This document shows positions 1-64,000 of a stretch of DNA of 64,000 bases, one piece after another (positions within the stretch are counted from its first letter, which is position 1; each line of letters begins with the position of its first letter). The stretch lies in contig NZ_JAABOO010000003.1 of the NCBI RefSeq assembly GCF_010671605.1, positions 747,993 to 811,992 on the forward strand. The letters are read 5' to 3'. The position numbers and the translations under genes were made by a program. Origin of the DNA: Leptobacterium flavescens. GTDB taxonomy: Bacteria > Bacteroidota > Bacteroidia > Flavobacteriales > Flavobacteriaceae. The notes beneath the pieces were generated by a model that was given only the letters and a program-made list of their open reading frames with translations, was not told where the DNA came from and did not search any database.

Positions 1-14
1 AAGCAAAAATAAAT

Positions 15-38
15 AATTATTTGATATATCAAATAATT
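15..38. repeat. 24-bp perfect palindrome
   Basis: A perfect self-complementary sequence, A/T-rich, centred on TTTGATATATCAAA, lies about 160 bases beyond the stop codon of the DtxR-family gene. It has no adjacent T-run, so it does not look like a simple terminator. It could be an operator for a gene to the left of the window or chance in A/T-rich DNA. The rest of positions 1-194 shows no gene I can support. Confidence 0.5.
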
Positions 39-194
39 GCGCTGAATAATTTTAATTACATCAATTTGAAACAGTAAATTCCGGAGGAGAAGTTTTCTAT
101 TAAATTATATAAACCTGTTGTGTGGGGGTACTATAATATTATCCTTAACCAAATAAGGGTAGCAGTGTTTCTTGTAAGCTCCTATCTTTTTAAG

Positions 195-863
195 TTATGA
201 ACTTGATTCATTGGTTTCGACATAAAGATTAGCTGCCATTTTATGCGACATTTTAAGCTGTTTTGTATTGATGTCGATATCCAGTAAACCATCAAAAGGT
301 TCCTTATGCTGTATGGTGAATTTTGTACCAATAGCTATATGCTGTTTGTCCAAATATTGCAGAAAACTTGATGAAGTATCTTTTACACCGATAATCACAC
401 CGCTATCTCCCGGCTTGCATTTTGAGAGCAGAGATTTGTTCTTTTTCTCAAGGTTTCCGTTCTTATCCGGAATAGGATCGCCATGCGGATCATTTTTGGG
501 ATAACCCAGCAATTTGTCGATAGAGTCTATGAGCTTTTCACTTTTTATATGCTCCAGCTGCTCTGCAACCTCGTGTACTTCATCCCATTTAAAACCCAGG
601 TGTTCCGCTAAAAACAATTCCCATAAACGGTGTTTCCTCACAATGTTCAGCGCTTGCTTTCTTCCGTTCTCCGTCAATCGTACACCATAATATTTCTGAT
701 AATCGACTAAATTTTTATCTGCCAGCTTTTTGATCATTTCTGTCACCGATGCAGCTTTGGCCTGTAATTGCTCGGAAAGATTGCTTGTAGCTACTCCTGC
801 TTCACCTTCTTGTTCCAGGTGAAATATCGCTTTTAAGTAATTCTCTTCAGACTGTGTAAACAT
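195..863 (-). CDS. DtxR/MntR-family metal-dependent transcriptional repressor
   Basis: This is a metal-sensing repressor of 222 residues from the chosen start. The N-terminal winged helix (about 1-70, beginning MFTQSEENYLKAIFHLEQ) and the metal-binding/dimerisation helices with His and Glu residues (about 70-135, including HRLWELFLAEHLG and EVAEQLEHI) are typical of the family. The C-terminal part (about 150-215) looks like the FeoA/SH3-like domain. An upstream Met at 884 is possible, but it overlaps a TATTTTTG promoter element on this strand (882-889), so 863 is preferred. The gene is divergent from a TonB receptor with a TTAGG-N4-CCTAA palindrome between them. Whether it senses Fe(II) or Mn(II) cannot be told from the sequence. 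Confidence 0.9.
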   Translation of the reverse strand: MFTQSEENYLKAIFHLEQEGEAGVATSNLSEQLQAKAASVTEMIKKLADKNLVDYQKYYGVRLTENGRKQALNIVRKHRLWELFLAEHLGFKWDEVHEVAEQLEHIKSEKLIDSIDKLLGYPKNDPHGDPIPDKNGNLEKKNKSLLSKCKPGDSGVIIGVKDTSSSFLQYLDKQHIAIGTKFTIQHKEPFDGLLDIDINTKQLKMSHKMAANLYVETNESSS

Positions 864-881
864 AAGATCCGTATAAAAACA

Positions 882-889
882 CAAAAATA
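882..889 (-). promoter_or_regulatory. Putative -7 element of the DtxR-family gene
   Basis: TATTTTTG on the reverse strand matches the Bacteroidota -7 consensus TAnnTTTG and lies about 20 bases before the preferred start codon at 863. No clear -33 TTG was found. Confidence 0.4.
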
Positions 890-914
890 CATTTTATTAA
901 TTAAAATTAAATTA

Positions 915-928
915 TTAGGTTTGCCTAA
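915..928. promoter_or_regulatory. DtxR-type operator overlapping the TonB-receptor promoter
   Basis: TTAGGTTTGCCTAA is a perfect inverted repeat TTAGG-N4-CCTAA, resembling the half-sites of DtxR/IdeR/MntR operators. The near-symmetry extends outwards for about a dozen A/T bases on each side. The internal TAGGTTTG (916-923) matches the Bacteroidota -7 element for the receptor gene starting at 990. Repressor binding would therefore cover the promoter directly. Assignment to the neighbouring DtxR-family protein is inference from position and symmetry. Confidence 0.7.
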
Positions 929-989
929 ATTTTAATTTTAATAACCCTTAGCTTTAATTTTAATCAATCTTTAAGCTGAGGCTGAAACG

Positions 990-3344
990 ATGAAAACGCT
1001 ATATTTTATTTTACTTTTTTCTTTTTCCATGCTATCAGCCCAGGAAAAAGAAGCTGTTGTTTATGGATCTATCACCTCAAAAGGAGAAACTGTTCCTTTC
1101 GCCAATGTATATGTAAAGGGAGGAACGTTGGGAACCACGGCCTCCGCAGATGGGAAATATGAATTAAGAATTCCCCCGGGTACCGTTACACTTGTTGTAC
1201 AGGCCCAGGGATTTCGTTCACAAACTAAAGAAATTCATTTGGCCGAAGGCGACTCCCAAAAAATAGATTTTGTCCTGATCGAAGATATTCTGGGACTGGA
1301 AGAAGTTATCATAAGTGCTACCCGAAACCGTGTTGAACGTAAAACGGCACCTGTCGTGGTTTCTTCAATAAAACCCAAGTTACTCTCAGCAACGCAGTCG
1401 CTTACTTTAGCTGATGGGTTGAACTTTGCACCCGGAGTGAGGGTAGAGACTAACTGCCAGAATTGCGGTTTTACCCAGGTGCGTCTCAATGGGTTAGATG
1501 GAGCTTATACACAGGTATTGCTTAATAGCCGGCCGGTGTTTACTTCGCTTTTGGGAGTATACGGATTAGAACAGATCCCGGTTAATATCATTGAGCGTGT
1601 TGAAGTGGTACGCAGTGGTGGTTCTGCTTTGTTTGGCTCTAATGCCATAGCCGGTACGATAAATATTATAACAAAGGACCCTGTTTTGAACACATGGGAA
1701 TTTGGGAGTAATCTCGCTTTGATAGACGGGGATGCGCTGGATAGAAATGTAAATTTCAATATATCTACAGTTGCCGATGATCTGAATAGTGGTGCAACTC
1801 TGTTTGGATCCTATCGCAATCGTGAAGCGTATGATGCAAATGATGATGGTTTTACCGAAATAGTTGAGTTACGTAATACTACCGTGGGAGGAAAAGCCTT
1901 TCTAAAGCCTAATGAAAGAAGCAGAGTGTCTGTAAATCTAAATGCCATAAGGGAGTATCGCCGTGGCGGAGATCGTCTTGACCTGGCACCTCAGTTTACT
2001 GATATTACGGAAGAGCTGGATCATGATACCTTTATCGGAGGTGCGGATTATGAGTTAAACAGTAAAGATTATTCTAACAAAATTCAATTATATACCTCGG
2101 CCTCTTTTACAGATAGAGATAGTTACTATGGTGGTCTGGGAGGCAGTCGAACACGTCAGGACAGTATTTTGGCCAACAATGCTTTCGGAACTACTAAAGA
2201 TCTCGCTTTAGTGAACGGAGCACAGTTTACTAAAACATTTAAGAATAAGGATGTCCTCACCACTGGTATTGAATACATCTATACGGCCACTGAAGATCAA
2301 ATACCGGGATATAACAGATTGATAGATCAAAGTGTGAATAATGTTGGAGGATATGTTCAGTACGAATGGAAACCTACTGATAAATTTATCCTTTTGGCCG
2401 GTACCCGATTGGACAATGTGGGTGTAAGCGGAGATTATACTATTGGAGGGATATCAAGGGGCGTAGATGTGAATCAAACTGTATTTTCTCCTCGTTTGAC
2501 ATTATCTTATCAGTTTACCGAAAATTTCCGCTTCAGAGGAGGATATGCCCGTGGTTTTAGAGCTCCTCAGGCTTTTAATGAAGACCTGCATATTTCCAGT
2601 GTGGGAGGGGAGCCGCAGTTTGTGATCTTATCTGATGATCTGGACACAGAATTCTCAGACGCATTCACAGGGTCGTTTAATTACTCAAAAAATATAGATC
2701 TGTTACAAATGGATTTTTTACTGGAGGGATTTTATACCACCCTGGAAAACCCTTTTACTTTGGTAAGCACCGGAGCAGTGCTGGAAAACGGATCTATACT
2801 GGAAGAGGTACGCAATGGTTCTGCTGCCAGGGTGTTTGGAGTTAATTTTGAAGTTGGGGTCTCACCTACCACTGAATGGCAATTTCAATTAGGAGGTACT
2901 TTACAGCGCACCGAATATAAAGAACCACAGGTTCTTTTTGAAAGTGACGGAACTCCGGGCGAAAGCGACGTTGCAGTGGATGAGTTTGTACGTAACCCCA
3001 ATGTCTATGGTTATTTAAATGCTTCATGGATCCCTTCGGAAGCCTTTAATGTTGACCTGACCGGAACGTATACGGGAACTATGATCGTTCCAAGAGTCAT
3101 TAGTGAAACAGGCTTTTTAGAACTCAACGATGTTCAGAGCTTTTTTGATCTTAATATAAAGTTAGAGTCCCATTTTCACTTGAATGAAAATTTGATGGTT
3201 ACGGTCTCCGGAGGTGTTAAAAATATTTTTAACAGCTATCAGGATGATTTTGAAATAGGACCGACAAGAGATTCGGATTATATTTATGGGCCCAATGCTC
3301 CGAGAACGGTCTTTCTGGGTCTGAAATTTGGAAAAATACATTAA
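990..3344 (+). CDS. TonB-dependent outer-membrane receptor, probably for a metal ligand
   Basis: This 784-residue outer-membrane receptor imports a ligand with TonB energy. It has a signal peptide (MKTLYFILLFSFSMLSAQ), a carboxypeptidase-like regulatory domain (about 22-95), a plug domain (about 105-230, with IIERVEVVRSGGSALFGSNA) and a beta-barrel ending in LGLKFGKIH. An NCQNCG motif near residue 155 in the plug gives a CxxC pair, unusual for siderophore receptors and possibly metal-related. It lies behind a DtxR-type operator and is followed 22 bases later by a thioredoxin-like gene, probably co-transcribed. The transported ligand is not known; iron, manganese or another metal complex is inferred from the regulator. 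Confidence 0.88.
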   Translation: MKTLYFILLFSFSMLSAQEKEAVVYGSITSKGETVPFANVYVKGGTLGTTASADGKYELRIPPGTVTLVVQAQGFRSQTKEIHLAEGDSQKIDFVLIEDILGLEEVIISATRNRVERKTAPVVVSSIKPKLLSATQSLTLADGLNFAPGVRVETNCQNCGFTQVRLNGLDGAYTQVLLNSRPVFTSLLGVYGLEQIPVNIIERVEVVRSGGSALFGSNAIAGTINIITKDPVLNTWEFGSNLALIDGDALDRNVNFNISTVADDLNSGATLFGSYRNREAYDANDDGFTEIVELRNTTVGGKAFLKPNERSRVSVNLNAIREYRRGGDRLDLAPQFTDITEELDHDTFIGGADYELNSKDYSNKIQLYTSASFTDRDSYYGGLGGSRTRQDSILANNAFGTTKDLALVNGAQFTKTFKNKDVLTTGIEYIYTATEDQIPGYNRLIDQSVNNVGGYVQYEWKPTDKFILLAGTRLDNVGVSGDYTIGGISRGVDVNQTVFSPRLTLSYQFTENFRFRGGYARGFRAPQAFNEDLHISSVGGEPQFVILSDDLDTEFSDAFTGSFNYSKNIDLLQMDFLLEGFYTTLENPFTLVSTGAVLENGSILEEVRNGSAARVFGVNFEVGVSPTTEWQFQLGGTLQRTEYKEPQVLFESDGTPGESDVAVDEFVRNPNVYGYLNASWIPSEAFNVDLTGTYTGTMIVPRVISETGFLELNDVQSFFDLNIKLESHFHLNENLMVTVSGGVKNIFNSYQDDFEIGPTRDSDYIYGPNAPRTVFLGLKFGKIH

Positions 3345-3366
3345 AAACTAATGAATATTTAGAGTT

Positions 3367-3843
3367 ATGTATAGAAAACACTTGATTTCTTTCTGCGTTG
3401 TTCTCCTGCTGGGATACATTGGGATGGGGCAAGAGAAAGGCGTGAACTGGCTTAGTTTTGAACAACTTGAGGATTCCCTGGCCGTAAAGCCCAAAAAAGT
3501 CCTTATCGATTTTTATGCAGACTGGTGTGTTTACTGTAAAAAAATGGAAAAGGTGGCATTTCGTGATCCGGATGTTGTCTCCAGGTTGAATAATGATTAC
3601 TATGTGGTAAAGATGGATGCCGAGACAACCGATACGATTTCATTTGGTGGTGGCAATTACCGCAATAAACAATTGGGAAAGAAAAGAAGACCGACCCATG
3701 AAATTGCGTTGCTATTGGCATCGCGAAAAGGTTATCCTTTTTCTTTACCGGCAGTTGTTATTCTCAATGAAAAGTTTGAAATAACCGCAAGATATTTTGA
3801 ATACCTGTCTCCGGCAAAGCTGATGGAGGTTATAAATGAGTAA
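3367..3843 (+). CDS. Exported thioredoxin-like protein
   Basis: This is a 158-residue thioredoxin-fold protein with an N-terminal signal sequence (hydrophobic up to about residue 21). The redox motif WCVYCK is at about residues 52-57, after VLIDFYADW, in the pattern of thioredoxin_7/DsbD-gamma-like domains. It should act in the periplasm on disulfides. It lies 22 bases after the TonB receptor and probably shares its promoter, suggesting a role in maturing the CxxC-containing receptor or in handling the metal; this link is inference. Confidence 0.85.
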   Translation: MYRKHLISFCVVLLLGYIGMGQEKGVNWLSFEQLEDSLAVKPKKVLIDFYADWCVYCKKMEKVAFRDPDVVSRLNNDYYVVKMDAETTDTISFGGGNYRNKQLGKKRRPTHEIALLLASRKGYPFSLPAVVILNEKFEITARYFEYLSPAKLMEVINE

Positions 3844-3949
3844 TTTTTAATTACTGCTATTTTTTTGCCCATAGTTCTACTTCTACTATTAGATCTTCTC
3901 TAAGTGAGAGGCAAATAAAGCGATTGGTCATTTCGTGTATTTTTCTTTA

Positions 3950-4327
3950 TCAGGAAATGCATCTCTCACATGTTCCCTTTAGCATTATTTCTACTGAATT
4001 TATTTGACGGTTTGAAATAGACGGAACGGGAATTTCCATAGACAGACACTCTATTGTACCACAATCCGTACATTGAAAGTGTGGATGTGTATCGGTGTGT
4101 TTGGTAGCTGAACAACCGTTACATTTTGCATACCATCGTAACCCATTGCTATCATTAAAAGAATGAACAACACCACTTTGCTCCAATCTGTCAAGAATGC
4201 GGTAAACTGTAGTTTTGTTCATCTGAGTGCTTAAACGATTGGTTAGATCAACAACAGATAAAGCTTCATTTTTTTGTTCAAATAAATTAATTAAGGTTTC
4301 AACCTTTTTAGTTTTTCTTCTGATCAT
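3950..4327 (-). CDS. Fur-family metal-dependent repressor (Fur or Zur type)
   Basis: The product is 125 residues from the chosen start MIRRKTKKVETLINLF. It has the Fur winged helix (NKTTVYRILDRLEQSGVVH, about 42-60) and two CxxC pairs typical of the structural zinc site (CTDC near 88-91 and CERC near the C-terminus). A Met ten codons upstream, at 4357, lies inside a palindromic operator (4341-4357), so the 4327 start is preferred. It is divergent from a MerC-like gene. The operator form TGCAAC-N3-GTTGCA and the MerC neighbour make zinc plausible, but iron or another metal is not excluded. Confidence 0.87.
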   Translation of the reverse strand: MIRRKTKKVETLINLFEQKNEALSVVDLTNRLSTQMNKTTVYRILDRLEQSGVVHSFNDSNGLRWYAKCNGCSATKHTDTHPHFQCTDCGTIECLSMEIPVPSISNRQINSVEIMLKGTCERCIS

Positions 4328-4340
4328 GTCAATAAAATTA

Positions 4341-4357
4341 ATGCAACTTAGTTGCAT
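4341..4357. promoter_or_regulatory. Palindromic operator between the Fur-family and MerC-like genes
   Basis: ATGCAACTTAGTTGCAT is an inverted repeat with 7-base arms and a 3-base centre. On the forward strand TTG (4352-4354) inside it is spaced 17 bases from TACATTTG (4372-4379), a good Bacteroidota promoter pair for the MerC-like gene. On the reverse strand TAATTTTG (4361-4368) could serve the repressor gene. The palindrome is thus placed to control both directions, presumably by the Fur-family protein. Confidence 0.68.
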
Positions 4358-4371
4358 TTACAAAATTACAT

Positions 4372-4379
4372 TACATTTG
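4372..4379 (+). promoter_or_regulatory. -7 promoter element of the MerC-like gene
   Basis: TACATTTG fits TAnnTTTG, with TTG at 4352-4354 as the -33 element at a 17-base spacing. The transcript would have a leader of about 60 bases. Confidence 0.5.
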
Positions 4380-4447
4380 TTAAGAATTAGTTTTCTATGT
4401 CTTGTCAGACTTTGATGTATCATAATTAAAAGTTTAAATTATAAAAA

Positions 4448-4858
4448 ATGGCATTAACAAAAGTAATTGCAAAATCAGATTGGGTAGGTATCATTGCAAG
4501 CGGACTATGTTTACTGCATTGTCTGGCAACCCCGTTTCTGTTTGCGGTGTATGCAAATGTCGGCTCCCATGAAGAGACCCATCCGTTTTGGTGGGGGCTT
4601 CTGGATATTGCTTTTTTGCTTCTCTCATTTTTTGCAGTGTATTGGTCAATACGAACTACATCCAAAGCATGGATTAAATATGCCTTCGGATTCTCATGGT
4701 TTTTGTTGTTGTTGATCGTGGTGAATGAGAAATTGGAATTATGGCATTTGCCGGAAGAAGTCATTTATCCCCTGACAATAGTTTTAATCGCGCTTCACTT
4801 TTATAATCATCGTTATTGTCATTGTGACCATAAGGGATGTTGTGTTAGCAATCAATAG
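4448..4858 (+). CDS. MerC-like inner-membrane protein
   Basis: This is a 136-residue membrane protein with the MerC-domain layout. The early SGLCLLHCLATPFLF segment (about 18-32) carries the paired cysteines, and four hydrophobic segments follow. The C-terminus is rich in metal ligands (NHRYCHCDHKGCC). In MerC proteins the membrane cysteines bind and pass on Hg(II), but in Bacteroidota such genes often lie next to Fur-family regulators without mercury genes, as here. Transport or sensing of zinc or another divalent ion is therefore a reasonable inference. It is divergent from the Fur-family gene and shares its operator. Confidence 0.78.
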   Translation: MALTKVIAKSDWVGIIASGLCLLHCLATPFLFAVYANVGSHEETHPFWWGLLDIAFLLLSFFAVYWSIRTTSKAWIKYAFGFSWFLLLLIVVNEKLELWHLPEEVIYPLTIVLIALHFYNHRYCHCDHKGCCVSNQ

Positions 4859-4951
4859 ATCAAATTTAAGGATCGTTAGATCCCCAGGGAAAGCTTTACA
4901 AAGAAAACCATATTTGCACAGCAAATATTGACTTTTTTGCACCCCTCATAT

Positions 4952-4969
4952 CGAAGTGTAAACACTTCG
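4952..4969. terminator. Short hairpin downstream of the MerC-like gene
   Basis: CGAAGTG-TAAA-CACTTCG is a perfect 7-bp stem with a 4-base loop. No T-run follows on the forward strand, so termination is uncertain; it may be a processing or mRNA-end structure. Confidence 0.3.
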
Positions 4970-4983
4970 TCTGGAAGCACAAA

Positions 4984-5011
4984 AAAACCTCTTGAATTTT
5001 CAAGAGGTTTT
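4984..5011 (-). terminator. Intrinsic terminator of the initiator tRNA gene
   Basis: A perfect 13-bp stem (AAAACCTCTTGAA paired with TTCAAGAGGTTTT) with a 2-base loop lies 6 bases past the tRNA 3' end. On the reverse strand it runs into seven T residues, the classic form of an intrinsic terminator. Confidence 0.85.
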
Positions 5012-5016
5012 CTTTG

Positions 5017-5089
<73 letters not shown>

Positions 5090-5268
5090 ATATCGGACTG
5101 CAAATATACAACCATTTTTAAATTTGACAAGGCATTACAGCTATAAAAATAGCTTTAAAGAGTTTTTTGTTTCTTCCTTCTTGTTTTTCAGGAATTTATA
5201 AAGCGGGAATTTTTTCATTCTTTTCTCCTCGTTTAATTTCATTACATTTAAATGCTAAAACTTAAACT

Positions 5269-6636
5269 TTGGAAATAATCAACGACTTTCTTAAAAGCCT
5301 GATCCCTTATGCTGAGTGGCTCATGCTTTTTTTTGTGATCGGAGGGGGGATCTACCTCGTATTTTTATCAAAAGGCTTTCCGTACCGTAATTTTGTCCAC
5401 GCTATTAGAGTGGTTTCGGGAAAATACGACAAGTCAGATGATCCGGGGGCTATCAGTCACCTGCAGGCCCTGTCTTCTGCAGTAGCAGCAACAGTGGGCC
5501 TTGGAAATATTTCCGGAGTAGCCATCGCCATCTATAACGGAGGCCCCGGAGTGGTTTTCTGGATGTGGCTCACCGCCCTTATCGGGATGTGTATTAAGTT
5601 TTATTCCTGCGGCCTCTCGATCATGTACCGGGAAAAAGGAGAAGACGGGAAGTTCCTGGCCGGCCCCATGTATTATATCACTTCCGGAATGGGGAAGAAG
5701 GCAGGTTCCCTGGCTTATTTCTTCTGTATTGCCGGACTCGTTGGTTTCCTGGGCGTGTTTACCGTTAATCAGTTTACCCAGACCTTTATGAATGTAGTGG
5801 AGCCCAACAGTACGATTGCTGCCCTGGGCGATTTTAACTGGAAACTCACTATCGGGATCCTGCTTTCCGTATTGACATCGCTCGTGATCTTTGGTGGCTT
5901 GAAAAAGATCGCAAAAGTGGCAACTGCCATTGTTCCCTTTATGGTACTGCTGTATTTTATAGCGGTAATCGTTATTATGGCTACAAATTCCGAAAATATA
6001 CTTCCGTCCTTTAAACTTATTTTTAGCGAGGCGTTTAATTTTAAAACAGCTTTCCAGGGTGGTTTCTGGGGACTGGTGATCCTCGGGGTGCGCAGGGCGG
6101 TATTCTCTAATGAATCCGGTTTGGGAAGTGCACCCATGTATCATGGGCAATCCCGTACAAAAGAACCGGTACAGGAAGGCCTGGTAGCTATGCTGGGGCC
6201 TTTTATAGATACCATTATTGTTTGTACCCTTACGGCTATTACCATCATTATTAGCGGGGCTTACCTGGAAGCGGAAAGCAACGGGATCGTGATGACCCTT
6301 ATTGCCTTTAAAAAGTCGCTTTTCGGTTATGGGGATGTATTGCTGATGTTTATCGTAGCAGCTTTTGCGCTGTCTACTCTCTTTACATATTCCTATTACG
6401 GAACGCGATGCCTGAGTTTCCTTTCCAATGTCAAAATAGGAAAGTGGTTCAATATCTATTATGTGGCTACTATCACCTTTGCAGCCGTGGCATCTGTCGA
6501 TCTTGTACTGAACCTGATCGATCTGGCCTATGCCCTTATGTGTATCCCGAATATGATCGCGGTCATTTATCTGGCTCCCCAGGTCAATGCATCGGTTAAG
6601 AGCTATGTTGCCAGGCTGAAAAACGGAGAAATCTAA
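5269..6636 (+). CDS. AGCS-family sodium:alanine symporter
   Basis: This 455-residue polytopic inner-membrane protein imports alanine or a similar small amino acid with Na+. Family motifs are present: HLQALSSAVAATVGLGNISG (about 65-84), GPMYYI and RRAVFSNESGLGSAPM (about 276-291). The reading frame has a stop two codons before position 5269 and no early ATG, so TTG at 5269 is chosen; it keeps the first membrane helix, which a start at Met17 would damage. It stands alone, upstream of era. Confidence 0.9.
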   Translation: MEIINDFLKSLIPYAEWLMLFFVIGGGIYLVFLSKGFPYRNFVHAIRVVSGKYDKSDDPGAISHLQALSSAVAATVGLGNISGVAIAIYNGGPGVVFWMWLTALIGMCIKFYSCGLSIMYREKGEDGKFLAGPMYYITSGMGKKAGSLAYFFCIAGLVGFLGVFTVNQFTQTFMNVVEPNSTIAALGDFNWKLTIGILLSVLTSLVIFGGLKKIAKVATAIVPFMVLLYFIAVIVIMATNSENILPSFKLIFSEAFNFKTAFQGGFWGLVILGVRRAVFSNESGLGSAPMYHGQSRTKEPVQEGLVAMLGPFIDTIIVCTLTAITIIISGAYLEAESNGIVMTLIAFKKSLFGYGDVLLMFIVAAFALSTLFTYSYYGTRCLSFLSNVKIGKWFNIYYVATITFAAVASVDLVLNLIDLAYALMCIPNMIAVIYLAPQVNASVKSYVARLKNGEI

Positions 6637-6667
6637 CTTAAGAGCCGGTTAAATGAACGGATAGTAC

Positions 6668-6675
6668 TACCTTTG
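6668..6675 (+). promoter_or_regulatory. -7 promoter element of era
   Basis: TACCTTTG matches TAnnTTTG and lies 15 bases before the ATG at 6691. A -33 TTG is not obvious. The TTG at 6673, within this element, would otherwise be read as an upstream start of the same frame, so the element helps fix the era start. Confidence 0.5.
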
Positions 6676-6690
6676 CGGCAAAATGAATAT

Positions 6691-7572
6691 ATGCATAAAG
6701 CCGGTTTTGTAAATATCATAGGAAACCCCAATGTGGGGAAATCTACTTTAATGAATGCGTTTGTAGGGGAGAAATTATCTATTATCACCTCCAAGGCACA
6801 AACCACCAGACACAGGATCCTCGGAATTGTAAATGGTGATGATTTTCAGGTGGTACTTTCAGATACCCCCGGAATTATCAAACCGGCCTATGAACTTCAG
6901 GAATCCATGATGGATTTTGTAAAGTCGGCTTTTGAAGATGCAGATCTGCTGATCTATATGGTAGAGATCGGAGAAAAAGAATTGAAGGACGAAGCCTTTT
7001 TCAATAAGATCAAGAAATCCTCCGTTCCCGTACTCCTCTTACTGAATAAAATTGATACTTCTTCCCAGGAAGTGCTGGAAGAGCAGATACAACTTTGGAA
7101 GGAGAAACTTCCCGAAGTAGAGATCTATCCTATTTCTGCCTTGCAGAACTTTAATGTGAAGGAAGTATTTAACAGGATCATAGAATTATTGCCGGAATCT
7201 CCTGCATTCTATCCCAAAGACCAGCTTACCGATAAGCCGGAGCGTTTTTTTGTAAATGAGACCATCAGAGAAAAGATCCTTCTTAATTATAAAAAGGAGA
7301 TCCCTTATGCGGTAGAGGTGGAGACGGAAGAGTTTTTTGAGGAAGAAAAGATCATCAGGATCCGTTCGGTCATTATGGTGGAGAGAGATACCCAAAAGGG
7401 GATCATTATCGGACATAAAGGAGCAGCTCTGAAAAAAGTAGGGATGCAGGCCCGGGAAGATCTGGAAAAGTTCTTCGGAAAGCAGATCCATATAGAACTC
7501 TATGTTAAGGTCAATAAGAACTGGCGTTCCAATGCCAATCAGCTAAAGCGATTTGGCTATAATCAGAAATAA
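6691..7572 (+). CDS. era: GTPase Era
   Basis: Era is an essential GTPase that binds 16S rRNA and assists 30S subunit assembly. The product is 293 residues from the ATG at 6691. The G domain shows GNPNVGKST (G1), QTTRHR (G2), DTPG (G3) and NKID (G4). The KH domain carries GHKGAALKKVG near residue 245. A longer frame from TTG at 6673 exists but overlaps the promoter element, so it is rejected. The length is normal for the family. Confidence 0.96.
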   Translation: MHKAGFVNIIGNPNVGKSTLMNAFVGEKLSIITSKAQTTRHRILGIVNGDDFQVVLSDTPGIIKPAYELQESMMDFVKSAFEDADLLIYMVEIGEKELKDEAFFNKIKKSSVPVLLLLNKIDTSSQEVLEEQIQLWKEKLPEVEIYPISALQNFNVKEVFNRIIELLPESPAFYPKDQLTDKPERFFVNETIREKILLNYKKEIPYAVEVETEEFFEEEKIIRIRSVIMVERDTQKGIIIGHKGAALKKVGMQAREDLEKFFGKQIHIELYVKVNKNWRSNANQLKRFGYNQK

Positions 7573-7605
7573 TTTTTGCGATAGTAGGTGTACTGCTTAC
7601 GAGAT

Positions 7606-8133
7606 CTATGATTGATTTCCGTTTTTTAAAACCTCTTTCATAAAACTGTAAAGCTCCTGCATCTGGGGTTTGCCTTTGGCTTTTCCCATCCTTCCGAAGA
7701 GGTACAGTGTAAACCACATGATTACCATAAATATCATGGCAGCTACCTGAATGCCATAGGATTGTTCCAGCGACCAGTTAGAATAAGCCCAGATCCCGAA
7801 AATAACAAAGAGGGTAGCCAGCCCGAAGTGAAGGAACATAAAAAAGGTCCACAGCGAAGGATTGGGGCCAAAAAGCCCGTATAATCTGCTTCCGCCACCG
7901 TCGGATTCATTGATCTCAAGCTGAAGCTGAGGCGACCAGAAATGGGCCTTTTCTTCCCCGAACTTGATAAAAATATGATCATCTATCCGTTTCAGCCTGT
8001 AATTCTCACCTTTTGTATGCTCAAAAGCCTGCAGCACATTTTCCTTCGGATCGGAGAGCTCCAGTTGAAAGCGGGGTCTCAGGACAATATCGTTTGATAA
8101 AGTTTTCACGCCTATAAATAATTTGAGAATCAA
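7606..8133 (-). CDS. Conserved membrane protein of unknown function
   Basis: A 175-residue protein with a soluble N-terminal half (about 1-95) and two membrane helices (about 97-120 and 130-150), ending in a charged tail. I do not recognise a named domain. It lies in reverse orientation between era and der, 33 bases beyond era and 51 bases before der. Codon use looks like that of its neighbours. Start at 8133 is the first Met; a shorter start cannot be excluded. Confidence 0.7.
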
Positions 8134-8162
8134 GGTAGTGTTTTTTCTTCAGATATAAATAT

Positions 8163-8170
8163 TACCTTTG
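8163..8170 (+). promoter_or_regulatory. -7 promoter element of der
   Basis: TACCTTTG, identical to the element before era, lies 14 bases before the ATG at 8185. No clear -33 TTG. The leader would be very short. Confidence 0.5.
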
Positions 8171-8184
8171 CGCCATCAAAAAAA

Positions 8185-9495
8185 ATGAGTATGAGTGCTA
8201 TTGTAGCTATAGTGGGAAGGCCCAATGTTGGAAAATCTACGCTTTTTAATCGCCTGATAAAGCGCAGAGAGGCTATTGTAGATGCGGTAAGCGGTGTTAC
8301 CCGCGACAGGCATTACGGTAAAAGCGACTGGAATGGGAAAGAGTTCTCACTCATAGATACAGGAGGATATGTGGTTGGAAGTGATGATATTTTTGAAAAA
8401 GAGATCGATAAACAGGTAGAGCTGGCGATCGACGAGGCCGATGTCATTGTTTTTGTAGTAGATGTGGAAACCGGACTTACCGGGATGGATGAAGATGTGG
8501 CACAGTTGTTAAGGCAGGCCAAAAAACCTATTTTTCTGGCAGTAAACAAGGTGGATAATGCCCAGAGACAGGCAGATGCGGTTGAATTCTATTCCCTCGG
8601 ATTGGGAGAACTTTACAATATATCCAGTATTAACGGTAGCGGAACCGGAGAACTGCTGGATGCTCTGGTAGAATCCCTTCCGGAGAAGGAGGAAAAAGAA
8701 GATGACGGACTGCCGCGCTTTGCAGTAGTGGGAAGACCGAATGCAGGAAAATCGTCCTTTATCAATGCACTTATTGGAGAAGAGCGGAATATAGTAACCG
8801 ATATTGCGGGAACCACCCGGGATAGTATAGATACCAAATACAACCGTTTCGGTTTTGAATTTAACCTGGTAGATACTGCCGGGATACGCAGAAAGGCCAA
8901 GGTTAAGGAAGACCTGGAGTTTTATTCTGTTATGCGCTCTGTAAGAGCCATTGAACACAGTGATGTATGTCTGCTTGTAGTAGATGCTACCCGTGGTTTT
9001 GAAGGGCAGGACCTCAATATTTTCTGGCTGGCCGAACGCAACAAAAAAGGGATCGTTATCCTGGTAAACAAATGGGATCTTGTAGAAAAGGAAACCAATA
9101 CCACCAAAGCGTTTGAAGAGAATATAAGAAAGCAGATAGAACCCTTTACGGATGTGCCGATCGTTTTTATTTCGTCTCTTACCAAACAGAGAGTTTATAA
9201 AGCAATAGAAACGGCTGTGGAAATATTTAACAACAGGTCAGTACGTATCCCGACCCATAAGCTGAACGATACCATGCTGCCTATCATAGAGCATACTCCT
9301 CCGCCTTCAATAAAAGGGAAATATGTGAAGATCAAGTTCTGCACACAGTTACCAACTCCAACTCCTCAGTTTGCCTTCTTTGCAAACCTTCCTCAGTATG
9401 TAAAGGATCCGTACAGGCGTTTTATTGAAAATAAACTTAGGAAAGAGTTTGATTTTCATGGAGTTCCTATTCAGATCTATTTCAGGAAGAAATAG
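8185..9495 (+). CDS. der: GTPase Der (EngA), ribosome assembly
   Basis: Der is an essential double GTPase needed for maturation of the 50S subunit. The 436-residue product has two G domains, with P-loops GRPNVGKST (about 10-18) and GRPNAGKSS (about 180-188), DTGG and DTAG switch motifs, and NKVD and NKWD. The KH-like C-terminal domain (about 350-436) follows. The start could be the first or third codon (both ATG). It has its own promoter and is monocistronic here. Confidence 0.96.
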
Positions 9496-9750
9496 TTAAA
9501 GTTGTATTAAAAACAGGCGAATTATTGTTGCCTTACTTCTTTTTGAGTTACTTTTCTCACACTTAACAAACCTTAATAAGCAATGATCGATAAAGTAATA
9601 CTAAAAGGAAGCCCCTTTTTCTCTCCGAAATATTTTTTGAGACAGATCGGATTTTTTTGAGTTATAAAAGTAGTTTTCGTGTCATATAAGACCCGTGTTT
9701 TGCGGACTTATAGCTGAGAAATTATTCATCAATATTATAACTACAAAAAA

Positions 9751-12525
9751 ATGAGATCCATACTGTTTGCATTTTTCCTGTCACTCAGTCTTTTATCCTA
9801 TTCCCAGGAATACAAAATAACCGGAGCAATTGCCGATAAAGCCAATAATCAACCTTTGGAAGCTGCAACCATTTACGCAGAGACCATTAAGGACAGTACC
9901 CTTATTTCCTATACGATCACCAATCAGAAAGGACTTTTTGAACTGGAATTTAAAACGGGAGAAAAGACGGTCAACCTCTTTATCTCCTTCAATGGTTTTT
10001 CTACGATCAGGAAGCAGTTAGATCTGGATAAAAACGATATTGATCTTCAGACTATTTTACTGGAACAAAGGGCGGTAGAGTTGAGCGGAGTGGACCTGGT
10101 AGGAGAACGTTCTCCCATCACCATAAAAAAAGATACCCTGGAATTCAATGCCGATTCTTTTAAGGCCAGGCCCGATGCCAATGTGGAAGACCTCCTCAAA
10201 AAATTACCGGGAGTAGAGGTAGATAGCGACGGAAAGATAACGGTGAACGGCCGGGAGGTGAATCAGATCCTGGTAAATGGGAAACCGTTTTTTGGTAACG
10301 ATACCAATATTGCTACCAAAAACCTTCCGAAGGAAATTGTAGATAAGATCCAGGTGGTAGATACCAAGACCGATACGGAAAAGTTTACCGGAAAAGAAAG
10401 TGATTCTGAGAACAAGACCATCAATATCACCATAAAAAAAGATAAAAATAAAGGACTTTTCGGCCGGCTTACCGGGGGTTATGGTACGGATGAACGCTAC
10501 CAGCTTAGCGGGATCGTCAATTCCTTTAACGATAAGCAGCGACTCAGTGTCCTGGCCAGTTCCAACAATATAAACAGCGCGGGTTTTTCCTTTGATGAGG
10601 TGTATGATGCCATTGGAAGAGGAGCTAATAGTGTTTCCGTTTCCAGCGGAGGGAACTTCAATATCGGAGGACTCGCTTTTGGTTTCGGGCAGGGGATCAC
10701 TACTTCCTCTAATATCGGAGGAAACTATGCCAATTCGTTTAAGGATGATAAAATAGATCTCAATGCTGACTATTTTTATGCCAACAGTGACTCCTTTAAC
10801 GATACGAGGACATCGAGGGAAAACATCCTTCCTGATGGCAGTTTCTTTACGGACAGTGAGACAAATTTTGATGGAAATTCTAATTCGCACCGGGCAAGCT
10901 CCCGCTTTGCATTCGAAATAGATTCAACCCTTAAGATCACCTTAAGGCCTCGTTTAAATGTTACGGATGCCAATTCGGTAAACATAAGGAATGAGACTTC
11001 CAGTGATGATACCGGAAATCTGATCAACCGTAGTTTTTCACGTAACAACAGTGAAACGGATCAAAGGGATTTTAATAACGAATTATCCGTAATTAAACGC
11101 TTTGGGAAAAAGGGAAGTTTTTTGAAGTTCGGACTTGAAAACCGGATCCTGGAAAACGAAGGATTCTCTCTTTTTAATTCGGAAAATGAGATTTTTGGAA
11201 ATACCCCTTCCACGGAGACGGTAAATCAGATCACCAATACCGATGCGACTACCACAGGCTGGCAGGCCGATATTGAATACAGGCAGGCTCTGAAAGAGAA
11301 TCTTTTCCTGGATATCGCCTATGCATACGATGTGAATAAGAACGATAATGAGCGCCTGGTCTTTGATTTTGACCCGAATACCAACGATTTTACCCTTTTT
11401 AATGATCAGCTGAGTTCCGATTTTAATTTTAGAAATACTCAGCAGCGCCCTTCTCTGGGAATTAATTATGAAGGGAAAAAAATCAGATTCGGTGTTACCG
11501 GAAGGTTTGTGCATACGGCCCTGGAAAATAATGACGAGCTGCAGGACACGGATTTCGAAAGAGATTTTAACGATATACTTTTTAATGCGCGTTTCCGCTA
11601 CCGGAACAAAACCAAAAGTCTGAATATAAACTACCGGGCAACCACGGTCATCCCCCAGGTGAGTCAGTTGCAGCCCATAGATAATATTACAAATCCGCTA
11701 AACATCATCACCGGTAACCCGGACCTGGAACCTACCATTAATCACAGGATATTCCTGAATTTAAATAATTTCGACTGGAAGACCAGAAGCGGGGTCTTTA
11801 TATACGGAAACCTGACCATAGATGAAGATAGGATCGTTACAACTACCGTTACCGATGAGAATTTTATAAGACGGACCACCTATGAAAATATAAGCGGAAA
11901 TTACAGCATGAATGGAGGAGGTTCCTGGAGCAAACGGATCAAAAAAGACAGTGTTTATACGGCTCGGATAAGATTGGGAGCTTTTGCCACCTTTAATAAC
12001 ACCCTGAATTTTAACAACGGATTGAGGCTAAACACCAAACGCTTTAATATAAACCCCAATGCGAGTATCAATTTTAACTTTAAGGAGCAACTGGAAATAG
12101 AACCTTCATACAGGATCTCCTATAATACAACAAGTTATAATATAGATACTTTCGAGGATGTGAATTTTGTAACGCATAACTTCGGGCTTAAGACCACTAC
12201 ATACTGGCCTAAGAACCTGATATGGGGAAATGATATTACCTATACCTTTAACGGGAGTATAGCCGATGGATTCCAGCGGAGTTCCGTATTCTGGAATATG
12301 AGCCTGGGGCTAAAAATGCTCAAGGAACAGGGAACCCTGAAGGTGCTTGCCTATGATCTGCTGAACCAGAATATCAATACCAGAAGAACGGTTACCCAGG
12401 ACTTTATTCAGGATACACAAGGAACCGTACTGCAGCGTTATTTCCTTCTGAGTTTTACCTGGAAGTTCGATAAGTTCGGTACCGGTAAGAAAAGAAGAGG
12501 AAGGGGAGGAGTTAGATTCTTCTAA
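9751..12525 (+). CDS. TonB-receptor-like outer-membrane beta-barrel protein
   Basis: This is a 924-residue outer-membrane protein. It has a signal peptide (about 1-19), a carboxypeptidase-like regulatory domain (about 22-100, GAIADKANNQPLEAATIYAE), a plug-like region (about 125-215, LLKKLPGVEVDSDGKITVNG) and a long barrel. The tail GRGGVRFF ends in aromatic residues, as barrels do. Such proteins are abundant in Bacteroidota and may bind or import peptides or other ligands, but many lack a known substrate. No SusD partner is nearby. It stands alone, with a 255-base upstream gap holding no gene, and ends at a strong terminator. Confidence 0.85.
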   Translation: MRSILFAFFLSLSLLSYSQEYKITGAIADKANNQPLEAATIYAETIKDSTLISYTITNQKGLFELEFKTGEKTVNLFISFNGFSTIRKQLDLDKNDIDLQTILLEQRAVELSGVDLVGERSPITIKKDTLEFNADSFKARPDANVEDLLKKLPGVEVDSDGKITVNGREVNQILVNGKPFFGNDTNIATKNLPKEIVDKIQVVDTKTDTEKFTGKESDSENKTINITIKKDKNKGLFGRLTGGYGTDERYQLSGIVNSFNDKQRLSVLASSNNINSAGFSFDEVYDAIGRGANSVSVSSGGNFNIGGLAFGFGQGITTSSNIGGNYANSFKDDKIDLNADYFYANSDSFNDTRTSRENILPDGSFFTDSETNFDGNSNSHRASSRFAFEIDSTLKITLRPRLNVTDANSVNIRNETSSDDTGNLINRSFSRNNSETDQRDFNNELSVIKRFGKKGSFLKFGLENRILENEGFSLFNSENEIFGNTPSTETVNQITNTDATTTGWQADIEYRQALKENLFLDIAYAYDVNKNDNERLVFDFDPNTNDFTLFNDQLSSDFNFRNTQQRPSLGINYEGKKIRFGVTGRFVHTALENNDELQDTDFERDFNDILFNARFRYRNKTKSLNINYRATTVIPQVSQLQPIDNITNPLNIITGNPDLEPTINHRIFLNLNNFDWKTRSGVFIYGNLTIDEDRIVTTTVTDENFIRRTTYENISGNYSMNGGGSWSKRIKKDSVYTARIRLGAFATFNNTLNFNNGLRLNTKRFNINPNASINFNFKEQLEIEPSYRISYNTTSYNIDTFEDVNFVTHNFGLKTTTYWPKNLIWGNDITYTFNGSIADGFQRSSVFWNMSLGLKMLKEQGTLKVLAYDLLNQNINTRRTVTQDFIQDTQGTVLQRYFLLSFTWKFDKFGTGKKRRGRGGVRFF

Positions 12526-12538
12526 AAAAATACAGAGA

Positions 12539-12560
12539 GTCGCCAAAAGGCGGCTTTTTT
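12539..12560 (+). terminator. Intrinsic terminator of the barrel-protein gene
   Basis: GTCGCC-AAAA-GGCGGC stem-loop followed by six T residues, 13 bases after the stop codon. It ends directly before the stop of the convergent TPM gene. Confidence 0.85.
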
Positions 12561-12561
12561 G

Positions 12562-13377
12562 TTACCAGCCACCGCTGGCACCGCCACCTCCAAAGCCTCC
12601 ACCACCGAAGCCTCCGCTAAAGCCACCACCTCCAAAGCCACCGCCGAAACCGCCTCCGGAAGAAGATCCTCCGTATCCGCCTCGGCCCAGATTGCTAAGG
12701 ATGATCACATCCAGAAGAGAACCTGTCGATCTTCCGCCACCTCTGCCGTTACCGCCTTTCCCTCTGCCTCTGAAGAGGGCGATAAGGATCGCAATAAAAA
12801 TAAAGATCATAAAAGGGATGATCGCTAAAAAAGGCTTAAGACTCACTTTGTTATTACGGCCACTTCCCTGATATTCTCCCTGTAACACTTTAAATATAGC
12901 GTCTGCCCCGCGGTCCAGGCCGGCATAGTAATCATTGCGCTTAAATTCGGGGATGATTTCGGTGTCTATGATTCGTTTTGATAAAGCATCGGTAAGCAGG
13001 TGTTCCACCCCATATCCGGTTGAAATAGCGATTTTCCTGTCATCTTTGGCAAGCAGGATAAGAACACCATTATCTTCTTTGGCCTGTCCTATTCCCCATT
13101 TATGCCCCCATTGGGCGCCCAGGTAATTGATGTTTTCTCCTTTGGTGGATGAAATTATGGCAACAACAATCTGGGTAGAAGTAGTATCTGAATATCTCAG
13201 AAGTTTTTCCTTGAGCCTTGCCTCTCTCGATTCATTCAGAAGATCGATATAGTCATAAACACTGGTTTGTTCCGAAGGCTTTTGAGGAATTTCATATTGT
13301 CCGAAAGCTAATTGTAAGCTACAGAGACAACTGGTTAGAAAAAGGAATAAACCTTTATTTTTTAAGATTGTTTGCAT
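12562..13377 (-). CDS. Exported TPM-domain (YgcG-like) protein with Gly-rich tail
   Basis: A 271-residue protein with signal peptide (about 1-26), a TPM domain (about 45-170; TQIVVAIISS, NGVLILLAKDDRKIAISTGY) and one membrane helix (about 188-208). A low-complexity C-terminal tail rich in Gly and Ser follows. TPM domains are phosphatase-like folds seen in membrane-associated proteins of uncertain role, some tied to photosystem II repair in plants. It begins directly after the stop of the next TPM gene (TAAATG) as the last gene of a five-gene operon. Confidence 0.85.
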   Translation of the reverse strand: MQTILKNKGLFLFLTSCLCSLQLAFGQYEIPQKPSEQTSVYDYIDLLNESREARLKEKLLRYSDTTSTQIVVAIISSTKGENINYLGAQWGHKWGIGQAKEDNGVLILLAKDDRKIAISTGYGVEHLLTDALSKRIIDTEIIPEFKRNDYYAGLDRGADAIFKVLQGEYQGSGRNNKVSLKPFLAIIPFMIFIFIAILIALFRGRGKGGNGRGGGRSTGSLLDVIILSNLGRGGYGGSSSGGGFGGGFGGGGFSGGFGGGGFGGGGASGGW

Positions 13378-13815
13378 TTATCCTTTTGAAATTTCGTCAG
13401 ATAATTCGTTTTGGTCGCCGTGATGCCATGGAAAGTGCTCCTGTAGTTGTTCTCCGGCTTTTATAACACCTTCTACCAGTCCGGTCTTAAAATCGCCTTT
13501 TCTGAAATGAGAAGCGATCACATCCCGGGTGCTGTTCCAGAAATTCTCCGGAACCACTTCATTAATGCCCTTGTCTCCGTAGATCACAAAAGCGCGATCT
13601 TCTACAGCTACATAAATAAGGACGCCATTGGCATCTTTGGTATTGTCCATTTTAAGCCAGTGGAAAATTTCCATAGCGTGCTCCATATGATCTTTGGAAG
13701 TACTTTTTTCTATATGAACCCGGATCTCACCTGAAGTATTGCGCTCGGCGATCCTGATAGCTTCTACGATCTCCTGTTCTTCCTTTGCCGAAAGAAAATC
13801 TTCAACTTTTGACAT
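13378..13815 (-). CDS. Cytoplasmic or membrane-associated TPM-domain protein
   Basis: A 145-residue TPM-domain protein without a signal peptide. Core motifs are AERNTSGEIRVHIEKST (about 23-39) and NGVLIYVAVEDRAFVIYGD (about 63-81). It lies 2 bases after the LemA gene and directly before a second, exported TPM protein. LemA plus one or two TPM proteins is a recurrent bacterial operon; its biochemical function is not established. Confidence 0.85.
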   Translation of the reverse strand: MSKVEDFLSAKEEQEIVEAIRIAERNTSGEIRVHIEKSTSKDHMEHAMEIFHWLKMDNTKDANGVLIYVAVEDRAFVIYGDKGINEVVPENFWNSTRDVIASHFRKGDFKTGLVEGVIKAGEQLQEHFPWHHGDQNELSDEISKG

Positions 13816-13817
13816 TT

Positions 13818-14441
13818 TTATTTAAAATTAAAATCGACATCCGGAGCTTTTTCAGATCCAGGATCTGCCTTATAGCGGGCCATCTCATCAAAACCAAACA
13901 TTCCTGCAAAAATATTATTCGGGAATATTTTAATGTGTTTGTTGAAAATATTTACAGACTCATTAAAACGATCTCTTGCCACATTGATCCTGTTCTCCGT
14001 GCCCTCCAGTTGTGATTGCAGTTCCAGGAAGTTACGGTTGGCTTTAAGGTCCGGATATCTCTCAACAGTGACCAGTAATCTCGACAAAGCAGAAGACAAT
14101 CCTGTCTGTGCCTCCTGAAACGCTGCAAGTTGCTCTGCATTGATATTTGTCGGATCTATGGTCGTAGAAGTAGCTTTAGCCCTGGCTTCTATTACCGAAG
14201 TAAGGGTGGTCTTTTCGAAATCTGCCGCTCCCTGAACGGTTTTTACCAGATTTCCTATCAGGTCGTTCCTGCGTTGATAAGCACTTTCTACATTAGACCA
14301 ACTTGTTTTGGCATCTTCTTCATAAACGACGGCTTTGTTATTAACTCTGTATCCTATAAATAACCCTATAACGCCTATTAAAATAATTCCAATAATAGAT
14401 ATTCCCAGGCATCCTATTCCGGCTATAGCTCTTTTCTTCAT
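13818..14441 (-). CDS. lemA: LemA family protein
   Basis: A 207-residue protein with one N-terminal membrane helix (about 8-28) and a long helical domain on the outer side. The LemA signature YQRRNDLIGNLVKTVQGAA and RYPDLKANRNFLELQ are present. The frame is open a further 26 codons upstream, but MKKRAIAGIG at 14441 gives the normal LemA start. It is 13 bases after the MerR-family gene and 2 bases before the first TPM gene. Confidence 0.92.
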   Translation of the reverse strand: MKKRAIAGIGCLGISIIGIILIGVIGLFIGYRVNNKAVVYEEDAKTSWSNVESAYQRRNDLIGNLVKTVQGAADFEKTTLTSVIEARAKATSTTIDPTNINAEQLAAFQEAQTGLSSALSRLLVTVERYPDLKANRNFLELQSQLEGTENRINVARDRFNESVNIFNKHIKIFPNNIFAGMFGFDEMARYKADPGSEKAPDVDFNFK

Positions 14442-14454
14442 GTTTGTTGATTTG

Positions 14455-14784
14455 TTAAAGTTGTTTTTTGATCTTAAGCAATTCGGTTTTGATACCTTCC
14501 AATTTACGAATAATCTCAAAATTAGAAAGTATTTTCTTCTTTTCCTCTTTCAGGTGTAATTTGGCACCTTCCAGGGTAAAACCGCGCTCTTTTACCAGGT
14601 GATAGATCAGTTGCAGATTTTTAATGTCTTCCTGTGTAAATTTCCGGTTGCCCTTGGCGTTCTTTTTAGGTTTAAGCACATCAAACTCCTTTTCCCAGAA
14701 ACGTATGAGGGAAGTATTGACCTTAAAGGCCTTCGCTACCTCTCCAATGCCATAGTATCTCTTTTCAGGAAGCTCTATATGCAT
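14455..14784 (-). CDS. MerR-family transcriptional regulator
   Basis: A 109-residue regulator with an N-terminal MerR helix-turn-helix (YYGIGEVAKAFKVNTSLIRFWEKEF, with the wing at NAKGNRKFTQEDI). The C-terminal half is a coiled-coil dimerisation helix. It lacks an obvious effector domain and metal-binding cysteines. It lies between the M23 peptidase (gap 3) and LemA (gap 13), so it may regulate its own operon. Confidence 0.88.
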   Translation of the reverse strand: MHIELPEKRYYGIGEVAKAFKVNTSLIRFWEKEFDVLKPKKNAKGNRKFTQEDIKNLQLIYHLVKERGFTLEGAKLHLKEEKKKILSNFEIIRKLEGIKTELLKIKKQL

Positions 14785-14787
14785 TTT

Positions 14788-15765
14788 TTAATCTAAAGAT
14801 TGGTTTTCCTGGGTAGCTAACTGAAGCATTGCTTTAAACTCATCGGTAGATAAACTGCCGTAGTAGAAGTTAATAGGATTGATACGCTGGCCGTCCTTAA
14901 AGATCTCGTAGTGCAGGTGAGGTGCCTGAGAACGCCCCGTACTTCCAACAAACCCAATAATATCGCCGCGTTTTACTTTCTGTCCGCGTTTTACATTGTA
15001 TTTGCTCAAGTGGGCGTATAAACTCGTATACCCATAACCATGATCGATACGGATATGCTTCCCGTAACCAGAAGAACCGTTGTCGGCTCTTTTTACAACT
15101 CCGTCACCCGAAGCGTAGATCGGAGTACCTCGTGGAGCAGTAAAATCCATTCCCCAGTGCATTTTTCTGGCCTTGGTAAAAGGGTCACTTCTCCATCCGA
15201 AACCGGATGCCATTCTACTGAGCTCTTCGTTACTTACGGGCTGGATTGCAGGAATAGCAGCCAGTAACTGTTCTTTTTCTGCTCCCAGCTTTGCAATCTC
15301 ATCCAGCGATCTGGATTGTATGACCATTCGCTTCTGAAGGATCTCCAGGCGTTTGGTGGTTTCTATAATAATATCAGAATTGTTATAACCTTCGAGGGAT
15401 GCATATCGGTTTACCCCTCCGAAACCAGCTTTACGCTGCTCTTCCGGAATAGGATTTGCCTCGAAATAGATCCGGTAAATATTGTTATCCCTTTCTTCAA
15501 TATTTGTCAGTACCTCAGACATTTGCTTTAGCTTCCTGTCAAGGTGCTCAAACTGGAATTCCAGATTTTTAAGTTCACGCCTCTGAGATAATTCTCTTGG
15601 CGTACTGACAAAATTCAAATTCATCAAGGCAAGAACTATTATTGCGCCAAAAAACGCAGCAGCCGTAAGAAACAGTGCAATATTCCTTATTTTTCGGCTC
15701 TTTTTGGGCTCTATCTTCCTATAAGAAAGCGTTTCTGAATCGTAATAATATTTTACCTTCGACAT
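14788..15765 (-). CDS. M23-family cell-wall endopeptidase, membrane-anchored
   Basis: A 325-residue protein with a cytoplasmic N-terminus, a membrane helix (about 28-50), a coiled-coil stretch (about 60-95 and 135-170) and a C-terminal LytM/M23 domain (about 185-300). Zinc-ligand motifs are HWGMD and HLHYE. Such proteins cut peptidoglycan cross-bridges or activate amidases during growth. It is the first gene of the reverse operon M23-merR-lemA-TPM-TPM. Confidence 0.9.
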   Translation of the reverse strand: MSKVKYYYDSETLSYRKIEPKKSRKIRNIALFLTAAAFFGAIIVLALMNLNFVSTPRELSQRRELKNLEFQFEHLDRKLKQMSEVLTNIEERDNNIYRIYFEANPIPEEQRKAGFGGVNRYASLEGYNNSDIIIETTKRLEILQKRMVIQSRSLDEIAKLGAEKEQLLAAIPAIQPVSNEELSRMASGFGWRSDPFTKARKMHWGMDFTAPRGTPIYASGDGVVKRADNGSSGYGKHIRIDHGYGYTSLYAHLSKYNVKRGQKVKRGDIIGFVGSTGRSQAPHLHYEIFKDGQRINPINFYYGSLSTDEFKAMLQLATQENQSLD

Positions 15766-15892
15766 AACTTAAAAATATTCTATTTTTGCAAACTCAAACA
15801 GCATTTTAGGCCGGTTTGGTATTCGGGTAACGAACAAATATAAAAATTGTTTTTTAGTTCCCCTATTTTTTTAAAAATGTTAAGCATTTATT

Positions 15893-18505
15893 ATGAAGTC
15901 CAGTGAAATAAGAAAGCACTTTTTAGATTTTTTCAAAAGCAAAGAACATCAGATAGTCGCCTCTGCACCCATGGTGATAAAGGACGACCCTACATTGATG
16001 TTTACCAATGCAGGAATGAATCAGTTTAAGGAGTTCTTTCTGGGGAACGGTGTTCCGAAAAGCAACAGGATATCCGATACACAAAAATGCCTCAGGGTAT
16101 CCGGAAAGCACAACGACCTGGAGGAGGTGGGAAAAGATACCTATCACCATACCATGTTTGAAATGCTCGGAAACTGGAGTTTTGGCGATTATTTTAAAAA
16201 GGATGCTATTGCCTGGGCCTGGGAACTGTTGACCGAAGTTTATAAAATAGATAAAGATATCCTCTATGTAACGGTTTTTGAAGGTTCTGAGGAAGACGGA
16301 CTTCCTCTGGATCAGGAAGCGTATGACCTGTGGAAGCAGATCATTCCTGAAGACCGTATCATTCTGGGGAATAAAAAAGATAATTTCTGGGAAATGGGCG
16401 ATCAGGGACCATGCGGCCCCAGTTCGGAGATCCATGTCGATATACGTTCTGAAGAAGAAAAAGCCAAGTTGCCAGGAAAAGACCTGGTTAATAAGGATCA
16501 TCCGCTGGTAGTGGAGATCTGGAACCTGGTATTTATGGAGTTTAACCGTAAAGCGGATAAATCCCTGGAAAAACTACCTGCCAAGCATGTAGATACGGGA
16601 ATGGGCTTTGAACGTCTTTGTATGGTGCTTCAGGGAGTAAAATCTAATTACGATACAGATGTCTTCACTCCGTTGATCCGGGAAATTGAGACCATTTCCG
16701 GTTCAAAATACGGGAAAGAAGAAAAAACAGATATAGCTATCCGCGTGATCGCAGACCACGTAAGGGCAGTGTCATTCTCTATTGCAGACGGACAGTTGCC
16801 CTCCAATAACGGAGCAGGTTATGTGATCAGGAGGATATTGAGAAGGGCTATTCGCTACGGATTTACATTCCTGGGGCAAAAAGAACCTTTTATCTACAGG
16901 TTGGTAGATGTGTTGAGTAAAAAAATGGGAAATGCTTTCCCGGAACTCAAAGAACAGAAACAGCTTATTCAGAATGTGATCAAGGAGGAAGAACATTCCT
17001 TCCTTAGAACACTCGATCAGGGACTGGTTCTTCTGGATAATGTAATGGAAGCTACCAAAGGGAAGAAGATCGCAGGAGAAAAAGCCTTCGAATTATACGA
17101 TACCTATGGGTTTCCACTGGATCTTACCCAGCTTATCGCCGAAGAGAATAATTTTGAAATTGATGAGAAAGGCTTTGAGAAGAAGATGGAAGAGCAGAAA
17201 AGCCGCTCACGTGCCGCTGCTGAAGTGGCTACGGAAGACTGGACCGTTCTTCTCGATGATGAGACCGAAGAATTTATCGGTTATGATTACCTGGAAGCCA
17301 GTGTAAAAATTACCCGTTACAGGAAGGTAAGCTCCAAAAAAGACGGAGATATGTATCAGCTGGTGTTCAATATGACTCCTTTTTATCCGGAAGGTGGGGG
17401 ACAGGTAGGAGATAAAGGTTATCTGGAAGTGCCGAACGGAGATGTGGTCTATATCCTGGATACCAAAAGAGAGAACAATCTGATCATCCATTTTGCAAAG
17501 AATTTACCCAAGCATATAGGGGAAACCATGAAAGCTGTTGTCGACAGGAAACAGAGAGAAAGAACAGCAGCTAACCACACAGCTACGCATTTGCTGCATC
17601 AGGCTTTGAGAGAAGTTCTGGGAACTCATGTGGAGCAGAAAGGTTCTGCGGTACACTCAAAATATCTTCGTTTCGACTTTTCTCATTTCTCCAAACTGAC
17701 ATTGGAAGAGTTAAGGGATGTGGAGAACTTTGTAAATGCAAGGATAGAAGGAAAGCTTCCGTTGCAGGAACAGCGAAATATCCCTATGGAAACCGCTATA
17801 GAAGAAGGTGCCATGGCTCTTTTCGGTGAAAAATACGGAGATACGGTAAGGACCATCCGCTTCGGGAACTCTATAGAATTATGCGGAGGGACCCATGTAA
17901 AGAATACCGCCGATATCTGGCATTTTAAGATCAGGTCGGAAGGCGCTGTAGCAGCAGGGATCAGAAGGATAGAAGCAATTACCTCGGATGCAACCAGGGA
18001 ATTCTATTTTGAGAATAACCGGGTGTTTTACGAGATGAGAGATCTTCTTAAAAATCCTAAAGATCCGGTAAAAGCGATCTCCTCATTGCAGGAAGAAAAC
18101 GAAAGTCTGAGAAAACAGATCGCTACCTTGTTAAAGGATAAGGCCAAAAACCTGAAAGGTGATCTGAAGTCGCAACTGGAGGAAATTAACGGAGTGCAGT
18201 TCCTGGCATCCAGAGTAGACCTGGATCCCGGTAAATTAAAGGACCTTGCTTTCGAACTGGGGAATGAAGTTGATAATCTCTTTATACTTTTTGCTGCTGA
18301 AGATAATGGAAAAGCCTTGCTTACCTGTTATATTTCCAAAGACCTGGCAAACGAGCGGGGTTATAATGCGGGACAGGTGGTAAGAGAACTTGGTAAATTC
18401 ATCCAGGGAGGTGGAGGCGGACAGCCGTTCTTCGCTACTGCAGGAGGGAAAAACCCAGGAGGAATTCCGGAAGCTTTAGATAAAGTAAAAGAATATATTT
18501 CTTAA
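15893..18505 (+). CDS. alaS: Alanyl-tRNA synthetase
   Basis: The 870-residue enzyme charges tRNA-Ala. The class II catalytic domain is at the N-terminus ([24 protein letters not shown]). The editing domain shows [16 protein letters not shown] (about 561-576) and CGGTH (about 665). The C-terminal DHHA1 domain contains [15 protein letters not shown] possible -7 element TATTTTTG lies at 15781-15788, about 105 bases upstream. A hairpin with T-run follows the stop codon. Confidence 0.97.
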
Positions 18506-18511
18506 ATTGAG

Positions 18512-18534
18512 TCCCGCTTAAGGCGGGATTTTTT
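18512..18534 (+). terminator. Intrinsic terminator of alaS, abutting the next start codon
   Basis: TCCCGC-TTAA-GGCGGGA stem-loop followed by six T residues. The T-run ends at 18534, immediately before the ATG of the GSCFA gene at 18535. Confidence 0.85.
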
Positions 18535-19482
18535 ATGAAACTACAAACCAATATATCATTCGGGAAAGAGCACAGGCCGTTGGATTATGATTCGAAGCTT
18601 TTGCTTCTGGGGTCCTGTTTTGTGGAGAATATCGGCCAAAAGCTGAATTATTACAAATTCCGGGAAATACAGAATCCCCTCGGTATTCTTTTTCATCCGC
18701 GGGCGATTGAACGCCTTATTTTAAGAGCTGTAAATGAAGAGGCATTCGATGAGAAGGATATTTTTTTTCTCAATGAGCGCTGGCATTGCTTTGAAGCACA
18801 TTCCGAATTGAGTAATGCCTCTCCGGAATTGATGATTGAGCAATTGAACAGGGCCTTAAGACAGACTTCTGAAGGGCTTACAACCGCCAGTCATATTGTT
18901 ATTACCCTCGGAACTGCCTGGGTGTACAGGCTTATTGAGACCGATAAGCTGGTGGCTAATTGTCATAAAGTCCCTCAAAAGAAATTCTTAAAGGAACTGC
19001 TTTCGGTAAATGAGGTAACGGAAAGTCTGGAAGCAACGGTCGCATTGATCAGGAGCGTGAACCCCGAAGCAACGATTATTTTTACGGTGTCTCCGGTACG
19101 GCATTTAAAGGATGGTTTTACCGAGAATCAGCGCAGTAAGGCACACCTGATTGCTGGTCTTCACCAAATAGTGGAACCTCGCAAAAAACTTCATTATTTT
19201 CCTTCTTATGAGTTGGTGATGGATGAGCTAAGGGATTATCGTTTCTTTAAAGAAGATATGATCCATCCCAACGACACGGCCGTCAATTATATCTGGGAGA
19301 AATTCAGCGGGAGCTGGATAGCCGATAATGCATTTGCCGTCATGCAGGAAATAGATAAGATACAAAAGGGCATGGCGCACAGGCCTTTCGATCCCGGATC
19401 GGAACAACACAAAGAATTTCTGAAAAAACTGGAGGTTTTAAAAGACAGGATCAGAGACAGGCATCCTCATATAGAATTCTAG
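18535..19482 (+). CDS. GSCFA-domain protein
   Basis: A 315-residue protein with the signature LLLGSCFVENIGQKL near residues 22-36, which names the GSCFA family (related to SGNH/GDSL hydrolase folds). HPND near the C-terminal third (MIHPNDTAVNYIWEKF) fits a catalytic Asp/His region. The substrate is unknown. The ATG lies directly against the alaS terminator T-run, yet the N-terminus MKLQTNISF looks natural. Its stop codon overlaps that of the convergent gene through the palindrome CTAG. Confidence 0.88.
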   Translation: MKLQTNISFGKEHRPLDYDSKLLLLGSCFVENIGQKLNYYKFREIQNPLGILFHPRAIERLILRAVNEEAFDEKDIFFLNERWHCFEAHSELSNASPELMIEQLNRALRQTSEGLTTASHIVITLGTAWVYRLIETDKLVANCHKVPQKKFLKELLSVNEVTESLEATVALIRSVNPEATIIFTVSPVRHLKDGFTENQRSKAHLIAGLHQIVEPRKKLHYFPSYELVMDELRDYRFFKEDMIHPNDTAVNYIWEKFSGSWIADNAFAVMQEIDKIQKGMAHRPFDPGSEQHKEFLKKLEVLKDRIRDRHPHIEF

Positions 19483-19877
19483 GTATCCCCCGCACTGAAA
19501 AACAGATTGGAACTGCTATAGGAATCTCCAAAATTATTGGCTCCGTGAAATACCTGCGATATAGCATCCAGGAACATCTCCGCGGTAAGCTCTTTCAGGT
19601 AATGCGTGTATACAGACCATATCCTTTCGTCATAAATGGCATATTTGGTATCCAGGGCTTTGTGAAAATGGGCCTGCATGGCCTCTTTAAGCTGGTTTTT
19701 CTTTAAGTCGCTGGTATCTTTGATCGGGCAGATAATACGCATGCGATTGGCCTTCTCGTCGGTAATGATATGCAGTTGAAAATTTTCCAAAAGAATCACC
19801 CAGTAGCCGGGGTTGTCGTCTACTATTCTGATGTTGTTCAACTTAGATAATTCCGCTGCAATCTCCTTGTTATTCAT
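19479..19877 (-). CDS. Small conserved protein, possibly YbjN/chaperone-like fold
   Basis: A 132-residue soluble protein with no signal peptide. The alternating pattern (WVILLENFQLHIITDEKANRMRIICPI, then helical segments) resembles the YbjN or type III chaperone fold, but this is a weak resemblance and no function can be assigned. It converges on the GSCFA gene, and the two stop codons share the four bases CTAG. Confidence 0.7.
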   Translation of the reverse strand: MNNKEIAAELSKLNNIRIVDDNPGYWVILLENFQLHIITDEKANRMRIICPIKDTSDLKKNQLKEAMQAHFHKALDTKYAIYDERIWSVYTHYLKELTAEMFLDAISQVFHGANNFGDSYSSSNLFFSAGDT

Positions 19878-20066
19878 TGTTTGGGGGGTTAAGATGTTAA
19901 AGATAAAAGCTATCCCAGAAATTTTCTAACTTTTTGTTACAATTTCTGCAAAGTGTATGCTTAATTAGGTCAAAAACATCTTCGCTTTTTTAATGCTGAA
20001 ACGGACTTCGAATTCAGGTAGGATTTCTACTCAATTCTTTTTTGTATTTTTCAATAAAGTTTTTTT

Positions 20067-20690
20067 ATGCGGAAAGTACTTTTTGGTGTTGTCATTACAC
20101 TTTTTATCCTTCTGATCTTTCAGTACTGGATGGCCAGGAAAGAAGAACAAAAGACTGTTTTTGAAAGCACTCAACTCATTCAGGAACAGCTTAAAAACGT
20201 GGGTAAACTTGTGGTGACCGAAGGACATTTCTCCGAAGTTTACAACTATAAGGACCAGCAAACCTACCTGGGAGATTACATTAAATTTGAGAAGAAGGCC
20301 CTGGTGGTTATCAATGCCGATGTGAGTATCGCCTACGATCTGCACAAGCTGGAATATGAGATAGATGAAAAGAACAAGGTGCTCCGTTTAAGAAGTGTCC
20401 CGGAAGAGGAGATCAGCATCAACCCTACCATAACTTTTTACGATATAGATCAAAGTCTGTTCAATCCTTTTACAGGTAAAGATTACAACAAGATCCAGGA
20501 AAAAGTAAGGCAGGAACTTATGAAGAGAATAGAAGGGTCGTCTATTAAATCCAACGCACAGAACCGCCTGCTTAGCGAGCTTTCTAAATTCTATATCCTG
20601 ACCAATTCTCTGGGGTGGAAACTCGAAATGAATGCCCGGCCGGTCAACGATCTCAATGAGATAGAATCAAACTGGGAATTACGAGATTAA
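20067..20690 (+). CDS. DUF4230-family membrane-anchored protein
   Basis: A 207-residue protein with one N-terminal membrane helix (about 4-22) and a DUF4230-type domain (about 40-200; KLVVTEGHFSEVYNYKD, FEKKALVVINADVSIAYDL). Function unknown; the domain is expected outside the inner membrane. Its stop codon overlaps that of the convergent hydroxylase gene through TTAA. Confidence 0.8.
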   Translation: MRKVLFGVVITLFILLIFQYWMARKEEQKTVFESTQLIQEQLKNVGKLVVTEGHFSEVYNYKDQQTYLGDYIKFEKKALVVINADVSIAYDLHKLEYEIDEKNKVLRLRSVPEEEISINPTITFYDIDQSLFNPFTGKDYNKIQEKVRQELMKRIEGSSIKSNAQNRLLSELSKFYILTNSLGWKLEMNARPVNDLNEIESNWELRD

Positions 20691-22453
20691 GTTTTGATGA
20701 GTTCGTGACTCAATATAGAGATCCCATCGTTAACCAGATGCGCTATCTTCGGTCTTCTGGTCTTTACATCTTCCAGATGATCAAGAACCTCTCCTTTAAG
20801 GGAAACAAAATCTGTTTTTTCCAGTAATTCGAATATTTCAACCGTAAGTAGCCAATCGTTCGGATGATTGGTCTTCAGGGTGGTGAAAATATTTTCCAGG
20901 GCTTCTTCGGTTATGGTGTTTTCCTCCCGCATATCCCTGATGTTCTGATAAAGGCTTTCCAGTTCTATTTGCTTCCAGTCTTTTTCCACTTTGATGGTCT
21001 TGTTGGAAGAAACATGGTTAACCAGGTCGAAAGACATATAATCTGCGGCTCCCGAGAAGGCTGAAATGATCTCTTTCCCTACAGCCATGTCAAAAGTACC
21101 CCATTCCGGTCTGAACAGGTATTCATCCTTGTATTTAACCGTACAATCGGTAAATTGGATGATCATCAGTTCTCCGTAAATATTCCTCATTCCCGTAATA
21201 TTGAGGCCTTCTACCGTAATTCCGCTCTCAAATTCGAATTCAATACGTTTTCCATCGTAGAAATTATAAGCTTTAAGGTCTCTGGGGCCCATATTCTCAA
21301 TGGCCAGGTTAATTCCTTTCAGTTTTCCTATAGGAGAGCTGAAACCGTTCATATGTGACTTGATACCGTGGCCGATAATCTCTTTTTCGCGATAGGCAAG
21401 TGCCGTGGGCCCTTCGGTCTGGAAGAAGATCACTTCGTTGTCCTCGTTTTTGATCATCCTTGTAAAGACTCCGGATATCTGTAAGCCTGTGCTTAATTCA
21501 ATGGTTCCGAGGTTTTCCGACTCAACAAGCCTGGCAAGGCCTTTATGACCACCTTTTCTCAGGGCCATGGTATTGGCAAATTCTTCCAGTACCTGGCTGA
21601 GGTATGCGAAATCGGGAGTTACGAAGAGCTGAGGTTGGGGTTTGGTGATATCAAAATCCTGAAATGCAGCATCTGCCGAATAAGGAAGCTTTTCAACCTT
21701 GTCGGTCATACACCATTCACTTTCCCCAATAGATGACAGAAGGCCTGCTCCGTATATTTTAGGGTCTTCCGGAGTGCCTATAAGTCCGTATTCTACCGTC
21801 CACCAGTGTAAATTCCTTATCTGTGACATTTCGGAAAGCTCTCCTCCCGCATTTTGTAACTCTTCTACTTTTCTTTCGGCTTCATCTATCTTTTCCTTCG
21901 GGGTTCCCGGTGCCTCCTTTAAAATAGAAAGCAGTCTCACCGCCTCGTACATTTCGTAATCTTTTTTAGAGGAAATGGCCTTGCTGCCTATTTTTCCGAA
22001 ACGTCTGAGGTATTCCGCATAGTCCGGATTGGCGATAATCGGTGCGTGCCCGGCCCCTTCATGTATAATATCGGGTGCCGGAGTGTATTCTATATTTTCC
22101 AGTTGCCTGATATCCGAAGCAATTACCAGAACATTATAAGCCTGGAATTCCATAAAGGCATTAGGCGGGATAAAACCGTCTACAGCTACAGCCGCCCAAC
22201 CGATCTCCTTAAGGATACGATTCATTCCGTACATACTGGGAATACTATCAATGGAGATCCCAGTCTTTTTAAGACCGTCCAGATAAGATGAATGTGCTAC
22301 CTGGCTCAGGTAAGTGATATTTTTCCGCATCACATACCGCCATACCGCATGATTCACAGAAGAATACTCGTCGTAATTCTGCGGTTTTATAAATTGACGT
22401 AAGTGAGGAGGTAAATTGTCAAGTAGTTCGTTAGTTTCTATTTCCTGAGCCAT
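20687..22453 (-). CDS. Aromatic amino acid hydroxylase (probable phenylalanine 4-monooxygenase), long form
   Basis: This 588-residue enzyme belongs to the pterin-dependent aromatic amino acid hydroxylases, which turn phenylalanine into tyrosine with O2. The iron ligands are visible as H131 and H136 in IIHEGAGH and E221 in WWTVEYGL. The family more often reads HDxxGH; Glu replaces Asp here. Residues from about 320 on form an extra 250-residue region with no domain I recognise. A TAATTTTG element (22468-22475, reverse) could be its promoter. It lies back to back with the TetR regulator of the phenylacetate genes, so it may share in phenylalanine breakdown. Confidence 0.85.
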   Translation of the reverse strand: MAQEIETNELLDNLPPHLRQFIKPQNYDEYSSVNHAVWRYVMRKNITYLSQVAHSSYLDGLKKTGISIDSIPSMYGMNRILKEIGWAAVAVDGFIPPNAFMEFQAYNVLVIASDIRQLENIEYTPAPDIIHEGAGHAPIIANPDYAEYLRRFGKIGSKAISSKKDYEMYEAVRLLSILKEAPGTPKEKIDEAERKVEELQNAGGELSEMSQIRNLHWWTVEYGLIGTPEDPKIYGAGLLSSIGESEWCMTDKVEKLPYSADAAFQDFDITKPQPQLFVTPDFAYLSQVLEEFANTMALRKGGHKGLARLVESENLGTIELSTGLQISGVFTRMIKNEDNEVIFFQTEGPTALAYREKEIIGHGIKSHMNGFSSPIGKLKGINLAIENMGPRDLKAYNFYDGKRIEFEFESGITVEGLNITGMRNIYGELMIIQFTDCTVKYKDEYLFRPEWGTFDMAVGKEIISAFSGAADYMSFDLVNHVSSNKTIKVEKDWKQIELESLYQNIRDMREENTITEEALENIFTTLKTNHPNDWLLTVEIFELLEKTDFVSLKGEVLDHLEDVKTRRPKIAHLVNDGISILSHELIKT

Positions 22454-22658
22454 AGATGCTTTTTTAGCAAAATTATAAAAATATTATCGCTATACACGCC
22501 ATCCGTAATCAATAAAAACTATCTGATAATATCATTTTTTTCATCTGTTTGAACTTTTTGGATAGCTATAAACCTTTGCTTTTTCTTAAAAAAAGTTTAA
22601 TTGTTTTGATGGAAGCGTAAATAATTAATTTTGATTGTGCTCATTTCATATTAAAATT

Positions 22659-22666
22659 TATTTTTG
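22659..22666 (+). promoter_or_regulatory. -7 promoter element of the TetR-family gene
   Basis: TATTTTTG fits TAnnTTTG. TTG at 22635-22637 is a possible -33 element at a 21-base spacing. The start codon follows about 28 bases later. Confidence 0.45.
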
Positions 22667-22693
22667 ATCTCTGTAAGGTAAGTCGGCTTTTAT

Positions 22694-23281
22694 TTGAAAC
22701 GCGTGAAAACAGAAAACAGGAAAGAAGAGATCATCAATATATCCTCTAAACTATTCAAGGAAAAAGGATATAGCGCTGTTTCGATGAGGGATATTGCCCA
22801 GGCTATGGGGATCAAAGCGGCAAGCCTGTACAATCATATTACTTCCAAACAGGAGATCCTTTCTATCATTATCCTGGATGTAGCCGAGAAATTCACCAGA
22901 GGGATGGACCGGATCGTGGAATCTGAAGATAATGCCATTGACAAACTGGAAAAGATCATAGAACTGCACGTTAATGTGACCGTTAATAATGCGGATGCTC
23001 TCGGATCCCTGAATAACGACTGGATGCACCTGGTAGAACCTCAATTGTCCTATTTCCTGAAACTGAGGAGTCAGTATGAGGAGAATTTCAGGCAGATCGT
23101 CAAACTGGGAGTGGATGAAGGACACCTGGAACCCCTTAATGTTGAAGTAATGCTCTTTTCTATCTTATCTACCCTACGGACACTTTATCTTTGGTACTAC
23201 AAAAAAGAAGGTGTGGACACTGCAGAACTGGTGGTTCAAATGAAAACAGTCCTGCTTAGAGGAGTGGTGCTGAAGCCCTAA
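22694..23281 (+). CDS. TetR-family regulator, probable phenylacetate-pathway repressor (PaaR-like)
   Basis: A 195-residue TetR protein with an N-terminal helix-turn-helix (MRDIAQAMGIKAASLYNHITSKQEIL, about 31-56) and an all-helical ligand domain. There is no ATG before the helix-turn-helix, so translation must start at TTG 22694 or GTG 22703. It lies 81 bases before paaE in the same direction, and a 20-bp palindrome sits between them. PaaR proteins in other bacteria bind phenylacetyl-CoA or a related CoA ester; that ligand is inferred here. Confidence 0.82.
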   Translation: MKRVKTENRKEEIINISSKLFKEKGYSAVSMRDIAQAMGIKAASLYNHITSKQEILSIIILDVAEKFTRGMDRIVESEDNAIDKLEKIIELHVNVTVNNADALGSLNNDWMHLVEPQLSYFLKLRSQYEENFRQIVKLGVDEGHLEPLNVEVMLFSILSTLRTLYLWYYKKEGVDTAELVVQMKTVLLRGVVLKP

Positions 23282-23301
23282 GAAAAAATTAAGATTATTT
23301 T

Positions 23302-23333
23302 TTTGGTTCATAAACTAACAATTGTTAGTTTTG
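23302..23333 (+). promoter_or_regulatory. Promoter of the paa operon
   Basis: TTTG at 23302-23305 (-33) and TAGTTTTG at 23326-23333 (-7) are 20 bases apart, a good Bacteroidota promoter pair, 30 bases before the paaE start. Confidence 0.65.
23312..23331. promoter_or_regulatory. 20-bp perfect palindrome, probable PaaR operator
   Basis: AAACTAACAATTGTTAGTTT is a perfect palindrome placed between the -33 and -7 elements and overlapping the latter. Binding there would block the polymerase. A related site (13 of the central 16 bases) occurs at 35800-35815. Confidence 0.8.
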
Positions 23334-23362
23334 AGCAAAACTGAAGAATACAGTAGATAAAA

Positions 23363-24436
23363 ATGTCGAAATTTCATAAAATAAAGCTTTCAGAAGTTTA
23401 TAAGGAAACCGCAGATTGCAGTGTGTTGACCTTTGATATCCCTGAGGATCTAAAGGATGAATTTAAGTTTACCCAGGGACAGTACCTCACTTTAAAAACT
23501 GATATTGAAGGAGAAGAAGTAAGGAGGTCTTATTCTCTTTGTTCAAGCCCTGTTGAAGATGAGTGGAAAGTGGCGGTAAAGAAGATCCCGGGAGGTTTGT
23601 TCTCTACTTTTGCTAACGAGGTTCTAAAGACAGGTGATGAACTGGAGGTAATGGAGCCTAACGGAAGCTTTTTTACAGAAGTGAACGGAAAGAAAGCCAA
23701 AAACTACATCGTTTTTGCAGCCGGAAGTGGAATAACTCCCATTTTGTCGATTTTAAAGACGCATCTTGCCCTTGAGCCGGACAGTACTTTCAAGCTGTTT
23801 TACTTGAATCGCACGGCAAAATCGATTATCTTTAAGGAAGAAATAGAAGGTTTGAGAAATAAATATTTCGGAAGATTCGAAATATTTTATTTCCTGACGA
23901 AGGAACATAGAGATATTCCTCTGTTAAATGGAAGATTTACCCAGGAAAAGTTAAATGAACTTACTTCCAGGATAATTAATGTGAATAACGTTGATGAATG
24001 TTTTATCTGCGGCCCGGAAGAGATGATTTTCCTGATAAGGGATGAATTACAGCAGGCCGGCCTGGATAAAGAGAAAATTCACTTCGAGCTGTTTAGCAGC
24101 GGAAATACTAAACAGGACAAAAACCGTATTGCAAAGGTGTTGGAGCACAGAGCGGAAAACACTGAAGTAACGATTATAGATGGAGGGAAAGAGTTTCATT
24201 TCCCGATGGAAGATCATTACGACAATATTCTGGACGGAGCACTTGCTGCCGGTGCGGATTTGCCTTATGCCTGTAAGGGCGGGGTGTGCAGCACCTGCAA
24301 ATGCAAGATTGTAGAAGGGACAGTAGAGATGAAGATCAATTACGCTTTGGAAAAAGAAGAAGTAGAAAGTGGTTTTGCTCTTTCATGTCAGTCCGTTCCT
24401 ACCAGCAAGAAGGTTGTAGTTGATTTTGACGTGTAA
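23363..24436 (+). CDS. paaE: Phenylacetyl-CoA 1,2-epoxidase, reductase subunit PaaE
   Basis: PaaE passes electrons from NADPH through FAD and a 2Fe-2S centre to the PaaABC oxygenase. The 357-residue product has an FAD domain (RRSYSLCSSP, about 54-63), an NAD(P) domain (FAAGSGITPILSIL) and a C-terminal plant-type ferredoxin domain with CKGGVCSTC (about 304-312) and a fourth Cys near 342. It is first in the operon here, whereas in Escherichia coli paaE follows paaABCD. The gap to paaA is 26 bases. Confidence 0.95.
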   Translation: MSKFHKIKLSEVYKETADCSVLTFDIPEDLKDEFKFTQGQYLTLKTDIEGEEVRRSYSLCSSPVEDEWKVAVKKIPGGLFSTFANEVLKTGDELEVMEPNGSFFTEVNGKKAKNYIVFAAGSGITPILSILKTHLALEPDSTFKLFYLNRTAKSIIFKEEIEGLRNKYFGRFEIFYFLTKEHRDIPLLNGRFTQEKLNELTSRIINVNNVDECFICGPEEMIFLIRDELQQAGLDKEKIHFELFSSGNTKQDKNRIAKVLEHRAENTEVTIIDGGKEFHFPMEDHYDNILDGALAAGADLPYACKGGVCSTCKCKIVEGTVEMKINYALEKEEVESGFALSCQSVPTSKKVVVDFDV

Positions 24437-24462
24437 AAAAGAAATAATAAAATTCGAGAATC

Positions 24463-25419
24463 ATGAGTGAAGCGCAGATCAGGAATTTAGAAGAAATATT
24501 CGAGCAACGCATCGCCAGAGATGAAAAGATCGAACCCAAGGATTGGATGCCTGAAAAATACAGGCAAACACATATCAGGCAGATCTCCCAGCATGCGCAT
24601 TCGGAGATAGTAGGAATGCTTCCGGAAGGGAACTGGATCTCCAGAGCACCTTCCCTGAGAAGAAAAGTAGCTTTATTGGCTAAAGTACAGGATGAAGCAG
24701 GTCACGGTTTATACCTCTACAGTGCCTGTGAGACACTGGGGATATCCAGAAATGAATTATACGATCAGTTGCATAGCGGAAAAGCTAAATACTCCAGTAT
24801 TTTTAACTATCCGACCATCACATGGGCAGATATAGGTGCTATCGGCTGGTTGGTAGACGGAGCAGCGATCATTAATCAGGTGCCGCTTTGTAATACTTCG
24901 TATGGCCCTTATGCAAGAGCCATGATCAGGGTGTGTAAGGAAGAGAGCTTTCACCAGCGTCAGGGTTATGAGATCATGATGACATTGTGTAAAGGAACTC
25001 CGGAGCAAAAAGAGATGGCTCAGGATGCCCTTAACAGATGGTGGTGGCCTTCAATGATGATGTTCGGCCCTACGGATGATATGTCTACGCATACGGAACA
25101 ATCTATGAAATGGAAGTTAAAGCGTAAGACCAATGACGAATTGCGTCAGCAATTTGTAGATCAGACCGCACCTCAGGCAGATCTGCTGGGAATAACAATT
25201 CCCGACCCCGAATTAGAATGGAATGAGGAAAAAGGACATTATGATTTCGGTGAGATCGATTGGGATGAGTTTTGGCAGGTGGTTAAAGGACATGGTCCCT
25301 GTAATAAGGAGCGCCTCTCTGCACGTGTAAATGCATGGGAAGAAGGAGAGTGGGTACGCGATGCAGCAATGGCCTATGCCAAAAAACAACAGGATAAAAA
25401 ATTACAAAACGTCGGATAA
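24463..25419 (+). CDS. paaA: Phenylacetyl-CoA 1,2-epoxidase, catalytic subunit PaaA
   Basis: PaaA holds the di-iron centre that epoxidises the ring of phenylacetyl-CoA. The 318-residue protein shows the paired carboxylate-His motifs [14 protein letters not shown] (about 76-90) and [11 protein letters not shown] (about 163-174). Its length is normal. It is followed 18 bases later by paaB. Confidence 0.96.
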
Positions 25420-25437
25420 AGACAAAAAAAGGACAAG

Positions 25438-25722
25438 ATGGAAAAGAACTGGCCTCTTTGGGAAGTATTTGTTAGAAGTAAGAATGGCTTAGAGCACAGG
25501 CACTTTGGTAGCCTGCATGCTGCTGATGCCGAAATGGCTTTGGAAAATGCGAGAGATGTGTATACCCGCAGAAATGAAGGTGTAAGCATCTGGGTGGTGG
25601 AATCTAAACATATAACCGCTACCAACCCTGAAAATAACGGCGAATTGTTTGAGCCGGCTCAGGATAAAGTATACCGACATCCGACATTCTATACTTTGCC
25701 GGATGAAGTAAAACACATGTAA
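25438..25722 (+). CDS. paaB: Phenylacetyl-CoA 1,2-epoxidase, subunit PaaB
   Basis: A 94-residue structural subunit of the PaaABCE oxygenase. WPLWEVFVRSKNGLEHRHFGSLHA at the N-terminus and the ALENARDVYTRR segment are typical of PaaB. It may bridge PaaAC dimers. The next gene begins 1 base after its stop. Confidence 0.95.
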   Translation: MEKNWPLWEVFVRSKNGLEHRHFGSLHAADAEMALENARDVYTRRNEGVSIWVVESKHITATNPENNGELFEPAQDKVYRHPTFYTLPDEVKHM

Positions 25723-25723
25723 G

Positions 25724-26479
25724 ATGGAGAAAAAGAATTTAGTTCAATATATATACGGCATAGCTGATAATGCTCTGATATTGGGGCAGCGTCTTTCGGA
25801 ACTTTGCGGGCATGGCCCCAGTTTGGAAACCGATATAGCTCTTACCAATATTTCATTGGATCTGCTGGGGCAGACCAGGAGTTATTATCAATATGTGGCT
25901 TTGTTGGAAGGGGAAGGGAAAACAGAAGATGATATCGCTTTTCTCAGAACGGAAAGGCAGTATAAGAGTGTGCTTTTGGTAGAACAACCCAATACGGATT
26001 TTGCTTATGTAATTACAAGGCAGTTTCTTTTTGATGCGTTTCATCTGGCCCTGCTTGAGAAGTTACAGCACAGTAAAGACGATACCCTGAATGCTATTGC
26101 CCGAAAGGCGATCAAAGAAGTAAGCTATCATTTGAGATTTTCAGGTGATTGGGTTAAAAGGCTGGGAGACGGAACCGACATAAGTAAACAAAAGGTACAG
26201 GAGGCCGTAAACATGCTCTGGACCTATACTGATGAATTATTTCATCTTACCGAGGCTGATAGCGAAGCTGTTGCCGAAGGAATAGGTGTTGATGTTTCAC
26301 AGCTAAAGGAAGATTATTACGGAAAAGTGAAGGAACTGCTGGAAGAAGCAACCCTGGAAATTCCGGAGAGTAAATATTTTCAGAAAGGCGGAAAACAGGG
26401 GATCCATACGGAACATATGGGTTACCTGCTGGCAGATCTGCAGTATATGCAGCGTGCCTATCCCAATATGAAGTGGTAA
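25724..26479 (+). CDS. paaC: Phenylacetyl-CoA 1,2-epoxidase, structural subunit PaaC
   Basis: A 251-residue ferritin-fold partner of PaaA, needed for complex stability but without a di-iron site. It shows LGQRLSELCGHGPSLETDIALTNISLDLLGQ (read in parts) and YHLRFSGDWVKRLGDGT. It lies between paaB and paaD with gaps of 1 and 9 bases, suggesting coupled translation. Confidence 0.95.
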   Translation: MEKKNLVQYIYGIADNALILGQRLSELCGHGPSLETDIALTNISLDLLGQTRSYYQYVALLEGEGKTEDDIAFLRTERQYKSVLLVEQPNTDFAYVITRQFLFDAFHLALLEKLQHSKDDTLNAIARKAIKEVSYHLRFSGDWVKRLGDGTDISKQKVQEAVNMLWTYTDELFHLTEADSEAVAEGIGVDVSQLKEDYYGKVKELLEEATLEIPESKYFQKGGKQGIHTEHMGYLLADLQYMQRAYPNMKW

Positions 26480-26488
26480 ATAAAAGTT

Positions 26489-26992
26489 TTGACAATAACA
26501 GAGGACAAACATATCGATCAGAAACTGATCCCCATTCTTAAAAAAGTGTCGGATCCGGAGATCCCTGTGCTTTCTATCCTGGATATGGGAGTGGTTCGTT
26601 CTGCAGTTATTGTGAACAACAAAGTTGAAGTTATTATCACCCCAACGTATAGCGGTTGTCCTGCTATGGATGTTATAGGTGAAGATATCTCAAAAGCCCT
26701 GGAAGATGCAGGTTACGAATCTGAAGTTAAGCTGGTGCTTTCACCGGCCTGGACCACAGATTGGATCACCGAAGAAGGAAGAGCAGCCTTAAAAGCGTAT
26801 GGAATTGCTCCTCCCCTTGAAGCGGAAGCTGATAAGGAAGCCCTCCTGGGAAATAAAAAAATAGTGAACTGCACCAATTGCGGTTCTTCCAATACAAAAT
26901 TGGTTAGTCAGTTCGGGTCTACGGCATGCAAAGCTTTGTTTCAATGCGAGGATTGCCAGGAACCGTTCGATTATTTTAAATGTTTAAAATAG
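26489..26992 (+). CDS. paaD: Epoxidase maturation protein PaaD
   Basis: A 167-residue protein with an N-terminal MIP18/SufT-like domain (LSILDMGVVRS, TPTYSGCPAMD) and a C-terminal zinc-ribbon-like part with two CxxC pairs (CTNC and CEDC) plus further cysteines. PaaD is needed for the epoxidase, probably for metal-centre assembly. The start is TTG at 26489; no early ATG is available. Confidence 0.92.
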   Translation: MTITEDKHIDQKLIPILKKVSDPEIPVLSILDMGVVRSAVIVNNKVEVIITPTYSGCPAMDVIGEDISKALEDAGYESEVKLVLSPAWTTDWITEEGRAALKAYGIAPPLEAEADKEALLGNKKIVNCTNCGSSNTKLVSQFGSTACKALFQCEDCQEPFDYFKCLK

Positions 26993-27048
26993 AAAGAATA
27001 GTGGATCGCCCGTCCATTATTCGGTCAAAGTAATACAGATTCAAAGGT

Positions 27049-27831
27049 ATGAGCGAATCAATACAACTTACTATTGATAAGGGTGTAGCTTTTATAAGGC
27101 TAAACCGCCCGGAGGTATTTAATAGTTTTAACAGGGAAATGGCCCTTAATCTGCAGGCTAAACTGGATGACTGCGAGAGTAATGATGAGGTAAGAGCGAT
27201 AGTGCTTTCGGGGAATGGCAAAGCCTTCTGTGCAGGCCAGGACCTTAAGGAAGTAACCAATCCCGATGAGCATCCCGGATTCAGGAAAATACTGGAAGAG
27301 CATTATAATCCCATTATAGAACGTATACGGCAAATTGAAAAACCCATCATAGGTGCGGTTAACGGTGTGGCTGCCGGAGCAGGAGCAAATATTGCCCTGG
27401 CATGCGATGTGGTGGTAGCATCTGAAGCAGCTGCATTTATTCAGGCTTTTAGTAAAATAGGCTTGATCCCTGATAGCGCGGGAACCTTTTTCCTTCCCAG
27501 ACTGATAGGTTTTCAGAAAGCATCGGCGCTGGCCATGCTCGGAGATAAAATAGATGCGGTGGAAGCAGAACGGATCGGGATGATCTACAAATACGTTCCG
27601 GCAGAAAGTTTTGAAGAGGAAATACAGAAACTGGCCTTTAAAATGGCGGCAATGCCAACCAGAGCATTTGCGCTTACTAAAAAAGCATTGAATGCATCTT
27701 TGGTAAACGATCTGACTGCACAACTGGCCCTGGAATCCGATTTACAGATCCAGGCGAGCGAAACCCATGATTATAATGAAGGGGTAAACGCTTTTGTGGA
27801 AAAGCGAAAACCAAATTTTACCGGAAAATAA
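27049..27831 (+). CDS. paaG: 1,2-epoxyphenylacetyl-CoA isomerase PaaG (crotonase family)
   Basis: The 260-residue crotonase-fold enzyme turns the ring epoxide into an oxepin-CoA. Oxyanion-hole regions are AFCAGQDLKEV (about 62-72) and GVAAGAGANIALACD (about 105-119). The first crotonase gene after the epoxidase genes is usually paaG; a paaF-like relative lies at 34067. The assignment rests on order and overall similarity. Confidence 0.87.
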   Translation: MSESIQLTIDKGVAFIRLNRPEVFNSFNREMALNLQAKLDDCESNDEVRAIVLSGNGKAFCAGQDLKEVTNPDEHPGFRKILEEHYNPIIERIRQIEKPIIGAVNGVAAGAGANIALACDVVVASEAAAFIQAFSKIGLIPDSAGTFFLPRLIGFQKASALAMLGDKIDAVEAERIGMIYKYVPAESFEEEIQKLAFKMAAMPTRAFALTKKALNASLVNDLTAQLALESDLQIQASETHDYNEGVNAFVEKRKPNFTGK

Positions 27832-27844
27832 TAGAAAAAGTAAT

Positions 27845-27881
27845 AAATGTAAAAGTTAGCAAACAAGCTTCTTTTACATTT
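27845..27881. other. Hairpin between paaG and paaH
   Basis: AAATGTAAAAG and CTTTTACATTT form a perfect 11-bp stem with a 15-base loop, followed by T residues. It lies inside an otherwise tight operon, so it may weaken read-through or mark an mRNA-processing site. Confidence 0.5.
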
Positions 27882-27897
27882 TTGATTTAAAAGATAT

Positions 27898-29061
27898 ATG
27901 ATCAAAAAGGTAGGAATCATCGGTTCGGGAACAATGGGAAGTGGAATTGCCCAGGTAGCAGCAACCGCAGATTGTAGTGTTAAGGTGTTTGATACCAACC
28001 TGGATGCTTTGGACAGGAGCAAAAATGTCCTGGAAAAAGTATTGACAAGGCTGGTGGAAAAAGGAAGAATTGATACGGAGGAAAAACAAAGAATACAGGG
28101 CAATATCAGTTACGTACATACCCTGAAGGATCTGGGAGATTCTCATCTGATCATCGAGGCCATCGTAGAGAAACTGGATATCAAGCAAAAAGTCTTTTCA
28201 GAACTGGAAACATATATTGCTCCGGACAGTATTCTGGCGTCCAACACTTCTTCTTTGTCCATAGCTTCTATTGCCGCAGCTTGCGACAGACCGGATCGGG
28301 TAGTAGGGATACATTTTTTCAATCCTGCTCCACTGATGAAACTGGTAGAGGTCGTTCCTGCCGTACAAACGAGTGCTGATGTGCTGGACAAAGCGGTAAC
28401 GACCATTAAGGAATGGAAAAAAGTGGTAGCGGTGGCTAAAGATACTCCCGGGTTTATTGTAAACCGTGTTGCCAGACCGTTTTACGGAGAAGCTCTGAGA
28501 ATATATGAAGAAGGATTGGCAGATTTTGCAACGATTGACTGGGCTTTAAAGACAAAAGGAGGCTTCAGGATGGGGCCTTTTGAACTGATGGATTTTATCG
28601 GGAATGATGTGAATTATACGGTAACGGAAACCGTATTTACAGCCTTTTATTACGATGCGAGGTACAGACCTTCCTTCACTCAAAAACGCTTGTCTGAAGC
28701 GGGTTATCTCGGAAGAAAATCAGGAAGAGGATATTACGATTATACAGAAGGAGCGGAGAAGCCGGAACCTGAACAGGATGAAGCTTTGGCTAAAGAGATA
28801 TTTGAAAGGGTACTTGTAATGCTGATCAATGAAGCAGCCGATGCGCTGTTCCTGAATATCGCATCCGCAGAAGATATAGATAATGCCATGACCAGGGGAG
28901 TGAATTATCCGAAGGGGTTACTCTCATGGGCAGATGAAATGGGGATTGATTGGTGTGTAAAGACATTGGACGGACTCTACGATGAATATCATGAAGACCG
29001 ATACAGGTGCAGCCCGTTGCTGAGAAAAATGAATCAAAAAGGAGAAACTTTTTTTAATTAA
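27898..29061 (+). CDS. paaH: 3-hydroxyadipyl-CoA dehydrogenase PaaH
   Basis: A 387-residue NAD-dependent 3-hydroxyacyl-CoA dehydrogenase. The Rossmann motif is GSGTMGSGIAQ (about 9-19); HFFNPAPLMKLVEVV (about 139-153) and NRVARPFYGEA mark the catalytic and C-terminal parts. It oxidises 3-hydroxyadipyl-CoA late in the phenylacetate pathway. It is somewhat longer than simple dehydrogenases of about 285 residues because a second C-terminal domain is present. Confidence 0.93.
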   Translation: MIKKVGIIGSGTMGSGIAQVAATADCSVKVFDTNLDALDRSKNVLEKVLTRLVEKGRIDTEEKQRIQGNISYVHTLKDLGDSHLIIEAIVEKLDIKQKVFSELETYIAPDSILASNTSSLSIASIAAACDRPDRVVGIHFFNPAPLMKLVEVVPAVQTSADVLDKAVTTIKEWKKVVAVAKDTPGFIVNRVARPFYGEALRIYEEGLADFATIDWALKTKGGFRMGPFELMDFIGNDVNYTVTETVFTAFYYDARYRPSFTQKRLSEAGYLGRKSGRGYYDYTEGAEKPEPEQDEALAKEIFERVLVMLINEAADALFLNIASAEDIDNAMTRGVNYPKGLLSWADEMGIDWCVKTLDGLYDEYHEDRYRCSPLLRKMNQKGETFFN

Positions 29062-29064
29062 TAT

Positions 29065-29475
29065 ATGATCAAAGGAGAAGCTATTCCACATAAGATGTTA
29101 AGTCTTGATCCTTTCAGCAGATGGCTGGGGATTGAAATTCTGAGTTGCGAGATAGGAAGTTGTAAAGTGGGAATGACAGTCAGAAAAGAAATGCTTAACA
29201 GTATGGGAAAGGCTCATGGAGGGATCAGTTATGCCCTGGCAGATACCGCCTTTGGATTTGCAGCTAATACGCATGGCAAATATGCGGTTTCTATTGAAAC
29301 TTCAATTAATCATATAGAAGCACTGGAGGAAGGCGATTATATCGTTGCCGAATCAACTATAGAAAAAGTAAAGAATAAATTAGGTTTTAATATTATAGAA
29401 GTTAAAAGAGGAGACGAGTTGATAGCCCTGTTCAAGGGAATAGTATACCGTACTGCTAAGGACTGGGAGGAATAA
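29065..29475 (+). CDS. paaI: Phenylacetate-pathway thioesterase PaaI
   Basis: A 136-residue hotdog-fold acyl-CoA thioesterase, with GKAHGGISYALADTAFGFAAN (read in parts) in the central helix region. PaaI removes CoA from dead-end or ring-hydroxylated products and protects the CoA pool. It begins 3 bases after paaH. Confidence 0.92.
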   Translation: MIKGEAIPHKMLSLDPFSRWLGIEILSCEIGSCKVGMTVRKEMLNSMGKAHGGISYALADTAFGFAANTHGKYAVSIETSINHIEALEEGDYIVAESTIEKVKNKLGFNIIEVKRGDELIALFKGIVYRTAKDWEE

Positions 29476-29490
29476 ATTTTAGTAAGGAAA

Positions 29491-30042
29491 ATGGGAAGCT
29501 TTTTTAAGACAAAGATCAATATTGAAAAAATAATGGCCTTTCTCGCTTTTGTAGTAAGTATTTGCACGCTCTACCTTTTCTTTCATCAGACTTCGCTCAT
29601 GAGAAAACAGCAATATGCTAGTGTACTCCCATATCTGGAAGTCGGAAATACCGAAAATAACGGTAATTACGGTTTTGTTTTGAATAATAATGGAATAGGC
29701 CCTGCTTTTATTGAGGAAATAAATATTCATTATAAGGATTCGGTATATCGCAATACGGATATTAATGATTTTTATGTCAAAGTGATGGTAAAGCAGGACA
29801 CCCTGTTTAAAGGATCGACTGTTTTTCATTCCACGATCAGGAAAGGAATGCTTGTTCCGGAGAGGGAAGTAAAGTATATGCTCGGATTAAGAAAGGAAGT
29901 AAAGAATTTTGAGATACTGCATCAGCAATTGCGGGAATGGTTGAATAATAAAATTAGAGTAGAAATAAAATATTCGTCAGTCTATAAGGAAAAGTGGCGT
30001 ATTATATACCCGGGGCAGGACACTCCGGAAAAAATTAAATAA
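29491..30042 (+). CDS. Membrane-anchored protein of unknown function inside the paa operon
   Basis: A 183-residue protein with one N-terminal membrane helix (about 14-33) followed by a beta-rich soluble domain (YGFVLNNNGIGPAFIEEINIHY). I recognise no family. It lies 15 bases after paaI and 86 bases before the thiolase gene, in the same direction, so it is probably co-transcribed. Its A/T content appears higher than that of its neighbours, which could mean a late insertion. No role in phenylacetate breakdown can be assigned. Confidence 0.7.
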   Translation: MGSFFKTKINIEKIMAFLAFVVSICTLYLFFHQTSLMRKQQYASVLPYLEVGNTENNGNYGFVLNNNGIGPAFIEEINIHYKDSVYRNTDINDFYVKVMVKQDTLFKGSTVFHSTIRKGMLVPEREVKYMLGLRKEVKNFEILHQQLREWLNNKIRVEIKYSSVYKEKWRIIYPGQDTPEKIK

Positions 30043-30094
30043 AAGAAAAAAGCAAATAAAGGATGAATGTGTTGATAGTGAGAAGAAGTTTCAG

Positions 30095-30122
30095 ATTCAA
30101 CATTTAGCATTCAAAATTCAAC
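30095..30122 (+). repeat. Four tandem heptads of the ATTCAAC type
   Basis: Four adjacent 7-base units: ATTCAAC, ATTTAGC, ATTCAAA, ATTCAAC. They end 6 bases before the thiolase start. A closely related array lies at 31390-31417. Confidence 0.6.
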
Positions 30123-30128
30123 AATAGA

Positions 30129-31352
30129 ATGAAAGAAGCATTTATCATAGATGGAATAAGAACAGCCATCGGAAAATATAAAGGAACCCTGTCGGCCGTA
30201 AGGGTAGACGATCTGGGAGCCATTGTTATTAAGGAACTGATGAAGAGGAATTCGGATGTTCCGGCAGAGGCCATAGATGATGTGATCATGGGATGTGCCA
30301 ATCAGGCGGGAGAAGATAACAGGAATGTAGCGAGAATGTGCCTTTTACTGGCAGGATTGCCCTGGTCGGTACCCGGAGAAACGGTAAACAGGCTTTGTAG
30401 CTCGGGAATGTCGGCAATTATACATGCCAACCGGGCGATAAAGGCCGGAGACGGTGATGTTTTTATAGCGGGAGGAGTAGAGAATATGACGCGCGGACCC
30501 TACGCTATTGCCAAACCTTCTTCAGCCTTCGGAACCGATGCCAAAATGTACGATACCAGTTTCGGATGGAGGTTTATCAATCCTAAGATGCATGAACTCT
30601 ACGGGACTGACGGAATGGGAATGACAGCCGAAAACCTGGTGGATAAATTCAATATCTCCAGAGAAGATCAGGATAAGTTTGCTCACTGGAGCCAGGTAAA
30701 AGCCACTAAAGCCCAGGAATCCGGCAGACTTGCTAAAGAGATCGTAAATGTGGAGATCCCTCAGAGAAAAAAGGATCCGATTAATTTCAATTCGGACGAA
30801 TTTATAAAACCCACTACCACTCCTGAGATCCTGGCTAAACTGAGACCGGCTTTCAGAAAAGAGGAAAAAGGAGGTACGGTAACTGCGGGTAATGCTTCCG
30901 GATTGAATGACGGAGCGGCAGCTACCCTGATCGCTTCCTCGGATGCAGTAGAAAAATACGGATTGAAGCCTATGGCAAAGATCGTTTCATCGGCAGTCGT
31001 GGGTGTGGAACCCAGGATTATGGGGATAGGTCCTGTATTTGCCAGTAGAAAAGCCCTGGAAAAAGCCGGATTGACATTGGATGAAATGGACATCATTGAG
31101 ATAAATGAAGCTTTTGCAGCGCAGAGCCTTGCCTGTACAAGAGAACTCGGATTGGCAGATGACGATCCGAGGATCAATCCTAACGGAGGAGCTATTGCAA
31201 TCGGTCACCCATTAGGAGTTACAGGAGCAAGAATAATGCATTCGGCTGCTTTAGAACTGCAGGAGAGCAATAAGAAATACGCCCTGGTAACCATGTGCGT
31301 AGGTGTCGGGCAGGGATATGCCACTATCATTGAAAATGTAAATGTAGAATAA
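30129..31352 (+). CDS. paaJ: 3-oxoadipyl-CoA / 3-oxo-5,6-dehydrosuberyl-CoA thiolase PaaJ
   Basis: A 407-residue thiolase that cleaves the beta-oxidation intermediates of the pathway to acetyl-CoA and succinyl-CoA. The nucleophile Cys is in NRLCSSGMSAI (about 87-97), and the C-terminal motifs NEAFAAQSLA, GHPLGVTGAR and CVGVGQG are present. Length is normal for the family. It could equally be named pcaF; the surrounding genes favour paaJ. Confidence 0.92.
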   Translation: MKEAFIIDGIRTAIGKYKGTLSAVRVDDLGAIVIKELMKRNSDVPAEAIDDVIMGCANQAGEDNRNVARMCLLLAGLPWSVPGETVNRLCSSGMSAIIHANRAIKAGDGDVFIAGGVENMTRGPYAIAKPSSAFGTDAKMYDTSFGWRFINPKMHELYGTDGMGMTAENLVDKFNISREDQDKFAHWSQVKATKAQESGRLAKEIVNVEIPQRKKDPINFNSDEFIKPTTTPEILAKLRPAFRKEEKGGTVTAGNASGLNDGAAATLIASSDAVEKYGLKPMAKIVSSAVVGVEPRIMGIGPVFASRKALEKAGLTLDEMDIIEINEAFAAQSLACTRELGLADDDPRINPNGGAIAIGHPLGVTGARIMHSAALELQESNKKYALVTMCVGVGQGYATIIENVNVE

Positions 31353-31389
31353 CGAATATGGAATAATGAAACGAATGCTGAACTTCAGA

Positions 31390-31417
31390 ATTCAACATTC
31401 AACATTCAAAATTCAAG
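31390..31417 (+). repeat. Four tandem heptads of the ATTCAAC type
   Basis: Four adjacent units: ATTCAAC, ATTCAAC, ATTCAAA, ATTCAAG, in the gap before paaZ. The 14 bases CATTCAAAATTCAA are identical to part of the array at 30095-30122. Confidence 0.6.
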
Positions 31418-31436
31418 AATAAAGATCCGATTCATT

Positions 31437-33941
31437 ATGACTAAAATAGGAAATTATATTACCGGTAAATGGGTAGATGGTAAAGGAGAACATACTCCAG
31501 TCTATGATTCTGTCACTGGCGAATTTATAGCGCATTCTACCACAGACGGCCTGGATATTCCGGAAGTGCTTCAATACGGAAGGACAACGGGAGGGGCTGT
31601 GCTTCGTAAAATGACCTTCCAGGAAAGAGGGAATATGCTTAAAAAACTGGCATTGTACCTCACCAAACGCAAGGATAAGTTTTATGAATTGAGTTATAGA
31701 ACAGGAGCAACCAAAATAGATAGCTGGATAGATATAGAAGGAGGATTTGGGAATTTGTTTGCCAATGCTTCTTTAAGAAAACTCTTTCCCAATCAATCTT
31801 ATCACGTAGAGGGAGAACCGATCGACCTGTCGCGTGGCGGACGCTTTATGGCACATCATATTATGGTTCCCAAAAGAGGGGTAGCTGTTCATATAAACGC
31901 TTTTAATTTCCCTGTCTGGGGGATGCTGGAAAAATGTGCGGTAAACTGGATGGCCGGAATGCCGGCAGTGGTTTTACCGGCACCGCAAACCGCGTATCTG
32001 GCAGAGGCTGTGGTAAAAGAGATCATCGATTCAGGAATACTTCCCGAAGGAGCCCTTCAGTTACTGAGTGGTCTGACAAAGAATATCCTCGATACGGTAG
32101 GATCTCAGGATGTAGTGACTTTTACGGGATCGGCAAGTACAGGAAGATTACTTAAAGCACATCCGAGGATCGTTCAGGAAGCAGTTCCCTTTACAATGGA
32201 AGCAGATTCCCTTAACGCATCTGTTCTCGGAGAAGATGCCAAACCGGGCACACCGGAATTTGACCTTTTCATAAAAGAAGTAAGAAATGAAATGACGGTA
32301 AAATGCGGGCAGAAATGTACCGCTATACGAAGGATCATTGTTCCTGAAAACCTCATGGAAGATGTACAGATTGCTTTAGGAAAACAACTGGACAAGGTAA
32401 CCATCGGAGACCCCCGACTTAAGGAGGTAAGAATGGGAGCCCTGGTAAGCAGGGATCAGTTGGCCGAAGTAAAGAACAGAGTTAATGAAATTGCCAAAAC
32501 GGCACAGATCGTATATGGAGATCTGGACAAGATAGAAACGGTTGGGGCAGACGCCGAAAAAGGAGCGTTTATCAAACCTATCCTCCTGAGAGAGGACGAT
32601 CCGTTTAAAAATACTGCAGTACATGAAACGGAGGCATTCGGACCTGTAAGTACCATTATGCCTTATAAGAACCTGGAAGAAGCTATCGAACTCAGCCATA
32701 TGGGTAAAGGTTCCCTGGTATCTTCCATAGCTACTTATGATGATAAAGCTGCAAAGGAATATGTAGTAGGGGCAGCCAGCCATCACGGACGTATCCTGGT
32801 ATTGAACAGAGAAAATGCCAAGCAGAGTACGGGGCACGGATCCCCGCTTCCGAACCTGGTTCACGGAGGACCCGGAAGAGCAGGAGGAGGAGAAGAAATG
32901 GGTGGAATGCGCGGTGTGAAGCACTATATGCAGCGTTGCGCAGTTCAGGGAACCCCGACAACATTAACCGAGATTACCGGGATTTATCAGGCTAATGCCA
33001 AGTATAAAGAAGCAGAAAAGCATCCTTTTGCGTATTACTGGGAGGATATAGAGCCTGGAATGTCCATTAAAACACATAAGAGAACGATCACAGATTCAGA
33101 TATCATCAACTTTGCAAACCTGACCTGGGATCACTTCTATGCACATACAGATATCACTTCCCTTAAGGGATCTATTTTTGAAAAGCGTACCGCTCACGGA
33201 TACTTTATCCTGGCAGCAGCGGCAGGTCTTTTTGTATACCCGAACAAAGGTCCGGTAGCAGCAAACTACGGTTTGGAAGAATGCCGTTTTTTACGTCCGC
33301 TTTATCACAACGATACTGTTTATGTGAGATTGACCTGTAAACAGAAGGTAGACAGGGATTCCAGAGGAAAAGAACTGCCAAGCGGAATTGCAAAGTGGTT
33401 TGTTGAGGTCTTCGACCAGGAGAATGAACTTGCAGCGGTGGCAACCATCCTGACCATGGTTCAGAAAAGATCGCCTTTTGAAGAGATAAACCGCTCCAAT
33501 ATTGAAACCTATCTCGGTAAATTAACCGAAGATTCCAAAGGAGCCTGGGGAATACTGACACCACAGCATATGATAGAGCATCTGGAGAACAGTCTCAGAA
33601 TTGCAAGTGGAGAGATTGCAGGTATTGAAATTGCAACCCCGGCAGAATACCTTGAGAAGGTACAGGAGATGGTATACAACCATAACCCAATGCCAAAGGA
33701 GTATGCACATCCCTTACTTAAAAAAGGAGAGCTGGAAGAGCTGAGACATGCAAACCTGGAAGAGGCAAAAGCCAAATTCCTGGAGGCTTATGATCAGTTC
33801 GAAGCTTATTTTAAAGAAAACCCGGAAGCTATTACCATAGATCCGGTTTTCGGGGAAATGGAAAAATTTGAGTGGGATCTGCTTAACAAGAAGCATTTTA
33901 ATCATCATTTTTCACAATTCGGATTGCTATCCGAACTGTGA
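31437..33941 (+). CDS. paaZ: PaaZ: aldehyde dehydrogenase / oxepin-CoA hydrolase with extra DUF1569-like domain
   Basis: PaaZ opens the oxepin-CoA ring and oxidises the aldehyde formed. The 834-residue product has an aldehyde dehydrogenase domain (about 1-515; catalytic CGQKC near 288-292) and a MaoC-like hydratase domain (about 530-680; TWDHFYAHTD). About 150 more residues follow. The usual PaaZ ends near 680. The extra part (TPQHMIEHLENS, then NKKHFNHHFSQFGL at the end) resembles DUF1569 of the DinB superfamily, a four-helix fold that often binds a metal through histidines. The DUF1569 call is from motif memory, not a search. Confidence 0.9.
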   Translation: MTKIGNYITGKWVDGKGEHTPVYDSVTGEFIAHSTTDGLDIPEVLQYGRTTGGAVLRKMTFQERGNMLKKLALYLTKRKDKFYELSYRTGATKIDSWIDIEGGFGNLFANASLRKLFPNQSYHVEGEPIDLSRGGRFMAHHIMVPKRGVAVHINAFNFPVWGMLEKCAVNWMAGMPAVVLPAPQTAYLAEAVVKEIIDSGILPEGALQLLSGLTKNILDTVGSQDVVTFTGSASTGRLLKAHPRIVQEAVPFTMEADSLNASVLGEDAKPGTPEFDLFIKEVRNEMTVKCGQKCTAIRRIIVPENLMEDVQIALGKQLDKVTIGDPRLKEVRMGALVSRDQLAEVKNRVNEIAKTAQIVYGDLDKIETVGADAEKGAFIKPILLREDDPFKNTAVHETEAFGPVSTIMPYKNLEEAIELSHMGKGSLVSSIATYDDKAAKEYVVGAASHHGRILVLNRENAKQSTGHGSPLPNLVHGGPGRAGGGEEMGGMRGVKHYMQRCAVQGTPTTLTEITGIYQANAKYKEAEKHPFAYYWEDIEPGMSIKTHKRTITDSDIINFANLTWDHFYAHTDITSLKGSIFEKRTAHGYFILAAAAGLFVYPNKGPVAANYGLEECRFLRPLYHNDTVYVRLTCKQKVDRDSRGKELPSGIAKWFVEVFDQENELAAVATILTMVQKRSPFEEINRSNIETYLGKLTEDSKGAWGILTPQHMIEHLENSLRIASGEIAGIEIATPAEYLEKVQEMVYNHNPMPKEYAHPLLKKGELEELRHANLEEAKAKFLEAYDQFEAYFKENPEAITIDPVFGEMEKFEWDLLNKKHFNHHFSQFGLLSEL

Positions 33942-34038
33942 AAAATTCCCATGAAAAAGGGAAACCAAAAAATTAAAAAGAAAATCCTGATAGGAAGGAT
34001 TTAAACAGTGAATTAAAGTAATATTTAAAATGAAAAGA

Positions 34039-34056
34039 TTTCCACTTTTGTGGAAA
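34039..34056 (+). other. Hairpin just before the paaF-like start codon
   Basis: TTTCCAC-TTTT-GTGGAAA is a 7-bp stem with 4-base loop ending 10 bases before the ATG at 34067. It could affect translation or mRNA stability; there is no T-run. Confidence 0.4.
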
Positions 34057-34066
34057 CACTAATAAG

Positions 34067-34819
34067 ATGACAAAACCATACGTACATATAGATATACAGG
34101 ATGGGATCGGGACAATTGAATTTTTTCACCCAGCCCATAATTCCCTGCCTGGTGATATTTTAAGCCAGCTGGCTAAAACCATAACCGTAGCCGGAGAAAA
34201 TGAAGATATAAAGGTAATTGTATTGAAAAGTGGAGGCGATCGTACATTTTGTGCAGGAGCCAGCTTTAAAGAACTGATAAATATTAATGATGAGGCTACA
34301 GGAAAGGTGTTCTTTTCAGGTTTTGCCAATGTTATCAATGCCATGAGAAAATGCCCTAAATTCATTATCGGGCGCGTACAGGGAAAGACTGTCGGAGGAG
34401 GAGTAGGTATTGCATCGGCAATGGATTACTGTATGGCTACCAAATTTGCCTCTATTAAACTCAGTGAGCTTAATGTGGGGATAGGTCCTTTCGTGGTCGG
34501 GCCTGCAGTTGAACGTAAACTGGGCTTATCGGGAATGTCACAGATTGCCATAGATGCCAATACTTTTTATCCGGCTTCCTGGGCTCAGGAAAAAGGATTG
34601 TTCACTCAGGTGTTCGACAGTACGGAAGAATTGGATGAAGGTGTAAAAGCCTTTGCGGAAAACCTGTGCAATTACAACCCGGAAGCAATGAAAGAGATGA
34701 AAAAAATGTTCTGGCAGGGCACAGAGCACTGGGATACCTTACTGGCAGAAAGAGCTTCTATAAGCGGAAGACTGGTTCTGTCTGATTTTACGAAGGAAAC
34801 CCTGAAGAGGTTTAAATAA
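34067..34819 (+). CDS. paaF: Enoyl-CoA hydratase/isomerase, probable PaaF
   Basis: A 250-residue crotonase-family enzyme. Motifs are TFCAGASFKEL (about 60-70) and GKTVGGGVGIASAMDYCMAT (about 107-126). In the pathway PaaF hydrates 2,3-dehydroadipyl-CoA. It is more divergent than the PaaG-like gene at 27049, so an isomerase role or another crotonase reaction remains possible. It is 125 bases after paaZ, the widest gap in the cluster. Confidence 0.75.
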   Translation: MTKPYVHIDIQDGIGTIEFFHPAHNSLPGDILSQLAKTITVAGENEDIKVIVLKSGGDRTFCAGASFKELININDEATGKVFFSGFANVINAMRKCPKFIIGRVQGKTVGGGVGIASAMDYCMATKFASIKLSELNVGIGPFVVGPAVERKLGLSGMSQIAIDANTFYPASWAQEKGLFTQVFDSTEELDEGVKAFAENLCNYNPEAMKEMKKMFWQGTEHWDTLLAERASISGRLVLSDFTKETLKRFK

Positions 34820-34849
34820 AGAATTAGGGACAGAATTTGAAAAGCAAAA

Positions 34850-35188
34850 ATGGTTAATTATCATAACAGAAAGTTCAAAGCTGTCAGGAATACGGAAAAC
34901 GGAGAGACATCTGAGGAAACGATCTTTCATTATAAGCAATACGGAAATATCGTAAGCTCAGATTATTCGGGAGGAAATATTGTAAGGGGAAATCTTATTG
35001 GGATTGTTTCCTTAAACGGAACCATAGACATGAGATACCACCAGGTCAATATAAAGGGAGAGCTGATGACAGGAACCTGTACCTCTATCCCGGAGGTGCT
35101 TGCCGACGGAAAGATAAGATTGCATGAAAAATGGCAATGGACCAGTGGAGATAAAAGTGAAGGATATTCAATAATAGAAGAATTGTAA
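34850..35188 (+). CDS. Small beta-rich protein of unknown function in the paa cluster
   Basis: A 112-residue soluble protein with no signal peptide. The pattern suggests repeated beta strands (FHYKQYGNIVSSDYSGGNIVRGNLIG, GTIDMRYHQVNIKGELMTG; read in parts), as in small beta-barrels that bind ligands. Relatives in Bacteroidota are sometimes labelled as N-acetylglutamate synthase homologues, but I see no acetyltransferase motif and do not accept that name. It lies 30 bases after the paaF-like gene and 2 bases before paaY. Confidence 0.72.
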   Translation: MVNYHNRKFKAVRNTENGETSEETIFHYKQYGNIVSSDYSGGNIVRGNLIGIVSLNGTIDMRYHQVNIKGELMTGTCTSIPEVLADGKIRLHEKWQWTSGDKSEGYSIIEEL

Positions 35189-35190
35189 AT

Positions 35191-35787
35191 ATGATCTATT
35201 CATTTAAAGGATTTATACCGGTAGTTCACGAAAGCGCGTTTATTCACCCTCAGGCGGCGGTAACGGGAAATGTGATTATCGGAAAAGATGTTTACGTCGG
35301 ACCCGGAGCAGCTATTCGCGGCGACTGGGGAGAAATTGTTATTGAAGACGGATGTAATGTACAGGAAAATTGTACCCTGCATATGTTTCCCGGAAAGAGT
35401 ATGAGGTTAAAAGAAGGAGCTCATATAGGCCATGGAGCTATTATTCACGGGGCCAATATCGGAAGGAATGTATTGGTGGGAATGAATTCGGTACTGATGG
35501 ACGATGTGGAAATAGGTGATGAATGTATCATCGGGGCCCTGGCTTTCATTAAAGCAGAGACCGTGATCCCGGACAGGAAACTGGTAGTGGGGAATCCGGC
35601 TAAAATTATTAAGGATGTAAGCGATGAAATGATCGCATGGAAGACCAAAGGTACTGCCTTGTATCAGAAGTTGCCGAAAGATTGTTACGGATCCCTCCGA
35701 GCTGTGGAGCCGTTGAGGGAGATACCTGAAGACAGACCTACCCAGGAAGCTTTTTACAAAACTCTGGAGGAATTCAGGAAAAAATAA
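35191..35787 (+). CDS. paaY: PaaY-like gamma-carbonic-anhydrase-family hexapeptide protein
   Basis: A 198-residue left-handed beta-helix protein with hexapeptide repeats (VTGNVIIGKDVYVGPGAAI, HGAIIHGANIGRNVLVG). His residues in the GHGAIIHGA region match the zinc site of the gamma class. PaaY is reported to act as a thioesterase on ring-hydroxylated CoA side products. Context supports this name. Confidence 0.88.
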   Translation: MIYSFKGFIPVVHESAFIHPQAAVTGNVIIGKDVYVGPGAAIRGDWGEIVIEDGCNVQENCTLHMFPGKSMRLKEGAHIGHGAIIHGANIGRNVLVGMNSVLMDDVEIGDECIIGALAFIKAETVIPDRKLVVGNPAKIIKDVSDEMIAWKTKGTALYQKLPKDCYGSLRAVEPLREIPEDRPTQEAFYKTLEEFRKK

Positions 35788-35799
35788 ACGTATTATTAT

Positions 35800-35822
35800 A
35801 CTAACAAACATTAGTTAACTAA
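35800..35822. promoter_or_regulatory. Second PaaR-type operator, before the 2-oxo acid dehydrogenase genes
   Basis: ACTAACAAACATTAGT (35800-35815) matches the paa operator core at 13 of 16 positions. It overlaps a perfect 12-bp palindrome TTAGTTAACTAA (35811-35822) that ends one base before the ATG at 35824. No good -7 element was seen. If bound, it would act at the 5' end of a local transcript or as a roadblock to read-through. Confidence 0.55.
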
Positions 35823-35823
35823 A

Positions 35824-37119
35824 ATGTCAGTTGTAGAACTTAGAATGCCCAAAATGGGTGAAAGTATTTCAGAAGCAACCATAATCAACTGGTTGAAAAA
35901 TGTTGGAGATACGATCGAAGAAGAAGAAACCATCCTGGAAGTGGCCACAGATAAAGTAGATTCAGAAGTTCCGTCTCCCTGTAACGGGGTGATCAAGGAA
36001 ATTCTCTTTCAGCCTAACGATGTGGTTCCGGTGGGAGAGGTACTGGCAATTATCGAGGCTTCCGGAGAACTTCCTAAGAAGAGGGAACAAACCGAAGCGC
36101 CTATTGCAAAGCCATCGGCTGCAGGAAATACAAAAACGGCAACCGCTGGGAAGAGCAGTTTTGAATTGAGGAATTCGCCCAATCCCGATGCTTTCTTATC
36201 TCCTTTGGTGATAAGCATTGCACAAAAAGAAGGCCTTTCTATTGAGGAAGTACAAAGTATTCAGGGAACGGGAACAGACGGAAGGATACGCAAAAGCGAT
36301 CTGTTTAATTATCTTAAACACAGAAAGTATCCGCTTCCGAGCAGGCCACAACCTCAGGTTACAACCCCTGCTTCTTCCTATAATCCCCCACCGATCAGTT
36401 TTACGGAAGGAAAGGACCGTATTGTGGAGATGGACAGGATGAGGGCGATGATAGCAGATCATATGGTGTACTCCAAGCACACCTCACCTCATGTTACCTG
36501 CTATATAGAAGCCGATGTGACTACTATTGTTAACTGGAGAAACAAGGTGAAAGCAGATTTCCAGGAGAAATACGGAGAGAAACTCACCTTCACACCCATT
36601 TTTGTAGAGGCTGTATCCAAAGCGATTGCCGATTTCCCGATGATCAATGTGTCTGTAGACGGGAAAAAGATCGTGGTACACAGCGATATTAATGTTGGAA
36701 TGGCAACTGCACTGCCCAACGGAAACCTGATCGTTCCGGTGGTGAAAAATGCAGATAAAAAGAATATGGAAGAACTTGCCGGTGAGGTAAATCACCTGGC
36801 CAACAGTTCCAGAAATAATGCTTTGAAACCCGATGAGATACAAGGGAGCACGTTTACGATCTCTAATGTGGGAACATTCGGAAGCTTAATGGGAACTCCT
36901 ATTATCAACCAGCCCGAAGTGGCTATTCTGGCACTGGGGATCATTAAGAAAAGAGCAGAAGTGATCAGTACCGAGAAAGGCGATGAGATAGCCATCAGGA
37001 GTATGATGTATTTATCACTCTCATTCGATCACAGGGTGGTAGACGGATACCTCGGTGGATCTTTCCTGAGAAAAGTAGGTGATTATTTGGAAGAATTTGA
37101 CGAAAACAGACAGATATAA
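35824..37119 (+). CDS. 2-oxo acid dehydrogenase E2 (dihydrolipoamide acyltransferase)
   Basis: This 431-residue E2 takes the acyl group from E1 and transfers it to CoA. The lipoyl domain (about 3-78) has the lipoate Lys in ATDKVDSEV. The E3-binding domain is at about 125-162 (FLSPLVISIAQKEGL, GTDGRIRKSDLFNYL). The catalytic domain (about 200-428) has SLSFDHRVVDG with the active His. No E3 gene is in the window, so a shared lipoamide dehydrogenase must come from elsewhere. The next gene starts 20 bases later. The substrate may be branched-chain or aromatic; see the finding on this cluster. Confidence 0.93.
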   Translation: MSVVELRMPKMGESISEATIINWLKNVGDTIEEEETILEVATDKVDSEVPSPCNGVIKEILFQPNDVVPVGEVLAIIEASGELPKKREQTEAPIAKPSAAGNTKTATAGKSSFELRNSPNPDAFLSPLVISIAQKEGLSIEEVQSIQGTGTDGRIRKSDLFNYLKHRKYPLPSRPQPQVTTPASSYNPPPISFTEGKDRIVEMDRMRAMIADHMVYSKHTSPHVTCYIEADVTTIVNWRNKVKADFQEKYGEKLTFTPIFVEAVSKAIADFPMINVSVDGKKIVVHSDINVGMATALPNGNLIVPVVKNADKKNMEELAGEVNHLANSSRNNALKPDEIQGSTFTISNVGTFGSLMGTPIINQPEVAILALGIIKKRAEVISTEKGDEIAIRSMMYLSLSFDHRVVDGYLGGSFLRKVGDYLEEFDENRQI

Positions 37120-37139
37120 ATAAAAAGAACAAAGGTGTT

Positions 37140-38210
37140 ATGACGAATGATATAAAAATAAACAGAGTGGAGAGATCTAAAATAGATCAACTCGACTTCG
37201 ATAATATCCCGTTGGGGAGAGCTTTTACAGATCATATGTTTATCTGTGATTATGAAGATGGAGAATGGAAAAATGCCAGGATTGAACCTATGGGGATGAT
37301 CCCTATGCACCCTGCGGCTATGTCATTGCATTACGGGCAGGCAATTTTTGAAGGCTTGAAGGCTACCCTGAATAAGGAAGGAGAACCTTTGCTTTTCAGA
37401 CCTGAGCAAAATGCCAGACGTTTAAATTTCAGCGCCAGGAGAATGGGAATGCCCGAAGTACCGGAAGAATTGGTACTGGAAGCCCTGGATATTCTGATAG
37501 ATATGGAATCTCAGTGGATCCCACGTGAGGAAGGGAGTGCGCTTTATATTCGCCCTTATATGTTTGCCGATGAAGGTTTTATCGGGATGAGAGCAGCCAC
37601 TTCCTATAAGTTTATGATTATTTGTTCTCCGGCAGGACCTTTCTTCAGCAAACCGATCAAATTGTATGCGGAAACCGAGTTCATCCGTGCAGCTGTGGGC
37701 GGAACGGGAGAAGCAAAAGCCGCAGGTAACTATGCAGCAGCTATTTTACCTACGGAAAAGGCCAAAAGAAAAGGCTATGATCAGGTTTTGTGGCTGGATG
37801 CCAAAGAGTTTAAATACGTACAGGAAGTGGGAACTATGAATATCTTCTTTAAGATTAACGGTAAGTTTATCACTCCGGCCCTGGATGGAGCCATCCTTGA
37901 GGGGATTACCAGAAGTAGTGTGATCACGCTGCTGAAGGACAAGGGGTATGAAGTAGAAGAAAGAAGGATAAATATAGAAGATATCATAGCCAGTGCAAAA
38001 GACGGCTCCCTGGAAGAAGCCTTTGGAACGGGAACAGCGGTAGCTATAGCAATGATAGAGGAAATAGGATATAAGGACGAGCGTATAAAGATCTCCGATA
38101 AGCATGAAGTAGGGCAATGGGTCATGGACACCCTTAACGGGATCAAATCGCAGAAAATAGAAGATCCTTACGGTTGGATGAGACCGGTAGGAGGAAAATT
38201 AAAAGTTTAA
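37140..38210 (+). CDS. ilvE: Branched-chain-type amino acid aminotransferase (class IV)
   Basis: A 356-residue PLP enzyme of fold type IV, in the long BCAT form. The PLP Lys is in GTGEAKAAGNYAA (about 185-197); SLHYGQAIFEGLKA (about 61-74) and EVGTMNIFF are also typical. It should transaminate Leu, Ile and Val and possibly Phe, giving 2-oxo acids for the dehydrogenase encoded on both sides of it. The placement between E2 and E1 genes suggests one catabolic unit. Confidence 0.9.
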   Translation: MTNDIKINRVERSKIDQLDFDNIPLGRAFTDHMFICDYEDGEWKNARIEPMGMIPMHPAAMSLHYGQAIFEGLKATLNKEGEPLLFRPEQNARRLNFSARRMGMPEVPEELVLEALDILIDMESQWIPREEGSALYIRPYMFADEGFIGMRAATSYKFMIICSPAGPFFSKPIKLYAETEFIRAAVGGTGEAKAAGNYAAAILPTEKAKRKGYDQVLWLDAKEFKYVQEVGTMNIFFKINGKFITPALDGAILEGITRSSVITLLKDKGYEVEERRINIEDIIASAKDGSLEEAFGTGTAVAIAMIEEIGYKDERIKISDKHEVGQWVMDTLNGIKSQKIEDPYGWMRPVGGKLKV

Positions 38211-40285
38211 AATTAGATACTGTTTTGAAGACAAAGGAGGCAATAGATAAAAAGGTTTTAAAGAAGGGATATTCAAATCTTTGTACTGCCAAGGCCATGG
38301 CGATCCTGTATGAAGATAATTTTAAAATGGTATCCAAATACGTGCACGCAACTTCAAGAGGGCATGAAGCAATACAGACGGCCCTGGGAATGCAGTTGCT
38401 GCCTCAGGATTATGCATTTCCTTATTACAGAGACGATGCCATGCTCCTGGCCCTGGGGATGCAGCCTTACGACCTTATGTTGCAGTTACTGGCAAAGAAG
38501 GACGATCCTTTTTCAGGAGGGCGTACGTATTACTCCCACCCGAGTTTAAGAGATGATGATAAACCCAAGATCCCGCACCAGTCTTCAGCAACAGGGATGC
38601 AGGCAATTCCGGCAACCGGGGTAGCCATGGGATTCTGGTATAAAGAGAATACGGGAATTGATGAAAAACTCGAAGATAAACCTTTTGTGGTTTGCTCGCT
38701 GGGAGATGCTTCGGTGACTGAAGGAGAGATTGCCGAAGCTTTTCAGATGGCGGCTCTTAAGCAATTGCCTATTATGTACCTGGTACAGGACAACGGATGG
38801 GATATCTCTGCAAATGCCGAAGAAACCCGTGCTCAGGATGCATATGAATACGCTCAGGGATTCCACGGACTGGAAGCTATTTCCATAGACGGAGCAAATT
38901 TTATTGAAAGTTATATTGCTGTCGAAAAGGCAATTAAGATCATACGTGAGGAAAGAAGACCGATCCTGGTACATGCCAAGGTTCCGCTTCTGAATCATCA
39001 TACCTCGGGAGTTCGGATGGAGTGGTACAGGGATGACCTGGAAGAAGCCAGATCCAGAGACCCTTATCCGGTACTGAAACAACAGCTTTTGGACCACGGT
39101 TTTTCCGCGGAGGAAGTAGATGCTATAGAGGCGGAAGCTGTGCTGAAGGTGAAAAAGGACTTTGAAGAAGCTCTGAAAGCGGAAGACCCTAAACCTGAGG
39201 ACTTGTTTACCCATGATTTTGCACCGAGTCCGATAACTGAGGAAAAAGGAGAGAGAGCTCCTGAAAATGCCGAAAAAGTGGTAATGGTGGATTGTGCTCT
39301 TTTTGCGGTTGAAGAATTAATGAAAAACAATAAAGAATGCCTGCTGTACGGACAGGATGTAGGAGGGAGACTTGGAGGCGTATTCAGAGAAGCAGCTACC
39401 CTTGCACAGAAATTCGGAGATGAACGGGTGTTCAATACCCCGATCCAGGAGGCATTTATTGTAGGTTCAACCGTGGGAATGTCTGCGGTTGGCTTAAAAC
39501 CCATTGTTGAGGTCCAGTTTGCCGATTATATCTGGCCGGGACTAAATCAGTTGTTCACAGAGGTGAGCCGATCCTGTTACCTGACTAACGGAAAATGGCC
39601 GGTATCTATGATCCTCAGAGTACCTATCGGGGCTTATGGAAGTGGAGGACCTTACCATTCTTCATCTGTAGAATCGGTAGTTACCAATATCAGGGGAGTT
39701 AAGATCGCCTATCCGAGTAATGGTGCCGACCTGAAAGGATTAATGAAAGCTGCTTATCATGATCCCAATCCGGTGGTCATCTTCGAACACAAAGGCCTAT
39801 ACTGGTCTAAAGTTCCGGGAACTGAAGCGGCCAGGACGATAGAACCTGCGGAAGATTATGTGCTTCCTTTCGGAAAAGCAAACGCGGTAAGGGAAATATG
39901 GAAACAGGATGATGAAGAAACCCTAACGGTAGTAACCTATGGTATGGGAGTACATTGGGCCTTAAATGCTTCGGAAGAATGGAAAGAGCAGGTAGAGATC
40001 ATCGATCTGAGAACTCTTTTCCCTCTGGATGAAGAAGCTATACTGGCATCGGTGAAGAAAACCGGAAAATGTCTGGTGGTAACCGAGGAACCCGTAAATA
40101 ATTCTTTTGCAAGGAGCCTTGCCGGAATGATACAGGAAAAATGTTTTACCTATCTGGATGCCCCGGTAATGACCATTGGGTCTGAAAATATGCCTGCTAT
40201 TCCGCTTAACAGCACTCTGGAGCAAACTATGATCCCGTCGGCAGATAAAGTGAAGAAGAAAATTGAGGAATTACTCAAGTATTAA
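38174..40285 (+). CDS. Fused 2-oxo acid dehydrogenase E1 (alpha-beta)
   Basis: This 703-residue protein joins the thiamine-dependent E1 alpha part (about 35-345; GDASVTEGEIAEAFQMAA, VQDNGW) to the E1 beta part (about 365-700; LYGQDVG, PIQEAFIVGSTVGMSAVG). It decarboxylates a 2-oxo acid and loads the E2 lipoate. The frame can start at TTG 38174, overlapping ilvE by 37 bases, or at TTG 38225, 14 bases after it. The first 17 residues look like a by-product of the overlap, so the later start is likely. Fused E1 genes are usual in Bacteroidota. Confidence 0.92.
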   Translation: MDETGRRKIKSLKLDTVLKTKEAIDKKVLKKGYSNLCTAKAMAILYEDNFKMVSKYVHATSRGHEAIQTALGMQLLPQDYAFPYYRDDAMLLALGMQPYDLMLQLLAKKDDPFSGGRTYYSHPSLRDDDKPKIPHQSSATGMQAIPATGVAMGFWYKENTGIDEKLEDKPFVVCSLGDASVTEGEIAEAFQMAALKQLPIMYLVQDNGWDISANAEETRAQDAYEYAQGFHGLEAISIDGANFIESYIAVEKAIKIIREERRPILVHAKVPLLNHHTSGVRMEWYRDDLEEARSRDPYPVLKQQLLDHGFSAEEVDAIEAEAVLKVKKDFEEALKAEDPKPEDLFTHDFAPSPITEEKGERAPENAEKVVMVDCALFAVEELMKNNKECLLYGQDVGGRLGGVFREAATLAQKFGDERVFNTPIQEAFIVGSTVGMSAVGLKPIVEVQFADYIWPGLNQLFTEVSRSCYLTNGKWPVSMILRVPIGAYGSGGPYHSSSVESVVTNIRGVKIAYPSNGADLKGLMKAAYHDPNPVVIFEHKGLYWSKVPGTEAARTIEPAEDYVLPFGKANAVREIWKQDDEETLTVVTYGMGVHWALNASEEWKEQVEIIDLRTLFPLDEEAILASVKKTGKCLVVTEEPVNNSFARSLAGMIQEKCFTYLDAPVMTIGSENMPAIPLNSTLEQTMIPSADKVKKKIEELLKY

Positions 40286-40306
40286 AAAACAATTAGTCTG
40301 AATACT

Positions 40307-40337
40307 AAAAAGGCTGCCTGAAGAGGCAGCCTTTTTT
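40307..40337. terminator. Bidirectional terminator between E1 and the DUF4136 gene
   Basis: AGGCTGCCT-GAAG-AGGCAGCCT is a perfect 9-bp stem flanked by A residues on the left and T residues on the right, so it can end transcription from both sides. It closes the paa/dehydrogenase run. Confidence 0.9.
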
Positions 40338-40342
40338 AATTC

Positions 40343-40909
40343 TTATCTCCCGTTGGTGTTTCCGGGAGGATATTGTGACAGTATTTCTGTTACGAATTCA
40401 TTGATTCTTTCTTCTTTCTTTTCAATACTGGTATTGGTCAAAAAGCCTGTCCCTTTTCCTTGCCAGATCAGTTCTTTGGTCCTGGCATCTATAATATCAA
40501 TATACAGAGAGCCTTCTACACGTGTGCTGACGTTGTTGTAGAATCCGGGTCCGAATCCCCAGTAAGGATTGTAAAATCCGTAACCGAAACCGAAGCCGTA
40601 TCCATAACCAAATCTGTTATACACATCTACACGTTGGTTCTCTTTGGTAAAGATGCTGATCAGCAAATCGGGATCATCCGACTTGGCGAAGCCTTTATCC
40701 ACTAATTCATTATTGATGGCGCGCAAGATCCTTTTCTTATCTATATCTGAGATCTCAGCTTTATCGATCCCGGGTTTAAAGAAGGCAAAAGACTTGTACT
40801 GGCCAAAGGTGGCTTTTTTGTCGTAGTCCGACACAACTCTAACCGATACGCAGGAACTTACGAAAGCTGCTACCAGTAAGAGCAACAAGAGTGGTTTAAA
40901 TGTTTTCAT
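40343..40909 (-). CDS. DUF4136-family lipoprotein
   Basis: A 188-residue protein with a lipoprotein signal (LLLVAAFVSSC, lipid Cys at about 20) and the DUF4136 pattern (FGQYKSFAFF, ELVDKGFAKSDDPDLLISIF). A Gly/Tyr/Phe-rich insert (about 98-122) lies in the middle. Function unknown; expected in the outer membrane, facing the periplasm. It is convergent with the E1 gene. Confidence 0.85.
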   Translation of the reverse strand: MKTFKPLLLLLLVAAFVSSCVSVRVVSDYDKKATFGQYKSFAFFKPGIDKAEISDIDKKRILRAINNELVDKGFAKSDDPDLLISIFTKENQRVDVYNRFGYGYGFGFGYGFYNPYWGFGPGFYNNVSTRVEGSLYIDIIDARTKELIWQGKGTGFLTNTSIEKKEERINEFVTEILSQYPPGNTNGR

Positions 40910-40992
40910 AGAATGTAGCTTTTTGAGTTAATATTCATCTAAAACGTGTTATACAATTTACAAAATTCTGCTGTATCTAACGTCTTTAGCTC

Positions 40993-42978
40993 TCAAAATA
41001 AGCTCTCGTCTACTTTATTAGGAAGCGTTACTTTTAGATTTGGTTCTGCTTCCATAGCCCTTTTAATGGCAAAAATAGCTTCATCATTACGAGCCCAGCT
41101 TCTTCTGGCGATACCATTGTTCACATCCCAGAACAGCATGGATTTAAGACGTTTAGATGCCTCATTACTACCATCAAGAACCATACCAAAACCACCGTTT
41201 ATTACTTCTCCCCATCCAACTCCACCTCCATTATGGATGCTCACCCAGGTGGCTCCCCTGAAACTATCTCCTATAACATTATGGATGGCCATGTCTGCTG
41301 TAAACTGGGAACCGTCATAGATATTTGAGGTCTCCCGATATGGAGAATCGGTCCCACTTACATCGTGGTGATCCCTTCCGAGGACCACATAACCGATCTC
41401 CCCTTTTTCGATCGCTTTGTTAAAAGCTTCCGCAATTTTTATCCTTCCTTCGGCATCGGCATATAGGATCCTTGCCTGGGAACCTACAACCAGTTTATTT
41501 TCCTGAGCCCCCTTGATCCATCTGATATTATCAGCCATCTGCTGCTGTATTTCCGCCGGGGAGTTTTTCATGATCTCCTCCAGAACTTCACAGGCAATGG
41601 CATCTGTTCTGGCCAGATCTTCAGTTTTCCCGCTGGTACATACCCATCTGAAGGGCCCGAAACCGTAATCAAAACACATAGGTCCCATGATATCCTGTAC
41701 ATAGGAAGGGTATCTGAAACTTTTTCCGTCGGCAGCCATTATATCGGCTCCCGCTCTGGAAGCTTCCAGGAGAAAAGCATTCCCGTAATCGAAAAAATAA
41801 GTTCCTTTTGCCGTGTGGTTATTGATAGAGGCTGCATGACGCCTTAAGGTTTCCTGTACTTTCTCCTTAAACAATTCGGGTTGTGAAGCCATCATTTCAT
41901 TACTTTCCTCATAACTCAAGCCTACCGGATAATATCCGCCGGCCCATGGATTATGCAGGGAGGTCTGATCACTTCCCAGGTCGATATAAATATTTTCAGT
42001 ATCAAATTTTTCCCATACATCTACAATATTCCCCTGATAGGCAATAGAGACCACTTCCTTGTTTTCTTTTGCTGTTTTAACCCTGCCTGCCAGTTCATCC
42101 AGATCGGAGATGACTTCATCTACCCATCCCTGAGAATGCCTGGTTTCTGTTGCTTTGGGGTTTATTTCTGCACAAACCGTAATACATCCCGCTATATTCC
42201 CGGCTTTTGGCTGAGCCCCGCTCATTCCGCCTAATCCTGCAGTTACAAACAATTTTCCCTCCAGACCTTCGCCGTTTTTGGAGATCTTTCTTCCGCCGTT
42301 CAAAACGGTTATAGTGGTACCGTGAACAATTCCCTGCGGCCCTATATACATATAACTTCCGGCAGTCATCTGTCCGTACTGTGTAACCCCGAGGGCGTTG
42401 AATTTTTCCCAATCGTCCGGTTGTGAGTAATTGGGGATCATCATTCCGTTGGTCACGATTACCCTGGGAGCTTCCTTATGAGAAGGGAAAAGCCCCATGG
42501 GGTGACCTGAGTACATGACCAGGGTTTGCTCGTCATTCATTTCGGCCAGATACTTCATGGACAGCCTGTACTGGGCCCAGTTTTGAAACACTGCCCCGTT
42601 ACCGCCATAGGTGATCAACTCATGCGGATGCTGAGCAACGGCATAATCCAGGTTATTCTGTATCATCAGCATAATAGCTGCAGCCTGTTTTGATCTTGCC
42701 GGGTATTCATCAATAGGACGGGCGTACATTTTATAGTCGGGCCTTAGCCTGTACATATAGATACGGCCATATTTTTCCAGTTCCTCCCTGAATTCAGGCA
42801 AAAGAACGGCATGGTGCTCCTTGTCAAAATAACGCAAAGCGTTTTTCAAAGCCAGTTTCTTCTCATCCTCCGAAAGGATCTCCTTTCGCTTGGGAGCGTG
42901 ATTAATATTAGGGTCATAAGGTTTAGGTTGCGGTAATTTATTAGGGATCCCTTCTAAGATTTGTTCTTTAAAAGTCAT
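40993..42978 (-). CDS. hutU: Urocanate hydratase
   Basis: HutU adds water to urocanate, the second step of histidine breakdown, with tightly bound NAD+. The 661-residue product is about 100 longer than the common 550-residue form, as in other Bacteroidota. Typical stretches are LITYGGNGAVFQNWAQY, MYSGHPMGLFP, TAGLGGMSGAQPKA and FGFGPFRWVCTSG. No other hut gene is in the window. A TAGATTTG element (43067-43074, reverse) about 90 bases upstream may be its promoter. Confidence 0.95.
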   Translation of the reverse strand: MTFKEQILEGIPNKLPQPKPYDPNINHAPKRKEILSEDEKKLALKNALRYFDKEHHAVLLPEFREELEKYGRIYMYRLRPDYKMYARPIDEYPARSKQAAAIMLMIQNNLDYAVAQHPHELITYGGNGAVFQNWAQYRLSMKYLAEMNDEQTLVMYSGHPMGLFPSHKEAPRVIVTNGMMIPNYSQPDDWEKFNALGVTQYGQMTAGSYMYIGPQGIVHGTTITVLNGGRKISKNGEGLEGKLFVTAGLGGMSGAQPKAGNIAGCITVCAEINPKATETRHSQGWVDEVISDLDELAGRVKTAKENKEVVSIAYQGNIVDVWEKFDTENIYIDLGSDQTSLHNPWAGGYYPVGLSYEESNEMMASQPELFKEKVQETLRRHAASINNHTAKGTYFFDYGNAFLLEASRAGADIMAADGKSFRYPSYVQDIMGPMCFDYGFGPFRWVCTSGKTEDLARTDAIACEVLEEIMKNSPAEIQQQMADNIRWIKGAQENKLVVGSQARILYADAEGRIKIAEAFNKAIEKGEIGYVVLGRDHHDVSGTDSPYRETSNIYDGSQFTADMAIHNVIGDSFRGATWVSIHNGGGVGWGEVINGGFGMVLDGSNEASKRLKSMLFWDVNNGIARRSWARNDEAIFAIKRAMEAEPNLKVTLPNKVDESLF

Positions 42979-43042
42979 TGATATATGTTTTTTGTGCTGC
43001 CCGGAGGCAGTATTCGGTTATTATTTATTTGAATTGTCCTTA

Positions 43043-43108
43043 TAGCCCGGATGCGGGCTTAATAACCAAATCTAGGGATACCTGATATCCGCCCGGTGAT
43101 AGGCGGTA
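43043..43108 (-). promoter_or_regulatory. hutU upstream region: -7 element and two hairpins
   Basis: TAGATTTG on the reverse strand (43067-43074) fits TAnnTTTG. Just downstream, AGCCCG-GATG-CGGGCT (43043-43058) would form a stem-loop at the very start of the hutU leader. Upstream of the element, CCGCC and GGCGG pair (43091-43108). The leader could be structured for stability or control; no known riboswitch was recognised. Confidence 0.35.
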
Positions 43109-43153
43109 AAAATAGTTCTCTTGTATTTTAAAAGCTTAAAATCCATAAACTAT

Positions 43154-43321
43154 TTACGGTTTTTTAAATGTATCTTTCTTTTTATCATATCCATACGGGC
43201 AATGCCTGCATCCGTTGGTGCAACAATACCCTCTTTTAAGGTGATATTGTTCGGTAAAAACTCTAAAACCTTCCGATGAAAGGTAAAAATCGCCCTCTTC
43301 AACGGGAATAATCTTCTTCAT
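43154..43321 (-). CDS. DUF5522-family small protein
   Basis: A 55-residue reading frame starts MKKIIPVEEGDFYLSSEG and contains YCCTNGCRHCPYGY (about 32-45), the cysteine-rich core of DUF5522 proteins (CC, CxxC). The frame is complete with ATG and TAA. The four cysteines suggest metal or Fe-S binding; function unknown. It lies between hutU and a divergent gene that starts 14 bases away. Confidence 0.85.
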   Translation of the reverse strand: MKKIIPVEEGDFYLSSEGFRVFTEQYHLKRGYCCTNGCRHCPYGYDKKKDTFKKP

Positions 43322-43335
43322 AAAGATTTTTTTAT

Positions 43336-43722
43336 ATGTTTACAAAGATAATCCAAATTAGTTTGGATTTGATGAATCATTATAATATGATTTTTACTTT
43401 TAAACATATTTTGCCCAAACGGTATATAGCATTAACTCTATGGCCGGTAATCATACTCAAGGATGAAAAGCTTCGCTGTGACCCTGTATTGCTGAATCAC
43501 GAAAAGATCCACCTAAAACAGCAACTCGAACTGTTAATCCTGCCTTTTTATGTTCTTTACCTCGGTGAATGGCTGTTCAGGCTTTGTCTTTACGGAGACC
43601 TTCATAAAGCTTATAAAAATATAAGTTTTGAAAGAGAGGCCTATCAGAATGAAACCGATATGAATTACCTGCAAAAACGAAGAGCCTGGAGTTTTTTGAG
43701 CTATCTTCGTGCCGATGTTTGA
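43336..43722 (+). CDS. Small membrane protein with HExxH motif
   Basis: A 128-residue protein with NHEKIHLKQQLELLILPFYVLYLGEWLF (read in parts) in the middle, giving HEKIH at about residues 55-59 within a membrane-helix setting. FEREAY near residue 101 could supply a third zinc ligand. This looks like a reduced gluzincin-type membrane peptidase, but proteolysis is unproven. Start may be Met1, Met13 or Met18. It overlaps the next gene by 8 bases if that gene starts at 43715. Confidence 0.75.
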   Translation: MFTKIIQISLDLMNHYNMIFTFKHILPKRYIALTLWPVIILKDEKLRCDPVLLNHEKIHLKQQLELLILPFYVLYLGEWLFRLCLYGDLHKAYKNISFEREAYQNETDMNYLQKRRAWSFLSYLRADV

Positions 43723-44638
43723 TTTCTTAACGGAGGAAATACCCAATCAAGAGATAGAGCTACCCGCACTGGCGCAGAGGAATATCCGACTTTCTGTAAA
43801 AAGAGAGGACAGGATACACCCCTATATTTCCGGAAATAAGTACAGGAAACTCAAATACAATCTTCTGGAAGCAAGAAAATTGGGGAAAGACCATCTTCTT
43901 AGCTTCGGAGGGGCCTATTCCAATCATATTGCCGCAGTAGCTGCAGCCGGAAAAGAAGAAGGCTTCAGAACAACAGGTGTTATAAGAGGAGAGGAACTGG
44001 AAGGGAAGATAGAGGAGAATCCCACCCTTAGTTATGCTGCTTCCTGCGGGATGAAATTTAAATTCATCAGCAGAACTGCCTACAGAGATAAGACTTCAGA
44101 TAAATTTTTACAGGCCCTGAGGGCGGAAACAGACGATTTTTTCCTGATCCCGGAAGGCGGGACCAATGAGCTGGCCGTTAAGGGATGCGAGGAAATATTG
44201 ACTGAAAAAGATGCTCAATTTAATTATATCTGCAGCAGTATAGGCACCGGAGGTACCATTGCCGGTCTTATAAATTGTTCAAAACTCAGTCAACAAGTTT
44301 TGGGTTTTCCGGCTTTAAAGGGTAGTTTTTTACAGGAGGATATTCGTAAATTTGCTTCTAAGGACAATTGGAAACTCATAGATTCTTACCATTTCGGGGG
44401 CTATGCCAAAGTAAATACCGATCTGGTACAGTTTATGAATGATTTCAAAACAGCAACCGGCATCCTTCTGGATCCTGTTTATACCGGCAAAATGATGTAC
44501 GGTATACTAGATCTTGTAAAAGAAGGTTATTTTAAAGAAGGAAGCAGGATCCTGGCTATTCACACCGGGGGAATTCAAGGGATTCCCGGAATGAACAGCC
44601 AGCTTGTAAAACGTGGATTACCTATAATCGAAATATGA
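43715..44638 (+). CDS. PLP-dependent ACC deaminase / D-cysteine desulfhydrase-like enzyme
   Basis: The 307-residue product (start ATG 43715; an in-frame GTG lies 6 bases before it) is a fold-type II PLP enzyme. KREDRIHPYISGNKYRKLKY (about 28-47) holds the PLP Lys, and SFGGAYSNHIAAVAA and SSIGTGGTIAG bind the cofactor. Members open 1-aminocyclopropane-1-carboxylate or release H2S from D-cysteine. Sequence alone does not decide between them; desulfhydrase or a related role is more usual for this shorter form. Its stop overlaps the next start (ATGA). Confidence 0.88.
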   Translation: MFDFLTEEIPNQEIELPALAQRNIRLSVKREDRIHPYISGNKYRKLKYNLLEARKLGKDHLLSFGGAYSNHIAAVAAAGKEEGFRTTGVIRGEELEGKIEENPTLSYAASCGMKFKFISRTAYRDKTSDKFLQALRAETDDFFLIPEGGTNELAVKGCEEILTEKDAQFNYICSSIGTGGTIAGLINCSKLSQQVLGFPALKGSFLQEDIRKFASKDNWKLIDSYHFGGYAKVNTDLVQFMNDFKTATGILLDPVYTGKMMYGILDLVKEGYFKEGSRILAIHTGGIQGIPGMNSQLVKRGLPIIEI

Positions 44639-45456
44639 TGCGTAAAATTATATACCTACTTATTGCAGCTTCATTCCTTGTAGGATGCGGGGCCAAGAAA
44701 AGAGCGCTCAGAAAAAAAGCGGAAGAAACCCGTAAGAATACGGAAGTGATTGCTGAGGAACGGGAAGAGAAAGAAGCTGAAAAGGACGAATTCATAGTGT
44801 TTACTATAAATTCAACCGAAGAATATATAGAGACTTTTAAGGAAGTAGCCAAGCAGAATATGCGTGTTTACGGAATTCCGGCCAGTATTACCCTGGCGCA
44901 GGGGATCCTGGAAAGCGGATCGGGAAGAGGAGAACTCACCCGAAAGACCAATAATCACTTCGGAATAAAATGCCATAAAGGCTGGGAAGGAGACCGCGAT
45001 TATTACGATGATGATGAAAAAGGAGAGTGTTTCCGTAAATACAACCACCCTATGTTCTCCTATAGAGACCATTCCCTGTTCCTTACTACCAGAAGCAGAT
45101 ACGATTTCTTATTCGACCTGAGACAAAACGATTATAAAGGCTGGGCAAGAGGCCTTAAAAAGGCAGGATATGCCACAGACAGAAAATATCCGGTAAAACT
45201 GATTTCACTCATAGACCGATATAAACTGTATCAGTACGACAGAGAAGTGTTAAAGGAAACAGGAGAGCCTGTTGCAGATACCGATCCGGTTGAAGAAAGC
45301 CATGAAGAAAGAATGTATACGGTGGTAAAGGGAGATACCCTTTATTCTATTTCCAGAAGATACGGCCTGAGTGTAGAACGATTGATGAGATTAAATAAAC
45401 TGAACAATACCAATATTTCTATTGGACAAAAACTTATAGTAAAACCTTCCAGATAA
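44635..45456 (+). CDS. Glucosaminidase-LysM lipoprotein (peptidoglycan hydrolase)
   Basis: A 273-residue lipoprotein (lipobox LVGC, Cys at about 18) with a charged coiled linker (about 20-52), an N-acetylglucosaminidase domain (about 60-200; [29 protein letters not shown]) and a C-terminal LysM repeat (about 225-270; [23 protein letters not shown]). The Glu of LESGSG is the likely catalytic acid. It overlaps the PLP-enzyme gene by 4 bases and hemL follows 1 base later. Confidence 0.92.
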
Positions 45457-45457
45457 C

Positions 45458-46744
45458 ATGATTTATAAGAGAAGCAGTGCGTTGTTTGCAGAAGCATCTG
45501 CAGTCATTCCCGGTGGAGTGAATTCACCCGTAAGAGCTTTTAAAGCCGTAGGCGGAGAACCGATTTTTGTAAAAGAAGCCAAAGGAGCGTATTTGTATGA
45601 TGAAGACGGGAACCGCCTGATCGATTATATCGCTTCATGGGGGCCAATGATATTAGGGCATGCCTATGAGCCGGTTATCAGCGCAGTGGTGGAAAAGGCC
45701 AAAAAAGGGACTTCTTTTGGGATCCCCACCGAAATAGAGACTCAAATAGCACGCCTTGCGGTCTCTATGGTACCCAATATAGATAAGATCAGGTTTGTGA
45801 ACAGTGGAACGGAAGCTTGTATGAGTGCTGTAAGGCTGGCCAGAGGTTTTACCAAAAGAGAAAAGATCATAAAATTTGCAGGTTGTTATCACGGGCATTC
45901 CGATGCCTTCCTTATTCAGGCAGGTAGTGGTGCCGTTACCTTCGGAAGTCCGAATAGTCCCGGTGTTACTCAGGGAACAGCCAAAGATACCCTGCTTGCC
46001 AGATATAATGACCTGGAAAATGTAGAACAGATCGTAAAGGCCAATAAAGATGAGATTGCGGCCATTATTATAGAGCCGGTAGCCGGAAATATGGGATGTA
46101 TCCTGCCTGCAGATGGCTTTTTGGAAGGCCTGAGAAGTATTTGTGACCGGGAAGGGATCCTGCTCATTTTTGATGAGGTGATGACCGGTTTCAGAATGGC
46201 AAGGGGAGGAGCCCAGGAATTACTGAATATTAATGCGGATATCGTTACTTTCGGAAAAGTAATCGGTGGCGGACTCCCGGTAGGAGCCTTTGCAGCCCGG
46301 GATGAGATCATGAATTACCTGGCGCCTGTCGGACCTGTATACCAGGCGGGAACTTTAAGTGGGAATCCGTTGGCAATGGCAGCAGGACTGGCTATGCTGA
46401 CCACGCTTAACGACCAGCCGGAAATATTTAGCAATCTGGAAGAGAAAACCGCTTATCTGCATGAAGGAATAGAAAAAGTGTTGAGCAATACAACACTGGA
46501 TTATCAGATAAACCGTCTGGGATCTATGATATCCGTACATTTTACGGATACTCCTGTAGTAGATTTCGAAACAGCAGCCAAAGGGAATAACGATACTTTT
46601 AAGAAGTTCTTCCACGGGATGCTGGCCGAAGGTATTTACCTTCCGCCCAGCGCGTTTGAAAGCTGGTTCTTAAATGATGCACTTAGCTATGCCGATCTGG
46701 ACAAGACCATTGAAGCTATCGAAAAAACCGTAAAGAAACTTTAG
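45458..46744 (+). CDS. hemL: Glutamate-1-semialdehyde 2,1-aminomutase
   Basis: HemL forms 5-aminolevulinate in the C5 route to haem. The 428-residue enzyme shows [18 protein letters not shown] at the N-terminus, [11 protein letters not shown], and the PLP Lys in [15 protein letters not shown] (about 266-280). Length is normal. It is last in a four-gene forward run and ends 5 bases before a convergent gene. Confidence 0.96.
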
Positions 46745-46749
46745 GAAGC

Positions 46750-47106
46750 TTACTGTACGTTAAGAATATTATCTTTCTTGGCGTAGAGCTCTTCCAGTTG
46801 TTTCGGACTCAGTATTTTTTGAAGTTGTTTGTCCAGAGCAAGCTCCATTTCTGCTTGCTTGTTCCCTCTTTCTTTCTTATCCATACGGGAAGTAGTGAGG
46901 GTGCTCAGTTGTGTGTGATAAGCTAAAAAAGCCTCATAAACACTGCTTTCCTGAGCGGTGCTTAAAGTAGTTTTTGCTTTGATCTCCTGGACTTTTTCCT
47001 TGGCAGAAACATCGGCAGCTTTAAATCCTGCTTTTTCCTGTGCAACGGCAGATTGCATGCCAATACATGCAAATAGCATAACGAATAATAGGCTAAACTT
47101 TTTCAT
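46750..47106 (-). CDS. Small exported Spy-like protein
   Basis: A 118-residue protein with signal peptide (about 1-22) and a helical body with an LSPKQLEELY-type end, as in Spy/CpxP or LTXXQ proteins, which are periplasmic chaperones or stress sensors. The match is by pattern only. A second protein of this type lies at 53037. Confidence 0.65.
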   Translation of the reverse strand: MKKFSLLFVMLFACIGMQSAVAQEKAGFKAADVSAKEKVQEIKAKTTLSTAQESSVYEAFLAYHTQLSTLTTSRMDKKERGNKQAEMELALDKQLQKILSPKQLEELYAKKDNILNVQ

Positions 47107-47270
47107 TTTATTTGGGGATAAAACGTTAATTTCAAATCAAATATACGTATTTAATTAGTAAACAGCTTTTTTCTCATTCTATTGCTTTAGGGAACAATTT
47201 ATTTTTAAATGGGAGGAAAGAAGCGGAAAACGGGCGGAAAATCAAGGTTGATTACCATAAAAAACAATCA

Positions 47271-47299
47271 AAAACCCCTCCGTTTTTAGGAGGGGCTGC
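47271..47299 (-). terminator. Terminator of the M61-like peptidase gene
   Basis: CCCCTCC (47275-47281) and GGAGGGG (47289-47295) form a 7-bp stem with a 7-base loop. On the reverse strand it is followed by TTTTTG, just after the stop codon at 47304. Confidence 0.85.
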
Positions 47300-47303
47300 A
47301 AAA

Positions 47304-48989
47304 CTATTGGAGTTGTTTTTTATTGGTGTCTGTTATTAATAATTGCGGAATGTCTACTTCTTTGGCAGGGTAGAATTTTAGTTCTATTTCCTTTTTATCC
47401 CGTACCACTTTAAATTCGGCTTCGATATCAGGGTTGCTGTAAACACTGCGGTAAACCACTCTGTCTCCGATCCTCATACCTGCTTTGTAGGCATTTGAAC
47501 TTTCATCCAGAGATACTACTTTATGAGTTTCAGGATCTATTTTATAGCCTTTGTAGAAGGCTTTTGCCCCGTTTTTATATTCCAGGCCGTTTTCATCAAA
47601 GATCGCTCCCAGATCGAATAATTTACCCTCTACCATATGCTCTTCAAAGAAAGGCTTAAGGTCCTCTTTAAGGTATTTATTCGCCATTTCGATAAAATAA
47701 GAGTGATCTATCCTTTTATCTTCTTCCACGGCATTTTTGAGAAAGTCCCGCATCAGATCGTCCAAACTGTGTTCTCCATCGCTTTCCCGTTGTATTTTCA
47801 GATCCAGGTAAAAAGCAAATAAAGCTCCTCTCCTGTAGGGCAGTTTTTCATAATCCCTGCTCGACCAGAAGTTGTCGTAATTAATCTCGCTATTAGGTGC
47901 GTCTTTTACGGGTGAAGTGTAAAGCAGGCGGATAATATTATTGATCTCCTGTATAAAAAAAGCTTCGTCCTTATCCAGGATCCTGTTTTTCGAGATATTC
48001 TTAATGGTGTAATAATCGGTAAAGCCTTCGCTGAACCAGTAATGCTGCTCTTCCTTTGAAATATATATGCTGTGACCAATCCAGTTGTGCATCAGCTCGT
48101 GGTTAAAGAGCATGGCAAGCCCTTCCACCTGAATGAGATCATTATTGCTTATCGAGGTGGCAAAAGAATTGGTAAGCCCGGTTCCCTGGAACGAACTTCC
48201 GTTTTCCTGAGGAAAAGGGATCATGGTAACCGTAAAATACTCCTGGCTGTGGTCATTCCAGAAATTTCGTTGTGCCCTGATGGTTTTGGACAGCAGATCG
48301 ACCATATCCTTGTCCTTAAAAGCAATCCAGTCTCCCCTGCTGGCCAGGTACACCTTGTTGTTCTCTATTTCGATCGGGTGTATTCTGAAATCTCCTCCTG
48401 TAAAAACAGCTGAGTGAAATCTTTCCTCATCAATATCGCTTATCTTCTGTACTCTTTCATTACTTCCGAAACTGTTGTGCACCGCATGACCTTCGGGTAG
48501 ATCCCAGTTGATCTGAACATCGAAAAGCTCAGATTTGTCTTCGGCAAGGTGCCTGGGAAGCATAAACATATTGTGTGAGTACAGATGAAAGTACTCCGGC
48601 TGGATAACAGGCCGGTACGTAGTTTCGGTATTAATAGGGCCTTTGGTATCCTGGGTCAAAGTATATTCAAATACTATCTCCTTAAGGTCTTTGGGATGCG
48701 TGATCTCTATAAGGTTACTGTCCCTTTTCTGAACAATACTCCCGTGCTCCGATACCAGTTTAAGATCGGAAAGGCAGTCGTATAGTTTTTCCTGTCCCCA
48801 GGCGTTGTCCTGGAAAAAAAGCCTTGTAAAACCTGTAGGATCTGCTTTAAAACTGGCCCTGATCTTTAAAGAGGGAATACTGTCTTTTAGTACGGAACTC
48901 ACTTCGTAGGTCAGCTTCTCCGTCTTTTCGGAACTGCAGGAAACAGCAGTTATCCATACGCTTATTAAGATTAATATTAGTTTTTTCAT
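47304..48989 (-). CDS. M61-like metallopeptidase lipoprotein with PDZ domain
   Basis: A 561-residue lipoprotein (AVSC, Cys at about 19). The zinc motif is HELMHNWIG, with the third ligand in EGFTDYY about 20 residues later, as in gluzincins of families M1 and M61. The order of an N-terminal beta domain, the catalytic domain and a C-terminal PDZ-like domain (about 470-545; SNAYKAGMRIGDRVV) fits glycyl aminopeptidase-like M61. It follows an S41-like protease gene by 17 bases and should act in the periplasm or at the surface. Confidence 0.85.
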   Translation of the reverse strand: MKKLILILISVWITAVSCSSEKTEKLTYEVSSVLKDSIPSLKIRASFKADPTGFTRLFFQDNAWGQEKLYDCLSDLKLVSEHGSIVQKRDSNLIEITHPKDLKEIVFEYTLTQDTKGPINTETTYRPVIQPEYFHLYSHNMFMLPRHLAEDKSELFDVQINWDLPEGHAVHNSFGSNERVQKISDIDEERFHSAVFTGGDFRIHPIEIENNKVYLASRGDWIAFKDKDMVDLLSKTIRAQRNFWNDHSQEYFTVTMIPFPQENGSSFQGTGLTNSFATSISNNDLIQVEGLAMLFNHELMHNWIGHSIYISKEEQHYWFSEGFTDYYTIKNISKNRILDKDEAFFIQEINNIIRLLYTSPVKDAPNSEINYDNFWSSRDYEKLPYRRGALFAFYLDLKIQRESDGEHSLDDLMRDFLKNAVEEDKRIDHSYFIEMANKYLKEDLKPFFEEHMVEGKLFDLGAIFDENGLEYKNGAKAFYKGYKIDPETHKVVSLDESSNAYKAGMRIGDRVVYRSVYSNPDIEAEFKVVRDKKEIELKFYPAKEVDIPQLLITDTNKKQLQ

Positions 48990-49006
48990 GTTGTTTTGAT
49001 TGATTG

Positions 49007-50203
49007 TTAATTTAATAGTTTAATTGCACGTTCCAGGGCTTCCTTGCCGGTTGCAGTCCTGTTTTCAGGGACAAAATCTTCTCTTGGAGTTCCGTTTATA
49101 TGGAACAGTTTTTCTATGGGGAAACATACGCCTATACCGGTCTCCGGAAGTGGGGAGCACTCAATAGCACCCAAAAGACCCGCCATGGGTGTACCCGCTA
49201 AGCTAGCCCTTCCCATTCCTTCAAAACCAATAGCCAGTCCTTCGCCCATACTTCCGGTCCATCGGCCTACCAGGACCACCAGGGGCTTCGTGTATACTTT
49301 GCCTTTGGGAGATACGTATTCCACCCAGCTGCGTTTTACCCCGTATGCTTTTTCTTCTCCCGGAACAGAATGCTTCTGATACGGCCTGTCCGTTTTGATG
49401 AATTTCCCCATAATGGCCCTGGCAACCGTTGTATTTCCCCCCGATGACGTTTCCCTGAGGTCGAGGATCATGGCTTTGGTAACCGATAATTTATCGACTG
49501 TTTTACCGAAGGCATCTATCAGTTCGTCTTTGAATAATGAATTGTTGATCTTTATATAGGCAATATTCCCCGGGAGAACATCCGACTCCAATACTTCCTC
49601 TTCTTCTTGTATCACCTCTTTATCCGGATAGAAATCCAGCGCCTTCCCACGATATTTTACACTGATCTTCCGCGCTTTATCATGAGTTCCGGCCAGGAGC
49701 ATATTAATAGCATAATCATAGACTTCCTTGTCATAATCCCTGAATGACTTCGGAAGGAACTTATCTATGGCTTTTTTTACGGGAACATCATTAAAATGAG
49801 TAATGTGCATTCCCGTTTTAAGCCCGGATAAATCTGCTTTATACCCTTCCCGTATATCTGTAATGACAAATTCGTTTCCCGAATATTCCGCCCACAGGTC
49901 AGATCCGCTTGGAATAAGCCTGTTGGAGGACGGAAGGTTCACTCCCAGGGAAATGTGTCCGTTGTACAATTCGTTAAGCACATTTTCCAGGACCCGGATA
50001 AATTCGTCTTCATCGGATACCCGGTCTACAATGGGTTGATAAATGACCCTGACTTGCTCCCAATCTGTTTTCCTGCTATCGAAATAGGCAAACTGAGCAT
50101 CGATAGATTCCCATAAGACAGAGAAATCCTTTTGATATTTGGTTTGTGCCTTGGCGGCAAAAACAAAGCAGAAAAAAAGAAGTATATAGCTGTGATTTTT
50201 CAT
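49007..50203 (-). CDS. S41-family (C-terminal processing) peptidase, exported
   Basis: A 398-residue protein with signal peptide (about 1-19), an N-terminal helical part, a PDZ-like domain (about 100-140; ADLSGLKTGMHITHFNDVPV) and the S41 catalytic core (about 220-395). The nucleophile Ser is in GRWTGSMGEGLAIG (about 320). SSGGNTTVARAIMG matches the tail-binding region. It is the first gene of a two-gene unit with the M61-like peptidase. Confidence 0.87.
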   Translation of the reverse strand: MKNHSYILLFFCFVFAAKAQTKYQKDFSVLWESIDAQFAYFDSRKTDWEQVRVIYQPIVDRVSDEDEFIRVLENVLNELYNGHISLGVNLPSSNRLIPSGSDLWAEYSGNEFVITDIREGYKADLSGLKTGMHITHFNDVPVKKAIDKFLPKSFRDYDKEVYDYAINMLLAGTHDKARKISVKYRGKALDFYPDKEVIQEEEEVLESDVLPGNIAYIKINNSLFKDELIDAFGKTVDKLSVTKAMILDLRETSSGGNTTVARAIMGKFIKTDRPYQKHSVPGEEKAYGVKRSWVEYVSPKGKVYTKPLVVLVGRWTGSMGEGLAIGFEGMGRASLAGTPMAGLLGAIECSPLPETGIGVCFPIEKLFHINGTPREDFVPENRTATGKEALERAIKLLN

Positions 50204-50316
50204 TTGTTTTATGGATGTAAAAGCCCTGATGAGCCTTGCTTAAGGTCATTAGATGGTGTTAAATAATAATGTGATTTAGAAGTGAGAGAGGGAGATCGCT
50301 CTATCAAAAAGGCCTG

Positions 50317-50784
50317 TTATCGGCGCCTTCTGTCCCTCTTTTTAGAACCTGATATGAGCTCTGAAACTTCTTCTCCCATGCCTTCAAACAATCGAATGGT
50401 AGATTCCGATGCCAGTTCTTTGTCTAAAAAGATCTTCAGGCGACCATTGCTCAACCGGATAAGATATAGTAATTCGTTATTCTCTTCTTTTTCCCATTCA
50501 TGAGAACTCCCTTTAGCACTGTGATTCTTAGTGCCAAGTTCGTCCATGAGAAAACTCTTTACTTTTTCGGTTTTATGTTTGTCAAAGCGTGCCGTAAGAT
50601 GATAGCTGTCATTATCAGAGCTGACGGATATGGAGGTCGAAGACCTTGATTGCCCGTTATTATCTGAAATGCTTACAGACACTGAGCTTTTATTAGAAGA
50701 ACTACTGGTACTTACCGAGGTTTGTGCCTGTGTAATCAGGCTGCCGGCTAAAAATGCAACGGCTATTAAAATTTTTGATTTCAT
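50317..50784 (-). CDS. Small exported Ser-rich protein
   Basis: The product is 155 residues from MKSKILIAVAFLAGSLITQAQ, a signal peptide. The frame is open a further 19 codons upstream, but those overlap the end of the response regulator gene. A Ser-rich repeat-like stretch follows (about 20-55), then a conserved-looking domain (YHLTARFDKHKTEKVKSFLMDELG) and an Arg-rich end. I do not recognise the family. It lies 10 bases after the two-component genes and may be their target. Confidence 0.75.
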   Translation of the reverse strand: MKSKILIAVAFLAGSLITQAQTSVSTSSSSNKSSVSVSISDNNGQSRSSTSISVSSDNDSYHLTARFDKHKTEKVKSFLMDELGTKNHSAKGSSHEWEKEENNELLYLIRLSNGRLKIFLDKELASESTIRLFEGMGEEVSELISGSKKRDRRRR

Positions 50785-50794
50785 TTTTGTTCGT

Positions 50795-51481
50795 TTAAGA
50801 TTGTTTTTCAATTTTGAATTCCAAACCGATACCCCGTACACTTTTAATACTGATATCGGGATCGTTCTTAAAATATTTCCTCAGGCGGCTTATGAAAACG
50901 TCCATACTCCTTCCCGAGAAAAAATCGTCATTTCCCCAAACGTCTCTGAGGATGTGATCACGCTTTACCAATTGGTCTTTTCTTTCAAACAGGTATTGAA
51001 TTAAGTGAGCTTCCTTTTCGGTTAGCCGCTGTAATTCATCCTGATGTTTTAATGTATGATTGGCGGGGTTAAAGGTGTAAGCCCCTATTTGAACCGTGCT
51101 TCCGGCACCCGCAAAACGCTGTCCCCGCTTAATTATATTGTTGATGCGTAAAACCAGTTCATCAGCTTCAAATGGCTTTACGATATAGTCGTCTGCACCT
51201 AGTTTCAAACCTTTTATCTTGTCTTCCTTCATTTTTTTTGCCGTGAGGAAAATAAAAGGGGTTTCGGGCTTTTGTTCGATCACTTTTTCGGCCAGGCTAA
51301 ACCCGTCCATCTTTGGCATCATCACATCAAAAACACAAATATCCACCTCCTGTCCGGTCAGATAATTAAGAGCATCCTCCCCGTTTTTTGTCCAGGTTAC
51401 ATCAAACTGATGCAATTCGAGGTATTGTTTCAAAATACTTCCAAAGTCAAAATCGTCTTCTGCCAATAGTATTTTTTTCAT
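50795..51481 (-). CDS. OmpR/PhoB-family response regulator
   Basis: A 228-residue regulator with receiver domain (about 1-115; phospho-acceptor Asp in CVFDVMMPKMDG, Lys in FLTAKK) and C-terminal winged helix (about 130-225; KSVRGIGLEFKIE). It resembles the RprY group of Bacteroidota. Its start overlaps the stop of the sensor kinase gene by 4 bases, so the two form one unit. Confidence 0.94.
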   Translation of the reverse strand: MKKILLAEDDFDFGSILKQYLELHQFDVTWTKNGEDALNYLTGQEVDICVFDVMMPKMDGFSLAEKVIEQKPETPFIFLTAKKMKEDKIKGLKLGADDYIVKPFEADELVLRINNIIKRGQRFAGAGSTVQIGAYTFNPANHTLKHQDELQRLTEKEAHLIQYLFERKDQLVKRDHILRDVWGNDDFFSGRSMDVFISRLRKYFKNDPDISIKSVRGIGLEFKIEKQS

Positions 51482-52836
51482 TTTGGAATGCTGATTTTAA
51501 ATGTGGTTCCTTTTTCTTCCCCGGAATCCAGTTCAATACTTCCGTCATGGGCTTCCACGATAAGTTTGGTATAATACAACCCCAGGCCTAATCCTTTTAC
51601 CGTATGTACATTTCCTTCCGAAGCCCTGTAAAACTTGTCGAATACCAGAGCCTGACTTTCTTTGGGGATCCCCGGCCCGTTATCGCTTATACTTACGATA
51701 TAGAGAGGGTCGTTTTTATGTGTTTCTATCAGGATCTTTATTTGATCACTCCCGTATTTTACCGCATTTTCCAGGATATTGAGCAGGGCAGTGGTAAAAT
51801 GGAATTTATCGATACGAATACGATCGGGAGTGCTGGATTGACGATATTTTATATCGATCTCTTTTTCGGTAACCGAAAGACGGAAATCGTTTACCAGATT
51901 GTTGAAATACTGAGAATCTTCAACCTCTTCCTTCTGTAATTCGATCCCCTTGCCCACCAGACTGTTTTCCATGATCTGATCCAGGAGTTTTTGCAGCCTG
52001 TTGTTCTGACGCTCTATGGTATTTAGTGTGCTGTTAAAGACATTGGATGCCTGTTCCTGTTTTTTCAGGGTAGCAGTAGCCAGTCCAAGGGTTGCCAGGG
52101 GAGTTTTGAACTCATGAGTAATATTATTGATGAAATCTGTCTGGATATCGGTAAGCTTCTTCTGCCGGATCAGGGACCGCAGGGTATAGATAAAAATGAT
52201 AATCACCGTTAAAATAGACCCGATAGCGGCAATCAGGATAAGGGACATTCTTCTCAGAACAATGAGTTCCCAGTTGCGGATGGATATAAAAAAAGAATGT
52301 ACCGTAAAATAATCCCGGAGCCCGTCTCCTGTTACTTTACCGGTATTTCTTCTGGTTTTAAAGGTGTTGTCTAAAGTATTGAGCGTACCGAAAATTTTTG
52401 TGTTGATATTAGATTCCTCAAAATTGAGGATAGTATCCCCGACCTGGTTTTCCGGACTGAAGAGAATAAATTGATCCAGGGTTTGGGCAAAGCCCACATT
52501 TTCGCCTTCGAAAGTCTTTTTTAGCTCTTTTTCTATATGAGCCGTAATAAAGTGCTGGAGTTCATTTTCCTTAACTTGCTTTATTATGTTAGCACTGTCT
52601 ATTTCATTTTTGAGATACTCTTTTCTCAGTTTGCCGTAGAGCGTATCCATCTCGGAGATCAGGGAATCCGTATAGGAGAAATCTGCCGTGATCTTTCCGG
52701 CCTTACGCTGGATCTCTTTCCTGAATTCCTGTACTTTATAGTCATAGGCTGTTTTTACCAGATAGTATTCTATACCGGAGAGGGTACCTATGGCTATAAG
52801 TGAAATAATGGTCAGGATGGTTATCTTTCGCTTCAT
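51478..52836 (-). CDS. Sensor histidine kinase
   Basis: A 452-residue kinase with a membrane helix at each end of a periplasmic sensor region (about 7-27 and 202-226). The H box is FINNITHEFKTPLATLG (phospho-His about 243), and the ATPase part has NAVKYG, DNGPGI and GLGLGLYY. The sensor region (about 28-200) is charged and helical, with no named domain. It resembles the RprX type. The signal is unknown. Confidence 0.93.
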   Translation of the reverse strand: MKRKITILTIISLIAIGTLSGIEYYLVKTAYDYKVQEFRKEIQRKAGKITADFSYTDSLISEMDTLYGKLRKEYLKNEIDSANIIKQVKENELQHFITAHIEKELKKTFEGENVGFAQTLDQFILFSPENQVGDTILNFEESNINTKIFGTLNTLDNTFKTRRNTGKVTGDGLRDYFTVHSFFISIRNWELIVLRRMSLILIAAIGSILTVIIIFIYTLRSLIRQKKLTDIQTDFINNITHEFKTPLATLGLATATLKKQEQASNVFNSTLNTIERQNNRLQKLLDQIMENSLVGKGIELQKEEVEDSQYFNNLVNDFRLSVTEKEIDIKYRQSSTPDRIRIDKFHFTTALLNILENAVKYGSDQIKILIETHKNDPLYIVSISDNGPGIPKESQALVFDKFYRASEGNVHTVKGLGLGLYYTKLIVEAHDGSIELDSGEEKGTTFKISIPK

Positions 52837-53020
52837 ACAATGTCAAAAATAGTACAAAACGAGCGTTTCCGGGGCCGAAATAGTACTGTTAACCGATCAT
52901 TAACCTTGAAGCTTGGGGATTCCTCTTTAACAGAGGGTTTCTTCTGCTGTGTTAAACGGAGGTTGATGAGTCCTTCGGGTTTACCGTTAACTGAGCATTA
53001 ACTTTGGGAAAGTCCCGGAC

Positions 53021-53058
53021 AAAAAAAAGAGAGCTTTTATTGCCCTCTCTTTTTGTGA
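53021..53058 (-). terminator. Terminator overlapping the end of the Spy-like gene
   Basis: On the reverse strand, AGAGAG near 53050 pairs with CTCTCT near 53030 and is followed by eight T residues. The left arm falls within the last codons of the gene ending at 53037. Confidence 0.6.
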
Positions 53059-53525
53059 TGTTGTGCTTTTTTTCTTTTGATGTGTTTGCCTTTTCTTTTC
53101 TTCATACTCTGCCATTTCTCATATTGCTCGGCATTGAGGATCTGTTTCATTCTCTGTTGCACCTCATATTGAGCATCCAGACGTTCATTGGCTAAGGCAT
53201 AACGCTCATCTTTGGAAAGTTCCTCACCTTTTTCCTTTTTCGCTCTTAAAGCTTCTGCTTTCTGTTTTCTCTTTGTCGCCAGCTCCGTATTGAGTTTAAG
53301 AAGCTGATCCTTCTGATTTTCATTCAGGTCGAGGGCAATAGCCATTCTCTTGGTCTGCAATGTAGCTATTTCTTCCGGGCTCAGATCTTTAAGGTAGGCT
53401 CTTCTGTGCTCCCGTCCTTTTCGTTCTGTTCTTTCCTTTCGCTCACGCCTTTCCTGTTTTTCCTCTTGTGCCATTACCGGAAGCGCAAAGCACATCACCA
53501 GTAATAAACCGATTACTTTTTTCAT
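53037..53525 (-). CDS. Exported basic Spy/LTXXQ-like protein
   Basis: A 162-residue protein with signal peptide (about 1-19), then a very charged helical body (RRERKERTERKGREHRR; LNENQKDQLLKLNTELATKR) and a Lys/Arg/His-rich tail. The spacing of LSPEEIATLQTKRM, ALDLNENQ and LNAEQYEKWQ fits Spy-type periplasmic chaperones. The basic tail could bind nucleic acid or anionic surface polymers. It lies upstream of the two-component unit in the same direction with a 200-base gap. Confidence 0.75.
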   Translation of the reverse strand: MKKVIGLLLVMCFALPVMAQEEKQERRERKERTERKGREHRRAYLKDLSPEEIATLQTKRMAIALDLNENQKDQLLKLNTELATKRKQKAEALRAKKEKGEELSKDERYALANERLDAQYEVQQRMKQILNAEQYEKWQSMKKRKGKHIKRKKAQHHKKRGQ

Positions 53526-53630
53526 ATTATAAGTGTTTTAAGATTTTGATAATAAGACCCTTTTATCGGCACAAGGTTTAATAGGGAATGTCGATTTGTG
53601 AGTTTGTTAACAAAAACGGATAGGCGAATC

Positions 53631-55148
53631 TCAGGAAATAGCCCGTATAAAGCCATTGGCAGGATTCTGTACCTGTTGAGGTACAAAATTCCGGTTCAGC
53701 GCATTCAGCATCTCGTATTTTATATCGCTATCGAGCTGACCGTTTACGGAGGAGAGCTCATTACAGGAAGGATCGAATGAGTACTGATGTTTCCATTCGG
53801 AATGCTTCCTGGCAAGTTCGGCTATACTTTCACTTATAAAATAGATCTCTTTGTCGGTCATGGTGGGGTGAAGGGACACCCTGATCCATCCGGGTTTGGA
53901 AGAATGATCTCCCTTATCTATCTTATCGGTAATCTGTTTAGAGTGTTTAGGGGTTACGTTAAGCAGAAAATGCCCGTAAGTTCCGGCACAGGAACATCCT
54001 CCCCTGCATTGTATGCCAAACTTATCATTGAGCAGTCTTACCCCCAGATTATGGTGCAGGCCGTCAATATAGAAAGATATTATAGGCAGGCGGTTTCGTT
54101 GTTCGGAAGCAAGAATATGCAGATTAGGTATTTTCTCCAGTTTGGTCCATAACAGATCGAGCAAATGCAGCTCACGGGCAAGAATGTTCTTTATGCCCAT
54201 TTCTTCCTTAAGCCTGATGCACATGGCGGTTTTAATGGTTTGCAGAAAGGCAGGGGTTCCCCCGTCTTCCCGGGCTTCTATATCGTGGGTGTATTCGTGT
54301 TCTCCCCACGGATTGGTCCAGGTAACCGTACCTCCACCCGGATTGTCGGGAACTTCTCTGTTGTACAGTTTTTTATTGAAAACCATTACCCCCGAAGATC
54401 CGGGGCCTCCAAGGAATTTATGAGGAGAGAAAAAGATAGCGTCCAGATGGGCTCCTTCTTCTTTCGGATGCATATCGATGGGCACATAAGGTGCAGAACA
54501 GGCAAAATCCACAAAACAATAACCATTTTCCTTATGGATAAGCTGAGCGATCTTATGATAAGGTGTTTTTATACCCGTAACATTTGAACATGCCGTTACC
54601 GATGCGATCTTTAAGGGCCGGTCTTTGTACTGTTCCAGCAATTGAATAAAATGATCGATATCTATCAGGCCGCTTTCAGAAGGCATTATGATCTCTACAT
54701 CGGCATCGGTTTCCAGCCAGCTTGTCTGATTGGAATGATGCTCCATATGGGTAACAAAGACGATCGGCCTTTCCGAGGCCTTTGCCGACCGGTTCCCTTT
54801 TATATTTAGGATCCGCTGAAACTTGTTAACCAGCCTCGTCATTCCGGAACCCGCCGTAATAATAACATCATCCGGACCGGCATTTACGTGTTGTTTTATG
54901 ATCTGCTGGGAAACGTGATAGGAATAGGTCATTGCGGTACCTGTAGAATTGGTCTCCGTATGGGTATTTGCCACTAATGGCATTATTTCCTTTTGAATCC
55001 TGGATTCAATGGGCTGATAATTTCTTCCGCTGGCTGTCCAATCGGCGTAAACAATTTTCTTTTTACTACCATCTACAGCCTGGATTTCTTTATTTATACC
55101 GATGATCCCCTTTCGGTATTTCAGAAAATGTTCTTCCATTTTCATCAA
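53631..55148 (-). CDS. Class V aminotransferase (cysteine-desulfurase-like PLP enzyme)
   Basis: A 505-residue fold-type I PLP enzyme. The PLP Lys is in FFSPHKFLGGPGSSGV (about 240-255). THMEHHSNQTSW and FVDFACSAPY are like those of cysteine desulfurases and isopenicillin epimerase-like proteins. RGGCSCAGTYGH in the C-terminal part offers cysteines that might accept sulfur, though not in the position of IscS or SufS. No suf or isc genes are adjacent. The product is longer than SufS (about 410). The substrate is unknown. Confidence 0.82.
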   Translation of the reverse strand: MMKMEEHFLKYRKGIIGINKEIQAVDGSKKKIVYADWTASGRNYQPIESRIQKEIMPLVANTHTETNSTGTAMTYSYHVSQQIIKQHVNAGPDDVIITAGSGMTRLVNKFQRILNIKGNRSAKASERPIVFVTHMEHHSNQTSWLETDADVEIIMPSESGLIDIDHFIQLLEQYKDRPLKIASVTACSNVTGIKTPYHKIAQLIHKENGYCFVDFACSAPYVPIDMHPKEEGAHLDAIFFSPHKFLGGPGSSGVMVFNKKLYNREVPDNPGGGTVTWTNPWGEHEYTHDIEAREDGGTPAFLQTIKTAMCIRLKEEMGIKNILARELHLLDLLWTKLEKIPNLHILASEQRNRLPIISFYIDGLHHNLGVRLLNDKFGIQCRGGCSCAGTYGHFLLNVTPKHSKQITDKIDKGDHSSKPGWIRVSLHPTMTDKEIYFISESIAELARKHSEWKHQYSFDPSCNELSSVNGQLDSDIKYEMLNALNRNFVPQQVQNPANGFIRAIS

Positions 55149-55539
55149 TAAATTATACTCAACTGGTTATGTAGGTATAATAATTTAGATTTGGTTTTCT
55201 AATTATTTATCAGCTCGGGTGTGTTTTGTTGTTATATAAAGATAGGAAAAAGTTGCTTACGGCGCTACGTGGCTTTGCTTCCTTTTTGATGCGGATAAAC
55301 CACAGTAATAGATCAATAGCTTAAAAATGAGGTCTGTAGATGTGAAAAAAATGTTAAAATACTTTATCGCTAATTGAGTAAAGTCAAAGAATTTTTTGAA
55401 TTAAAATTCACTCTTTATGTTTTTACCGTATTATGCCCGGGTAATATACTTACTTTTAAAGTCGAAACATGGGTGTTTTATTTAACCACTACAGCCGTTA
55501 GCTCTTTAAAATGCCCTTATCAGATGAAATATTAGTGGT
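55149..55539. other. 391-base gap without a recognised gene
   Basis: An A/T-rich intergenic stretch between two reverse-strand genes. I see no reading frame with coding character, tRNA, strong hairpin or repeat. It presumably holds the promoter of the class V aminotransferase gene near 55150-55200. Confidence 0.5.
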
Positions 55540-57594
55540 TTAATTTATCACCTCAATACTCTTCAGAGCTTCCAGATATTCGGCAATATGTGATAGCGGA
55601 ACGGGCCCGAATTGAGCCGAAACCATATTCCTGATCTCCTGTACGCTCCTTTTACCATCTACCAGGTTCAAAACCTCGTAAGCGTATTCCCCGCCGGAAC
55701 CCCAAAGACCATTGTAGCCGAAGATCGCAGGTGCTTTTTTTGCCGGATCGTAATGATCGGTAAAGTAGTTGTACCCGAAAACAGACATGGGCCCCTTAAT
55801 ATTTGAATTCCGTTTATATACGGTTGATCCTTCACCCGAAGCTTTAATCTTCTTCCCGCTACCGGTATTAGCTTTTAGATTGGAGACAAATGCCGTATAA
55901 TCCGAGCGGTGTTTTTTAGTGATATCAGCATATGGGGCCATAGAGTTAAAGCGTTCCATTTCGGTGACCCAAAAATAATATTTGGTGTTTTCCTGTTCGG
56001 CCGGACTCAACGATGACATGCGTTCCATCAGCTTGGAGGTACGCTGAAGCAATTGACGTTTTAGCAGATCGATGGTTGCTGTCAGGTCCTTACTTCCGAA
56101 ATTTGCCAATTCTAAAGCACTTGCCGCTCCTATAAATCCGGCGCGTTTTAATTTGGTCGGATCTATATTTGCAGGTACATCGTAGTTCGTGTGTATATAT
56201 CTATCAGGCCAGTCGTGAAGGTAAATGGAAGGGATCTTAAAAGAACCTTCACTATACACCTGAAAATCGCTTCCCATATGAAATTCGCCTAAAACTGCCT
56301 GAAGAGCTTCTTTTCCTCCTTCCTTAGAAGCCAGGGGAAACATGACCTGCTGCCCGCTGGCATAAGCGTTGGAACTCTGGTTGACAAAAGAACCAAAGGC
56401 TTCCGCTATATCATTGCTAAAACTGGACACACTTGCAGGGCCCCTGGAAACATGAAAAAGAGCCTTGGTTTCGGGACTTCCTCCCACCATATCCATATGT
56501 ATATTGAATTTAGTTTTTCCAATGTATTCCGGCTTGTAGCTAAGGAGAGCCATGGTACCCTCTATTTCGGGAGACCAGACAAATCGTATGGTCCTCGCCG
56601 GACGATCTATCTTCCCTTCATCGATCAGTTTTTTTATGGTCCGGGCAACCTCAAGGATGGCCATGCATCCGCTGGCATTGTCATTTGCTCCGGGCCTTGG
56701 ATGATCCAGGTGGCAGCTAAAAGTAATCTCCTCTTCTTTTAATTCGGGATCGGCACCTTCAATAATGGCAGTCAGTATATCGTAATATCCCGGATGCTGA
56801 CCGGCTTTAACCTTTGCGTGCAGGCGAATATCTTCTCCTTTTTCCAGCCTTTCCTGAAAACTTCTCGCCTGTTTTAAGGACACCATAAAGGCAAATGTTT
56901 TGGTTTTTGCAAAAGTTGACAAATGCCCCCAGCGAATAAGGTTTTCATTTTCTTTCCACCAGGCAGTAACCTGGTTCTGTGCATAACTAATGATCCCGAC
57001 AGCGCCGTATTTTTCTATGGCTAAGGGTACTACGCTCTGAGGTTGGGAAGAAGTCAGTACCAGCTTGCCTTTCAGATCCTTGCCTTTATAATCTGCTTCG
57101 GAGGTTCCCTGACCAATATCTACGAGGGAAGCAGTTACCTCGCCGCTTTCACTGTCCTGTGCTAATACCAGGGGAATGGATTCCCAATCGGCAATTTTCG
57201 TTTTATGGACCCAGATATTGCCCGTATTCTCAACTTCCCAGAGTTCGGCAAACTCAACATCCCAGGCGGGCCTGGACTTCTGAGTTCCGTACATGATCTG
57301 TCCGTCGGCCGGGATTTTTATCAGTTCGATGCCTTCCAGACCGTATTTTTTCAGCTCGGCCTGGATAAAATCAATAGCTTTTTGATAATCCTCGGATCCC
57401 CTCATTCGATGAAGACGGGAAATGAATTCCAGGTTCCTTTTGGCAAGTTCTCCCGACAACTCCTGATCCAGGTGTGCGATCAATTCTTTTTGTCCTAAAG
57501 GAATATGTTGGGCATATCCTTCAAACATAAACAGTGCGAAAACAAAGGACAGGATCATTGTCCGAAATTGTATTTTGATTTTCCCCGGGATCAT
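55540..57594 (-). CDS. Exported M28-family aminopeptidase-like protein with PA domain
   Basis: A 684-residue protein with an N-terminal signal (hydrophobic about 13-28), a protease-associated insert (about 150-265; GKDLKGKLVLTSSQ) and an M28 zinc peptidase domain (about 280-500; SCHLDHPRPGANDNASGCMAI with zinc-ligand His and Asp, then a conserved EIEGT and a late HTNYD). The C-terminal 150 residues have no named domain. It starts 3 bases after the DinB-family gene and is the last gene of its operon. Confidence 0.87.
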   Translation of the reverse strand: MIPGKIKIQFRTMILSFVFALFMFEGYAQHIPLGQKELIAHLDQELSGELAKRNLEFISRLHRMRGSEDYQKAIDFIQAELKKYGLEGIELIKIPADGQIMYGTQKSRPAWDVEFAELWEVENTGNIWVHKTKIADWESIPLVLAQDSESGEVTASLVDIGQGTSEADYKGKDLKGKLVLTSSQPQSVVPLAIEKYGAVGIISYAQNQVTAWWKENENLIRWGHLSTFAKTKTFAFMVSLKQARSFQERLEKGEDIRLHAKVKAGQHPGYYDILTAIIEGADPELKEEEITFSCHLDHPRPGANDNASGCMAILEVARTIKKLIDEGKIDRPARTIRFVWSPEIEGTMALLSYKPEYIGKTKFNIHMDMVGGSPETKALFHVSRGPASVSSFSNDIAEAFGSFVNQSSNAYASGQQVMFPLASKEGGKEALQAVLGEFHMGSDFQVYSEGSFKIPSIYLHDWPDRYIHTNYDVPANIDPTKLKRAGFIGAASALELANFGSKDLTATIDLLKRQLLQRTSKLMERMSSLSPAEQENTKYYFWVTEMERFNSMAPYADITKKHRSDYTAFVSNLKANTGSGKKIKASGEGSTVYKRNSNIKGPMSVFGYNYFTDHYDPAKKAPAIFGYNGLWGSGGEYAYEVLNLVDGKRSVQEIRNMVSAQFGPVPLSHIAEYLEALKSIEVIN

Positions 57595-57597
57595 CTT

Positions 57598-58137
57598 TTA
57601 TTTTTTAAGGTTTGAAGTTGTGTTTATTACTCTTTCCCCTGAAAAGACCTGAACGCCTTCGGGCAGAGGGTTTCCTGCCATTCTCCTCCAGCTCTTTACC
57701 TGCCCCACGTGCGTAAGGGCATCAGAAATATGTCCGTTTAAAACAAACCAAAAAGGGTATTCTGTTTTAGAGTGACTCCTTCTTGCCTTAAAGGACGATA
57801 ATTCCTCGCAATCCATTTTCTTAAGCCTGTTGCTGAGTTCGGTATAAAGCTCCAGGGTTGACCTTCTCATGGCCTCAAAAGATGCGGGAGTGCCTTCCAG
57901 TTCACTTCCTCCACCCAGGGTCCTGTTGGCCGTTGAGGCGAGAATATGAATGTGTTTAAGTACTTCCAGGATATTCATACTTGATTCGCAAGGCCTGAAT
58001 TCCAGTTCTTTTTCGGTAAGGCCTTCCGTAGCCCAGTAATAGCGAAAACCCAATCCGTCAACAAAACGGGCAATCACATTAGATGCATTAATCTCGTCAG
58101 GAACATGGGGAATGGAAGAGTAGGGTAGATCGGTCAT
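57598..58137 (-). CDS. DinB-family protein
   Basis: A 179-residue protein of the DinB/YfiT four-helix fold, with His residues in LEVLKHIHILAS (about 63) and NGHISDALTHVGQV (about 137-150) that fit the metal site. Bacterial members act in thiol (bacillithiol or mycothiol)-dependent transfer or are uncharacterised. It is 11 bases after the NTF2-like gene. Confidence 0.82.
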   Translation of the reverse strand: MTDLPYSSIPHVPDEINASNVIARFVDGLGFRYYWATEGLTEKELEFRPCESSMNILEVLKHIHILASTANRTLGGGSELEGTPASFEAMRRSTLELYTELSNRLKKMDCEELSSFKARRSHSKTEYPFWFVLNGHISDALTHVGQVKSWRRMAGNPLPEGVQVFSGERVINTTSNLKK

Positions 58138-58148
58138 TTTAGAAATAT

Positions 58149-58508
58149 TTAGTTATTTGGAATGGGTAAATTGTGCTGCCTTAGAAAAGACAGTTTATCC
58201 CAGTAACCTCTTTGAAATTTTATTTTGTTATCTATCACCTGGAAAAATCCGCAGCCTCTCAGACCCATGGGGTCTTTCCATTCCAGGATAGCCCAGTTGC
58301 CATCCTCGAAGATATTTTCAACGATACAGTGCATATCTGCCTGGGAAAATTCATTTTTAAACATTTCCCGTATAGCGCTTTTCCCTTTTACCGGTGTATT
58401 GGCTACCTGATGGTTAACAGCGTCTTCATGATAGAGCTCTGCCAGTTCGGGAGCTTTCCCCTCATTAAAAAGCGTAACCCATTTCTGTATAAGTTCTTTT
58501 GGTTGCAT
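58149..58508 (-). CDS. NTF2/SnoaL-like small protein
   Basis: The product is 119 residues from MQPKELIQKW. A longer frame reaches 58640 but overlaps the chromate transporter gene and has no sense as protein, so the shorter start is used. The pattern (helix, then YHEDAVNHQVANTPVKGKSAIREMF and beta strands) fits the SnoaL/NTF2 cone fold. The substrate is unknown. It is 80 bases after chrA. Confidence 0.82.
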   Translation of the reverse strand: MQPKELIQKWVTLFNEGKAPELAELYHEDAVNHQVANTPVKGKSAIREMFKNEFSQADMHCIVENIFEDGNWAILEWKDPMGLRGCGFFQVIDNKIKFQRGYWDKLSFLRQHNLPIPNN

Positions 58509-58588
58509 AATTAAACGATAGCGGAAGTAATGATTGAAAACGATTTTAAAGATAAAGAAAAAGTATGTAGGAAATACATTTTGAATAT

Positions 58589-59719
58589 CTAAATAAGCTG
58601 TAGCAAATAACCCAGGAGTGCACCGCCGATCACGATCCACATAGCGTTTATTTTTTTAAACCCGAAAGTGAGAATAAAGCTGATAAGTGCAATGATAATC
58701 CCTTCCCACCCTGTTAGTGTATCTTTTCCCATTTCGAAGAGTACGGCAAGCATCACGGCAACAGCCGCAATATTAACCGAATCCAGAAAGTATCCGAGGA
58801 GTTTTGATTTTCTCATTCTGGGAAGTAATGGATTCAGAAGAAGTACAAAGAGGAAGGAGGGTAGAAATATCCCAAGGGTAGCAGCTATAGCTCCCCAGAA
58901 ACCTTGCAACTGATATCCGATAAAAGTAGCCGTAGAAAGTACAGGGCCCGGAGTGAACTGTCCTATCGCCACAGCATCGATAAGTTGCTGCCTGCTCAGC
59001 CAGCCTCTCATGACCAGTTCTGCATCCAGATAAGCGAATAAAACATAACCACTACCGTACAGAACCGCTCCGACTTTAAGAAATACCCAAAAAACTTTAA
59101 GTGAACTCAGGTTGGAAGTCGAAAACACAGGAATTTGTATAAACAAGAAGGGGAAAATCGATTTTACATTTTTTGATGCCCCAGTCTTGATGTAGAAATA
59201 TAGTATCCCAATAAATCCTGCACCCAGGAGGGCGAGTATTTCGTTTAGCCCGGACAGACTTGCCAGGAGTACTACCAGCCCCAAAATTCCCAGTTCCCAT
59301 CCTTTGAGGGCTTTTTTACCCAATTTGAATACGGCTGCTGCTATAATTGCCAGTACCGCCGGTTTGATCCCGTAAATGAAGGGTTCTACTTTTGGCAGTT
59401 GCCCGTATTCTGCATATAGCCATGCAAAAATACCTGTAATCACTACCGCAGGGAAGATAAAACAGGCTCCGGCTACAAAAAGACCGGCTTTTCCTGCTCT
59501 TTCATGACCGCAATGCATGGTCATTTCCGTTGAATTAGGCCCGGGAATTAAATTAGTTACTCCCATAAGGTCCAGGAAGTGCTGCCTGCTCATCCATTCT
59601 CTTTTGTTTACGATTTCCTCCTCCATCATTGCTATATGAGCAGCAGGGCCTCCGAAAGCAAAACAACCTAATTTAAAAAATACAATAGCAACTTCTTTTA
59701 ATTTTTCTGTTGAGGTCAT
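58589..59719 (-). CDS. chrA: Chromate transporter, two-domain ChrA family
   Basis: A 376-residue membrane protein with two homologous CHR domains. The first (about 8-180) holds FFKLGCFAFGGPAAHIAMME and GVTNLIPGPNST; the second (about 205-375) holds FLKVGAVLYGSG and IGQFTPGPVLSTATFIGYQ. The paired PGP motifs are the family mark. ChrA exports chromate, but sequence alone does not prove that substrate. It starts 10 bases after a membrane-protein gene. Confidence 0.92.
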   Translation of the reverse strand: MTSTEKLKEVAIVFFKLGCFAFGGPAAHIAMMEEEIVNKREWMSRQHFLDLMGVTNLIPGPNSTEMTMHCGHERAGKAGLFVAGACFIFPAVVITGIFAWLYAEYGQLPKVEPFIYGIKPAVLAIIAAAVFKLGKKALKGWELGILGLVVLLASLSGLNEILALLGAGFIGILYFYIKTGASKNVKSIFPFLFIQIPVFSTSNLSSLKVFWVFLKVGAVLYGSGYVLFAYLDAELVMRGWLSRQQLIDAVAIGQFTPGPVLSTATFIGYQLQGFWGAIAATLGIFLPSFLFVLLLNPLLPRMRKSKLLGYFLDSVNIAAVAVMLAVLFEMGKDTLTGWEGIIIALISFILTFGFKKINAMWIVIGGALLGYLLQLI

Positions 59720-59729
59720 ATGGTAAATG

Positions 59730-60392
59730 TTAGCGACAGGAATTGATATTCTTCAGAACATCATTATAGCGGTCTATCAGTTGAAGATCCAGCTGATGCA
59801 GGAACCTCAGGACACTCATCAATTCTTTCATTTTTCCTTTTTGAAGGGCTTCTGCAGCCTTATTTACTTCGTTAAGGACCCTGTCCTGCAGATTGTACAT
59901 ACTTTCCAGGTCGTACAGGCATTCATAATCGAATTCGTTGGTAATATTGATAGATTTTGTAGTGTCCCATGCTATTTTGTTGAGTACGGGTAGTTCCAGT
60001 TCTATATGGGTTCCACCCAGATAGAGGTATTTTTTATCTGTAGTTTTTGTAGAATCGGTGTGAGTAAAGAAACCCGGGTACTTTTTCTGCAGCATATTAA
60101 ACTCCTCAGGACTGGCAAGGACACGGGAAGAAGTTCCTTCATATATTTTTGTGTATTCTGAAAAAGCTTCCGTCACCAGGTGATAGCTTTTATCTGCGAA
60201 CTCCAGTTCCGACTTATTGTTCTCGATTTCTTCCCTGATCTTGGCTATGATCACTTCCTTGTCCTGCATCGACTTTTTGGAAGTGTTCCAGTTGTTGAAC
60301 CAGATAGCCAGGTTGATCCCGATAAAAATAAGCAGGACCTCCCCGATAATGTATTTCCAGTTAAAGTTATTTTTTAGTTTAAAAAAGCGCAT
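59730..60392 (-). CDS. DUF6090-like membrane-anchored protein
   Basis: A 220-residue protein with an early membrane helix (GEVLLIFIGINLAIWFNNWN, about 17-36), the mark of the DUF6090 group common in Flavobacteria. A helical soluble domain follows. Function unknown. It lies 2 bases after the gene at 60395 and 10 bases before chrA. Confidence 0.75.
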   Translation of the reverse strand: MRFFKLKNNFNWKYIIGEVLLIFIGINLAIWFNNWNTSKKSMQDKEVIIAKIREEIENNKSELEFADKSYHLVTEAFSEYTKIYEGTSSRVLASPEEFNMLQKKYPGFFTHTDSTKTTDKKYLYLGGTHIELELPVLNKIAWDTTKSINITNEFDYECLYDLESMYNLQDRVLNEVNKAAEALQKGKMKELMSVLRFLHQLDLQLIDRYNDVLKNINSCR

Positions 60393-60394
60393 TT

Positions 60395-60982
60395 TTATAC
60401 GTTAAATTCCGACTTGTTTTCTGATAATGAATCTATTAAAACCAGGAATTCTTTTTTTAAATTGTTTAGTTTTTTCTTTTCAACGCGGTAAAATAGAAAA
60501 AAAGCACCAATCATTAGCAAAAATAACCCAGCGCTTGCAAATATGGATTCGGAATCACCAGGATCAAGAATTGATGAGATCATAAAAAAGTTAAAAATGA
60601 AAAAAAGGAGTAACATTAAAAAAAAGCCTCCTATAGGTATTTTGCTTACGACCTCAATTTGATCCTTTGTCTTAAGAACTGCAGTCGCTCTGACGGGAAT
60701 TGGAGTCGGAATGTGATTAAAGTCAAGCCAGGGCTCCCTGGGTCTGAAGTGTATTTTTCGAGAATTAGTGAATAAATATTTACCATATGATTTCTCAATA
60801 AAACGATTTACGGGAACTTCAAGATTATCTGTATTTATGCTAAAGATCTCTCTTTTCACAGGAATTCCAAGTTTAAGTAAAAAAGGAATAAAAAAGTAGT
60901 ACCCAATTAACTCAATGGCATGAAGAGTTGTAAACAGACCAATAAATGACCAGGCTAAGAGTAGAACAAAAAACAATTTCAA
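60395..60982 (-). CDS. Membrane protein of unknown function
   Basis: A 195-residue protein with hydrophobic segments at about 1-38, 118-138 and 145-165, and a soluble loop between the first and second. I do not recognise a family. It starts 60 bases from the GhrA-like gene end and is followed after 2 bases by the DUF6090-like gene. Confidence 0.65.
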   Translation of the reverse strand: MKLFFVLLLAWSFIGLFTTLHAIELIGYYFFIPFLLKLGIPVKREIFSINTDNLEVPVNRFIEKSYGKYLFTNSRKIHFRPREPWLDFNHIPTPIPVRATAVLKTKDQIEVVSKIPIGGFFLMLLLFFIFNFFMISSILDPGDSESIFASAGLFLLMIGAFFLFYRVEKKKLNNLKKEFLVLIDSLSENKSEFNV

Positions 60983-61042
60983 TCGGTTTTAGGTTAAGTA
61001 AAGAAACAAAAAAACGATTGAAGTGAAAACCTATTCTTCCTT

Positions 61043-61972
61043 TTAATACCCCTTTTGAAGGGAAACCGTGTTCAGAAGCGGCTTTCCTTCGAGGAAATTC
61101 CGGTAATTCTCAATTACCTGATCTGCGGCCGAGTTTATATTGGTAAGACTAGCTATATGAGGAGTGATCTGAATTTTAGGATGCTCCCAAAAACTGTGAC
61201 ACTCAGGTAACGGCTCCATAGTAAATACATCGAGCAGGGCTCCCGAAAGATGCTCCCGGTCTAAAAGATAGGTCAGATCGTTCTCTACCAGATGCTCACC
61301 GCGACCCACATTGATCAGATAGGCTCCTTTCTTAAGCTTCTGAAGGTTTTCGCGGTTTAAGATGCCTTCGGTCTGGTGTGTTAAGGGTAAAAGATTGATA
61401 AGAATATCTGAATTCGCAAGAAATCCATCTAACTCTTCCGCTCCGGTATAAGCCTCAACTTTAGGGATGCTTTTTTCAGAAGCCGACCATCCTTTTACCT
61501 TAAATCCAAGCCGGGCGAATTTTGCTGCTACCAGTCCACCCATTTTACCCAAGCCAAGAACGGAAACCGTTGTTTGGTCTACAGTCCTGTATTCCTTTTG
61601 CTGCCAAAGCTTCTCCTGTTGCTGCCTGGAATAATGGGAAAGTCCTTTCAGATGCTGCATTACAGCGGCAAGCAGGAATTCCCACATATCTTCGGAAAGA
61701 CGCGAATCGACGATCCGGCTGATAATAATATTCTCATTCAGGTTCTGAGTACGGGTAATATGCTCTACGGCGGCACCGACCGATTGAACTACACGTAGGT
61801 TAGGGAAGCGATCCAGAATATCCTTTTCCGGTTTCCAGCAAAGTACAAAACGAACTGTAGCCGGGTCTTTAACCTGCGGAAATATGCTGACATCTGCCTG
61901 CATCAGCTTTTGCTTTAATATTTTCTCCCAGGGTTTCGGATCTTTATTGTTGAATACGATCAAAATACTCAT
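61043..61972 (-). CDS. Glyoxylate/hydroxypyruvate reductase-like 2-hydroxyacid dehydrogenase
   Basis: A 309-residue D-isomer-specific 2-hydroxyacid dehydrogenase of the GhrA type. The cofactor motif is GLGKMGG (about 139-145), with catalytic Arg in NVGRGEHL (about 226), Glu in TMEPLPE and His in TPHIAS (about 276). It should reduce glyoxylate or hydroxypyruvate with NAD(P)H. Its start lies 20 bases beyond a terminator for the upstream gene, so it has its own promoter. Confidence 0.88.
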   Translation of the reverse strand: MSILIVFNNKDPKPWEKILKQKLMQADVSIFPQVKDPATVRFVLCWKPEKDILDRFPNLRVVQSVGAAVEHITRTQNLNENIIISRIVDSRLSEDMWEFLLAAVMQHLKGLSHYSRQQQEKLWQQKEYRTVDQTTVSVLGLGKMGGLVAAKFARLGFKVKGWSASEKSIPKVEAYTGAEELDGFLANSDILINLLPLTHQTEGILNRENLQKLKKGAYLINVGRGEHLVENDLTYLLDREHLSGALLDVFTMEPLPECHSFWEHPKIQITPHIASLTNINSAADQVIENYRNFLEGKPLLNTVSLQKGY

Positions 61973-61990
61973 AGCGTCTAAAATTAAAAA

Positions 61991-62024
61991 GAAAAACCAT
62001 CAAAAGTAAGCTTCTGATGGTTTC
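61991..62024 (-). terminator. Terminator of the metalloprotease gene
   Basis: AAACCATCA (61994-62002) pairs with TGATGGTTT (62015-62023) over a 12-base loop. On the reverse strand it runs into a T-rich end, before the GhrA-like gene. Confidence 0.75.
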
Positions 62025-62052
62025 CTTATTAACACTTGTTTGGTTGGAAAGT

Positions 62053-62068
62053 GTTTCCCTAGGGAAAC
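62053..62068. repeat. 16-bp perfect palindrome after the metalloprotease gene
   Basis: GTTTCCCTAGGGAAAC lies 4 bases beyond the stop codon of the reverse-strand gene. It has no T-run. It may help protect the mRNA end or be a protein-binding site; function unknown. Confidence 0.5.
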
Positions 62069-62072
62069 GGTT

Positions 62073-64000
62073 TTATTTAGGATCTAAAATGTTATTTATA
62101 CGCTGAAGAGCATCCTGTAAATGATATCTGCTCAACCTGTCTGAAGTTCTTCCGATAGCACTTCTGATGCTGGATCTTAGTGTTACCAGTTCTCCTCTTA
62201 CAACAGGTCTGATATCAGATTGACTAACATCTACCTGGGTTCCTGCAAATCTTCTGAATCTTGCCGGAACGTTTGGTTGCTCATTATTCATAAGGAATTC
62301 CATACGCTCAATATATGCACGCTGAAGATTTCTTCTGTACGTATCTATCTTTCTTCCGGAAGCCAACTCACTGAAAAGTCCCCTTCTCAGGTCGCCCATC
62401 ATGTTGATAATGGTATAAGCTTCGTTACCGTTAAGCGTTTCGTTTTCAATTAAACGAGCCATTCTTCCGAAATCAAGGATATTGTTCAATGCTCTAACCT
62501 GTGTACCTCTTAAACGTTCTACACTACCGGCACTTTCAACTTTATTGAAAATATTTTCATCAATTAACCATTTAGGTGTTTTAAACAGTTCGTTTTGCAT
62601 AAAGTTCATCGCTTTTTTCTGATGAGCTTTACTTACGTGTGTATAAACGGCTCCGTCCTGGTCATAAGTTTTATAATATTCGTAAACTCCACCGATGTTT
62701 GAAGCAACATGCCCCATATATCTGTTGTACTGACCTAGTACCTGTCCGTACATGGTTTGCAGATCGCTGTAATCTTTACCGTCTTCTGCTGTCCATTTGA
62801 TCAGGTTAGGAACTATTCTCTTAAGGTTGGCAATACCGTATAAACTGGCTTTTACCGCATCATCTCCAAGATCTTCTGTCTGAGAGCTAGGATCGATCAC
62901 ACCAAACTGCTGTCTTCCGAATCTGTACATCGGATCATCTGCATGATCAAGGATCCACTTGTCTAGAGTTTCTTTTTCGTCTTTTGCAGACTTGTCAAGA
63001 ATAGGACGGTATCCCCAGTTGATAGCGTGCTTGTCATAGATCCCGATATTAGGCATAAGAGCTACTCCTTTATCTTCCGGTTGTGCCACGTAGTTAAAAC
63101 GCGCGTAATCCATGATAGAAGGTGCTGTACCGTATTTTTTGGTAAATGCAGCAGAACGCAGAGAATCTACAGGGTAAGCAACACTACTTCCCATATTGTG
63201 AGGTAAACCTAAAGTATGACCTACTTCGTGAGCAGATACAAAACGGATAAGGCGTCCCATGATCTCATCTTTAAACGCAACACCACGTGCATCAGGGTTG
63301 ATAGCAGCAGTTTGTACGAAGAACCAGTTACGTAATAAAGTCATTACGTTGTGGTACCAGTTAATATCTGATTCCAGGATCTCTCCGGAACGAGGGTCAC
63401 TTACGTGAGGTCCGTTTGCATTCGGGATCGGAGAAGCCAGGTAACGTACTACAGAATAACGTACGTCTTCAGGGCTCCATTCCGGATCTTCTTCTACAGT
63501 TGGAGGGTCTTTTGCTATAATAGCATTTTTAAAACCAGCTGCCTCGAAAGCTACCTGCCAGTCCTCAATTCCTTGTTTGATATATTTACGCCATTGTTCA
63601 GGAGTAGCACGATCTATATAATATACGATCTGTTTTTTAGGCTCAACAAGTTCACCTCTTTTAAATTTGGCAATATCTTCATCTTTAACTTCAAGTCTCC
63701 ATCTGTCAAGATAACGTACCGTTTTACTTTCCTGAGCGTCCAGACCATAGTCTACCTGTCCTCTTGCGAACCATCCGACACGTTGGTCAAAATAACGTCT
63801 CTTCATTGGAACTTTAGGAAGAAGGATCATAGAGTTGTTCATTTCCACAGAAATGGTTCCTGTACTTCCGTTAGACGGTGGTCTTCCGGCAGCATATGTT
63901 TTTACATGTCTCGCTTCTATGTTACGAGGATAACTCTTAACAGATTCGATAAACGATTTAGTAGCGTCTAAACGTGTAACTCTGTAATTTGTTCTTTGTC
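62073..64000 (-). CDS. Zinc-dependent metalloprotease (metzincin-like, DUF5117/DUF5118 type), 5' end missing
   Basis: The reading frame is open from the window end (about 63998) to a stop at 62073, so at least 642 residues are present and the N-terminus lies outside. The zinc motif HEVGHTLGLPHNMGSS matches metzincins (HExxHxxGxxH). A stretch beginning MEMNNSMILLPKVPMKRR might be read as a start but is internal, because the upstream codons stay open and coding-like. The family is exported in Bacteroidota; the natural substrate is not known. Confidence 0.87.
   Translation of the reverse strand, partial: QRTNYRVTRLDATKSFIESVKSYPRNIEARHVKTYAAGRPPSNGSTGTISVEMNNSMILLPKVPMKRRYFDQRVGWFARGQVDYGLDAQESKTVRYLDRWRLEVKDEDIAKFKRGELVEPKKQIVYYIDRATPEQWRKYIKQGIEDWQVAFEAAGFKNAIIAKDPPTVEEDPEWSPEDVRYSVVRYLASPIPNANGPHVSDPRSGEILESDINWYHNVMTLLRNWFFVQTAAINPDARGVAFKDEIMGRLIRFVSAHEVGHTLGLPHNMGSSVAYPVDSLRSAAFTKKYGTAPSIMDYARFNYVAQPEDKGVALMPNIGIYDKHAINWGYRPILDKSAKDEKETLDKWILDHADDPMYRFGRQQFGVIDPSSQTEDLGDDAVKASLYGIANLKRIVPNLIKWTAEDGKDYSDLQTMYGQVLGQYNRYMGHVASNIGGVYEYYKTYDQDGAVYTHVSKAHQKKAMNFMQNELFKTPKWLIDENIFNKVESAGSVERLRGTQVRALNNILDFGRMARLIENETLNGNEAYTIINMMGDLRRGLFSELASGRKIDTYRRNLQRAYIERMEFLMNNEQPNVPARFRRFAGTQVDVSQSDIRPVVRGELVTLRSSIRSAIGRTSDRLSRYHLQDALQRINNILDPK

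Follow-up and report, generated by a model that had tools for sequence, protein, structure and literature searches.

The window, the whole 64,000-nucleotide stretch of Leptobacterium flavescens DNA analysed here, harbors a phenylacetate (paa) cluster in which all the genes described below lie on the + strand. The cluster begins with a TetR-family regulator (22694-23281), a probable PaaR-like repressor with matches to TetR-type NCBIfam models, none above cut-off. PaaE (23363-24436; TIGR02160), PaaA (24463-25419; TIGR02156, 540 bits), PaaC (25724-26479; TIGR02158), PaaD (26489-26992; TIGR02159) and PaaZ (31437-33941; TIGR02278, 892 bits) match their models above cut-off, which meets the pathway criteria for these proteins. 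paaB (25438-25722) is an open reading frame named by position and size only, and paaH (27898-29061) and paaJ (30129-31352) are named by reading and order. For three genes the top match falls below the model's cut-off: a paaG-like isomerase (27049-27831; TIGR02280, 310.7 bits against 345.15), paaI (29065-29475; TIGR02286) and a paaY-like gene (35191-35787; TIGR02287, 229.4 bits against 319.6). The remaining genes are a 183-aa open reading frame without a Pfam match (29491-30042) and ech2, a second enoyl-CoA hydratase (34067-34819). A phenylalanine hydroxylase gene, whose product would offer another route by way of tyrosine, lies beside the cluster in the window (20687-22453) and, among the family loci, only in L163 and L164; many of the stretches are too short to show it.

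Directly downstream of paaY, on the same strand, follow genes for an E2, a class IV aminotransferase and a fused E1, an arrangement first proposed from the sequence alone and now borne out by coordinates and domain families. E2 (35824-37119) starts 36 bases after paaY and carries lipoyl, E3-binding and acyltransferase domains (PF00364, PF02817 and PF00198, all above cut-off); direct reading of its sequence reveals an HRVVDG motif. The aminotransferase (37140-38210), 20 bases further on, is of the BCAT type (NF009897 and TIGR01123 above cut-off) and is presumed to be a phenylalanine/phenylpyruvate transaminase; a second copy with 42% identity is encoded elsewhere in the genome (C4:468069-469112). 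The proposed phenylpyruvate dehydrogenase E1 joins alpha and beta parts in one chain (PF00676, PF02779 and PF02780 above cut-off). Its frame is open from a TTG at 38174, within the aminotransferase gene, to 40285, and translation probably begins at TTG 38225 or close to 38243; the in-frame ATG of many orthologues corresponds to residues 21-24 of the frame opened at 38174. The criteria for a 2-oxo acid dehydrogenase complex are met for the thiamine-binding alpha and beta domains of E1 and for the lipoyl, E3-binding and acyltransferase domains of E2. No E3 gene was noticed from paaY to 40285, a statement restricted to that interval.

Two operator-like palindromes accompany these genes. A perfect palindrome, ACTAACAATTGTTAGT, precedes paaE (23314-23329), and a second site, ACTAACAAACATTAGT, precedes E2 (35800-35815), beginning 24 bases upstream of it; the 13/16 match between them that had been claimed is exact. 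These are the only sites in the window with at least 13 matches. The paaE half-sites are kept at no fewer than 11 of 12 bases in 41/42 family loci. At the same threshold the E2 half-sites are found in 20/66 family loci, and the E2 operator is missing from the other 46 and from 57/58 named loci. A Thermus PaaR-type pattern has no sites at 0 or 1 mismatch; at 2 mismatches it has 12, including the paaE and E2 sites. The TetR regulator may bind the palindromes before paaE and, here and in some other lineages, before E2, which would place both gene sets under common control.

In L. flavescens and many relatives, the dehydrogenase genes sit in, and are inherited with, the paa genes; Flavobacterium aquatile LMG 4008 (locus L045) is one relative with the cluster. 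Across 199 Flavobacteriaceae genomes, E1 is encoded in 68 of the 70 with PaaA and in none of the 129 without it; both exceptions have a contig edge within the cluster, inside E2 (G179) or inside ech2 (G090). E1 lies on the contig and strand of PaaA in 62 of the 68 genomes, 10.9-22.3 kb downstream. The paaY-E2-E1 order recurs in 55/67 named loci and across the genomes of the family, the conservation in related genomes that the sequence-only reading had asked to see checked. That reading had left room for simple branched-chain amino acid breakdown placed here by chance. The co-occurrence with PaaA, the recurring order and the Saprospira gene run described below rule chance out. The aminotransferase is more weakly linked to E1 and the paa genes, being present in 41/68 E1 genomes and missing from 27/68; in G107 and G043, which lack PaaA, it adjoins an enoyl-CoA hydratase gene. 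In a class-wide sample of 326 genomes, 235 have both PaaA and E1, 6 have PaaA only, 9 have E1 only and 76 have neither.

A fused E1 paralogue (668 aa) is encoded in 167 of the 199 Flavobacteriaceae genomes, 69/70 with PaaA and 98/129 without; the paa-linked E1 is therefore not the family's sole fused E1. A tree of this paralogue from 81 genomes shows 10 changes in paa presence and provides 6 supported pairs that are independent of one another (p 0.03 by sign test). Because of this, the co-occurrence represents far fewer events than genomes, with about 6-10 independent events behind it rather than 199. Within Flavobacteriaceae, physical linkage could by itself be enough to hold E1 and the paa genes together. 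Outside the family, a paa gene is in reach of E1 in 15 of the 40 loci examined (14 if one weak paaE match is dropped) and not in reach in 25/40; in 7/40 the gene immediately before E1 is a relative of ech2, and no E2 is found in 38/40.

On Saprospira plasmids, a TetR gene, E1 and paaEABCD through to a PaaY-like gene form a single run on one strand, and a palindrome lies in the interval from TetR to E1. E1 thus lies within or heads the paa run, with neither E2 nor aminotransferase alongside. No PaaK is found on these plasmids by annotation or sequence search. The Saprospira records annotate E1 merely as a "thiamine pyrophosphate-dependent enzyme". A tryptophan 2,3-dioxygenase is also present on the plasmids.

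The absence of paaK, originally noted for the window, extends to the genome. PF14535, the PaaK C-terminal domain, has no match in the 4.21-Mb, 99.94% complete assembly, and the same search finds matches in 8/14 control genomes, E. coli included. The best listed genome match to the PaaK model TIGR02155 is a 65-position partial of 48.8 bits, and the pathway criterion for PaaK phenylacetate-CoA ligase is not met. A paaK elsewhere in the genome, which would have counted as refutation, was sought and not found. Strong PaaK matches occur in 2/70 PaaA Flavobacteriaceae genomes, both within the cluster beside E2 or E1. Class-wide, 7 of 241 PaaA genomes have a strong match (E at most 1e-100) and 234 do not.

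Indolepyruvate/phenylpyruvate:ferredoxin oxidoreductase (IorAB) and phenylpyruvate decarboxylase routes also start from phenylpyruvate, the former ferredoxin-linked and the latter proceeding via an aldehyde. IorA is not among the genome's four PF02775 matches. The four are acetolactate synthase, a pyruvate-oxidase-like protein of unknown substrate, pyruvate:ferredoxin oxidoreductase and, named by reading, a 332-aa pyruvate dehydrogenase E1 alpha.

We consider it likely that E1 and E2 form a dedicated phenylpyruvate dehydrogenase that makes phenylacetyl-CoA for direct entry into the paa pathway. Phenylalanine would be transaminated to phenylpyruvate, probably by the clustered aminotransferase in many relatives and by an enzyme encoded elsewhere in others. 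E1 would decarboxylate phenylpyruvate on thiamine diphosphate, E2 would hand the phenylacetyl group to CoA, and both, with a shared E3 encoded elsewhere in the genome, would make up a 2-oxo acid dehydrogenase complex. Phenylacetyl-CoA could then pass straight to PaaABCE, bypassing free phenylacetate, PaaK and ATP. With phenylalanine fed directly into the pathway, the ATP-using entry enzyme PaaK is therefore probably not needed. The genes, their order, the operator-like sites, their conservation and co-inheritance, and the failure to find paaK in the genome are direct observations; phenylpyruvate as the substrate is inferred from genomic context only. Complex assembly and regulation are likewise inferred, and there are no activity or expression data. 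The ligase-free phenylalanine route suggested by the sequence-only reading is thus supported over chance for its dehydrogenase half by co-occurrence, order and the Saprospira plasmids, and its aminotransferase half remains weaker.

A counterpart in proposed function is known from antibiotic biosynthesis. PglB/PglC is described as a pyruvate dehydrogenase-like complex proposed to convert phenylpyruvate to phenylacetyl-CoA (PMC7089894), a step of L-phenylglycine synthesis in Streptomyces pristinaespiralis encoded in an operon that also has an aminotransferase (PMC7089894, PMC10685826). PglB and PglC are separate alpha and beta subunits, whereas the enzyme here has a fused E1 and would serve breakdown; the likeness drawn here is one of proposed function. 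The cluster itself resembles the canonical paa pathway as set out in PMC13186573, with PaaABC(D)E, PaaG, PaaZ, PaaH, PaaJ, PaaY and a local regulator. The canonical pathway enters via PaaK, whereas here no PaaK is found and a 2-oxo acid dehydrogenase stands in the entry place.

By annotation alone, the BCAT-type aminotransferase, above curated cut-offs and adjoining E1, makes the trio look like branched-chain amino acid breakdown. Both E1 and E2 are members of the general 2-oxo acid dehydrogenase family, branched-chain E1 and pyruvate E1 are among the closest solved structures, and human branched-chain E1 has the same domain families in the same order. This explanation is nonetheless unlikely, since E1 is missing from every genome without PaaA and, on the Saprospira plasmids, sits inside the paa run with no aminotransferase and no E2. 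Branched-chain 2-oxo acid oxidation is required for iso-branched fatty acids, and these are common throughout Flavobacteriaceae. The widespread paralogue is nearer human branched-chain E1 alpha (171.7 bits against 62.1 for the paa-linked E1), and its distribution makes it unlikely that the paa-linked E1 is the family's general branched-chain E1. The identity of the paralogue as a branched-chain E1 is itself unproven: its beta half resembles Geobacillus pyruvate E1 no less than branched-chain E1, and none of the NCBIfam models matches it above cut-off.

It is equally doubtful that E1 acts on several 2-oxo acids rather than on phenylpyruvate above all others. The BCAT neighbor and the tryptophan 2,3-dioxygenase of the Saprospira plasmids would fit such breadth, as would the 38/40 non-family loci without E2, where a shared E2 is therefore likely. 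Tight co-occurrence with PaaA and invariant presumed pocket residues point instead to a single conserved role. At two presumed pocket positions, the Phe and Leu of the paralogue are replaced in E1 by Val57 and Thr140; in the orthologue alignment Val57 is kept in 171/172 rows and Thr140 in 172/172. Human branched-chain E1 differs in the same Phe/Leu to Val/Thr positions and in not being fused.

That free phenylacetate still enters through an unrecognised acyl-CoA ligase, with E1-E2 serving something else, is barely credible: a 493-aa malonyl-CoA-synthase-like AMP-binding enzyme (G000:C2:202269) and an unnamed 357-aa one have unclear substrates, and the family's PaaA genomes encode distant PaaK-like ligases (143-196 bits) somewhat more often than its other genomes (21/70 against 21/129; Fisher p 0.03, kinship ignored), but both candidates lie on contig C2 and the cluster on C3, the L. 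flavescens genome has no ligase of the distant class, none of those in the 21 PaaA genomes is within 140 kb of PaaA, the family's two strong PaaK genes sit in the cluster, and the E1/PaaA co-occurrence would be left unexplained.

With somewhat less assurance than for the phenylpyruvate dehydrogenase itself, we favor the view that E1 founds a dedicated family of phenylpyruvate dehydrogenases, the ancient and usual route into the paa pathway in Bacteroidota, PaaK being a rare addition and the pathway serving there mainly phenylalanine rather than phenylacetate. If E1 is indeed a phenylpyruvate dehydrogenase, a widespread unnamed enzyme gains a name, the ATP-dependent activation step is spared, and many of these bacteria are predicted to use phenylalanine and not free phenylacetate. 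No paper describing the link between E1 and the paa genes came up in full-text searches of open-access literature, judged by title and abstract start. The survey in PMC13186573 anchors its gene-context step on PaaK; in this group, such surveys would overlook the majority of paa clusters, because 234/241 PaaA genomes lack a strong PaaK match and 235/241 have E1.

The E1 linked to the paa cluster of L. flavescens is, together with its E2, best accounted for by all the data as a dedicated phenylpyruvate dehydrogenase supplying phenylacetyl-CoA to PaaABCE. This reading is probable rather than established, and the substrate, complex assembly, regulation and the role of the aminotransferase are not shown. 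Phenylpyruvate would be converted to phenylacetyl-CoA by E1 and E2, then passed to PaaABCE. PglB/C of Streptomyces provides a functional precedent (PMC7089894; PMC10685826). The phenylpyruvate dehydrogenase route is not mentioned in the accessible text of the GapMind paper (PMC9007349).

Gene order at 35-40 kb is as the sequence-only reading described it. Downstream of paaY (35191-35787), the E2 gene (35824-37119; lipoyl, E3-binding and catalytic domains), a class IV aminotransferase gene (37140-38210; above the NCBIfam branched-chain aminotransferase cut-offs) and the fused E1 gene (ending at 40285; PF00676, PF02779 and PF02780 on a single chain) all lie, like paaY, on the + strand. In a protein-family scan of the window genes, PaaA, PaaC, PaaD, PaaE and PaaZ exceed curated cut-offs; the PaaG, PaaI and PaaY models score best for their genes yet fall below cut-off, and no NCBIfam model exceeds cut-off for E1 or E2. 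Within the stretch 38174-38243 (+) of the E1 frame, many orthologues carry an in-frame ATG (residues 21-24); here residue 24 reads ATA, and TTG at 38225 is the closest codon resembling a start. The gene for a 588-aa aromatic amino acid hydroxylase (20687-22453, - strand; NF010657, 870 bits) diverges from the TetR gene; a second route for phenylalanine, leading to tyrosine, thus probably begins adjacent to the cluster. Beyond the cluster, in the window and in many relatives, come a 188-aa ORF and a gene read as urocanate hydratase (hutU-like; 40343-42978, - strand).

The lack of paaK beside these genes extends to the whole genome (4.21 Mb, 99.94% complete), where PF14535 has 0 matches; the same search is positive in 8 of 14 controls. 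Eight AMP-binding proteins are present. The seven taken into the family scan (L012 was left out) comprise two acetate-CoA ligases, two proteins with adenylation domains, a malonyl-CoA-synthase-like protein (493 aa), one whose top match, FadD11, is below cut-off, and one without a family at the 1e-40 limit. No IorA is found among the genome's PF02775 matches, which are acetolactate synthase, a pyruvate-oxidase-like protein, pyruvate:ferredoxin oxidoreductase and the 332-aa E1 alpha.

The family sample comprises 199 Flavobacteriaceae genomes that are at least 90% complete, with few exceptions a single one from each genus. PaaA is above cut-off in 70 of them and E1 (E <=1e-150) in 68, all of which have PaaA. 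E1 occurs in 0/129 PaaA-less genomes (Fisher p 1.3e-51, kinship ignored), and in the two PaaA genomes without E1 the contig stops within E2 (G179) or ech2 (G090). In 62/68 genomes E1 follows PaaA on the same contig and strand at a distance of 10.9-22.3 kb; in the others it is on a separate contig (four) or relocated (two). The 668-aa paralogue, used as control, occurs in 69/70 PaaA genomes and 98/129 others. On a tree of this control from 81 genomes hand-picked from listed coordinates (41 paa+, 40 paa-), a single label stands for E1 and PaaA, whose presence coincides in all 81. The tree holds 10 paa changes and six independent supported pairs, in all of which E1 tracks paa (sign test p 0.03); kinship-aware support thus amounts to 6-10 events.

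Conservation of order in relatives, which the sequence-only reading left to be checked, is borne out: of 67 named E1 loci, most of them from Flavobacterium, 55 have paaY, E2 and E1 on one strand in that order, and in 52 of the 55 the aminotransferase separates E2 from E1. Nine of the other 12 are interrupted by a contig end, and three (L067, L070, L072) are E2-E1 with no paa gene in reach. Most family stretches fetched follow TetR-paaE-A-B-C-D-G-H-I-J-Z-ech2-paaY-E2-(aminotransferase)-E1 with small insertions; clusters are rearranged in G152, G175 and G038. In L106 (3476-4411) paaG and paaH are separated by a gene for a pyridoxal-phosphate (PALP) enzyme, and in L118 (6034-6894) paaI and paaJ by one for a putative zinc metallopeptidase; similar-sized ORFs stand there in other relatives, only one of each having been family-scanned. 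Three records whose titles name Rhizobium sp. or Bifidobacterium breve (L049, L060, L081) have Flavobacterium-type E1 and gene order and are probably mislabelled metagenome contigs.

The paa-type aminotransferase (at least 62% identity) occurs in 43/199 genomes, 41 of them PaaA+. Any branched-chain aminotransferase match occurs in 198/199, the lower group having 41-47% identity among the matches listed. At two loci (L165 in G107, L166 in G043) the paa-type aminotransferase adjoins an ech2-like gene although the genome has no PaaA or E1 match, so the pair may have a different use there.

Strong PaaK matches occur in 2/199 genomes (558 and 581 bits; model cut-off 646), both inside the paa cluster, between paaY and E2 (G079) or downstream of E1 (G087). 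Distant PaaK-like ligases (143-196 bits) occur in 21/70 PaaA genomes versus 21/129 others (Fisher p 0.03, kinship ignored); none of the former 21 lies within 140 kb of PaaA (12 on other contigs, nine at 142-970 kb). Neither kind is found in 47/70 PaaA genomes. In one survey the gene-context step is anchored on the ligase, so PaaK-less paa clusters would escape it; complete pathways are there termed uncommon in Flavobacteriia (PMC13186573).

A perfect palindrome, ACTAACAATTGTTAGT, lies in the TetR gene-paaE spacer (23314-23329), and ACTAACAAACATTAGT (35800-35815) starts 24 bases upstream of the E2 start codon. The two agree at 13/16 positions, as first noticed from sequence, and are the sole sites with at least 13 matches in 64 kb. 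Among family relatives, half-sites (at least 11/12) stand upstream of paaE in 41/42 loci and of E2 in 20/66; in 15 of the 20 the distance to the start is 23-24 bases. Applied to other genes of the cluster, this test gives 0/41 for the aminotransferase, 1/67 for ech2, 0/65 for paaY, 1/63 for paaZ, 0/63 for paaJ and 0/62 for paaH; against these near-zero values, the E2 site is kept in about one-third of family lineages. It is mostly absent from the named loci (1/58), where E2 may, by inference, be reached by read-through from paaY.

Three fused E1 chains in the genome match PF00676 (668, 703 and 803 aa, the 703-aa chain being paa-linked), as do the 332-aa pyruvate dehydrogenase E1 alpha and a 2-oxoglutarate dehydrogenase E1 (both named by reading). 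Compared with human branched-chain E1 alpha and Geobacillus pyruvate E1 alpha, the alpha half of the 668-aa paralogue reaches 171.7 and 158.1 bits, respectively, and the paa-linked E1 62.1 and 42.6 bits; with the Thermus chain the paa-linked E1 reaches 90.8 bits. The paralogue's substrate is not settled, since its beta half fits the Thermus (252.5), Geobacillus (251.0) and human (240.3 bits) chains near-equally. Thermus Phe66 alpha and human Leu164 alpha, which we take to line the branched-chain pocket, align with Val57 and Thr140 in the paa-linked E1 and with Phe and Leu in the paralogue. Val57 is kept in 171/172 orthologue rows, with a single gap, and Thr140 in 172/172 (duplicates of one genome under two names included). 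These smaller residues would be compatible with a bulkier side chain, which is suggestive only.

Among 326 class genomes, 235 have PaaA and E1, 6 PaaA only, 9 E1 only and 76 neither; strong PaaK matches occur in 18, seven with PaaA. A lineage-shared aerobic life-style may partly explain this co-occurrence. Forty non-family E1 loci were chosen by hand out of the coordinates listed, in most cases a single locus for each family; five come from genomes without a PaaA match, and contig ends cut some short. A paa gene is in reach at 15 (one a weak paaE match only) and at none of the other 25; ech2 is immediately upstream of E1 on the same strand at seven.

The strongest single argument for a phenylpyruvate dehydrogenase comes from Saprospira. 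Three of the 725 plasmid records that contain an E1 relative reach at least 60% identity; all three are from Saprospira and carry paaA. NC_016936.1 and NZ_CP116809.1 share the order TetR, E1, paaE, A, B, C, D, lower-pathway genes and a PaaY-like hexapeptide protein, with palindromes between TetR and E1 (ACGAACATTTGTTCGT) and upstream of paaA (ACGAACAAGCGTTCGT). E1 is here a member of the paa run itself, without an adjoining branched-chain gene. Across all of NC_016936.1 and 31/53 kb of NZ_CP116809.1 (plasmids only, no chromosomes), tblastn with two family PaaK proteins gives a best E of 0.88, and E2 and the aminotransferase have no match at 1e-15. NC_016936.1 (L296) also carries a tryptophan 2,3-dioxygenase gene and much of purine synthesis (guaA, guaB, purB, purD, purF, purH and purN).
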